Positions 1 to 37,281 of a stretch of 37,281 nucleotides of DNA are shown piece by piece; the first letter of the stretch is position 1; each line of letters opens with the position of its first letter. This stretch comes from Bacteriovoracaceae bacterium. GTDB taxonomy: Bacteria; Bdellovibrionota; Bacteriovoracia; Bacteriovoracales; Bacteriovoracaceae. The notes under the pieces were generated by a model, which did not search any database, was not told where the DNA came from, and was given only the letters and a program-made list of their open reading frames with translations. Both the position numbers and the translations under genes were made by a program. The stretch covers positions 1 to 37,281 of the forward strand of contig CANFNX010000008.1 in the NCBI GenBank assembly GCA_947448495.1. Direction: 5' to 3'.

Positions 1-259
1 AAATGAAAGTGCAGTCACCATTACAGATATTTTTTCTGGTGCCAATTGGCTAGAGCGTGAAGTCTTCGACATGTATGGGATTAACTTTACTGGTCATCCA
101 AATATGAGACGTATTCTTATGGATGAGAGATTTACTGGTCATCCACTCAGAAAAGAGTACCCCATCAAACAAAGAGAACCATTCAAGGACAATATTGCCT
201 TCCATCTGGGGGCCAATCCTAAGCAGGTGGACACTCACACCACTGAAGAGGAGAAGTAA
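1..259 (+). CDS. nuoC: NADH-quinone oxidoreductase subunit C, C-terminal part (5' end outside window)
   Basis: The reading frame is open from base 2 to the stop at 257-259 and has no start inside the window, so this is the C-terminal ~85 residues of a longer protein. It carries the NuoC signature region [18 protein letters not shown] followed by RRILMDE, which is typical of the 30 kDa subunit of complex I. NuoC sits in the peripheral arm next to NuoD and NuoB and helps hold the connecting module together; it has no cofactor. The gene ends two bases before nuoD, so the two subunits are separate here, unlike the fused NuoCD of E. coli and unlike the fused paralogue at 14800-16434. The family call is secure; the true start lies upstream. 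Confidence 0.95.
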
Positions 260-261
260 TT

Positions 262-1476
262 ATGGCCAGCTTATTTAATGAAAAAGATCAGCATCAGTTA
301 AATGACTTCTATAATCCTAACGTTTTAATTAACTTAGGACCTTCTCACCCCGCCATGCATGGAACCCTAAGGGTTATGTGTCGTATCAACGGTGAGACGA
401 TCGAAGATGCCAACTGTGAAATTGGCTACCTTCACCGTGCTATTGAAAAACTAGGTGAAGAGAAAACTTACCACCAGTGGATGGTTTACACAGATCGTTT
501 GAACTACTGTTCAGCTCTCAATAATAATATTGCTTATGCCATGGCCGTCGAAAATATCATGAGTATCTCTCCGACAGAAAGAACTCAATATATTCGCGTG
601 ATCTGTATGGAGTTGGCGCGAATCATCGACCACATTATCTGTGTCGCTATTAACGCCCTCGACTTGGGTGCCATGACTGTATTTTGGCTCCTTTATCACT
701 GGCGCGAAGAAGCTTATACAATGATTGAGTCAATGTGTGGAATGCGCTTAACGACCACTTATGCTCGTATCGGTGGGATGAGCTACGATTTACCAGATAA
801 TTTTACAGAAAGACTTTGGAAATTCTGCGAAGAGTTCCCAAAAGCCTTGGATGAAGTTGAAGGACTTCTCACTTCTAACCGCATTTGGATCGATAGAACT
901 AAAGGTGTGGGCGTTATTAATAAGGAAGATGCTCTAAAGTATTCCATCACTGGGCCATGTCTTCGTGCTGCTGGGATTGATAATGATCTTCGTCGTGATC
1001 GTCCTTACTCTATTTATCCAGAATTGGATTTTGACGTTGTCGTAGGGTCAAACGGAGACGTTTATGATCGCTATCTCATTCGTCTTGAGGAGATGAGGCA
1101 ATCAGTTCGTATTCTTAAACAATGTAACAAGAAAATTCCGAATGGCCCTATTTGGGTTAATGATCGTCGCGTTCATATCCCTGAGAAGATGGAAGTCTAC
1201 ACAAAAATGGAAGTCCTTATTCATCACTTCAAAATCTTCATGGAAGGTATTGATGTGCCAAAAGGTGAAGCTTTCACCTGTGTTGAAGGTCCAAACGGAG
1301 AGTTAGGTTTTTATATTGTCAGTCGTGGTGGCCCTAAGGCCTGGAGAATGAGAGTGAAGTCACCTTCATTTATGATGTTCCAAGCTTTCGAGCAGACTGT
1401 AAAGGGTGGGAAGATTCCAGATGCTGTTGCTCACCTCGGAAGTGTGAACATTATCGCCGGTGAACTAGATCGTTAG
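262..1476 (+). CDS. nuoD: NADH-quinone oxidoreductase subunit D (49 kDa)
   Basis: This is the quinone-site subunit of complex I, 404 residues, full length for the family. The N-terminal LGPSHPAMHG loop is intact, and its second His corresponds to T. thermophilus Nqo4 His38. The Tyr of DRLNY corresponds to Tyr87, the other quinone head-group ligand. Further family blocks are GYLHRAIEKL, ELARIIDHI, DRYLIRLEEM, the EGPNGELGFYIVSRGG stretch and the C-terminal IIAGELDR. It starts two bases after the nuoC stop, with GAGGAGAAG upstream as ribosome binding site. It forms the quinone cavity with NuoB and NuoH. It is the useful in-window reference for judging the degenerate paralogue at 14800-16434. 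Confidence 0.98.
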   Translation: MASLFNEKDQHQLNDFYNPNVLINLGPSHPAMHGTLRVMCRINGETIEDANCEIGYLHRAIEKLGEEKTYHQWMVYTDRLNYCSALNNNIAYAMAVENIMSISPTERTQYIRVICMELARIIDHIICVAINALDLGAMTVFWLLYHWREEAYTMIESMCGMRLTTTYARIGGMSYDLPDNFTERLWKFCEEFPKALDEVEGLLTSNRIWIDRTKGVGVINKEDALKYSITGPCLRAAGIDNDLRRDRPYSIYPELDFDVVVGSNGDVYDRYLIRLEEMRQSVRILKQCNKKIPNGPIWVNDRRVHIPEKMEVYTKMEVLIHHFKIFMEGIDVPKGEAFTCVEGPNGELGFYIVSRGGPKAWRMRVKSPSFMMFQAFEQTVKGGKIPDAVAHLGSVNIIAGELDR

Positions 1477-1489
1477 GAGTTAAATAAAT

Positions 1490-2014
1490 ATGTTGTCTGA
1501 AAAAATTAAAAATACAATTAACGGGATTCGCCATCAGTTTCCAACTGAGCAAGCGCTTCTACTTCCACTTTTACATCAAATCCAGAATGAATATGGATGG
1601 ATTTCTCCGGATTCAATGAAGTCTGCTGGTGAGTTCCTGAATCTACCTCTTTCTAAAGTCAGGGAAGTGGCGAGCTTCTATACTATGTATAAGCTTGAGC
1701 CTCAGGGGAAAGTTGATCTACAAATTTGTACAAACATTTCTTGTTGGTTGAATGGAGCTGATAAACTTGTTGCCTGCGCTGAAAAGAGACTTGGCATTAA
1801 ATGTGGGGAAACGACCAAAGACGGAAACTTCACACTTTCTCAAGTCGAGTGCCTTGCTGCGTGTGGTACCGCTCCGGCCTTAATGCTTAACGAAGATTAC
1901 TATGAAAGTTTAGATGTTCCAAAATTAAACGAAATTCTCGATCAGGCGTCTAAAGATTTAGCCGCTGGGAAAGTTGTGGGTAAAAGCACACGTAAAGATG
2001 GAGTATGGCCATGA
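1490..2014 (+). CDS. nuoE: NADH-quinone oxidoreductase subunit E (24 kDa, [2Fe-2S] N1a)
   Basis: This 174-residue subunit belongs to the NADH-oxidising module of complex I. The thioredoxin-like [2Fe-2S] motif is visible as CTNISC (C-x4-C) and, further on, CLAACGTAP (C-x3-C), which supply the four ligands of cluster N1a. The N-terminal helical part ([16 protein letters not shown], followed by [11 protein letters not shown]) is typical of the family. The start ATG follows a GGAGT sequence at a suitable distance. The stop codon overlaps the start of nuoF (ATGA), so NuoE and NuoF are translationally coupled, as expected for partners of one electron-input dimer. Confidence 0.97.
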
Positions 2015-3351
2015 TGTATAATAATGAACACTTTGAGCCAGTGATCACAAAATTTGTGAATGAGCCTGGATGTGAAACAATTGATTTTTACCTCGCTAAA
2101 GAAAACGGTTATAAGGCACTTGAAAAAGCTCTGAAAATGAAGCCAGCAGAGGTTGTTGAGGAAGTTAAAAAATCAAATCTTCGTGGTCGTGGGGGCGCTG
2201 GTTTCCCGACCGGGATGAAGTGGTCCTTCATGCCGGCCAATCCGGTTGATGCAAACGGAAATCCGAAGCCTAAATATCTTGTTTGTAATGCTGATGAGGG
2301 AGAACCAGGAACATTTAAAGACCGTCTCATCTTCACTAAAACTCCTCATAAAATGATTGAAGGGATGATCATCGGTGGACACGCCATTGGATCAAACAAA
2401 GGATTCATCTACATTAGAGGTGAGTGGTTTAAAGAGTCACGACTTATGCAGAAAGCGATTGATGATGCTTATGCAAAAGGTTTTCTAGGGAAAAATATTT
2501 TAGGATCAGGTTTTGATTTTGATCTTGTCGTTTACATGGGAGCCGGTGCCTATATTTGTGGTGAAGAAACCGCGCTTTTAAATTCTCTTGAAGGTAAGCG
2601 TGGAGAGCCTCGTCTTAAGCCACCATTTCCTGCTCAAGTGGGTGCTTATGGCATGCCATCTTGTGTAAACAATGTTGAAACGTTTGCAGCTGTTCCTTAT
2701 ATCCTACATCAAGGCTGGGAAAAGTATGCGAAGATGGGAACAGAGCGTTCTGGTGGAACACGATTAATTGGTGTTTCTGGTCACGTGAACAAGCCAGCCG
2801 TGTACGAATTACCCATGAATCTGACTATTAATGAGATCATTGAAATTGCCGGTGGTGTGAAAGGTGGAAAACTAAAAGGAGTCATTCCTGGTGGTGCTTC
2901 TGCTCCTATGCTGACTGCGGCTGAGTGTGACGTTAAGACTGATTATGATTCCCTTGCTAAGGCCGGAACCATGGCCGGGTCAGGTGGACTTATCGTGATG
3001 AACGACACTGTTAATATCGTTGAAGCCACTTATACCCTTTTAAAATTCTACGAACATGAGTCTTGTGGACAATGCTCCCAGTGCCGTGAAGGATCACACT
3101 GGTTGGCCCGAATGTTCCACCGAATTCTTAATGGTGGTGGAAATCAAGAAGATCTAGATTACATTGCCAAAATTTGTGGAAACATGGCCGGTCAAACCAT
3201 TTGCGCCTTTGCCGATGCTGTCACTGGTCCAGCTCTCTCTTCAGTTCGCAAATTCAGATCTGAATTTGAAGAACTTATTTTGAAAGGTGGACTTAAAGGA
3301 ATTGGCAAAGAAGAATCCATTTCTCACAGAGCAGTAGGTGCCCATGTCTAA
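2011..3351 (+). CDS. nuoF: NADH-quinone oxidoreductase subunit F (51 kDa, FMN and NADH binding)
   Basis: This subunit binds NADH and FMN and carries [4Fe-4S] cluster N3. The FMN/NADH motifs [13 protein letters not shown] and [14 protein letters not shown] are present, as is the cluster motif [12 protein letters not shown] with the distal Cys in [11 protein letters not shown]. The frame is open from an ATG at 2005, but I chose 2011: GGAG at 2000-2003 gives 7-base spacing to 2011 and only one base to 2005, and ATG 2011 overlaps the nuoE stop as ATGA. From 2011 the protein has 446 residues, normal for the family. The 3' end overlaps the start of nuoG by 8 bases. Confidence 0.97.
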
Positions 3352-4894
3352 TATAACAGAGTTTGATATCAAAAAACCAAAGGTTGATCTGAACTATGCT
3401 TCGGATAAAAAGCCTGTTCATTCAGATCCAAATCCGGAGGCTAAGCCACTTCCTAAAGTCACCATCGATGGAAAAACTTATGATTTCAAGCCTGGTGATA
3501 CCATCATGCAGGTTGCAGAAAGATACAAAGTTCATGAAGAAATTCCTCGTTATTGTTATCACCCAGGCATGCCTATTGCTGGTACTTGCCGTATGTGTAC
3601 AGTTGAGGTGGAAAAGGCTCCTAAGCTAATGACATCTTGTTCAACGCCAGCCGCTGATGGAATGGTTGTTCATACGAGATCTGATAAGGTGATGAAGTCG
3701 AGAACGGGTGTGATGGAGTTTCTACTGACCAACCATCCTCTCGATTGCCCAGTATGTGATAAAGCTGGCGAGTGTGAGCTTCAAGACTATAACTATGAGT
3801 ACGGTCCGGGGACCTCTAATTTTAAAGAAGAAAAACGAGTTTTCGAACACGCTACGACGAAGAAGCTTTCAGACAAAGTTACTCTTAACATGAACCGTTG
3901 TGTTCACTGTGAAAGATGTGTGCGTTTCACTGATGATGTGACTAAAACGAATGATCTAGTCATGGTTAATCGTGGATGGCACAAGGAACTTGAGGCTACA
4001 ACTGAAGCAGGTCTTACCAATGAATACCAAGGTTGTTTAACTGATTTTTGTCCAGTTGGGGCTTTAACTTGGAATGATTTCCGTTTTAAAAAACGTTCAT
4101 GGTTTCTAAATCGTAAGCCTTCTCTTTGTGATGGATGTTCTAAGGGCTGTAATATCGAGGTTCACTCGGATTCTGAAATCGTCTATCGATATGTCCCTAT
4201 TTATAATGAATTGGTGAATGGTCACTGGATGTGCGATGCTGGTCGTAGCTCATATACAAGTTATACAAACCCACTAAGAGTCATCGCTCCACTCATGAAG
4301 CATAATGATGCTCTTCATTCGACTTCCATTCAAACTCTTTTAACTGATCTTCAGGTTCATTTGAAGAATGCAGCTTCGATTCAACTAGTTGTTGGAACAG
4401 ATGCGACGAGAGAAGAAGCCGCTCTTCTTAAAGAGAAGGTCCCAACAATCATTGGAAAAAATATTGCTGTTTCATATTTCAATGGAACTAATGGTGTGCA
4501 AACTTCTGCAGACGACAAGAAACTTGATGAACTCCTAAAAATGAAAGATCTCACTCCAAATACAAAAGGGGTTGAGGAGCAGGGGCTTTCTCCACTTGCG
4601 AACGGTGAAGTTAATGCTGATATCGCGATTTTATTCCGTAACGGACGTGCTGGTATCCCAAAAATGAAAGCTGATCAAAAAGTTGTTCTTTGGGGGATTT
4701 GGTCACAAGATGAGCTGAAGTCATTCCCTTCTAAGAATATCCTCGGTGTGATCGCAGGACTTGCCACGATCGAAAAAGAGGGAAGCTATAAGAATGCAGA
4801 TGGGATTGTTCAAAAATTTCACCCTGCCATCACCCATAAAGGTGGAGCATTGAGTGCTCATCAAGTGGTTGGTGTTTGGAAGACACTTAATTAA
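3344..4894 (+). CDS. nuoG: NADH-quinone oxidoreductase subunit G, short form (75 kDa family)
   Basis: This is the Fe-S chain subunit of the NADH module, 516 residues from the ATG at 3344 (an in-frame GTG lies at 3338). The [2Fe-2S] N1b motif covers CYHPGMP through CRMC to a final Cys 13 residues later. N5 is H-x3-C-x2-C-x5-C ([14 protein letters not shown]). N4 uses RCVHCERC plus the Cys in TDFCP. A further C-x2-C-x3-C-x27-C set (CDGCSKGC to HWMC) matches the extra cluster N7 known from E. coli and T. thermophilus. After this the usual large molybdopterin-like domain is mostly missing: about 200 weakly conserved residues remain, followed by the recognisable tail block [14 protein letters not shown]. 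Family members often have 680-900 residues, so this looks like an internal reduction, not a frameshift; the frame is open and the next gene follows closely. Confidence 0.95.
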
Positions 4895-4905
4895 GAAAGG
4901 TAACC

Positions 4906-5997
4906 ATGGAAAATTCATTAATGTTTGATCTTTCAATGATGATGGCAAAAATTGTAGTGATCCTCATCGGAACACTAGGTGTAGTTCCTGTGATGGTTTG
5001 GTTTGAGCGTCGTGGTGCTGCCTGGATGCAGAGACGAGTCGGACCTAATCGCGTTGGACCTTTCGGTCTTCTTCAGCCCCTTGCCGATGTGGTGAAATTT
5101 ATTTTCAAAGAAACTTTTATACCTAAAGAAGCCAACAAGTTTTATTACTTGATGGCTCCCATCATTGCCTTAATTGCACCTTTATGCGCCGTTGCTGTGA
5201 TTCCCTTTGGAAGCAAGGCCATTATTAATGGTCAGGAAGTGGTTCTTCAAGTTGCTCAAATGGATACTGGGGTTATTTTTATTCTCGCTTTTGCTGGTCT
5301 TGAAGTATATCCGGTGATCCTTGCTGGATGGGCCTCTCGCAATAAGTATTCAGTTTTGGGCGCTCTTCGGGGATCGAGTCAGATTGTTTCGTATGAAATT
5401 TCAATGGGAATTGCACTTCTTTCAATGTTAGTTGTTTATGGTAGTTTCAATCCACATGAAATGGTTTCTTGGCAGCAGGGATCTCTTGGCTTTCTCCCAC
5501 GTTGGGGAGCCTTTGTGAATCCAATTGGTGCTTTGATCTTCTGGATTTCTATCTTTGCAGAAACAAATCGTCTTCCTTTTGACCTCGCTGAAGGTGAGTC
5601 AGAAATTGTGGCCGGGTATCACCTTGAGTACGGCGGGATGAAATTTGCTGCCTTCTTTATGGCCGAATATGTCGCCATGATTATGGCTTCAGGATTGTTA
5701 GCGACACTTTTCTTCGGAGGCTATGGTCTTCTGCCAGGAATGGAGCATCTCGTTTCTATGGTGGCGAATCATTTTGGTTTTGGAGATGTTGGTCTTCAAA
5801 ATACGAAGGCTGCTTTTGAGTTCATTAGTTTCGCTACGAAAATTGCATTCTTCATGTTTCTCTTCGTCTGGATTCGTTGGACTCTTCCACGTTTCCGTTT
5901 TGACCAATTAATGGATTTGGGATGGAAAATTCTTTTCCCGATTTCGCTTATTAACCTTGTTGTAGTGACCATCGGTGTCTACTACTTTAACTCATAA
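4906..5997 (+). CDS. nuoH: NADH-quinone oxidoreductase subunit H
   Basis: This 363-residue integral membrane subunit lies at the junction of the membrane and peripheral arms and forms the entry to the quinone channel. Hydrophobic helices run through the whole protein. Conserved blocks include the cytoplasmic loop RRVGPNRVGPFGLLQPLADVVK, FAGLEVYPVILAGW, and the acidic loop FDLAEGESEIVAGYHLEYGG, which is typical for quinone and proton coupling. The ATG follows AAGAAAGG with good spacing, 11 bases after the nuoG stop. Length and motifs are normal, and nothing suggests degeneration. Confidence 0.98.
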   Translation: MENSLMFDLSMMMAKIVVILIGTLGVVPVMVWFERRGAAWMQRRVGPNRVGPFGLLQPLADVVKFIFKETFIPKEANKFYYLMAPIIALIAPLCAVAVIPFGSKAIINGQEVVLQVAQMDTGVIFILAFAGLEVYPVILAGWASRNKYSVLGALRGSSQIVSYEISMGIALLSMLVVYGSFNPHEMVSWQQGSLGFLPRWGAFVNPIGALIFWISIFAETNRLPFDLAEGESEIVAGYHLEYGGMKFAAFFMAEYVAMIMASGLLATLFFGGYGLLPGMEHLVSMVANHFGFGDVGLQNTKAAFEFISFATKIAFFMFLFVWIRWTLPRFRFDQLMDLGWKILFPISLINLVVVTIGVYYFNS

Positions 5998-6009
5998 GAA
6001 GGGGGCTTG

Positions 6010-6516
6010 ATGGGAACAATTAACGTTTCTAAAAAGTACACCGCTAAAGAAAAAGCTTATCTCCCTGCAATTCTCATTGGTATGAAAATTACGATGAAGC
6101 GGTTTATTCAGGGATTCTTGTTCAGAAAACATGACACCATCATGTATCCAGAGAAAAAACGTGATTATTCAGATCGTTTTCGTGGAATGCATTTTATTTC
6201 TGTTGATAAAAACAAAACTGAAAATTGCACTGCTTGTTATCTTTGTGAAACGATTTGCCCAGCTGAATGTATTCATATTGTAGCAGACGAGCGTGATGAA
6301 GAGCACAACCCATATGGAGTCAAAAAAGAGAAGAAGCCTGTGAGCTTTGATATCGACGCTCTTCGCTGTTGCTTTTGTGGTTTTTGTGAGGAAGCTTGTC
6401 CGAAAGATGCCATTAAGCTTTCTGGAAATTATGAATTGGCCGTTTCTTCTCGTGAAGAAGCCATTTACGATCTTGATCACTTGAAACGTGACATGAACGG
6501 TAGGAGAGAAAAGTAA
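6010..6516 (+). CDS. nuoI: NADH-quinone oxidoreductase subunit I (two [4Fe-4S] clusters)
   Basis: This is the TYKY-type ferredoxin subunit carrying clusters N6a and N6b, 168 residues from ATG 6010 (an in-frame TTG lies just before, at 6007). AAGAAGGGGG upstream is a strong ribosome binding site. Both full C-x2-C-x2-C-x3-C-P motifs are present: CTACYLCETICP and CCFCGFCEEACP. An amphipathic N-terminal segment with KITMKRFI is typical and docks on the membrane arm. The stop overlaps the nuoJ start by one base (TAATG). Compare with the single-cluster relative at 16444-16821. Confidence 0.98.
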   Translation: MGTINVSKKYTAKEKAYLPAILIGMKITMKRFIQGFLFRKHDTIMYPEKKRDYSDRFRGMHFISVDKNKTENCTACYLCETICPAECIHIVADERDEEHNPYGVKKEKKPVSFDIDALRCCFCGFCEEACPKDAIKLSGNYELAVSSREEAIYDLDHLKRDMNGRREK

Positions 6517-7040
6517 TGAGCCCAGTGATTATTGTTCTTTGTTGCATTTGTGCCCTCTTGGCAGCTCTGATGCTGGTTGCTCGTAGTCCAATTACTTCCG
6601 CATTGTCTCTTCTGGGTGTGTTAATTATGACAGCCGGGATCTATGCGATGATTGGTGAGCACATGATTGCGACTATCCAGTTAGTCGTTTATGCGGGGGC
6701 CATTATGGTTCTCTTTATCTTTTCAATTATGCTTTTGAATTTAAGTAATGCAGAAAACGAATACAAAGAAAAACCAGGTGTATTTCTTGCTGGCCTAGCT
6801 CTCGGAATAACTGTCTTTGCTTTCATCATGTATGCGATCAAAGATAATTTTATGAATAATGCGGGTTCCGAAAAAATAGGAATCTTTTCGCCGGAGTTAA
6901 TTAACAAACTCGGTGGAAACTCGAAAGTCTTGTCACATGCTTTGTTTTCGCAATTCTATGTCTCATTTGAAGTCATTTCTCTCGCTTTACTAATTGCTGT
7001 CGTTGGTGCGGTTGTCCTCGCTAAACGTAAAATTGATTAA
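6516..7040 (+). CDS. nuoJ: NADH-quinone oxidoreductase subunit J
   Basis: This 174-residue membrane subunit of the complex I proton-pumping arm has about five hydrophobic segments. The conserved third helix block QLVVYAGAIMVLFIFSIML, containing the pi-bulge region of NuoJ, is clearly recognisable, and SPITSALSLLG near the N-terminus is also typical. The start is coupled to nuoI by a one-base overlap, with AGGAGAGAAAAG just upstream. nuoK follows after 8 bases. Confidence 0.97.
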   Translation: MSPVIIVLCCICALLAALMLVARSPITSALSLLGVLIMTAGIYAMIGEHMIATIQLVVYAGAIMVLFIFSIMLLNLSNAENEYKEKPGVFLAGLALGITVFAFIMYAIKDNFMNNAGSEKIGIFSPELINKLGGNSKVLSHALFSQFYVSFEVISLALLIAVVGAVVLAKRKID

Positions 7041-7048
7041 GGTAAAAT

Positions 7049-7351
7049 ATGAATAACGAAATTCTCATTCAACTACTTGCCGCCTTCCTTTTTACCATGG
7101 GAATGCTCGTCGTTCTGCTCAGACGAGACACGATTATGGTTTTAATGGGAATTGAGCTACTTTTGAATGCTGCCAATCTTTCTATCGTGGCTTTTTCTAA
7201 GTCAGCACAAATGCTTGAAGGTCAAGTTCAGGTGTTCTTTATTATAACAATTGCCGCAGCTGAATCTGCTATCGGTCTTTCTATCTTGGTAAATCTGTAT
7301 AGGAATTTCGGTTCAATTAAGACTCAAAGTGCGACAACTCTTAAAGGATAA
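7049..7351 (+). CDS. nuoK: NADH-quinone oxidoreductase subunit K
   Basis: At 100 residues this has the normal NuoK length, with three transmembrane helices. The two membrane glutamates used in proton transfer are visible in the blocks MGIELLLNAANL and TIAAAESAIGLSIL. The start ATG follows AAGGTAAAAT, 8 bases after nuoJ. It is part of the antiporter-like membrane arm with NuoJ, NuoL, NuoM and NuoN. Confidence 0.98.
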   Translation: MNNEILIQLLAAFLFTMGMLVVLLRRDTIMVLMGIELLLNAANLSIVAFSKSAQMLEGQVQVFFIITIAAAESAIGLSILVNLYRNFGSIKTQSATTLKG

Positions 7352-7356
7352 GACTC

Positions 7357-9333
7357 GTGGATACAATGCAATCTATTTTACCTCTACTCATTCTTATCTC
7401 TCCATTGATTGGTTTCTTCATCAATGCTGTGATTTTACCACTGGCGCTTAAAGGATTTGCGAAAACTCCAGCTAACACTGCTGGTGGAGTTGCAACTGCG
7501 TTTATTGGTTTTAGTTTTATTCTTGCACTTTTTGCTTTTGCGAGTTTGTCTGGATCTTCCTCTCACGAACCATCACTCGTCATTAATTGCTTTGATTGGT
7601 TTAATTTTGGTGGCTTGAATATTCCCTTTGAACTTCGCATCGATAAGCTTTCTGGACTGCTTGTTCTCATCATTACTGGGATTGGGACCCTGATTCACCT
7701 TTACTCCATTAGTTACATGCATGAAGAAGAATGTGTCGGTCGTTACTTTTCCTATTTGAACCTCTTCTGCTTTAATATGCTTTTGTTAGTAATGGGGAAT
7801 AACCTGCCATTACTTTTCTTTGGTTGGGAAGGAGTGGGTCTCTGCTCTTATCTACTTATTGGTTTTTGGTATACAGAAACTGAGAAGGCGAATGCTGGAA
7901 AAAAAGCCTTTATTGTGAACCGAGTAGGGGACTTAGGTTTTCTTGTTGGAATGTTTCTTCTTTTTAGAGAGCTTGGGACGTTGACTCTACCAGAGATTAA
8001 TTCTCTTTTGGCAAACCCTGAAGTTGTCACAAGAATTATGCCTTCAGTAACTCTTATTTGTTTGTCTTTATTTGTGGGAGCCACTGGTAAGTCGGCGCAA
8101 ATGCCACTTTATGTTTGGTTACCAGACGCAATGAGTGGTCCCACTCCTGTGTCTGCGTTGATTCACGCAGCTACAATGGTAACAGCTGGAGTCTATATGA
8201 TTGCCAGGCTTAATCCTTTATTCGAGCTTTCTCCTGTTGCACTTTCTGTTGTTGCTCATGTTGGGGCGATTACGGCTTTATTTGCTGGGTCTATAGCGAT
8301 TGCTCAAACAGATATTAAAAAAGTTCTCGCTTACTCAACTGTTTCTCAGTTGGGTTTTATGTTTCTTGCTTGTGGTGTAGGCGCCTACCAAACCGCCGTT
8401 TTTCACCTCATGACTCACGCATTTTTCAAGGCTCTTCTCTTTTTGGGCTCAGGTTCAGTCATCCATGCTTGCTCTGGTGAGCAAGATATGACGAAAATGG
8501 GAGCTCTGAAAAAGCATCTACCTCATACCCACTTAACCATGCTTATTGGTTCACTGGCCATTTCAGGGATTCCATTTTTCTCCGGATTCTTTTCAAAAGA
8601 CGAAATCCTTTACTCCACAATTGCGCTACCTGGTGGGGTTTCATACCTTTTCGTTATTGGTGTTATTACAGCTATTTTAACGGCGTTCTATACCGGAAGA
8701 ATGATGAGTCTTACCTTTTACGGTACGAAGAGATATTCTCATGAAGTTGAACATCACCTCCATGAGTCACCTGCTTTAATGACATTCCCACTTTATGTAC
8801 TGGCTTGCCTTGCTGCCCTTGGTGGATTCTTAGGAGTTCCTCATCTCCTAGGGGATTTCCTAGGACATATGCCTCACTACCTTTCTCATTGGCTTGATGG
8901 TGTTGTACCTGCTAAACATCTTCCACTTGTTGGAATAAAGATTCCTTTGCATGAAGGATTAGTGATGGCCGGATCCTCCATCCTTGCCATACTTTCTTTC
9001 CTCGCAGGGGTTACGCTCTTTAAGAAATATCTCTTTGTGAAAGATATTTTAGGGGCTTTTAATCCTATCGAGAAAATTCTTGCTAATAAATATTACGTTG
9101 ATGAGTTCTATGAGTTTGTTATCGTTTCTCCAGTTAAAAAGATTGCTGAATTCTCTTCAGGCATCGTAGATAAATATATTTTTGATGGAGCAGTTAACGG
9201 ACTTGGTCATCAGGTTCGTAAAATTAGTTCCGGTCTAAGAGTGCTTCAGACGGGGGATTTGCAGTCTTATGCCCTAATGATGCTTTTAGGGGTATTAGCG
9301 ATCATTCTCTTCATCTTTAAGATTTTGGTGTAA
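7357..9333 (+). CDS. nuoL: NADH-quinone oxidoreductase subunit L
   Basis: This is the distal antiporter-like subunit of complex I, 658 residues, starting with GTG at 7357. AAAGGA at 7343-7348 gives 8-base spacing to this GTG, which makes it preferable to the internal ATG at 7366. Conserved blocks are FFGWEGVGLCSYLLIGFW (with the key Glu), VNRVGDLGF, GKSAQMPLYVWLPDAMSGPTPVSALIHAATMV and KDEILY. The C-terminal portion has the long lateral-helix region and a final transmembrane helix, as expected for NuoL but not NuoM or NuoN. No frame disruption is seen. Confidence 0.98.
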   Translation: MDTMQSILPLLILISPLIGFFINAVILPLALKGFAKTPANTAGGVATAFIGFSFILALFAFASLSGSSSHEPSLVINCFDWFNFGGLNIPFELRIDKLSGLLVLIITGIGTLIHLYSISYMHEEECVGRYFSYLNLFCFNMLLLVMGNNLPLLFFGWEGVGLCSYLLIGFWYTETEKANAGKKAFIVNRVGDLGFLVGMFLLFRELGTLTLPEINSLLANPEVVTRIMPSVTLICLSLFVGATGKSAQMPLYVWLPDAMSGPTPVSALIHAATMVTAGVYMIARLNPLFELSPVALSVVAHVGAITALFAGSIAIAQTDIKKVLAYSTVSQLGFMFLACGVGAYQTAVFHLMTHAFFKALLFLGSGSVIHACSGEQDMTKMGALKKHLPHTHLTMLIGSLAISGIPFFSGFFSKDEILYSTIALPGGVSYLFVIGVITAILTAFYTGRMMSLTFYGTKRYSHEVEHHLHESPALMTFPLYVLACLAALGGFLGVPHLLGDFLGHMPHYLSHWLDGVVPAKHLPLVGIKIPLHEGLVMAGSSILAILSFLAGVTLFKKYLFVKDILGAFNPIEKILANKYYVDEFYEFVIVSPVKKIAEFSSGIVDKYIFDGAVNGLGHQVRKISSGLRVLQTGDLQSYALMMLLGVLAIILFIFKILV

Positions 9334-9342
9334 GGACTTTTT

Positions 9343-10890
9343 ATGCAAACAACTTCAACCTTGCTCTCTTGGATTATTTTTCTTCCTTTAATTTTTGGTT
9401 TGGTGACATTCCTGACTCCAACTGCTTTTGAAGGGAAATTTAGAACGATTGCCCTTATTCAGACACTTGTGAATGCTTTTCTTGCCACTATCCTTTATTT
9501 TAATTTTGATGGAAGTCTTGCTGATCCTCAATTTATTCATGCATTGGAATGGTTGCCAGATTGGGGGATAAACTATCTTGTTTCTATTGATGGACTTAGC
9601 CTACCTCTTGTTATGCTAACTGCTTATGTTGCTCCAGTGGCTATCCTTGGAACTTGGCCTGCAAGCGGAGTGGAGTTAAAAAAAGAAAAGTTTTTTGTCC
9701 TCATGTTGATGTTCTTACAAACGGGTATGTATGGGACATTTCTTGCTACTGATATTTTTCTCTTCTATTTCTTTTGGGAAGTCGTACTTATTCCAATGTT
9801 CTTTCTTATTGGGATTTGGGGGGGGAAAGAGCGAATCTATGCGACAGTTAAGTTCTTCTTATACACCATGGTTGGCTCGCTACTTATGCTGGTTGCTATT
9901 TTCTTTATGCTTAAAACATCAGCTGAGGTTCATGGCCATCCTTCTGCTACATTTGCCAATTTGTCTCAACTTCAATTCGCCTTCGATGGATCATCTTTAA
10001 AGTCAGCATTTTTCTCTCCGCAGGGCTTGTTGTTTCTTGCCTTTGCACTCGCTTTTGTCATTAAAGTTCCAATGGTTCCTTTCCATACTTGGTTACCGGA
10101 TGCGCACGTACAGGCTCCTACTGTTGGTTCAGTTTTCCTGGCAGCCGTGTTATTAAAACTTGGAACCTATGGCCTGCTGAGAATTGCGATTCCTCTATTC
10201 CCTCAGGCTGCCTTTTATTTTAAAGATTTTTTTATCACCATGGGAGTCGTAGGAATTATTTATGGCGCTTTCTGCGCTCTCGCCCAAACTGATTTCAAAA
10301 AACTTGTGGCTTATTCTTCTGTTTCTCATATGGGTTATATCGTAGTGGGGTTATTTTCATTTCAAAAAGTCGCGATTGCTGGATCACTTTATCAAATGAT
10401 TAACCATGGTATTTCTGCCGGTGGTCTTTTTTTAATCGTAGGCTTTCTTTATGAAAGATTACATACACGTAATCTAACTGATTTTGGTGGATTATCTAAA
10501 ACAGTACCTCTCATGGCCATTGCTTTCATGATTATGACACTTTCTTCAGTTGCTCTTCCTGGCTCAAACGGTTTTGTTGGAGAGTTTCCAATTTTACTAG
10601 GGGCTTTTCAGGTAGAACCTATGTTCGTTTTATTTGCAGGAACTGGTGTGATTTTAGGGGCTGTTTACGCTCTTAAGGCTTATCAACTTGTTATGCTTGG
10701 CCCACAAACAAGAACAGACTTGGATCATTTGCATGATTTGAACACAAGAGAAGTGATTGCAATGACAGTGTTAGCTTTTTTTGTATTCGGTATTGGTTTC
10801 TTTCCTAAAACATTTTTTGGAAAATCTGATGCCAGCTTATACCAGTACACGAGCACTCTTTCTTACAAAGTAGGTCAAAATGGACATTAA
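9343..10890 (+). CDS. nuoM: NADH-quinone oxidoreductase subunit M
   Basis: This antiporter-like proton-pumping subunit has 515 residues. Blocks seen: FYFFWEVVLIPMFFLIGIWGG with the functional Glu, KVPMVPFHTWLPDAHVQAPT with the conserved Lys and the family signature, and SHMGYIVVGLFSF. The start follows a GGAC/TTTT stretch 9 bases after nuoL. The gene contains an uninterrupted run of eight G (9818-9825) in the codons for the WGG of GIWGG, a potential slippage spot. The stop overlaps nuoN by 11 bases. Confidence 0.98.
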   Translation: MQTTSTLLSWIIFLPLIFGLVTFLTPTAFEGKFRTIALIQTLVNAFLATILYFNFDGSLADPQFIHALEWLPDWGINYLVSIDGLSLPLVMLTAYVAPVAILGTWPASGVELKKEKFFVLMLMFLQTGMYGTFLATDIFLFYFFWEVVLIPMFFLIGIWGGKERIYATVKFFLYTMVGSLLMLVAIFFMLKTSAEVHGHPSATFANLSQLQFAFDGSSLKSAFFSPQGLLFLAFALAFVIKVPMVPFHTWLPDAHVQAPTVGSVFLAAVLLKLGTYGLLRIAIPLFPQAAFYFKDFFITMGVVGIIYGAFCALAQTDFKKLVAYSSVSHMGYIVVGLFSFQKVAIAGSLYQMINHGISAGGLFLIVGFLYERLHTRNLTDFGGLSKTVPLMAIAFMIMTLSSVALPGSNGFVGEFPILLGAFQVEPMFVLFAGTGVILGAVYALKAYQLVMLGPQTRTDLDHLHDLNTREVIAMTVLAFFVFGIGFFPKTFFGKSDASLYQYTSTLSYKVGQNGH

Positions 10891-12358
10891 TAATTATTTT
10901 CCTCTTGTTGCACTAAAACCTGATGAACTTGCTTGTGTTGCTCCTTTGCTAACAATTTCCTTTGGAGCCGTTGTAAGTTTACTCGTTGGAACCCACAAGA
11001 CTAAGGGACATGGATTGGCCTACATGGCTTCATTCATCTTTTTATTAACTGCGATTTTTCAATCATCATTCTCCATCTTTTCGAGTGACATAACCTTGAT
11101 TGCAGGATCTCTCACTTTCAATCCATTTACGAAGACGGTTGGATTGATGATCATGATTTTTGCAATGTTTGGTATTGTTGTGACTTATGGACAGGATTTC
11201 AAAGAAGGTTTATTAGCAGAAATCTATTCACTCATTCTTTTCTCTGCTGCAGGCATGATCCTAATGGCATCGACAACTCATTTGTTGTTCATGTTTATTG
11301 CCCTTGAGATTATGTCTCTTGCCGTTTACGTCATGGTTGGAATGAGAAGATCAAGTCGTTTCTCTTCTGAGGCAGCAATGAAGTACTTTGTCCTCGGCGG
11401 TCTTGCATCAGCTATGTTACTTTATGGTTCATCTTTGATCTTTGGATCAATGGGGTCATTTGAATTGGGTACAATAAATTTGCAATTAATTCAAAAAACG
11501 TCAGCTCCTTTATTATACATGGTTGGACTCGGTCTTGTTGTTGTTGCCATGCTTTTCAAGGTAGGAGCATTTCCTTTTCACGGTTGGTTACCCGATGTTT
11601 ATCAAGGTGCAAGTACGAATGTGACTGGCTACATGGGTGCATCTGTGAAATTCACTGCTTTTATTGCTCTTGCAAAAATTTCTCAGAATCTCATCTTCGT
11701 CGATAATGTTCCTGCTCTTAAGTGGTTTCAACATTTCATTTGGTTCACCGCTGCTGCAAGTATGATTTATGGTAACTTCGTTGCAATTTCTCAAACAGAA
11801 TTGAAGAGAATGCTTTCTTTTTCTACCATTGCCCATTCTGGTTATTTACTCTTAGGGTTGTTTGCAATGAACTCATCGAAAGAATCGTCTCAGTACATGG
11901 TTCTTTATTTGTTTTTTTATGCCATCTCTAATCTTGGCGCGTTTGCAGTAATCTCACTTTTTGAAGAAAAAAATCAAAAAGATCTTCATCTAGATCAGAT
12001 TGCTGGAATTGGCTTTAAACATCCTGTACTTGCTTCTCTCTTGACGATTTTCTTGCTTTCAATGGCAGGAATTCCTCTCACTTCGGGATTCATTGGGAAG
12101 TATGGTCTTTTCAGTTCTGCCGTGTCTGCTGGTGAAGTTCCTCTTGTCGTTATTGCCGTTCTTACATCAGTCGTCTCGGTTTATTATTATCTACGTGTGA
12201 TTGTCTTCATGTTTATGAAAGAGTCTAATTCATCTTTAGCTAAGTACCAGAAGATGCAAGGAGCTGCCCTGGCAGCTTTCGTCTCTGCAATCGTCACTCT
12301 TCAGTTTGGGCTTTTCCCAAAGACATTTGTTCATTTTGTTAAAATGATTGCAAAATAA
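10880..12358 (+). CDS. nuoN: NADH-quinone oxidoreductase subunit N
   Basis: This third antiporter-like subunit has 492 residues. Typical blocks are FIALEIMSLAVYVMVG, KYFVLGGLASAMLLYGSS, KVGAFPFHGWLPDVYQGA, AISQTELKRMLSFSTIAHSGYLLLG and AGIPLTSGFIGK. It begins inside the end of nuoM (11-base overlap), which implies coupled translation. It is the last canonical complex I gene of the operon; only the small acylphosphatase-like gene follows before the terminator. Confidence 0.98.
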   Translation: MDINNYFPLVALKPDELACVAPLLTISFGAVVSLLVGTHKTKGHGLAYMASFIFLLTAIFQSSFSIFSSDITLIAGSLTFNPFTKTVGLMIMIFAMFGIVVTYGQDFKEGLLAEIYSLILFSAAGMILMASTTHLLFMFIALEIMSLAVYVMVGMRRSSRFSSEAAMKYFVLGGLASAMLLYGSSLIFGSMGSFELGTINLQLIQKTSAPLLYMVGLGLVVVAMLFKVGAFPFHGWLPDVYQGASTNVTGYMGASVKFTAFIALAKISQNLIFVDNVPALKWFQHFIWFTAAASMIYGNFVAISQTELKRMLSFSTIAHSGYLLLGLFAMNSSKESSQYMVLYLFFYAISNLGAFAVISLFEEKNQKDLHLDQIAGIGFKHPVLASLLTIFLLSMAGIPLTSGFIGKYGLFSSAVSAGEVPLVVIAVLTSVVSVYYYLRVIVFMFMKESNSSLAKYQKMQGAALAAFVSAIVTLQFGLFPKTFVHFVKMIAK

Positions 12359-12368
12359 GGATAAAAAT

Positions 12369-12629
12369 ATGATAGCTCGGAAAATTATTTATAAAGGTAA
12401 TTTTAGCACAGAAATGGTTGCAAATATTTTTGATATCACAAGAAAAATTGAAATTACTGGAGAAATTAAGCCTAATGGCACCAATGAAGTCATCTTAAAT
12501 TTGGAGGGAGATCCATCCATGATTAAGTTGATCCAACATCAAATCGAAAGAAAGATCAAAACGATTACTGATAAATCTATTGAGCAGATTCCTTATCAGT
12601 ATTATCAGGGTTTAAATTTTCTACCATAA
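12369..12629 (+). CDS. small acylphosphatase-like protein, probably without enzyme activity
   Basis: This 86-residue soluble protein is encoded 10 bases after nuoN. I start it at ATG 12369 because AAGGATA lies 6-7 bases upstream; an earlier in-frame ATG (12348) overlaps nuoN and has no good ribosome binding site. The order beta (IIYKGNF), helix (EMVANIFDITRKI), beta (EITGEIKPNG), beta (EVILNLEGD), helix (IKLIQHQIERKI) and a last strand resembles the acylphosphatase fold. The catalytic Arg of the usual GVGFR loop is replaced by GNFSTE, and the usual Asn after the second strand is absent. I infer a non-catalytic acylphosphatase-fold protein cotranscribed with complex I. Its role is unknown, and the fold call rests on pattern only. 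Confidence 0.6.
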   Translation: MIARKIIYKGNFSTEMVANIFDITRKIEITGEIKPNGTNEVILNLEGDPSMIKLIQHQIERKIKTITDKSIEQIPYQYYQGLNFLP

Positions 12630-12654
12630 TCAAAGGCCCAAACGGGCCTTTGAT
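12629..12654 (+). terminator. hairpin terminator of the nuo operon
   Basis: A perfect inverted repeat, ATCAAAGGCCC and GGGCCTTTGAT around an AAAC loop, begins on the last base of the preceding stop codon and is followed by ATTTTC. The 11-pair GC-rich stem ends the complex I operon. The T tail is short but acceptable. Confidence 0.85.
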
Positions 12655-12750
12655 ATTTTCAGTGTTTATTTTAGATTTGGTTTGCTGGACTGCGTTGCCG
12701 AGATCGTTCCAATTCATTAATATTCTTTATGCATAATTTCAGGAATCCTA

Positions 12751-12780
12751 CTGACAATATCCTTTAGCGATTTCTATAAT
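12751..12780 (+). promoter_or_regulatory. sigma70-like promoter for the accessory Nuo-like cluster
   Basis: CTGACA (12751-12756, 5/6 to TTGACA) and a perfect TATAAT (12775-12780) are separated by 18 bases. The start would fall near 12787, so the transcript would run through the antisense of tRNA-Leu before reaching the lipoprotein gene at 12949. No better promoter is seen between the terminator and that gene. The prediction is by eye. Confidence 0.6.
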
Positions 12781-12810
12781 AAGAAAGGTTAATTTATTGA
12801 TTTTTAAGAG

Positions 12811-12897
12811 TGGTGCCCAAGACGAGACTCGAACTCGTACGGATTATTCATCCGAGGGATTTTAAATCCCTTGTGTCTACCATTCCACCACCCGGGC
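12811..12897 (-). tRNA. tRNA-Leu (anticodon UAA)
   Basis: Read on the minus strand, the acceptor stem GCCCGGG pairs with CTTGGGC using two G-U pairs. The anticodon arm AGGGA-TTTAAAA-TCCCT gives anticodon TAA. There is a long variable arm, as in class II tRNAs, and the T arm is ACGAG-TTCGAGT-CTCGT. The CCA end is encoded (TGG at 12811-12813 on the plus strand). The total of 87 bases with CCA fits tRNA-Leu. It lies alone, opposite to the surrounding genes. Confidence 0.95.
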
Positions 12898-12948
12898 TTG
12901 ATACGAGAAAAGTAGAGTAATGATGTTATGTTATTGAGATTATGTCAA

Positions 12949-14415
12949 ATGAAAAGCCTGCTCTCTTTGATTCTTCTTTTATTCGTTGGGTGCAGTTTCA
13001 TCTCAACCAGCGAGGACGGTCCTGAGTCCATCCTTCCTATTAAAGCTTCTTGGTTTTCTAGTCAGACCAATCATGCATTGGTTGACCGTGAGGGAAGTCC
13101 AGTGGCCCATTTGTTTTTTGATATCACAACAAATAAATCTGAATTAAAACCTCTCGTCTCTACAGTGATCATTACGAGACAAGGCTCCACCTATCAGTAC
13201 GAGTTTGATCTGGCCTCCGGTCAAAGGTATTTTTCACATGCTTATTGTCCTCAAAAAGATATATGGAATCAGTACTCCGGTGAAATCAATAAACCTAATT
13301 TTAGTACCGGTATAATACCGGGATTTTTAGACCAGATTGGCTCCCCTCAAAAAGTCATTGTTTTTGGTGGAGCAAGGAAATTTAAAAGAGCTACCGATAT
13401 TTTTGAAAATACTGTCAAGCTCGTCGGGGCCTATATTGAACAAAATTGTCCAGAGGGCAATTGTCTTGGAAAGAGCATTTGGGTATCTAGAATGGTCTTT
13501 GTAGCTGTCGATCTTTCAAGTAAGAAATTGAAGGATGTAAATAATGTAGCTTCACTAGAGAGTCTGGTGGATTGGGGGAAGGCAAAAGCTGTCTTGGAAA
13601 ATCAATATGGATATAACGATGTTGCTGGAGCAAGGTACCCTTATATTAGAGTCGGAAACTTGATCCCACTTGATGAAGCCATCCGTTACCATCAAAAAAA
13701 CTCCATTTTTATATCGACAGGTGAGGCTCGTAAGATCCAGAAGGGCTGTCATGCACTCTATGACAAGTTATGGAAGGAAGTTGGTGAAGAGCAAGATGTC
13801 GATAAACCTGCATTTAATCTAGAGCAGCTGAATAAAAAAGCGAAGCTCATTGAGCAATTAAAAGAGCAGAGGAAGCCGGTTGGATTTGCAGCTAGATTTA
13901 AAACTTTTGCCATCAAATATCATTCCGAACTAATGACATGTGAAAAATTTGTATATGCAGGGAACATAAATAGAAACCCTGAAGAGTTTTGGTTTCTAAC
14001 CTACGTCGGCACTTTTATGCACTTACACAATGAAGGTTACTACTTTGACTGTAGAAATCGAAGTTGGCAAAAAAATGTAAAAGACTCATTCGGTAGATAC
14101 AAATATGACTTTAAAAGTGGAATTGAAAGTTGCCAGGAGCGTGAGTTCGATCAGGCAATGACGTTGATTCCCAATTTCCTGAAAAGTCTTGTTGGATCAA
14201 GTCCTACTTATTTTAAATTTGTCGATTATGACAATCATCCTTTTGGCAGTCATGCAAAGTTATATTCCCTGGTCGATGTCACAACTAAAAAAATGGGATG
14301 CGATTCAGACGAGAATATTGCTTTTCGAAAGCAACTGAAAGCAATGGCAGAAGATGTAAAATGGAAATCTCGTTTCGTTAAAGATATGGGCGACGAAATG
14401 AAGATAATATATTAA
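12949..14415 (+). CDS. unknown lipoprotein, first gene of the accessory Nuo-like cluster
   Basis: This 488-residue protein has a signal peptide MKSLLSLILLLFVG followed by Cys, a plausible lipobox for export and lipid attachment. I chose ATG 12949 over the in-frame ATG 12928 because it gives a normal signal peptide and has GAGAT about 8 bases upstream. The body is mostly soluble, with about ten further Cys (for example EQNCPEGNC), which could form disulfides in the periplasm. I do not recognise a domain. The stop overlaps the NuoB-like gene by one base (TAATG), implying one operon with the Nuo-like genes, although a periplasmic lipoprotein and cytoplasmic Nuo-like proteins would act in different compartments. 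An alternative is that the promoter is shared with no functional link. Confidence 0.8.
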   Translation: MKSLLSLILLLFVGCSFISTSEDGPESILPIKASWFSSQTNHALVDREGSPVAHLFFDITTNKSELKPLVSTVIITRQGSTYQYEFDLASGQRYFSHAYCPQKDIWNQYSGEINKPNFSTGIIPGFLDQIGSPQKVIVFGGARKFKRATDIFENTVKLVGAYIEQNCPEGNCLGKSIWVSRMVFVAVDLSSKKLKDVNNVASLESLVDWGKAKAVLENQYGYNDVAGARYPYIRVGNLIPLDEAIRYHQKNSIFISTGEARKIQKGCHALYDKLWKEVGEEQDVDKPAFNLEQLNKKAKLIEQLKEQRKPVGFAARFKTFAIKYHSELMTCEKFVYAGNINRNPEEFWFLTYVGTFMHLHNEGYYFDCRNRSWQKNVKDSFGRYKYDFKSGIESCQEREFDQAMTLIPNFLKSLVGSSPTYFKFVDYDNHPFGSHAKLYSLVDVTTKKMGCDSDENIAFRKQLKAMAEDVKWKSRFVKDMGDEMKIIY

Positions 14416-14807
14416 TGAAAGTAATCAAACCTGATCTCAAAATTTATTGTTTGCAAAATCCTGTTGCGGCTACAGAGTTTAGGGCCATCTTTGGTGATAA
14501 ATATTGTCACTCACTAGCATTCAATCCTGTTTTTACAACACATCTAGGGGAGTCCGATTTGATTGTTTGGGACGGACTCATTTCTGTGAAAATGAAGCGA
14601 ATACTACCAGAATTGAGGCAGTCACTAAGTCAAAATAAAGTGCTTTTGTTAATAGAAGATTCTATGACACTTATTGAAAAAAACTTTTTTGTGCAATTTT
14701 TTGATAGCGAGGACTATCCGACCGTTAAATTAAATGGATGGACTATGCTTCCAGAGGATTTATTACCAGCACTTGAACAGTGCTTTCAAAAGATGAAAAA
14801 TGTTTAA
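14415..14807 (+). CDS. NuoB-like protein lacking most cluster-N2 cysteines
   Basis: This 130-residue protein follows the NuoB pattern in its middle and C-terminus. SDLIVWDGLISVKMKRILPEL fits the NuoB block usually written ADVLIVAGTVTNKMAPALRRL. The following strand (KVLLLIEDSM) sits where GSCA normally occurs, and LNGWTMLPEDLLPALEQ sits where VPGCPPxPEALL occurs, so both Cys positions are Ser/Trp. Only Cys12, Cys31 and Cys123 remain, and there is no adjacent Cys pair. Cluster N2 is therefore very unlikely. The gene is coupled on both sides (1-base overlap with the lipoprotein gene, 8-base overlap with the NuoCD-like gene), and the neighbours support the NuoB-like identity. Similarity is remote and was judged by eye; the protein may serve only as a scaffold. 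Confidence 0.6.
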   Translation: MKVIKPDLKIYCLQNPVAATEFRAIFGDKYCHSLAFNPVFTTHLGESDLIVWDGLISVKMKRILPELRQSLSQNKVLLLIEDSMTLIEKNFFVQFFDSEDYPTVKLNGWTMLPEDLLPALEQCFQKMKNV

Positions 14808-16434
14808 CTGGAAAGACTTTGAAAAAAATAAGCTAATCTTGTCTCAGGATGAATCTTATGTTGATCAGGCGGGACAGCATCACGTATTTGTTCGCCCAAT
14901 AAATTTGCTTCGCTGGATTGAAATGAGTCGCGAGGATTTAGGATTTCTGACACTTGTAGAAATTGCTGGTGCTGATTATTTAGGCGATTCTGAAAAAAAA
15001 TTCCGTTTCGAACTTGTTTATCACCTGCTCAACATGGGGACTCATCAAAGATTAAATATCCATGTGTTGTTTAATGACTTAGAAATCGTTCCAAGTATTA
15101 CCTCCATTTTTAGCAACGCCGATTGGCTAGAGCGAGAACAGTGGGAAAATTTTGGAATTTTATTCGATCGAAAAATGATGAGTTTATTACTTCCATCTGA
15201 TCAAGTGGTTTTTCCACTTCGGAAAGGAGGGATTAAGATTGAATGGCCTGAAGATATTCCCTTGAAAATAACTCCTTTAAATAAAAACCCCAATAAATCT
15301 GAAGCCCCTTATCCTGAAGAACTTTATCAGTGGAAGAGTTATGGCTTGCTGTCCCCACAGTCTTTGGGGCTTTTTGAACTAGATGCTTGTTATGATCCTG
15401 ATAAAATTGTTAAAACACAAATTAATGTAGGTTTTTATCACCAAGGGTTAGAGTCTTCGTTTGGCAATATTCAGTGGTTGCGGTCACTGCATCTTGTGGA
15501 CAAGATTAATGTTGGGATCTCTCCCTATTTTGGAGTCGCGTGGGCAAAAAACTTAGAAGATTTGATTCGGATAAAAATACCAGAAAGGGCACAAGCAATA
15601 AGGATCGTATTTCTAGAACTCTCTCGAGTAGCCGAACATTTAACTGTCATGCATGAAATGGCGATCGCCTTAAGCCTTGATGAGCACAGGCTTTTTTTAA
15701 ATGCGCGAGAAAAGATCTATGAATTAGTTGAAAAATATTGTGGTCGCCGACAGGGTGTAGGAATCGTTCGCTTAGGTGGAGTGAAAGAAGATCTACCATT
15801 CGGTTGGATTGCTGAGTATCAGTCAACTGCCGATGTGGTTCTAAAAAATTTGGCGATCATCCATCGATCATTATTAAGTCAGTATACTTTTCGAGAAAAT
15901 TTAAATACCTCAGAGGTGAGTGCACAAACTGCCTTGCAGTGGGGCGTGAGTGGTCCAGCGATGCGAGCTTGCGGACTTAATTTTGATTTACGCAAATCTC
16001 AACCATTTTATTTTTATCAAGATATTGATTTTGATATCCCCGTTGGAATTCACGGTTCTTCTTATGAAAGATATCTCATAAGGTATGAGGAGATTTTCCA
16101 AAGTTTTAGAATCATCACTCAGGTGATAGATAATCTTCCAATGGGCGGTGTGATCAATCCTGATTGGGACCTCGATTATTTTCAAATTCAAGATTTACTA
16201 GAAAAACAAGATTTGCCTGAAGGTTGGCATTATACGGGTCTTGAAGCTCCAAACGGAGAGTCGGGTTTTTATGTAAAATACAATCGAACGACATTCCCCT
16301 CAAGAGTTAAAATTAAAACAGCAAGTCTACCTTTGGCCCAGTCGCTCTCAATGATGATAAAAGATGTTAAAGAAGTTCAATTGCGGGCATGTATGGCAAG
16401 TTTGGGGATAAGGCAAACTGAGCTAGATAGGTAA
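14800..16434 (+). CDS. fused NuoC-NuoD-like protein with altered quinone site
   Basis: This 544-residue protein has a NuoC-like N-terminus (about 1-130, with NADWLEREQWENFGILF in place of the canonical [12 protein letters not shown]) and a NuoD-like C-terminus (about 180-544). The NuoD blocks are GFYHQGLES, LELSRVAEHL, YERYLIRYEEIFQSFRI, EAPNGESGFYVKYN and the last residues ELDR. An ungapped comparison with the NuoD at 262-1476 puts the GPSHPAMHG loop opposite GLLSPQSLG, so both His become Ser185 and Leu189, and the quinone-ligand Tyr is Val238. There are no hydrogenase-type CxxC pairs, so this is not a NiFe hydrogenase large subunit. It is coupled to the NuoB-like gene by an 8-base overlap and followed 9 bases later by the NuoI-like gene. 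I infer a structural or regulatory relative of the complex I connecting module. Confidence 0.9.
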   Translation: MFNWKDFEKNKLILSQDESYVDQAGQHHVFVRPINLLRWIEMSREDLGFLTLVEIAGADYLGDSEKKFRFELVYHLLNMGTHQRLNIHVLFNDLEIVPSITSIFSNADWLEREQWENFGILFDRKMMSLLLPSDQVVFPLRKGGIKIEWPEDIPLKITPLNKNPNKSEAPYPEELYQWKSYGLLSPQSLGLFELDACYDPDKIVKTQINVGFYHQGLESSFGNIQWLRSLHLVDKINVGISPYFGVAWAKNLEDLIRIKIPERAQAIRIVFLELSRVAEHLTVMHEMAIALSLDEHRLFLNAREKIYELVEKYCGRRQGVGIVRLGGVKEDLPFGWIAEYQSTADVVLKNLAIIHRSLLSQYTFRENLNTSEVSAQTALQWGVSGPAMRACGLNFDLRKSQPFYFYQDIDFDIPVGIHGSSYERYLIRYEEIFQSFRIITQVIDNLPMGGVINPDWDLDYFQIQDLLEKQDLPEGWHYTGLEAPNGESGFYVKYNRTTFPSRVKIKTASLPLAQSLSMMIKDVKEVQLRACMASLGIRQTELDR

Positions 16435-16443
16435 GGATAAGAC

Positions 16444-16821
16444 ATGATTTTAAACAGGAATTTTTATAATAAAATGCCCGCTTGGAAAAGCTGGTGGTTC
16501 AAGCGTCAATTACTCAAGTTAACAGGTGATAAAATATTCAAGTCTTTTAAATTACATAAAACTGAATGGCCTCAGAAGATCTATTTTTACTCCCCACGTT
16601 TGAGGCGTAAACCTGTGTTTATTGGTAATGCTGAAAAATTATCTTTGTGGAAAGAGTCAAAAATCTGTGAGAACATATGTCCGACTCAGGCGATCAAAGT
16701 GGAGGCAGAAGCCATCATAATTGATGATCGTGGATGTATTGGATGTGGTCTTTGTGTTGAGTTTGCCCCTGCAGGTCTTTTGGAAATGCTAAGGGAAGTC
16801 ACTCCTGAACATCGGTCTTGA
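16444..16821 (+). CDS. NuoI/HyfH-like ferredoxin subunit with a single [4Fe-4S] site
   Basis: This 125-residue protein has a basic, Trp/Phe-rich N-terminus (PAWKSWWFKRQ) resembling the membrane-docking segment of NuoI. The second ferredoxin motif reads C98-x2-C101-x2-C104-x3-A108-P. The first retains only Cys75 and Cys79-Pro80, with Trp69 and Ser72 where the first two Cys would be. In two-cluster ferredoxins one site uses the first three Cys of one motif plus the last Cys of the other. By that rule Cys98, Cys101, Cys104 and Cys79 form one complete site, and all three lost Cys belong to the other. It therefore probably binds exactly one [4Fe-4S]. It sits between the NuoCD-like gene and the desaturase gene, 13 bases before the latter. 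Confidence 0.85.
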   Translation: MILNRNFYNKMPAWKSWWFKRQLLKLTGDKIFKSFKLHKTEWPQKIYFYSPRLRRKPVFIGNAEKLSLWKESKICENICPTQAIKVEAEAIIIDDRGCIGCGLCVEFAPAGLLEMLREVTPEHRS

Positions 16822-16834
16822 TAGGGGAATTGTC

Positions 16835-17911
16835 ATGATAAAACTTTTTTCTTTCTTTGCGGTTGCTTTTGCTACCCTTTGGCTAACAGTGGAAAAAACC
16901 TTGGGAATGAATGGTATTCTAGGAGATGTTGTAGCAGCTCATCCTGTGACTTTCATCATCATCTACGCTTGTGTCGTTGCACATATTACGATTACTTGTA
17001 TGAGTCTTTCTTACCACCGCTATCATACTCATAAAGGCGTGATCATTAATAAGTGGATTGATATGCCTATGCAAGTTTGGCTTTGGTTGGTGACATCATT
17101 GAACAAAGTTGATTGGGTTGCTGTTCATATCTTCCATCATGCAAACTCAGATTTAGAAAAAGATCCTCATAGTCCTGTTCAAAAAGGTATTTGGCACGCT
17201 CTTTTTCTTGGTGTTTTTGATTACACGGCAGGGAAGTCCTTCCCCGAAGTTATGAGAATTAAAAAGACGATTCACACGAACAGTCTTGAGGCTTACATGC
17301 GGGAGCACTCTTTCATTGGTCCCGCCATCCTTACGGTCGTTATGGTCTTTTTATTTGGGCCAGTGTGGGGATCGGTTTTAAGTGTTGTTAACTTTATGGT
17401 TTCACCCATTTTTGCAATTGGTGGAGTCAATGCTATCGCTCACTGGTGGGGATATAGAAATCACGAGACAACAGACAACAGCAGAAATATTGGTTTTCTT
17501 TTACCATTAAATTTTATTATCTGTGGTGAACTCGACCATAATAATCATCATGGCCATATGAGATCTTGTTCATTTCGTCATCGTTGGTTTGAGTTTGATA
17601 TTGGTTATGTTTATATCAAAATTATGGCCGCTTTAGGCTTAGCGGAAATTAAAAACGTCTACTCGCCTGCAACCTTGAAGCAAGAGCTTTCGAAGAAAAT
17701 GTCTGATCTCATAGAGAATGATCATCGTTTTAAAAAGCGTTGTGAAGAATTGGCGCATGAATTGAATATGTCTTATCAAGAATTCAAGGCCAATCTTGAA
17801 GCCTATTGCCGTGGTGAAAAAGTTAAACTTGAAAAATCTTGCCGTGATTTTATGGATGAAGTGATAAGAACACTCAAGGCTAATCAAAGATTACATTTAA
17901 GTTATAATTAA
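16835..17911 (+). CDS. membrane fatty-acid desaturase (acyl-CoA/delta-9 type)
   Basis: This 358-residue di-iron membrane enzyme inserts a double bond in fatty acyl chains. The three His boxes are HRYHTH (H-x4-H), HIFHH (H-x2-HH) and HNNHH (H-x2-HH), spaced as in stearoyl-CoA desaturases, with hydrophobic pairs of helices between them. About 100 C-terminal residues are charged and helical and may be a regulatory or interaction tail. It has no fused cytochrome b5 or ferredoxin domain, so electrons must come from a separate carrier. The start has AGGGGAA upstream and lies 13 bases after the NuoI-like gene, so it is probably in the same operon. The stop overlaps the stop of the convergent aat gene by 4 bases. 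Confidence 0.9.
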   Translation: MIKLFSFFAVAFATLWLTVEKTLGMNGILGDVVAAHPVTFIIIYACVVAHITITCMSLSYHRYHTHKGVIINKWIDMPMQVWLWLVTSLNKVDWVAVHIFHHANSDLEKDPHSPVQKGIWHALFLGVFDYTAGKSFPEVMRIKKTIHTNSLEAYMREHSFIGPAILTVVMVFLFGPVWGSVLSVVNFMVSPIFAIGGVNAIAHWWGYRNHETTDNSRNIGFLLPLNFIICGELDHNNHHGHMRSCSFRHRWFEFDIGYVYIKIMAALGLAEIKNVYSPATLKQELSKKMSDLIENDHRFKKRCEELAHELNMSYQEFKANLEAYCRGEKVKLEKSCRDFMDEVIRTLKANQRLHLSYN

Positions 17912-18567
17912 AAGATATCTTCTTTTTTTCGAGACCAGTTTTTCTGGAATAATAAACTTAGAAAATCTGGTCTTGAAATATAGATGCCACCAAATCCTTC
18001 AACGACTGACGTCACCATTTGAGTATCAATCCAATTAATTCCTTTTTCTTTCATTCTAAGACATAAACCATACAGAGCAAGTTTTGAAGCATTGTCTTCG
18101 TTAGTAAACATCGATTCACCAGATATGAAATCACCGATACAAACTCCATAAAGTCCACCAACCAAGTCTTTGTCTCTCCAGACTTCAACTGAATAGGCAA
18201 GATTTTGCTGAAATAGTTTATTATAACTCCGGATTATGTCCTCAGTGATCCAGGTAGAGGATTGCTGTTTCCGTGGAGTCGTTGAGCATTGGTTGATCAC
18301 TTCATCAAAAGCTTGATTGAAAGTGACTTGATAAACATTTTTTTTGATAAATTTATGAAAAGATTTTGAGATGTGAATCTGATCTAAAAAAAGTATTCCT
18401 CTTGGATTAGGAGAAAACCAGGCGAGAGGAAGCTCAGCTGATATAGGCCACGGAAATATTCCTTGTTTGTAAGCACAAACGAGGGTATCAACTTCCAGAT
18501 CTCCTCCAATCGCAACAAGTCCATCTTCGCTCGCAGTTTCAACAGGTGGGAAAATGATTTTTCTCAT
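17908..18567 (-). CDS. aat: leucyl/phenylalanyl-tRNA--protein transferase
   Basis: This 219-residue enzyme adds Leu or Phe from aminoacyl-tRNA to proteins with N-terminal Arg or Lys, marking them for ClpAP degradation through ClpS (N-degron pathway). Family blocks are FPPVETASEDGLVAIGGDL, AYKQGIFPWP, WFSPNPRGIL, YSVEVWRDKDLVGGLYGV, FISGESMF and the WIDTQMVT segment. Length is normal. It overlaps the upstream ureohydrolase gene by 4 bases, so it is the last gene of a three-gene - strand unit. The link to its operon partners is not obvious. Confidence 0.96.
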   Translation of the reverse strand: MRKIIFPPVETASEDGLVAIGGDLEVDTLVCAYKQGIFPWPISAELPLAWFSPNPRGILFLDQIHISKSFHKFIKKNVYQVTFNQAFDEVINQCSTTPRKQQSSTWITEDIIRSYNKLFQQNLAYSVEVWRDKDLVGGLYGVCIGDFISGESMFTNEDNASKLALYGLCLRMKEKGINWIDTQMVTSVVEGFGGIYISRPDFLSLLFQKNWSRKKEDIF

Positions 18568-19658
18568 AGAGATAGAGCTTCTAATAGTTTCTTGGCGATA
18601 TGGCCGGCCATCATCATAGAAGAATTTTGTACATCTGGATTTACACCTGGATGATGAACATAAGGAGCGACCTCCATAAGGTCAGATCCCGTAATCTTAA
18701 AATCTTTGCTCAGCAGATGAAATAATGCTGAACAATCAGCAGGGTTAAGCCCGTCTGGCTCTGGAGTTCCAGTTGCCGAGGCATATTTCTCATCAAGTGC
18801 ATCAATATCAAAGGAAATATACAACTCGGAGATTTCAAGTTTTTTGAGGTGTTTTTTTAATTTGTTGTAGGTTTTTTGGATTCCCCATTTATTAATCTCA
18901 TGGGCCCAGTATTGTTCAACGCCTAATTTCTTTTTCCAATGACTCTTTGTTTTAGCACTGGAGCGTATACCAAGTTGAATAATATGTTTGGGAGAAGAAA
19001 GATGTCTCAGAATATGATAAGTCCATGTACCAAAACATAAATCGATTCCCATTCTTTTATCAAGTAAGTCAGTGTGGGCATCAAAATGAATAAGTGCTGC
19101 AGTCGCTTTTGACTTTCTTGATGCTAACCAAGTCTTCACAAGAGGATAGCTTGTTGAGTGATCCCCACCAACTCCAAAAATTTTTATGTTCGGTTGACTA
19201 TTATAAATTCTTGTTAATGCTTCTTCGGCAATACTTAAAGGTGAAACTGGAAGTTTTATTTTCTTACCGTAGAGAGCGAGTCTGCAATCCTGTATGGTTT
19301 TTTCATTAAGATATTTATCGTGAAGCAAATGAGGTATGACTCTGACATCACCTAGGTCTTGAAAATCTACATTATGTTTGAGTAATTCTTCTCTAATCGC
19401 TAAAGGTCCCCAGTTGGCCCCACGATGAATTCCTCCTCCATTGTCAGAAGGGATACCTAGGAGTAGAGGTGTCGATGCAGAAATGTTTGAGAGCCGCTTT
19501 AGCCATTCTTTATTGGCCTTTACCGGGGAAGTTGTTTTGTAGTATTGCTTTAGGAGTCTTTCTTTTTTTTCTTTACCCGTATTAACTGTAAAAACGCCAG
19601 AGCCAGGAATTGTGAGTAATTGGTCGAGCTTTTTCAAATTAATTCCCCTTGAAACCAT
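18564..19658 (-). CDS. ureohydrolase family protein (arginase/agmatinase/formiminoglutamase type)
   Basis: This 364-residue Mn-dependent hydrolase fold has ligands visible in GVGGDHSTS, HFDAHTDLLD and SFDIDALDE, and a TGTPEPDGL substrate-loop block. Residues 1-50 form an N-terminal extension compared with short agmatinases. The substrate cannot be assigned from sequence alone; arginine, agmatine, formiminoglutamate or another guanidine compound are all possible. A second, more agmatinase-like relative lies at 24151-25044 next to speE. The start overlaps the 2-hydroxyacid dehydrogenase gene by 25 bases and the stop overlaps aat by 4, so it is in the middle of an operon. Confidence 0.88.
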   Translation of the reverse strand: MVSRGINLKKLDQLLTIPGSGVFTVNTGKEKKERLLKQYYKTTSPVKANKEWLKRLSNISASTPLLLGIPSDNGGGIHRGANWGPLAIREELLKHNVDFQDLGDVRVIPHLLHDKYLNEKTIQDCRLALYGKKIKLPVSPLSIAEEALTRIYNSQPNIKIFGVGGDHSTSYPLVKTWLASRKSKATAALIHFDAHTDLLDKRMGIDLCFGTWTYHILRHLSSPKHIIQLGIRSSAKTKSHWKKKLGVEQYWAHEINKWGIQKTYNKLKKHLKKLEISELYISFDIDALDEKYASATGTPEPDGLNPADCSALFHLLSKDFKITGSDLMEVAPYVHHPGVNPDVQNSSMMMAGHIAKKLLEALSL

Positions 19659-20590
19659 TTGTTTTGGAGTAGTGATTGAGAGTGCTTATTTAAAAAATCA
19701 GGTCGAGTAAGCTGAGTAAAATCTTTTAAAATTCTTTCCTCGAAATTGATAATCATCTCATCGAGGTCGGCATAGACCCCAGCAATATGACTAGTCTTCC
19801 ATACTTGGGGAAAATGTTGCCAGTTTTGATTGAAGGGCTCCGTTTCAAAAACATCAAGAAAGGCCTGAGATTCTGGGTTTGATAGTAAAAAGGATCTTAA
19901 GGCGTTTTCGTCAACCAACCCCCCTCGGGCTGCATTGATAAATATAAGTTGGGGATGGCAGGATTTAAAAAAAACCTCACCGAAAAGATGTTTTGACGTT
20001 GAGTTGAGACTACAACAGGCCAATATAATCCTAGCTTTTGAAAGATCAGAATATTTCCATGTTGGATAGTTCTCACTTTGAAAAGGATCAATAATAGTGA
20101 GGTGGCATCCGAGGGCGGCCAAAACAGCTGAGATTTTTTTTCCAATATGCCCATGACCAAATATCCAAATTTCTTGATCCCTTAAAAGGGGTCGTGACCA
20201 GGTGCGAGCTTTACTCCATTGGAGATGTTGAGGAAGTTCTGCCAATCCAACCAGTATGGCATTGAGATAGTACTCCGCTACAGCTTGTGCCCGAATTTCA
20301 TGGCCTATAATAACAGGTATGTTCCACCATCTTTCTCTGTCTTGAGCGAAATTATCATATCCAGAATTGGAGTGGATGATGAGCTGTGTATGCCCGAGAA
20401 GTTTGGATGGGATTTCACTTAGGCGAGTGTGAGTATTTGTAATAAGAATGTTATCACTAAAATCTGTAAGAGGCTGCGAATCAAGAAAGGTTAAACCTGG
20501 AATCGAATTTATTCTATTCCGTTCTATTTTATTAAAATCCTGTCCATGATAGGGAGAAGTGTTGGTTCTTAAAACAGAAAGGGTTTTCAT
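19634..20590 (-). CDS. D-isomer-specific 2-hydroxyacid dehydrogenase
   Basis: This 318-residue NAD(P)-dependent oxidoreductase interconverts a 2-hydroxyacid and a 2-oxoacid. The nucleotide fold motif reads IWIFGHGHIGKKI (GxGxxG). Catalytic Arg, Glu and His are seen in INAARGGLVDE, DVFETEP and TSHIAG. The exact substrate is unclear; phosphoglycerate dehydrogenase, glyoxylate/hydroxypyruvate reductase and lactate-type enzymes share these motifs, and there is no ACT domain as in many SerA proteins. It is the first gene of a - strand unit with the ureohydrolase and aat, and is divergent from map with about 48 bases between starts. Confidence 0.88.
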   Translation of the reverse strand: MKTLSVLRTNTSPYHGQDFNKIERNRINSIPGLTFLDSQPLTDFSDNILITNTHTRLSEIPSKLLGHTQLIIHSNSGYDNFAQDRERWWNIPVIIGHEIRAQAVAEYYLNAILVGLAELPQHLQWSKARTWSRPLLRDQEIWIFGHGHIGKKISAVLAALGCHLTIIDPFQSENYPTWKYSDLSKARIILACCSLNSTSKHLFGEVFFKSCHPQLIFINAARGGLVDENALRSFLLSNPESQAFLDVFETEPFNQNWQHFPQVWKTSHIAGVYADLDEMIINFEERILKDFTQLTRPDFLNKHSQSLLQNKWFQGELI

Positions 20591-20638
20591 AGCTTCAAAC
20601 TAGCTTAAATAGGGCCAAAAGTGTATAAGGTTACCCAT

Positions 20639-21424
20639 ATGATAACTTTAAAATCTAGCCGTGAAATCGAAATCATGAAAGCTCCATGTAAAATGGCAGC
20701 TAAGACTCTTCATTTCTTGGGTAAACAACTCAAAGTAGGGATGAGCACTCAAGAGATTAACGATATGTGTCATCAGTATACGATCAATCGTAATGGAATT
20801 CCTGCAACTTTAAACTATCACGGGTTTCCAGCATCACTTTGTACTTCTAGAAATGAAGTTATCTGTCACGGTATCCCATCGGCGAAAGAATTCTTAAAAG
20901 ATGGGGACATTGTAAACTTAGATGTCACTACCATTTACAATGGTTTTCATGGTGACACTAATGCAACATTCCTGATTGGAAATGTACGTCCAGAGATTAA
21001 AAAATTAGTTGAAGTGACTCATCAATGTCTTATGGCAGGTATTTCTGTCTGTCGCCCTGGAGCAAGACTTGGAGATATTGGAGCCATCATTGAGGAAATG
21101 GCGCACGATCATGGCTATTCAGTGGTTCATGAATACTGTGGCCATGGTATAGGACGTGTTTTTCATGAGGAACCTCAAATCACTCACTTCGGCAAAAGAG
21201 GGACTGGTGCAGAATTACGACCAGGGATGACTTTTACGATTGAGCCTATGATCAATATAGGGAAAAGGCATTGCAAAGTTTTAGAAGACGGGTGGACTGT
21301 TGTGACAAAGGATAAGTCGTGGTCGGCCCAATTTGAACATACGATTTGTATCACTGAATCTGGTCATGAAATTATGACTACTTTTTCACCGGATGAGTGG
21401 ACAGAAGATGATGATAAAATTTAA
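20639..21424 (+). CDS. map: methionine aminopeptidase type I
   Basis: This metalloenzyme removes the N-terminal Met of new proteins. It has 261 residues from ATG 20639, chosen because ATAAGG lies 8 bases upstream; an in-frame GTG at 20621 has no such site. Metal ligands are visible in LDVTTIYNGFHGDTNATF (two Asp), YCGHGIG (His), FTIEPM (Glu) and QFEHTICI (Glu). ICHGIPS supplies the substrate-pocket His region. It overlaps the next gene by 17 bases. It is divergent from the 2-hydroxyacid dehydrogenase gene. Confidence 0.96.
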   Translation: MITLKSSREIEIMKAPCKMAAKTLHFLGKQLKVGMSTQEINDMCHQYTINRNGIPATLNYHGFPASLCTSRNEVICHGIPSAKEFLKDGDIVNLDVTTIYNGFHGDTNATFLIGNVRPEIKKLVEVTHQCLMAGISVCRPGARLGDIGAIIEEMAHDHGYSVVHEYCGHGIGRVFHEEPQITHFGKRGTGAELRPGMTFTIEPMINIGKRHCKVLEDGWTVVTKDKSWSAQFEHTICITESGHEIMTTFSPDEWTEDDDKI

Positions 21425-22223
21425 GGATTTAATCGATGGGCTCAATCACAAGAGCCTTGAGGCTCCAACTGTATCTGTTGATTTAAAAAACAAGCCCAAA
21501 TCGATTCATTTAAAATTTAATACTGTTGATGTTGTTGTGGATGCTTCCTACAGTGGACAAATTGATCCCTGGCTGGGAATGGTCTGTGAATTTGCTAAAG
21601 GCAAGTCTTTAACAAGTCTTACGACGGTATGTCAGAGTGATTTTTTACGATCGTTTGGTAATGATCAGCTTTTGCTTGATTTCTTAAGTGAACATGAAAA
21701 TGAAATTGTTCATGAAGCTTTAGAGCTTTTGAAGGCTGCGATTCATAAATATCAAGGTCGTGAGTATTTATACTCCCAGAATTCATCACTTGTTTGTCGA
21801 TGTTTTGGAGTTCGCGAAAATGACATCATAAGCTATCTGCAAACTTCTGAGCATCCCACTTTGGAAGAGTTATCTAGCAAAACGAAGGCTGCAATGGGGT
21901 GTCGTAGCTGTTTAAGTCAAATTAAAAGATGGTTAGTAAATACGGACAAAGATCCATCCCACTATTATAAAGAGAAAACAAGAGCGAACTGGCTTATCGA
22001 AATGGATTATATGCTAAGCTGTTTTCCAGATTCAGAGTCTTGGAAAATGGCCATCGAAAGCTTTCAAGGTCAGCAAGTTATTATTTCTTACGATCGAGAA
22101 ATTTCACAAACAGAATTTGAAGAAATAAGTGTAAAGCTTCAGGATTTTTTGGGACCGGCTTTGGATGCTGATTTGAGTTTTTTTCTTATCCGCTCACGGC
22201 AGCGTTCAAATGCTTCAGGATAA
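21408..22223 (+). CDS. NifU-like protein with BFD-type [2Fe-2S] domain
   Basis: This protein has about 271 residues. ATG 21408 (or 21411) lies within the end of map; an earlier in-frame ATG (21393) has no clear ribosome site. Residues ~125-185 contain LVCRCFGV (C-x-C) and AAMGCRSC (C-x2-C), the four-Cys pattern of BFD-like [2Fe-2S] domains. The preceding segment (about 45-115, with CEFAKGKSLTSL and HEALELLKAAIHKY) resembles the C-terminal part of the IscU/NifU scaffold domain, but the usual scaffold Cys (GCG and HCS positions) are not there. The C-terminus does not show the CxxC NifU domain. It is therefore probably a degenerate NifU-like protein with an intact [2Fe-2S] site; its role in Fe-S biogenesis or electron transfer is uncertain. 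Its 3' end overlaps the convergent gene by 85 bases. Confidence 0.75.
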   Translation: MMIKFKDLIDGLNHKSLEAPTVSVDLKNKPKSIHLKFNTVDVVVDASYSGQIDPWLGMVCEFAKGKSLTSLTTVCQSDFLRSFGNDQLLLDFLSEHENEIVHEALELLKAAIHKYQGREYLYSQNSSLVCRCFGVRENDIISYLQTSEHPTLEELSSKTKAAMGCRSCLSQIKRWLVNTDKDPSHYYKEKTRANWLIEMDYMLSCFPDSESWKMAIESFQGQQVIISYDREISQTEFEEISVKLQDFLGPALDADLSFFLIRSRQRSNASG

Positions 22224-22768
22224 TTTTTAAGTTTTTGAAAAATCAAAACTTCTCTACCTCCAAAAATTTTTTTTATGTCCACATCTTCTTGAAGGTATTT
22301 GATATCGCTGAAAAAATCTTTAAGCTGAGGAATTTCTTTTTCAAGACAGTCGGGAGATGGTGCAGTTGCTTGAATTTGAGTCATGAAATTGAGAAAGATC
22401 TCATTGGTGATTTCAAGGTAGTCATCAATCATACCTTGGGCAATTTGATCTTGCTTTCCTAGCTCACTTCCAGGGATTTTGAACACACTTGAACCTTTCG
22501 AAATAGAAAGTTCGAGCAATTTCCATGATGGGGATTCGTTGGCTGTTTCACAAATTTGCTTAAAATCCTCCGGCGATAACTCTGCTTTTGGGATTTGTAT
22601 CATTTCAGAGATGAGTCTTTGGTTAAGATCATAAAGAGGTCCTAGTTTCTTTTTTAAATGGAACTGCTTCTCCTCAGCTCCTAGACACTTCAGCAGTTGA
22701 CGTTCATTGCGACCGGCCCATAGAGAGGTTGTTAAAAACATGATAGAGATTATGACTAAGCATTTCAT
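22139..22768 (-). CDS. small secreted protein of unknown function
   Basis: This 209-residue protein has a clear signal peptide, MKCLVIISIMFLTTSLWA, with a likely cut after WA/G. The mature part is helical and charged, with four Cys (LLKCLGA, KQICETA, PDCLEK, FERCRER) that could form two disulfides, and it ends in a basic tail (RIRKKLKSASKAGPKK). No known family was recognised. It lies opposite to its neighbours, and its 3' 85 bases are antisense to the NifU-like gene. The reading frame looks real because of the signal peptide and evenly spaced Cys. Confidence 0.7.
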   Translation of the reverse strand: MKCLVIISIMFLTTSLWAGRNERQLLKCLGAEEKQFHLKKKLGPLYDLNQRLISEMIQIPKAELSPEDFKQICETANESPSWKLLELSISKGSSVFKIPGSELGKQDQIAQGMIDDYLEITNEIFLNFMTQIQATAPSPDCLEKEIPQLKDFFSDIKYLQEDVDIKKIFGGREVLIFQKLKNYPEAFERCRERIRKKLKSASKAGPKKS

Positions 22769-22835
22769 AGATCTATTCTACCTGGATTTTCAGAAAAAAT
22801 AAGACAGAAAATCACCTAAAGGCTATGATGAATTG

Positions 22836-23582
22836 ATGAAAGACATGACCTTTATGGACCATTTAGAAGAGTTAAGAGTTAGGCTTATTAGAATAGCCGT
22901 CATTTTGGTGATCTCTTTTTCTATTTGTTATTACTATTCTTCGGCCATATCTGAATTTTTACTTGTTCCTTTGAGGCAAGCCCTTGGCTCATCCGGAAAA
23001 GTGATCTTTACCGGATTGTTTGACAAAGTTATTGCTGAACTTCAAATGGCCCTCTGGGCGAGTATTTTTTTTGCCAGTCCCTTTTGGTTTAGGGAGCTAT
23101 GGTTATTTATTAAGCCTGGCCTCTACGACAAGGAGATCAACGCTGTAAGACCATTCATCGTGGTGGGATTTTTACTTTTTTTATGTGGAGTGGCCTTTGG
23201 TTACTACGTTTTGTTTCCATTCACCTTTAGCACTCTAATCTCCTATGGCGTGCAAGATGTTGAGGCGATGCTAAGTCTTAAAGAATACTTGCTATTGGCC
23301 TCAAAAATTTTAGTCTTTCTAGGATTGATGTTTCAGTTGCCAAACGTGATGCTTATTTTGGGTTTTATGGGACTGGTCACGAAGTATTCTCTTCGGTCCT
23401 GGAGACGTTATATGGCCGTGATTTTTGCAGTTGCGGCTGCAGTTATTACTCCGACAACTGATGTTCTCAGCATGATGTCTGTTTGGATTCCCATGATGGT
23501 TTTATACGAGATTGGCATTCTCGCTGTGGCGTGGATTGTCCATCCCTACTTGAAGAAAAAGCATATGAGCGAAGTGAATTAA
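22836..23582 (+). CDS. tatC: Sec-independent protein translocase subunit TatC
   Basis: This 248-residue polytopic inner-membrane protein recognises twin-arginine signal peptides. The N-terminal signature MTFMDHLEELRVRLIRI is present, followed by six hydrophobic segments and the conserved periplasmic/TM region FGYYVLFPFTF. The LRSWRRYMAVIFAVAAAVITPT block near the end is also typical. ATG 22836 is used; an in-frame TTG at 22833 is equally possible, and the ribosome site (AAAGG, about 13 bases upstream) is weak. No tatA or tatB is seen nearby. The stop overlaps the convergent gene by 4 bases. Confidence 0.95.
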   Translation: MKDMTFMDHLEELRVRLIRIAVILVISFSICYYYSSAISEFLLVPLRQALGSSGKVIFTGLFDKVIAELQMALWASIFFASPFWFRELWLFIKPGLYDKEINAVRPFIVVGFLLFLCGVAFGYYVLFPFTFSTLISYGVQDVEAMLSLKEYLLLASKILVFLGLMFQLPNVMLILGFMGLVTKYSLRSWRRYMAVIFAVAAAVITPTTDVLSMMSVWIPMMVLYEIGILAVAWIVHPYLKKKHMSEVN

Positions 23583-23938
23583 CTCGCTTCAAAATCATAG
23601 TCATCTGGATCTATTTCATAGACGGTTGGCATTTCATCTTCCTCATCACCTTTGTATAAACTGTCTCTGTCGCCCACAAAAGAAATTCGCTCTGAGTTGA
23701 AATTCCAATTATCAAATTCTCCAAAAATCATATAAGTCGGTAGAAACCGTTGAAAGTCATGTACTAGGGCCTCAATCTGAGGAGCATTAAAGTCTGATCC
23801 ATCGACTTTGCATAACCAACCCGACATTCTGACTTCTGAGCCATAACATGAATACTGGCAATAGGATAAATCTACGCTATGACGATTAAGGATCCTTCGG
23901 GCTTCCTTGTTGCTTTCCATTCGCGAGAGTTTCTTCAT
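23579..23938 (-). CDS. conserved-looking small acidic protein, function unknown
   Basis: This 119-residue soluble protein has a basic N-terminus (MKKLSRMESNKEARRIL), a central segment with Cys-rich CQYSCYG and strand-like GWLCKV, and a strongly acidic tail (GDEEDEMPTVYEIDPDDYD). There is no signal peptide or membrane helix. The strand-helix-strand order in the middle could be a small alpha-beta domain, perhaps BON-like, but I cannot assign it. The stop overlaps tatC convergently. About 200 bases without a gene follow its start, before the speB terminator. Confidence 0.6.
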   Translation of the reverse strand: MKKLSRMESNKEARRILNRHSVDLSYCQYSCYGSEVRMSGWLCKVDGSDFNAPQIEALVHDFQRFLPTYMIFGEFDNWNFNSERISFVGDRDSLYKGDEEDEMPTVYEIDPDDYDFEAS

Positions 23939-24117
23939 AGAGACTTTCCTTGCACCCTTACTGAGGTGCTGATTATAACTATTCTAAGTTAACTTATCGG
24001 AATACTCGGATAAAACTGGAGCGGTCATCCTGGATGCGTGAATTCAAATAGTTAGAGGGCAAGAGAAATGAGAATTTTAAAGGTGGGAGATTAAAACAGA
24101 GATAATTGGCATAAACC

Positions 24118-24145
24118 TTTGAGCAGGCCAGAAGACCTGCTCAAA
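24118..24145 (-). terminator. hairpin terminator of the speE-speB unit
   Basis: A 10-pair perfect stem (TTTGAGCAGG and CCTGCTCAAA, loop of 8) lies just after the speB stop when read on the minus strand. The following bases (GGTTTATG) are only weakly T-rich, so efficiency is uncertain. Confidence 0.65.
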
Positions 24146-24150
24146 ATCGT

Positions 24151-25044
24151 TTAGTTCATAGCGAGGATCACTTCTCTGACAACTTTCGAAGCAAAGCACG
24201 AAGAGTTTCCTGTGGCATCTAGCATTGGCGCCAGCTCCACCACATCGGCTCCAACTAAGTTTTTACGATTAAGGATTTTCAGGATGCGCATAAAACCATG
24301 CCAGTCTTCACCACCGGCTTCTGGGGTGCCAGTTCCAGGAAAAAAACCTGGATCAAAAAAATCTAGATCAAGAGTTAAATAAATCGGGCGAGTATCTGGT
24401 AACTCTTCTAACCATTCACAACATTCCTTGAGAGATGTCGCTAAAGTTTTATTTTCTTTCATCCAGTTGAATTCTTCTCGTGGGCCTGAACGTATTCCAT
24501 ATTGAATCAGACGATTCTTAGAAGTGAAGTGATCCAAGATTCTTCTGATGATTGAGGCATGAGAATATTTTTCTTCGAGGTATCCATCACGAAGATCAGT
24601 GTGAGCATCTAAGTGTAGAACGACTAAATCAGGATAGTGCTTTAAGTGAGTAACGATAGGTCCATAAGAAATAGAATGTTCTCCACCTAAGGTGAGAAAT
24701 TTAATTTCATCTTTTTTAAAATCTAACTCTTTAACCATCTCCATGAAAAAATCATTTGTGATGTGCCACTTAGATGGATAAATCGGAAGATCTCCCATCG
24801 TGATAACATTGTAATCTGTAAGATCTTTATCGAGGTAAGGAGAATAATCTTCTAGGCCATAAGAGGCTTCACGGATAGCTCCAGGGGCGAATCTTGCTCC
24901 TGGACGAAAGCTGGTTGTCCCATCGAAGGCAAAGCCGAGAATATGAGTCGAATGGGAAAAAATCGCAGCAGCGTATTCAGTTCCAATAAAGGCTTTGGCA
25001 TGCTCAAGGCCTTCAACTTCTTTAATGAGACGAGGTTCTTTCAC
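24151..25044 (-). CDS. speB: agmatinase family ureohydrolase
   Basis: This 297-residue protein probably hydrolyses agmatine to putrescine and urea. Mn ligands are visible in LGGEHSISYG, HLDAHTDLRDG and TLDLDFFDPGFFPGTGTPEAGG. The substrate-specificity assignment rests mainly on context: it starts 3 bases after the speE stop, so putrescine made here would feed spermidine synthase. The GGEHS motif in place of GGDHS is a common variant in this group. It differs from the longer paralogue at 18564-19658, which lies in an unrelated operon. Confidence 0.9.
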   Translation of the reverse strand: MKEPRLIKEVEGLEHAKAFIGTEYAAAIFSHSTHILGFAFDGTTSFRPGARFAPGAIREASYGLEDYSPYLDKDLTDYNVITMGDLPIYPSKWHITNDFFMEMVKELDFKKDEIKFLTLGGEHSISYGPIVTHLKHYPDLVVLHLDAHTDLRDGYLEEKYSHASIIRRILDHFTSKNRLIQYGIRSGPREEFNWMKENKTLATSLKECCEWLEELPDTRPIYLTLDLDFFDPGFFPGTGTPEAGGEDWHGFMRILKILNRKNLVGADVVELAPMLDATGNSSCFASKVVREVILAMN

Positions 25045-25047
25045 GGC

Positions 25048-25905
25048 TTACTCCTGTCCAATCATTTGTTTGTGGAAGTTTGAAATCGAAAACGTCCCCT
25101 TGTGCCAATCCATATTATACCACTTAAGCGAGCGTTGAATCTCATTCATGGCCATCATCTTGGCAGGGTTAATATCTGTCGCTTTATATTTTTTAGATGA
25201 AAATCCAAATGTCCAATAGACTCCCGGATAAATAAGCATTGGAGCGTTGAAAGAGTTAACGAATGGAAAAACTTTTCTCATGTTATTGTAAATATTTTTA
25301 ATTCCCCATTCATCTAGGAAAGGATTTTCAGTTTGGTTCATCATGATGCCGTCTTCAGTAAGAGCGTTGTAGACATCAGAGTAGAATTCATCAGTGAATA
25401 GTCCCGAGGCAAAATCGACTGGGTCAGTTGAATCAACAACAATAATGTCATATTCATTCTTGGCACGCTTGATAAATGCGAAACCGTCCTCTGGAAGCAC
25501 GCGAACTCTTTTGTCAGATAGTCCAGAGGTACAGTCAGGGAAATGAATTTTAGAAACTTCGATCACTCGCTCATCAATTTCAACGAGGTCGATTCGCTCA
25601 ATATCTTTATGCTTTACGAATTCGCGAACAACGCCACCATCACCTCCACCAATAATCAGGACTTTTTTACAGTTCCTACTGACCATGTAAGGAATGTGGG
25701 AGACAACTTCGTGATAAACGAACTCATCTTTATCTGAAACCATGGTTTTACCATCGAGAAGTAAGAGTTTTCCTACCGATTCGGTTTCGACCACTTCAAT
25801 CTTTTGAAACTTCGATTGCTCAGAGTGGAGGTATTTTTTTACCTTAAAACCCATAGCGAAAGTATTACGAAAAGACTCTTCGATCATCCAATTTTCGACG
25901 TTCAT
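25048..25905 (-). CDS. speE: spermidine synthase
   Basis: This 285-residue aminopropyltransferase makes spermidine from putrescine and decarboxylated SAM. Motifs: IIGGGDGGVVREF (dcSAM binding), LVEIDERVIEV, and VVDSTDPV with the catalytic Asp. The start ATG follows AAAGGGG. It is first in a two-gene unit with speB. No speA or speD is present in the window, so arginine decarboxylase and SAM decarboxylase must be elsewhere or replaced. It is divergent from hldD with a 133-base shared upstream region. Confidence 0.96.
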   Translation of the reverse strand: MNVENWMIEESFRNTFAMGFKVKKYLHSEQSKFQKIEVVETESVGKLLLLDGKTMVSDKDEFVYHEVVSHIPYMVSRNCKKVLIIGGGDGGVVREFVKHKDIERIDLVEIDERVIEVSKIHFPDCTSGLSDKRVRVLPEDGFAFIKRAKNEYDIIVVDSTDPVDFASGLFTDEFYSDVYNALTEDGIMMNQTENPFLDEWGIKNIYNNMRKVFPFVNSFNAPMLIYPGVYWTFGFSSKKYKATDINPAKMMAMNEIQRSLKWYNMDWHKGTFSISNFHKQMIGQE

Positions 25906-26038
25906 ATGGCCCCTTTGAAATGTGCGCCATTTTGTATCTTAAATCTAAAGGAATTCCAAGTATTCTAAGTGCTTTAAAATGGACTTTTGCACCGCGCCTT
26001 TTTTATTATGGGAGAGTACAAAACCACAAGGAAGTTTC

Positions 26039-27031
26039 ATGATTTTAGTGACAGGTGCCGCAGGTTTTATTGGCAGTGTAATTGTTAAGCAGCTTAACGA
26101 TCTTGGTGAAACAGACATTATGCTCTGTGATCATTTCGAAAGCGGAGACAAATGGAAAAACCTTAGGGATCTAAAGTATTCAGCTTTTGTTCAAGTTGAG
26201 GATCTTTTTCAGCAAGAGATCTGGAAGAGGCAAAATGGAATTCAGGCCATTTATCATATGGGGGCCTGTTCTGATACAACTGAGTTAAATATGGATTTTC
26301 TGTATCAAAACAATACCGAATTTACGAACCGACTTTTAACATTGGCCGCTCAAAAAAATATTCCCATTATCTATGCTTCGAGTGCTGCCACTTATGGATC
26401 TGGTGAGCTGGGCTATTCAGATGACCACAAGGGAGTTCCTTTCTTAAAACCACTCAATAAATATGGGTACTCAAAACAGCTTTCAGATGAATGGATTCTC
26501 AAACAGAAGAAGCGACCGAAAGTTTGGTTTGGTGTGAAATTCTTTAATGTCTTTGGGCCCCACGAGTACCACAAAGGGAAGATGAGTTCAGTCGTCTATC
26601 AATCCTTTAACCAAATTAGTGTCGATGGTGAAGTGAAACTCTTTAAGTCGCACCGACCTGATTATAGAGATGGTGAGCAGCTGCGTGATTTTGTTTATGT
26701 GAAAGATGTCGTTAAAGTTATGATTGAACTTCTGGCTGCGGGGAAAAAGAAGCCAGGTCTTTCTGGAATTTATAATTTAGGTACTGGAGAGGCGAGAAGC
26801 TTTCATGATTTAGTGAAAGCTACGTTCAATGCCATGGGGAAGAAGCCGAAAATTATATTTATAGACATGCCAAAAGAACTTAGAAATCAGTATCAATACT
26901 ATACTCAGGCAGAAATGGGAAAGCTTAAGAAAGCGTTGCCTAAGTTTAAATTTATGAAGTTGGAAGATGCTGTTGCTGATTATGTTGGTCAGCATCTTAT
27001 GAAGGAAAAATACCTCGAGAGTAAAGTGTGA
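26039..27031 (+). CDS. hldD: ADP-L-glycero-D-manno-heptose-6-epimerase
   Basis: This 330-residue short-chain dehydrogenase-type epimerase makes the heptose precursor of LPS inner core. The NADP-binding MILVTGAAGFIGS starts exactly at ATG 26039, which has AAGGAAG about 5 bases upstream; the frame extends upstream to 25979 without support. Catalytic Ser (ASSAATYG) and Tyr-x3-Lys (YGYSK) are present, along with NVFGPHEYHKGKMSS and the RDFVYVKDV block. It overlaps the FliG-like gene by 4 bases (GTGA). It implies an LPS-bearing outer membrane. Confidence 0.96.
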   Translation: MILVTGAAGFIGSVIVKQLNDLGETDIMLCDHFESGDKWKNLRDLKYSAFVQVEDLFQQEIWKRQNGIQAIYHMGACSDTTELNMDFLYQNNTEFTNRLLTLAAQKNIPIIYASSAATYGSGELGYSDDHKGVPFLKPLNKYGYSKQLSDEWILKQKKRPKVWFGVKFFNVFGPHEYHKGKMSSVVYQSFNQISVDGEVKLFKSHRPDYRDGEQLRDFVYVKDVVKVMIELLAAGKKKPGLSGIYNLGTGEARSFHDLVKATFNAMGKKPKIIFIDMPKELRNQYQYYTQAEMGKLKKALPKFKFMKLEDAVADYVGQHLMKEKYLESKV

Positions 27032-27462
27032 GCGGAAAAAAAATTGATGGATTTAAAGCTGCGATAGAAATGCTACAGGGCCTTGACCTTGCCGCTCAAC
27101 AGTCTCTTCTAGCAGATATCGCTCGTCGGGATCCTGAAATGGCGGTCAAGTTAAAACAAAATCTAATTACTTTTGATGATTTACAGTATCTCACCACGGC
27201 GATGATGAAGCGTCTTTTGCAAGACATTAAGTTAGATGATCTTGGTCTTGCCCTCAGAGGAGCTAATCGAGAAGTTTCAACTCACCTATTAGGAATGTTT
27301 TCGACGGGCATGAAGCGAGACATTGAGGATATCCTTAAAGGGAAACCACGTCCTTTGTCTGAAGTCCTCGATGCGCAAAAGAAGATCATGGATGTTGTCA
27401 TGAAGTTGAGAGAGAAAGGAGAAATTGTATTGTCTAAGGATAAATCGGAGCGGCTGGTTTGA
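27028..27462 (+). CDS. standalone FliG middle/C-terminal-like protein
   Basis: This 144-residue protein starts with GTG overlapping the hldD stop. AAIEMLQGLDLAAQQSLLADIARRDPEMAVKLKQ followed by ITFDDLQYL matches the end of the FliG middle domain (usually ...DPELAEEIRxxMFVFEDL). From residue ~52 on it follows the FliG C-terminal domain: MMKRLLQDIKLDDLGLALRGA, then SEVLDAQKKIMDVVMKLREKGEI. The N-terminal FliF-binding part is missing. The NMSxRA torque-helix block reads MFSTGM, so the conserved Arg is lost, and the acidic pair DD is DI. It is probably a FliG-derived protein not acting as the main rotor ring subunit. Neighbours (hldD, pcp) are not flagellar. Confidence 0.75.
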   Translation: MSGKKIDGFKAAIEMLQGLDLAAQQSLLADIARRDPEMAVKLKQNLITFDDLQYLTTAMMKRLLQDIKLDDLGLALRGANREVSTHLLGMFSTGMKRDIEDILKGKPRPLSEVLDAQKKIMDVVMKLREKGEIVLSKDKSERLV

Positions 27463-28019
27463 AAAAAATTCTTCTATCGGGATTTTCAGCCTTTGGAGCA
27501 AATGCTGAAAATAGTTCTGAGGTTTTAGTACATATGCTTCAAGATAGAGGCATCACAGGTTTTGAGCTAAGGTCCGTGATTTTACCAGTGAGCTACAGTT
27601 CATCATTTTCTGCTTTAGAAAAGGAACTGGATGTATTTTCACCTGATCTCGTCATCGCCTTTGGATTAGCAGAAAAAAGAAGCAAGATTAGTATCGAAAA
27701 GGTTGCCATCAATTTAAAAGATAGTGAATTTCCGGATAATGATGGAGTCATTTTTCAGAATGCCATTGTAAGTCCTAGTGGAGAAAATGCCCATTTTTCA
27801 ACACTTGAAACTGAAAAAATGCGCGTTTTAAATACTGAGTTTCCAATTGAGCAATCTCTTTCGGCTGGTGCTTTTCTGTGTAATTATGTGATGTACCGTT
27901 TATTGGAAAGATTGAAATATACATCTGTGAAGGCGGGCTTTATCCATTTGCCCCATTTAAACAATCATTCAGAAGAGATTTACAGAACTGTCGTAGAACT
28001 CATTTGTTTGCACTCCTGA
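27459..28019 (+). CDS. pcp: pyroglutamyl-peptidase I family (Cys peptidase C15)
   Basis: This 186-residue protein is a little shorter than the usual ~210-215. It removes N-terminal pyroglutamate from peptides. The catalytic triad positions are seen as Glu in KISIEKVAIN, Cys in SAGAFLCNYVMY and His in GFIHLPH. The N-terminus KKILLSGFSAFG is typical. The start is TTG at 27459, overlapping the FliG-like stop (TTTGA), with GGAG 8 bases upstream; no closer ATG exists. The gene ends inside a terminator hairpin. Confidence 0.88.
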   Translation: MKKILLSGFSAFGANAENSSEVLVHMLQDRGITGFELRSVILPVSYSSSFSALEKELDVFSPDLVIAFGLAEKRSKISIEKVAINLKDSEFPDNDGVIFQNAIVSPSGENAHFSTLETEKMRVLNTEFPIEQSLSAGAFLCNYVMYRLLERLKYTSVKAGFIHLPHLNNHSEEIYRTVVELICLHS

Positions 28020-28027
28020 GTTCTACG
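27992..28027 (+). terminator. hairpin between convergent genes (pcp and secreted paralogue)
   Basis: An 11-pair perfect stem, CGTAGAACTCA and TGAGTTCTACG, with a 14-base loop, spans the pcp stop codon. It is followed on the plus strand by a T-rich stretch (GTTAATTTTTATTT). It probably ends pcp transcription and may act on the opposite strand as well. Confidence 0.65.
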
Positions 28028-28041
28028 GGCCCTGTTAATTT

Positions 28042-28659
28042 TTATTTCTTAGGTTGAATCACATAACTGTCGAAACCGAAGATGCCCCTTGATTTCACAT
28101 CATAGTTGAGAGTCGTTTGCAGAGGCTTAATTTCGTAAACCACATTTGCTCCATCGTAAGATCGTTGACGAGCTTTCACGAGAAAAGTTTCTTCCTCAGT
28201 ACCGCCAAGTATCGGTAAGTTTTTGAACTTAATTTTGACTTGGTCGGGTTCATTCGTGGTGATCGTTCCATAGGAAGAACAGTAAGTTTCAGTCACTGGG
28301 CAAGTTCGAGGGTAGTTTTGCACAACAGGTATTCTCTCTGTCTGGTAACGCACACACTGGTTTGTCTGTCTGTTATACTGAATGCAAACAGTGCGGGTTG
28401 TGTAACCTGTTATGACTTGGTCATAACCACACTGTGAACCCGAGGTGACAACCACAACTCTTGTACTATACGCCTGACAAACAGATTGCGACATCGCAAC
28501 ATTAAAATTTAATTTTACTCTTTTTGGAGTTTGAGCATTACGAACAATAATCGCTTCAGAAGAATTAATTGTAATTTCTTTTGCGTTGAGAATTACTTTG
28601 TCTTGCGCTAGGGAAATGGTTGATAAAGCAAGGCCAGTGAGGATTGTTAGTAGTTTCAT
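28042..28659 (-). CDS. secreted protein, long member of a tandem paralogue pair
   Basis: This 205-residue protein starts at ATG 28659, chosen because GGGAG lies 6 bases upstream; an in-frame ATG sits 12 bases earlier, within the TTAA tract. The signal peptide is MKLLTILTGLALSTISLA. The mature part begins QDKVILNAKEITINSSEAIIVRNAQTP. The middle holds about eight Cys and many Tyr/Thr/Val (for example VCIQYNRQTNQCVRY), and the end repeats the pattern of its neighbour (KFKNLPILGGTEEETFLVKA, GIFGFDSYVIQ). Compared with the 154-residue copy it has about 50 extra Cys-rich residues in the middle. No known domain; it is probably an exported, disulfide-bonded beta protein. Confidence 0.75.
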   Translation of the reverse strand: MKLLTILTGLALSTISLAQDKVILNAKEITINSSEAIIVRNAQTPKRVKLNFNVAMSQSVCQAYSTRVVVVTSGSQCGYDQVITGYTTRTVCIQYNRQTNQCVRYQTERIPVVQNYPRTCPVTETYCSSYGTITTNEPDQVKIKFKNLPILGGTEEETFLVKARQRSYDGANVVYEIKPLQTTLNYDVKSRGIFGFDSYVIQPKK

Positions 28660-28670
28660 ATTTGCTCCCA

Positions 28671-28690
28671 TTAATTAATTAATTAATTAA
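28671..28690. repeat. (TTAA)5 tetranucleotide tract
   Basis: Five perfect copies of TTAA lie between the tandem paralogues. The tract contains the stop codon of the upstream (short) paralogue and ends a few bases before the ribosome site of the long one. Its stops close several frames. It could vary in length by slippage and so change the distance between the two genes. Confidence 0.9.
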
Positions 28691-29147
28691 GTTCTACAAC
28701 ATAACTGTCAAAACCAAGTATGCCCTTTTTGAGAATCTTATAAGGCGATATCGTATTCAGACTTGAAATGTCATAAATGACATTTTCTCCATCAAAACGT
28801 TTCTGTTTTGCTTTTATGAGAAAAGTATCCTCTTCTGATCCACCTAGGACGGGAAGAGATTTAAAGCGTAGCTTCACTTTGTCTGGATCATGAGTTGTGA
28901 CTTTTTTGTATTCAATACAGCGAGAGGTTGTAGCCCTTCCTGTACGATAAACAATTCGACGAGTGCAGACGAGTCGTTTCATAGGCACGTTAAAGTATAT
29001 GTTGACGATTTCTGGTGTCTCAGCGGTTCTTACGAGTATGGCATTGTCGCTATTAATGAGTGCAGTCTCACTATTAAGGATGATTCTTTCCTGCGCGTAA
29101 GAGGCAATCGAAATTATGAGGACAAAAAAGCTTAATAGTAGTTTCAT
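28683..29147 (-). CDS. secreted protein, short member of a tandem paralogue pair
   Basis: This 154-residue protein starts at ATG 29147 with GGAG 8 bases upstream (in-frame ATG 29159 is less likely). The signal peptide is MKLLLSFFVLIISIASYA. The mature N-terminus ERIILNSETALINSDNAILVRTAETP and the C-terminal half (RFKSLPVLGGSEEDTFLIKA, GILGFDSYVVELN) align closely with the downstream gene, so the two arose by duplication. The variable middle is shorter here (LVCTRRIVYRTGRATTSRCIEY). Function unknown; both are probably transcribed together from upstream of 29147. Confidence 0.75.
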   Translation of the reverse strand: MKLLLSFFVLIISIASYAQERIILNSETALINSDNAILVRTAETPEIVNIYFNVPMKRLVCTRRIVYRTGRATTSRCIEYKKVTTHDPDKVKLRFKSLPVLGGSEEDTFLIKAKQKRFDGENVIYDISSLNTISPYKILKKGILGFDSYVVELN

Positions 29148-29272
29148 TCGAATCTCCATTGATAGTTAACTTCATTGGGCGGTATTTATCTCAAGTTGAC
29201 TTCAAGCACTAGACACCTTAGTAGAAGTTACACAGTGTTTTGACATTTTTGAGAATGGTGACAAAAGGTTAT

Positions 29273-29341
29273 CTTAGTCTTGCATTGGAGTCTCTTCGGC
29301 TCCGCTTGAAGGCCAATCTGCCCCCTCTCTGTAAGACTAAG
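29273..29341. other. inverted-repeat element with 9-pair closing stem
   Basis: CTTAGTCTT (29273-29281) and AAGACTAAG (29333-29341) are perfectly complementary and enclose 51 bases that can form a second stem (ATTGG with CCAAT) and small inner hairpins. It has no T tail, so it is not an obvious terminator. It lies 46 bases upstream of the sigma54-type promoter. It may be a small RNA domain or a protein-binding site; the role is unknown. Confidence 0.4.
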
Positions 29342-29387
29342 TTATGACTCTTTACTGTAAGTTATTAAAAAAGTGATTGCGTGGAGA

Positions 29388-29404
29388 TTGGCACGATTCC
29401 TGCT
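29388..29404 (+). promoter_or_regulatory. sigma54 (RpoN)-type promoter upstream of dksA
   Basis: TTGGCACGATTCCTGCT matches the -24/-12 pattern YTGGCACGNNNNTTGCW, with GG at 29390-29391 and GC at 29402-29403 separated by exactly 10 bases; the only core deviation is CTGC for TTGC. The expected start is near 29414, so the RNA below would begin at its 5' end. Such promoters need an enhancer-binding activator; I see no obvious activator site. Confidence 0.7.
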
Positions 29405-29413
29405 CAAAGGCTT

Positions 29414-29531
29414 TCCGAGAGATGTAAAGGATCACTCAAGGATGAGTGGTCCCAACTGACAAGCAGGATGTCACCTTTATATCTCGCCATGGATCGGCCA
29501 TCGGTATCACGGATTGAAACCGATAAATTTT
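29414..29531 (+). ncRNA. structured dksA leader or sRNA with CsrA/RsmA-like GGA motifs
   Basis: Outer stem 29419-29430 with 29474-29485 has 12 pairs, one of them G-U. It encloses two hairpins: 29431-29450 (7 pairs, loop AAGGAT) and 29457-29473 (5 pairs, loop AGCAGGA), making a three-way junction. A further hairpin ATCGGT/ACCGAT (29500-29505, 29519-29524) is followed by AAATTTT and could be a weak terminator. GGAT occurs at 29429, 29440, 29466, 29491, 29511 and 29533, at 11-26 base intervals. The second and third lie in hairpin loops within AAGGATG and CAGGATGT, close to the known CsrA consensus. This could be an independent sRNA that titrates CsrA/RsmA or a CsrA-controlled 5' leader. Binding is inferred, not shown. 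Confidence 0.5.
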
Positions 29532-29564
29532 AAGGATGATTCTAATAAACAAGGAGAGTTTTTT

Positions 29565-30041
29565 ATGGAGAAGGCAACAATCGAAAAATTCAAAAATCTT
29601 TTTTTGGAGATTCTAACTGAGGAGCAGGTTTTTGAAGGGAAGTTATCGCCTACGACACTTGAAGGTGATGAGGTCGATGTTGTTTCCCATGAAAAGGCGA
29701 ATCAAATGGATTTTCGATTAAAGGCAAGAAATGCCATCTATCTTAATAAAGTTCGAAAATCTCTTCATAAAATAGAAGAGGGATCTTTTGGTGAGTGTGA
29801 AGATTGTGGTGCAGAAATATCATTACAACGTTTGAATGCCCGCCCTACGGCTGACCTTTGTATCAACTGTAAGGAAGCTCAGGAGAAGCACGAGAATCAG
29901 CTTATCAACCGTAATCGAGCTTCATCTAAGGTTGGCCGCGTTCTTCCAATTGAAACTCTGGAAAAAGGTTTCAACAGAGACCAGACGGCAACATCAGACT
30001 TTCATGTTGATCATATGGACTACCAGGACATCGTAGGTTAA
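29565..30041 (+). CDS. dksA: DksA/TraR family zinc-finger transcription factor
   Basis: This 158-residue protein starts at ATG 29565 with AAGGAGA 7 bases upstream; the frame is open from 29514 but without a start signal. DksA-type proteins enter the RNA polymerase secondary channel and act with ppGpp. The coiled-coil part runs from about 40 to 85; its tip has EGDEVDVVSHEKA, keeping two Asp of the DksA tip but without the exact DxxDxA spacing/residue. The C4 zinc finger is CEDCGAEI followed by CINC, with the adjacent ARPTADLC block typical of DksA. About 40 extra C-terminal residues follow the finger. It is a DksA-like paralogue or the main DksA; this cannot be decided from the window. The structured leader is likely regulatory. 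Confidence 0.88.
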   Translation: MEKATIEKFKNLFLEILTEEQVFEGKLSPTTLEGDEVDVVSHEKANQMDFRLKARNAIYLNKVRKSLHKIEEGSFGECEDCGAEISLQRLNARPTADLCINCKEAQEKHENQLINRNRASSKVGRVLPIETLEKGFNRDQTATSDFHVDHMDYQDIVG

Positions 30042-30044
30042 TTT

Positions 30045-30932
30045 TTAAAAAACAGTTCCGAACGCCCAGAGTCCAAACATCACGGTTTCTGGGCGAATAT
30101 CCACATCATTTAAAGCTTTTAGGTAGGGCATCAGTGTTAGGTGAGGCAATGGATTATAGCCTAATCCAACTGCAGGATAGTTTTTATATTTCTTAAAGTA
30201 GTTCCAATCTCTGTGTTGAGATCCAGATGTTGGATTTCGATGCTGAAGATCAAATTCATTAAAGATTTGGGCCTTCCATTTATCATTAAAAATCCAGTTA
30301 ATGGCCGTCATTTGATTGAGGCGGTAACGCTCTTCTTCTACTCCAGCTTTATACATGAAGTATCTAGCGTTAGTTTGACTGAAGACAAAGATTTGAGGAA
30401 TGGGTTTCCAGGTTACAACTTGGAGAAGCTCGACTTGAGAGTTTAGTTGCTCATTACGAGAGGCTATACTAAATGGCGCCCTATGTGTAAGACGAGAATC
30501 CCAGCTTACTTTATCAGTCTTGATCCAGTTTTGATTTATACCAAATTGCCAGTCGTCCATGACAACTATGTTTTGGTCTTGATTTGGCCTTAATTCATTT
30601 CTATCACCAATCACAGTGAAGAATCGGGGGCTCATAAAAAAAGATGTCCTGTCATAAAGCTTAGTCAGGATGTTAAAGCTCTGCCACATACTCATGGGAT
30701 CTCTTGTCCTCTGGCCTTGAGCATTGATTTGATTATCATCCCATTTTTTTATACTGGAACCGCTTAATTCTCCGAAGTAAGTCACTTTTAAATAGTTATG
30801 TAGACGCTCAGTGTTCCAGTTTCCGAAGGTTGTCGACGAAGTGTTTGAAAGGGGTGAGGCAAATGTCGCAGAAGTCTGAGCGAAAGCCTGAGAAAAGGTA
30901 ATGAGTCCCAAAAGTATGATAAAAACCTTCAT
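30045..30932 (-). CDS. outer-membrane beta-barrel protein, unknown
   Basis: This 295-residue protein has signal peptide MKVFIILLGLITFSQAFA followed by Q. The mature part alternates polar and hydrophobic/aromatic residues in about 10-12 strand-like segments (for example RTSFFMSPRFFTVIG, WKAQIFNEFDLQHR, LTLMPYLKALNDV) and ends in Phe (GLWAFGTVF), the usual C-terminal signal for outer-membrane barrels. No specific family is recognised. It is convergent with dksA, with only three bases between the stop codons, and lies about 200 bases downstream of htpG, behind that gene's terminator. Confidence 0.75.
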   Translation of the reverse strand: MKVFIILLGLITFSQAFAQTSATFASPLSNTSSTTFGNWNTERLHNYLKVTYFGELSGSSIKKWDDNQINAQGQRTRDPMSMWQSFNILTKLYDRTSFFMSPRFFTVIGDRNELRPNQDQNIVVMDDWQFGINQNWIKTDKVSWDSRLTHRAPFSIASRNEQLNSQVELLQVVTWKPIPQIFVFSQTNARYFMYKAGVEEERYRLNQMTAINWIFNDKWKAQIFNEFDLQHRNPTSGSQHRDWNYFKKYKNYPAVGLGYNPLPHLTLMPYLKALNDVDIRPETVMFGLWAFGTVF

Positions 30933-31093
30933 TTATCCCTGCTGTTAAAAAATTTAAATCTATTAACTTTTTAAAACAAAAATTCCAGGCCGGGGAGGGC
31001 CCCATGAAAATCAGACCATGGTTTAACCGAATCTTGATAAAAGAGGGTGTTTCCTACACTTGTAAATATTACATTATTGAAGATAAGTGGAGA

Positions 31094-31123
31094 ATTGGGC
31101 ATCAGGTTAGACTGATGCCCAAT
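31094..31123 (-). terminator. hairpin terminator after htpG
   Basis: A perfect 12-pair stem (ATTGGGCATCAG and CTGATGCCCAAT, 6-base loop) lies 9 bases after the htpG stop on the minus strand, followed by TCTCC. The stem is strong and the T tail weak. The rest of the gap up to 30933 shows no further clear element. Confidence 0.75.
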
Positions 31124-31131
31124 AACTTTGA

Positions 31132-33009
31132 CTAAACGATATATTGAGAAAGTTCTTGAACCAACGCCTGACTACGTGTCACAAATTTTTCTTTATCTTC
31201 AGAAGATAGGCCTTCAGAAGATAATGAAGCTAAGTCCTGAACATGGTAGCAAATTTTCTGGGCAAGATCCTTTTTTTCTCCCTTTTCCCATATTTTGAGG
31301 GCGTTTTTAATTAAAGGATTTGAAGGATTGATTACAAGTGTTTTCTTTATTGGCATGGCGAAAGCAGAGTTGCCCATTGATTTGGTCATTTGTTGAAAAC
31401 GCTTCATGTTTTCATCAACCTTGAAGTAGGCACTTGCTGAGGCATTTTTTAGATTTTTTACATCTACATCTAATTTTGCTTCTAATTCTTTATTGTCCCC
31501 CACCAAAACTTGCTTGAAAAATTCTTTTACTTTTATGTCGTCTGCAGAAGTCGCAGTCGTTTCAAGTAGGTTTTCTATTTCAGAATCAATAGCTGAGAAC
31601 TTAAATGATTTATCATCTTGTTTATGCATTTCTACATGTTGCATGAAATGTGGATCGATGTACTGATCAGTTTCAATAACTTGAATTCCTTCAGCTAAGA
31701 GTTGTTTACGAAGGGATTCATCACTTAAGTTTTTTTCGAAATAGACATACTTATCATTTAGCTTCTCTTTGTAATTTTCCGGAATCGTGCTTTGATATTC
31801 TTCAAAAGTTACAAGTTTATTCTCAGAGTTTTTGAAGAGGACCATTTTTCTCATAATCTCATCAAACTTAGTGTCTTGCATGCAACCATATTTTACAAAA
31901 AGTCCTATATCTTCCCAGACTTTTTCGAAACGTTCACGATCAGTATTGAAGAGTTTCTTCAGAGACTCAGCTACCTTTTTGATGATGTAGTTCGAAATCT
32001 TTTTAATGTTTGGATCACCCTGTAGGGCGGAACGAGATACGTTGAGAGGAATATCAGTGGAGTCAATTGCTCCCTTGAGAAGGCCTAGAAAATCTGGGAC
32101 AACATTTTTTACACTATCTGAAACAAAAACTTGTTTGCAATAAAGCTTAATTCCATTCTCTTGGATTGGTTTATTTTGATTGAGTTTAGGAAAAAATAAG
32201 ACCCCTTGGAGGGTAAAGGGATGATCTACATTAAGGTGAAGCCAAAAAAGTGGCTCCTGATCCATAGGGAATTTCTTTCGATAAAACTCTTTGTAATCTT
32301 CGTCTTTTAGTGTTGTTGGATCTTTTTTCCAGATGGGAGTTGTTTCATTTATCACATCCTCCTTGGAATCTGGTGTGGACAGATCCCTAACTGAAACTGG
32401 ATAAGGCATAAAATCGCAATAGCGCTCAAGTGTTTCTCGTAATTTCCAAGAATCAAGAAAGTCTAGGGAGTCAGAACTGATATAAAGTTTGATGCTCGTT
32501 CCTACATCTGTTTTGGCCGATTCCCCAAATTCATAATCAGTATCACCATGACAGGTCCATTTCGTAGCTGTTGAGCCAGGATTCATGGATAGAGATTCGA
32601 CCTCTACTTTTTCTGAAACCATGAAAGCCGAGTAAAAGCCAAGTCCAAATTTACCAATAATTTCATCTTTGGCCGTTGTATTCCCGAGGTCCTTCATCTT
32701 TTGAACAAACTCTTCTGCCCCTGAGAAGGCCAGTTGAGCGATGTATTTTTCAACTTCCGTCTCATTCATTCCAAGACCGTTATCTGTCACGGTAATGAGC
32801 TTATTGGCCTTATCAATCTCAATAGTTACCTTTCCTTCAGGGGTTTCATGACCTTGAGATCGGGCGATGGTGGCCCTTTTGGTGATGGCATCACATGCGT
32901 TGGAGACTAATTCACGGATAAAAATATCGTGCTCTGAGTAAAGCCATTTTTTGATAATCGGAAAAATATCGTTAGTTTTGACTGAAATCGATCCTTTACG
33001 GGTACTCAT
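31132..33009 (-). CDS. htpG: chaperone HtpG (bacterial Hsp90)
   Basis: This ATP-dependent chaperone has 625 residues from ATG 33009, chosen because GGAGGA lies 5 bases upstream (in-frame ATG 33021 overlaps that site). The GHKL ATPase domain shows RELVSNACDAI, VTDNGLGMN and GKFGLGFYSAFMV. The middle domain includes LNVSRSALQGDPNIKKI with the catalytic Arg loop. The C-terminal dimer part is shorter and less conserved, as usual. There is no organelle-type linker. Upstream lies a triple TGTCAT repeat that may be a regulatory site. Confidence 0.97.
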   Translation of the reverse strand: MSTRKGSISVKTNDIFPIIKKWLYSEHDIFIRELVSNACDAITKRATIARSQGHETPEGKVTIEIDKANKLITVTDNGLGMNETEVEKYIAQLAFSGAEEFVQKMKDLGNTTAKDEIIGKFGLGFYSAFMVSEKVEVESLSMNPGSTATKWTCHGDTDYEFGESAKTDVGTSIKLYISSDSLDFLDSWKLRETLERYCDFMPYPVSVRDLSTPDSKEDVINETTPIWKKDPTTLKDEDYKEFYRKKFPMDQEPLFWLHLNVDHPFTLQGVLFFPKLNQNKPIQENGIKLYCKQVFVSDSVKNVVPDFLGLLKGAIDSTDIPLNVSRSALQGDPNIKKISNYIIKKVAESLKKLFNTDRERFEKVWEDIGLFVKYGCMQDTKFDEIMRKMVLFKNSENKLVTFEEYQSTIPENYKEKLNDKYVYFEKNLSDESLRKQLLAEGIQVIETDQYIDPHFMQHVEMHKQDDKSFKFSAIDSEIENLLETTATSADDIKVKEFFKQVLVGDNKELEAKLDVDVKNLKNASASAYFKVDENMKRFQQMTKSMGNSAFAMPIKKTLVINPSNPLIKNALKIWEKGEKKDLAQKICYHVQDLASLSSEGLSSEDKEKFVTRSQALVQELSQYIV

Positions 33010-33027
33010 CTGGTCCTCCATCTATAG

Positions 33028-33049
33028 TGTCATTTTGTCATCTTGTCAT
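33028..33049. repeat. three TGTCAT repeats with 8-base period upstream of htpG
   Basis: TGTCAT occurs at 33028, 33036 and 33044 (ATGACA on the htpG sense strand), exactly 8 bases apart and directly before the htpG ribosome site. A TATAGA that could serve as -10 lies next to it. It may be an operator or a simple short tandem repeat. Confidence 0.6.
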
Positions 33050-33110
33050 TTTGCGTAATAATCCACTAGAAATATGGTTATGAAATTGAAATCGTCAAGG
33101 GTCGTGGTCC

Positions 33111-33635
33111 ATGTCCAATGAAATTATTCCTCTCTTTGTTTTAACGACTGGGGGGACGATTGAGAAAATATACGATGAGTTTGAAGGTTCTCTTCAGAAT
33201 CGCGACACTATCGTAAAAAATAAAATTCTTCAGAAGTTGCGGCTCCCTTATACTGAAATTCAAGTCAAACAGATCATGGCCAAAGATTCTTTGTATATGG
33301 ATGATAAGGATCGCGCTTCTATCCTGGAGTCGATAAAAACTTACTCACGTTTTGGAAATCCGATTGTCGTTCTTCATGGCACTGACACTATGGATCTTAC
33401 TTCAAAATTTTGTTTTGATAATTTTAAAGAAATTTCTGTCCCCGTGGTTTTTACCGGAGCGATGAAACCTTTGGGCTTTGATGATTCGGATGCTGCTCAA
33501 AATGTGATCGAAGCGACTTTTGCTGCTCGTATCATGAAGCCAGGTTATTACGTCACTTTTCACGGGAAGCTTTTTACCGTTCCCCATTTTAGAAAAAATA
33601 AACAACGGGGAACATTTGAGGAGATTGAAGCATGA
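33111..33635 (+). CDS. asparaginase N-terminal domain protein
   Basis: This 174-residue protein corresponds only to the N-terminal half of L-asparaginases (normally ~330 residues). The first catalytic Thr motif TTGGTIEK and the second motif VVLHGTDTMDLTS (Thr-Asp) are intact, and VPVVFTGAMKP with the Lys is present. The C-terminal domain that completes the dimeric active site is absent. The gene ends with an ATGA overlap with the nuclease gene and no downstream remnant is seen, so it looks like a genuine single-domain protein, not a fresh truncation. Activity on asparagine is uncertain. Confidence 0.85.
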   Translation: MSNEIIPLFVLTTGGTIEKIYDEFEGSLQNRDTIVKNKILQKLRLPYTEIQVKQIMAKDSLYMDDKDRASILESIKTYSRFGNPIVVLHGTDTMDLTSKFCFDNFKEISVPVVFTGAMKPLGFDDSDAAQNVIEATFAARIMKPGYYVTFHGKLFTVPHFRKNKQRGTFEEIEA

Positions 33636-34468
33636 GAACTTTATTTGGGATTTTATTGCTTATCAGCGCTCAAACTGTTCTTGCCTGGGGACCAACAGGA
33701 CATAGGGTTGTAGGGGATATTACTGAGAGACATCTCATGCCCTTGGCTGCAGCGAAGGCGCAAAGACTTCTCAGTGGTCAGAGTCTCGCTCGCGTCGCGA
33801 CTTGGCCAGATGAAATTAAATCGGACCCCGCTCAATATCAGTCGACTTTTAGTTGGCACTATACCACTTGGCCTCTAGAGGCTCCTACCCATACTGAGCA
33901 GGATGAGACTCCCACCAGTGGACAGTTGCTCAAATCAATCAACGAACAATTGGCAGTTCTCAAAGATGTGAACGCAACTGATGAAAAAAAAGCTTTTTCT
34001 CTGAAGTTTCTCGTTCATCTGTTGGGTGACTTGCATATGCCTTTACATGTCGGAAATGGGTCTGACCAAGGTGGAAACTTTTGTAAAGTTAATTTTATGG
34101 GAAAGCCTACCAATTTGCACTCCGTGTGGGATGAAGGAATGATTGGAGCGACTTCTTTAAGTTATACCGAAATCACGAAGTTTATACTTGAAGACAAAAC
34201 ATCGAGTGATTTTTTTGCTGCTAAAGCAGGGACAATCATGGATTGGGCGCAAGAATCAAAAAATATGAATGCAACTATTTATCCGGCCGAGGTTGTTCCA
34301 TCACCTGAACCTACGGCGATGAAAGCCTATTGCAAGAAAGATGCTCTACCTGAAGAGATGCCGAAGCTCTCCTATGAATACAGTTACAAATTCTTGCCGG
34401 TCGTTTACAAGAGACTGTATGAAGCAGGTATCCGCCTGGCCTGGATTCTTAATGACAATTTGAAATAA
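33632..34468 (+). CDS. S1/P1-type zinc nuclease, secreted
   Basis: This 278-residue protein has signal peptide MRTLFGILLLISAQTVLA; the mature protein begins with Trp, whose backbone is a zinc ligand in this family. The three-zinc set is visible: WGPTGHR, TWPDEIK, WHYTTWP, HLLGDLHMPLHVG and LHSVWDEGM. Such enzymes cut single-stranded nucleic acids, mostly in the periplasm or outside the cell, and could help use prey or environmental nucleic acids. It is coupled to the asparaginase-like gene by a 4-base overlap and followed by a terminator hairpin. Confidence 0.93.
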   Translation: MRTLFGILLLISAQTVLAWGPTGHRVVGDITERHLMPLAAAKAQRLLSGQSLARVATWPDEIKSDPAQYQSTFSWHYTTWPLEAPTHTEQDETPTSGQLLKSINEQLAVLKDVNATDEKKAFSLKFLVHLLGDLHMPLHVGNGSDQGGNFCKVNFMGKPTNLHSVWDEGMIGATSLSYTEITKFILEDKTSSDFFAAKAGTIMDWAQESKNMNATIYPAEVVPSPEPTAMKAYCKKDALPEEMPKLSYEYSYKFLPVVYKRLYEAGIRLAWILNDNLK

Positions 34469-34482
34469 GACGCCATCCTAAA

Positions 34483-34514
34483 GACGCACTTTTTGCCTCT
34501 ACTGAAAGTGCGTC
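34483..34514 (+). terminator. hairpin after the nuclease gene
   Basis: A 10-pair perfect stem (GACGCACTTT and AAAGTGCGTC) with a 12-base loop lies 14 bases after the nuclease stop. It lacks a T run, so its efficiency as a terminator is uncertain. Confidence 0.6.
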
Positions 34515-34641
34515 CCATATCGTAAATCCTCGTAAAGATTGAAGAAGCATTCCTTTTTACTCCAATAATCTCGATCTAAATCATAATGAGTTTAAGAATT
34601 TCGATGAATTCCTCCGATAAGACATGTGAGGATCAAGGATT

Positions 34642-36603
34642 ATGGTCTATTCGACTTTAGGGAAGAAAACAATTAGCTCGCTACTAATGTCAGCAGTTCT
34701 GCTTTCAGGATGTTTACCGTCTGATATCCCTTCCTCAAATAGACAACAATTTAATACGACTCCTAGTGGAGAATCTCCAAATGGTGCTGGAGCCGGTGCA
34801 ACTTCAACTACCAGTGGCTCAGGTAGTGGAGCCTCAATCCTTCCACCCAGAGTTGAAATTCGTCATTTGATCGAACCGAATCTTTCTACAGATCCAAACT
34901 ATTCATCGGGAACTGGATTTTCGGGGGGAGGAAGTTACGTTCGAAAATTAACTCTTCCTAAAAATTTTCAAGGCAAACTTTATCTCGCGGGGATTAACAT
35001 CGGAACCCTTTCTTCAACTATTGTGAAGGTGAGGTTTAAGTTTGGTGTGAATCAAGAGTCGGTAGTGATTCCTGCTACTGTTGCGCAAGCCCCTGGTATT
35101 ACACCTCAAACGAACATCAATGTTTTAGTGATGGATATGCGTTCAGAACCTCTTCGCAATATTAGACTTCCTTATGACTTGTTTGATTACAATGACTATG
35201 GTGCTACAGAAACTCCAGTTCAGGATAATAGAAACACAGGCCTCTACTGTCGTGGTCTAAGAGTGGAGGATGACCCAACATTCACTGGTATTGGACAATG
35301 TGATGGACTCCAACCAGATGAAGAATGCCTCTACGCATATGCTAAAGTCATGGATCAAGGATTGGTAAAAGAGGTCCTGAGTGGTTCATCATTGGTTTAT
35401 GTTCCGACCACCCCTTCTTTGCCTCAAGTTAAAAGCAATGTTGGTGAGTCTTATTATCAAGATTATTTATCTCAGGCTTTAAAGAAGCCACTAATTGATA
35501 GTTATAATGGCCCTTTCAAATTTAGTGAAGCAGCCATTCCTTTAAATTCGAGCGATTCAATTGATATTAATTTTTCTTCTTCGCTTTCGTCAGTTGTTAT
35601 TGATTGGACTGCGAAGAATATAAATTCTGCAAATTATTTCTATCGAGGCCCTTACCGCCTTGTGAACAAAGCAGAGTGGCAATTTCAGTTTTCTGATCTA
35701 GTGGGGTCGAAGCGGTTATTCAAAAATAGCCGCCCATACTTGGGATCACCCACCATAGCCGTGCCGGAAAATAACACTATTTATTTTGGATCATACTTAT
35801 TTCCACTTGCGACTCAGCTTGATCTCGCAGCAAATGTTTCTCACCTAAGTTCTGCGACCTGGGATGGAGATAGGGCAGAAATGACTCTTGCGGTACCCGG
35901 AAAGACTATGTGGATGGATGGTTCGAATGCGAGAAGCCAGAGTAAAAATGCTGATCTTGAACATGTTGGTTCGTGCAATGTCACTTCATCAATGGAAATC
36001 ATTGCTAAAGACAAAAATGGTAACGAGTATGTGATCGCACTTTCTAAGGATGTGAAGCTGCAGTTGGTCCGCCCGATTCAACATTATACGGATAGTGGAA
36101 ATGATGTGCTTTATACAAATTTCAAAACTTGCTCTTCTAATGCAAGCTGTGGGGGAAATGAGTGCTGTTTTAACAATCGTTGTTGGGATGAAACTCTTGT
36201 TTCTCAGTGTTACGACAATTCAAGCATTCAAGGTAACAAACAAATTGGTGAATCTTGTCTCACAGATATGGACTGTTCGAGTTTATGTTGTAATAGAAGC
36301 TCAGGTATGTGTGCTCCCCATAATACATTCTTAAATCCATCGGTTCTTTGCTCCAAGCCGATTGGAGATTTCTGTATCGCCAAAGAATGGTGCCAGAAAA
36401 CTCCAGTGATCAGATGCCTGATCGTTAAGACGGGGACAGATTCACTCGGGAATACAACGTGTCGCCAGCAGTGCTACACCACAAATGAATTTGGAGATTG
36501 TAAGTCTGGGGTATGCGTAGCGCCTTATCAGGCACCCATCACAACTTTTGATCCGAATGCACCTAATGCATGCGCCAATGCTGTCGCTGCTCCAAACTTT
36601 TAA
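34642..36603 (+). CDS. large lipoprotein with Cys-rich C-terminal domain
   Basis: This 653-residue protein has signal peptide ending in LLSGC (lipobox) at residue 24, then a low-complexity Gly/Ser/Thr linker (about 40-75), which points to a surface or periplasmic protein on a flexible tether. The middle has no recognised domain. The last ~150 residues hold about 20 Cys, including ASCGGNECCFNNRCW and DCSSLCCNRSSGMC, which resemble small disulfide-knot modules. A sigma28-like element lies shortly upstream (34593-34620). Such proteins are common in predatory and other surface-active bacteria, but no role can be assigned. Confidence 0.8.
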   Translation: MVYSTLGKKTISSLLMSAVLLSGCLPSDIPSSNRQQFNTTPSGESPNGAGAGATSTTSGSGSGASILPPRVEIRHLIEPNLSTDPNYSSGTGFSGGGSYVRKLTLPKNFQGKLYLAGINIGTLSSTIVKVRFKFGVNQESVVIPATVAQAPGITPQTNINVLVMDMRSEPLRNIRLPYDLFDYNDYGATETPVQDNRNTGLYCRGLRVEDDPTFTGIGQCDGLQPDEECLYAYAKVMDQGLVKEVLSGSSLVYVPTTPSLPQVKSNVGESYYQDYLSQALKKPLIDSYNGPFKFSEAAIPLNSSDSIDINFSSSLSSVVIDWTAKNINSANYFYRGPYRLVNKAEWQFQFSDLVGSKRLFKNSRPYLGSPTIAVPENNTIYFGSYLFPLATQLDLAANVSHLSSATWDGDRAEMTLAVPGKTMWMDGSNARSQSKNADLEHVGSCNVTSSMEIIAKDKNGNEYVIALSKDVKLQLVRPIQHYTDSGNDVLYTNFKTCSSNASCGGNECCFNNRCWDETLVSQCYDNSSIQGNKQIGESCLTDMDCSSLCCNRSSGMCAPHNTFLNPSVLCSKPIGDFCIAKEWCQKTPVIRCLIVKTGTDSLGNTTCRQQCYTTNEFGDCKSGVCVAPYQAPITTFDPNAPNACANAVAAPNF

Positions 36604-36606
36604 TCA

Positions 36607-36636
36607 TTGATACAGGACTAATAGCTAGGGCATAAT
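36607..36636 (+). promoter_or_regulatory. sigma70-like promoter upstream of the epimerase gene
   Basis: TTGATA (36607-36612) and CATAAT (36631-36636), each 5/6 to consensus, are separated by 18 bases. The start would lie near 36643, giving a short leader before ATG 36657. It is predicted by eye. Confidence 0.55.
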
Positions 36637-36656
36637 GGACTCTTGAGGAGACCAAA

Positions 36657-37088
36657 ATGTCGTTGCCAGATTCTCAAGATTTCATTCTTGATCACGTCGC
36701 CATAGCCGTGAAGAGTATTGCTGCCACCAAAAAAATTTATGAAGATTTAGGACTCGTATTTTCTCCTAAATTGGAAGAGGTTAAAGAGCAAAAGGTATTA
36801 ACGGCATTTGCTCAGATTGATGAAAATGCACACATTGAACTTCTTGAGCCGACCTCTATAGAGTCAACCATTCATAAATTTATTGAATCTAAGGGGGAAG
36901 GTATTCATCATCTTTGCTTCAAAGTTACTGACGTAAAGACTAAAACTCTAGATTTGATGCAGAAAGGTTATAAATTCATTTATCCTGAGCCTCGTATTGG
37001 TGCTGGAGGCTGTCTCGTCAACTTTATCCATCCTAAGTCGACCGGTGGTGTTCTGATCGAAATTTCTCAAAGGCTTGAGCATGTCTAA
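36657..37088 (+). CDS. mce: methylmalonyl-CoA epimerase
   Basis: This 143-residue glyoxalase-fold enzyme interconverts (S)- and (R)-methylmalonyl-CoA in propionyl-CoA metabolism. Two beta-alpha-beta-beta-beta units are seen. Metal ligands are in LDHVAIAV (His), GIHHLCF (His) and VLIEISQ (Glu), and the IELLEP block is typical. GGAG lies 7 bases before the ATG. It overlaps the next gene by 8 bases, so the two are probably cotranscribed. Length is normal for the family. Confidence 0.92.
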   Translation: MSLPDSQDFILDHVAIAVKSIAATKKIYEDLGLVFSPKLEEVKEQKVLTAFAQIDENAHIELLEPTSIESTIHKFIESKGEGIHHLCFKVTDVKTKTLDLMQKGYKFIYPEPRIGAGGCLVNFIHPKSTGGVLIEISQRLEHV

Positions 37089-37281
37089 TTACCAATTTGT
37101 TGCCCCCCCTCTCACCCGCATAAATAAAATCATGTTGATCCTGTCTGGGGCCTTCTTTTTAATCGGTTCGATTTTAAAAGCCGTTGGAGCGATTGATTTA
37201 ACAAGTCTTTTGGGTCTTTCAGGCGCGGGACTCATGAGTGGAATGGTCTTCCAACTTATTTCATATTCTTTTATTGAAAAC
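37081..37281 (+). CDS. N-terminal part of a rhomboid-like membrane protein (runs off the window)
   Basis: The frame starts at ATG 37081, overlapping the mce stop, and stays open to the window end (67 codons). It reads MSNYQFVAPPLTRINKIMLI, then a hydrophobic helix, then a segment ending SGMVFQLISYSFIE. That last block resembles the start of rhomboid proteins, where a GxxWxLxTYxFLH pattern precedes the second helix. The catalytic Ser and His would lie outside the window, so peptidase activity cannot be judged. A run of seven C (37104-37110) lies within codons 8-10. Confidence 0.55.
   Translation, partial: MSNYQFVAPPLTRINKIMLILSGAFFLIGSILKAVGAIDLTSLLGLSGAGLMSGMVFQLISYSFIEN

Follow-up and report, generated by a model that had tools for sequence, protein, structure and literature searches.

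Complex I is usually thought to be either kept whole or lost. Its connecting module, NuoB-NuoCD-NuoI, is comparable to HycG-HycE-HycF of formate hydrogenlyase. In two-cluster ferredoxins the ligation is crossed, with cysteines 1, 2, 3 and 8 holding one cluster and cysteines 4, 5, 6 and 7 holding the other. Electrons travel in the order N5-N6a-N6b-N2, and the chloroplast and cyanobacterial NDH retains N6a, N6b and N2 together with the quinone site and is redox-active (PMC6616624). Literature searches on degenerate complex I in Bacteriovoracaceae found nothing.

The window, which is the whole stretch of 37,281 nucleotides of Bacteriovoracaceae DNA that we analysed, carries a canonical complex I operon and downstream of it a lipoprotein gene (LIP) followed by genes for NuoB-, NuoCD- and NuoI-like proteins. 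We propose that the NuoI-like protein is what is left of NuoI from a second complex I, dismantled stepwise, and that one [4Fe-4S] cluster has been kept for structure in a non-redox module. We give this reading a probability of roughly 0.55. The features on which it is built are collected below.

Features of the window and, in the last row, of loci in related genomes
Feature	Position	Strand	Basis or remark
Canonical complex I operon nuoD-N (comparison)	262-12358	+	its NuoI at 6007-6516 with all eight ligands
LIP, predicted exported lipoprotein with an inorganic-pyrophosphatase-like fold and without the catalytic Asp triad	12928-14415	+	
NuoB-like protein of 130 aa lacking all four N2 Cys	14415-14807	+	matches a canonical NuoB profile
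Fused NuoC+NuoD-like protein, 544 aa, without quinone-site His/Tyr	14800-16434	+	Pfam 30 kDa and 49 kDa domains
NuoI-like protein, 125 aa, one complete [4Fe-4S] ligand set (predicted)	16444-16821	+	translation, profile match, predicted fold
Sites W69 and S72, where ligands were lost, and left-over C75 (16666-16668)	16648-16668	+	W69 in 21/21 core-genus rows
Kept-ligand codons C79 (16678-16680), C98 (16735-16737), C101 (16744-16746), C104 (16753-16755)	16678-16755	+	invariant in 28/28 one-cluster orthologues
Lost ligand site A108	16765-16767	+	26/28 rows with A or S, none with Cys
DesA-family fatty acid desaturase, next gene	16835-17911	+	NCBIfam match below cut-off, E 2e-62; gene order
Seven eroded open A-H-J-K-L-M-N genes	loci L187, L188, L192, L194, L225-L243		order, size, profiles

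The sequence-only reading of this DNA had claimed that three cysteines, at positions 69, 72 and 108, are missing relative to NuoI and that all three belong to the same cluster. The stretch it singled out (16648-16770) corresponds to codons 69-109 of the NuoI-like ORF and reads L-W69-K-E-S72-K-I-C75-E-N-I-C79-P...R-G-C98-I-G-C101-G-L-C104-V-E-F-A108-P109. Two CxxCxxCxxxCP motifs with eight ligands are not found; there are five cysteines (75, 79, 98, 101 and 104), four of which make a complete set, and W, S and A stand at the NuoI positions 69, 72 and 108. When the protein was aligned with the window's own NuoI, cysteines 1, 2 and 8 were gone, cysteine 3 (C75) was left over and cysteines 4-7 were kept. 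Because ligation is crossed, these losses hit one cluster only and leave the second ligand set complete, so the claim holds. C75, on which that reading was silent, persists though the other ligands of its cluster are gone. The further argument, that random decay would not be expected to respect this grouping, is weak when made from a single sequence, since three of eight losses fall within one set of four with p = 8/56 = 0.14. Orthologues were therefore needed, and they make the grouping strong.

The likeness to NuoI extends along the full length of the protein (hhalign P=99.2%, E 3e-18 against a canonical NuoI profile). The top PDB matches of its predicted fold were NuoI/NDUFS8, chain I of complex I (Foldseek E ~1e-3; model pTM 0.55). 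Against the NuoI model TIGR01971 it scored 26 bits, under the curated cut-off of 113.

Cysteine conservation across orthologues had been named as the check, with variation of the remaining cysteines counting against the idea. We found no such variation: C79, C98, C101 and C104 are invariant in all 28 orthologues that keep the ferredoxin domain in its one-cluster state, and positions 69, 72 and 108 are never Cys. Only 11 of the 125 columns are invariant among these rows, and the chance that the four named columns all fall among them is 3e-5, a figure that ignores kinship, as the 28 rows are related and the counts overstate the independent evidence. Ligand 3 (C75) is kept in 22 of the 28 rows and lost in 6, and these further losses strike the same ligand set again. 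In a 26-row alignment that includes full NuoI proteins the only invariant columns were C79, P80, C98, C101 and C104. The lost sites have been refilled regularly, with W69 and A/S108 each found in 21/21 core-genus rows. The orthologue stands in a conserved operon in nearly all genomes of the genus, at identities that are mostly 48-77% with one at ~30%.

The NuoI-like gene is under purifying selection. Its dN/dS was 0.03-0.21 for pairs with usable dS, by the simple NG86 method and with some dS near saturation. The codons of C79, C98, C101 and C104 mix TGT and TGC across orthologues, indicating that the constraint acts on the protein. Together the invariant cysteines and the purifying selection support the earlier suggestion that one cluster has a kept redox or structural role. 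The codon of C75 is TGT in 22/22 rows that keep it. Synonymous conservation is raised across codons 70-97 (window 16651-16734), where four-fold sites reach 0.64 in codons 76-90 against ~0.30 in neighbouring genes. Since C75 is always TGT and sits in this stretch, its persistence may come from a nucleotide element in codons 70-97 rather than from a ligand role; neither an RNA structure nor an overlapping frame was found when these codons were tested. The end of the gene also carries a conserved CATCGGTCTTGA-TAAGGA.

In most genomes with LIP this gene is followed by some of the peripheral-arm genes, arranged as B-CD-[E-F-G]-I. The window shares with several relatives an operon that adjoins nuoN directly, on its downstream side. 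The NuoB-like protein had no Pfam match but matched a canonical NuoB profile (P=95%, E 1e-8; controls negative at E ~1). Its N2 ligand positions are V, A, S and W in the window and Cys in no row of the genus. By MAFFT alignment the NuoCD-like protein has S, L, V and A at the equivalents of H55, H59, Y108 and D160. The window's operon holds no NADH module (NuoE/F/G), which does occur in the LIP operons of the g4 genomes, G070, G112 and G113. The desaturase gene trails the operon in several genera, even in some without B, CD or I. Elsewhere in the window, translations read by eye gave two arginase/agmatinase-like genes (18564-19658 and 24151-25044) and a spermidine synthase-like gene (25048-25905).

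LIP is present in 109 of 129 Bacteriovoracaceae genomes, and in a phylum sample of 291 it was found outside the family in one genome only, weakly. Pfam does not recognise it. LIP thus apparently represents an unrecognised family nearly confined to Bacteriovoracaceae. Besides the lipobox Cys it has eight cysteines, which are invariant in 103 full-length members. All 50 listed structural matches of its AlphaFold model (pLDDT 87) were family I inorganic pyrophosphatases, the best of them with a Foldseek probability of 1.00 and E 5e-8 over ~200 residues. When a LIP profile was compared with PDB sequences pyrophosphatases were again the only matches (E 0.011 and 0.25), and the motif GxIPxxLxxxGxP is common to both. 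The catalytic DGDPxD is absent, the consensus of 30 aligned members being LDQLGxPQK; the equivalents of D65, D67 and D70 in pyrophosphatases (E. coli numbering) are not a conserved Asp triad in LIP. With this site replaced, LIP is probably an exported relative that has no catalytic activity. In G107-G111 (L169-L173) LIP persists with no B, CD or I gene recognised alongside, and it may therefore have a use of its own. In G096 (L046 202-720) B, CD and I are present and LIP is a 173-aa remnant made up of its first and last parts.

Comparison across the family revealed a graded erosion of the peripheral arm. The g4 genomes (G004-G006, G009, G010, G013-G016) and G070 have the full arm, its ligands and quinone-site residues all canonical. 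Among LIP genomes, 10 have the quinone site, N2 and an eight-Cys NuoI all intact; 30 have changed quinone-site residues with N2 and the eight Cys kept; 11-12 have N2 or NuoB lost or partial with the eight Cys kept; and 27 have one NuoI cluster, counts that rest on BLAST with few reference proteins and miss very diverged NuoB or NuoI copies (for example in G117). All 27 of the last group are without quinone-site residues and without N2 ligands or a recognised NuoB. Other LIP genomes have no recognisable NuoI; most genomes are metagenome assemblies, and the absence of a gene from one of them may be incompleteness. The states are nested, and the order of erosion is quinone site, then N2 ligands, then one NuoI cluster, where the cysteine counts state what could bind and not what does. 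The reverse pattern, with ligands 4-7 lost and 1-3 and 8 kept, was seen in none of the family genomes.

All one-cluster rows but G106, which is placed elsewhere, group in a supported clade (SH-aLRT 99). Forcing G106 into the clade was rejected with LIP+CD (p-AU 0.02) and not rejected with LIP alone (p-AU 0.10). The one-cluster state thus arose at least once and likely by two independent losses, of the same cluster each time. In the main clade it may be a single event, and most of the 28 rows would then be non-independent. Since the complete form of complex I is found in lineages that lie apart on the LIP tree, and regain of canonical ligands is implausible, we infer that this form is ancestral and that the direction is loss and not gain, on an unrooted tree. 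An eight-Cys NuoI persists in genomes without N2, so lost electron flow alone does not remove the cluster. In G117 and G118, sisters of the one-cluster species, the N-terminus is kept, but a short CxxC stretch stands where the ferredoxin part would be. The cluster site is therefore not indispensable and can be dispensed with in some backgrounds; that the whole domain is gone where the site is gone suits a structural cluster. In five genomes (G063, G021, G054, G117 and G118; L084 8301-8609, L085, L157, L177 5824-6132 and L178 5003-5311) the gene 3' of NuoCD has CxxC-type stretches in place of the ferredoxin motifs. Judged from their sequence these are perhaps a zinc-binding replacement.

The membrane arm shows a parallel picture. 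At 12/12 loci examined around NuoH we found a complex I membrane arm A-H-J-K-L-M-N (Nuo2). A second membrane arm is intact and in tandem with Nuo2 in G004, G006 and G070, and shortened in G115. Most other genera examined have seven open membrane-protein ORFs between the Nuo2 nuoN and a gene for a ~1050-aa TPR protein, in the same order and smaller. Among them, profile comparison identified H (P 99%), N (85%) and J (54%), with a weaker case for K (26%); A, L and M were named by their order and size. Behind the Nuo2 nuoN of G000, G104, G091 and G024, all with a one-cluster NuoI, a second membrane arm was not found; a copy too diverged to recognise may lie elsewhere. Both arms of one complex I thus appear to have eroded together.

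In the window's genus the module probably no longer carries electrons, because the operon has no NuoE/F/G, N2 ligands or quinone-site residues and no second membrane arm was found in those genomes of the genus that were examined. This would leave the remaining cluster without a known electron partner in the complex and favours a structural role. Such a role is more likely than a redox one given the partners themselves, a NuoB-like protein without N2 Cys and a NuoCD-like protein without quinone-site His/Tyr. In the mechanism that we propose, a second complex I comes apart stepwise in Bacteriovoracaceae, and selection would most likely keep its B-, CD- and I-like proteins as a soluble B-CD-I scaffold that works together with exported LIP. 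LIP presumably lies outside the inner membrane and B, CD and I in the cytoplasm, which counts against a direct link between them. The cluster at 79/98/101/104 would be needed by the ferredoxin fold and for its contact with NuoB and NuoCD, and kept for that reason; the cluster facing the former NuoG would have been lost, with W69 and A108 filling its site. On the pattern of Thermus Nqo9, the kept ligand set is probably N6b (near N2, at the NuoB/NuoD interface) and the lost one probably N6a (near NuoG).

A complete ligand set under selection could also belong to a one-cluster ferredoxin that still carries electrons, for example as donor to the adjacent DesA-family desaturase. DesA-type desaturases need an electron donor, and 23 of the 27 one-cluster LIP operons are followed directly by the desaturase gene. 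However, 49 of the 52 eight-Cys operons are without an adjacent desaturase, none was found adjoining the one-cluster protein in G080, G087 and G091, and G117 and G118 retain the desaturase beside a NuoI without ferredoxin motif. In addition, G018 has LIP and a weak desaturase match but no B, CD or I. We consider this unlikely, although it is the best of the alternatives. Next to it stands the doubtful idea of a sensor: the cluster would respond to O2, NO, redox or Fe status and thereby switch LIP or the B-CD-I scaffold. This would fit a conserved, apparently non-catalytic complex that has a single cluster and no redox partners for it, but the operon has no regulatory domain, and the eight-Cys relatives with full complex I suggest an origin in electron transfer.

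The position of the operon right after nuoN, shared by the window with several relatives, would agree with a factor that assists or assembles the cell's functioning complex I, which in the window's genus is encoded alongside. Yet many other genera have no nuo membrane genes beside the operon, and three near-complete genomes (G026, G028 and G123; 96-99% complete) have no NuoH match and keep LIP-CD-I. The module is thus independent of a working complex I, and the NuoH-less genomes make an accessory role quite improbable. We rejected simple pseudogene decay, in which the gene is on its way out and the grouping arose by chance or in one ancestral event. The loss of the ferredoxin part in sister lineages, the 3-of-8 grouping taken alone and the possible single event in the main clade speak for it, but four cysteines invariant in 28 rows with synonymous turnover, the low dN/dS and frames that are open throughout leave it a very small chance.

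The preferred reading, a structural cluster in a remnant of complex I, can be widened into one that we hold tentatively, at somewhat under even odds: the whole complex I, both arms, would have been converted into a non-redox machine that lost its cofactors singly, kept its subunit set and works with an exported pseudo-pyrophosphatase lipoprotein, the one-cluster NuoI being the last metal site in the window's genus. Since relatives dismantled the second complex I stepwise without discarding it, and one iron-sulfur site was long kept, the data suggest that the leftover machine now has a non-respiratory job. About a hundred related genomes represent graded stages from an apparently complete enzyme to a cofactor-poor remnant, with frames open and selected where measured. 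As a natural series they allow one to ask which complex I parts serve without electron flow; they also bear on whether a [4Fe-4S] cluster can be retained purely for structure, and point to a new function linked with the Cys-rich lipoprotein of one family of predatory bacteria.

Each part of the operon can be set against a known system. LIP differs from family I inorganic pyrophosphatase in being exported (predicted), Cys-rich and longer by ~200 residues. The NuoI-like protein resembles NuoI, Nqo9 and NDUFS8 (TYKY) in homology over its full length, in its structural matches to chain I of complex I and in its NuoB- and NuoCD-like neighbours, but it is shorter, is without ligands 1, 2 and 8, can hold at most one cluster and stands in an operon without NuoE/F/G. 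The connecting module of complex I has the same three subunits including a fused C-D protein, whereas here N2 ligands, quinone-site residues and a membrane arm were not found, NuoI has one cluster and a lipoprotein gene is joined. The chloroplast and cyanobacterial NDH is likewise without the NADH module; in contrast to it, the Bacteriovoracaceae operon has shed such cluster and quinone sites stepwise.
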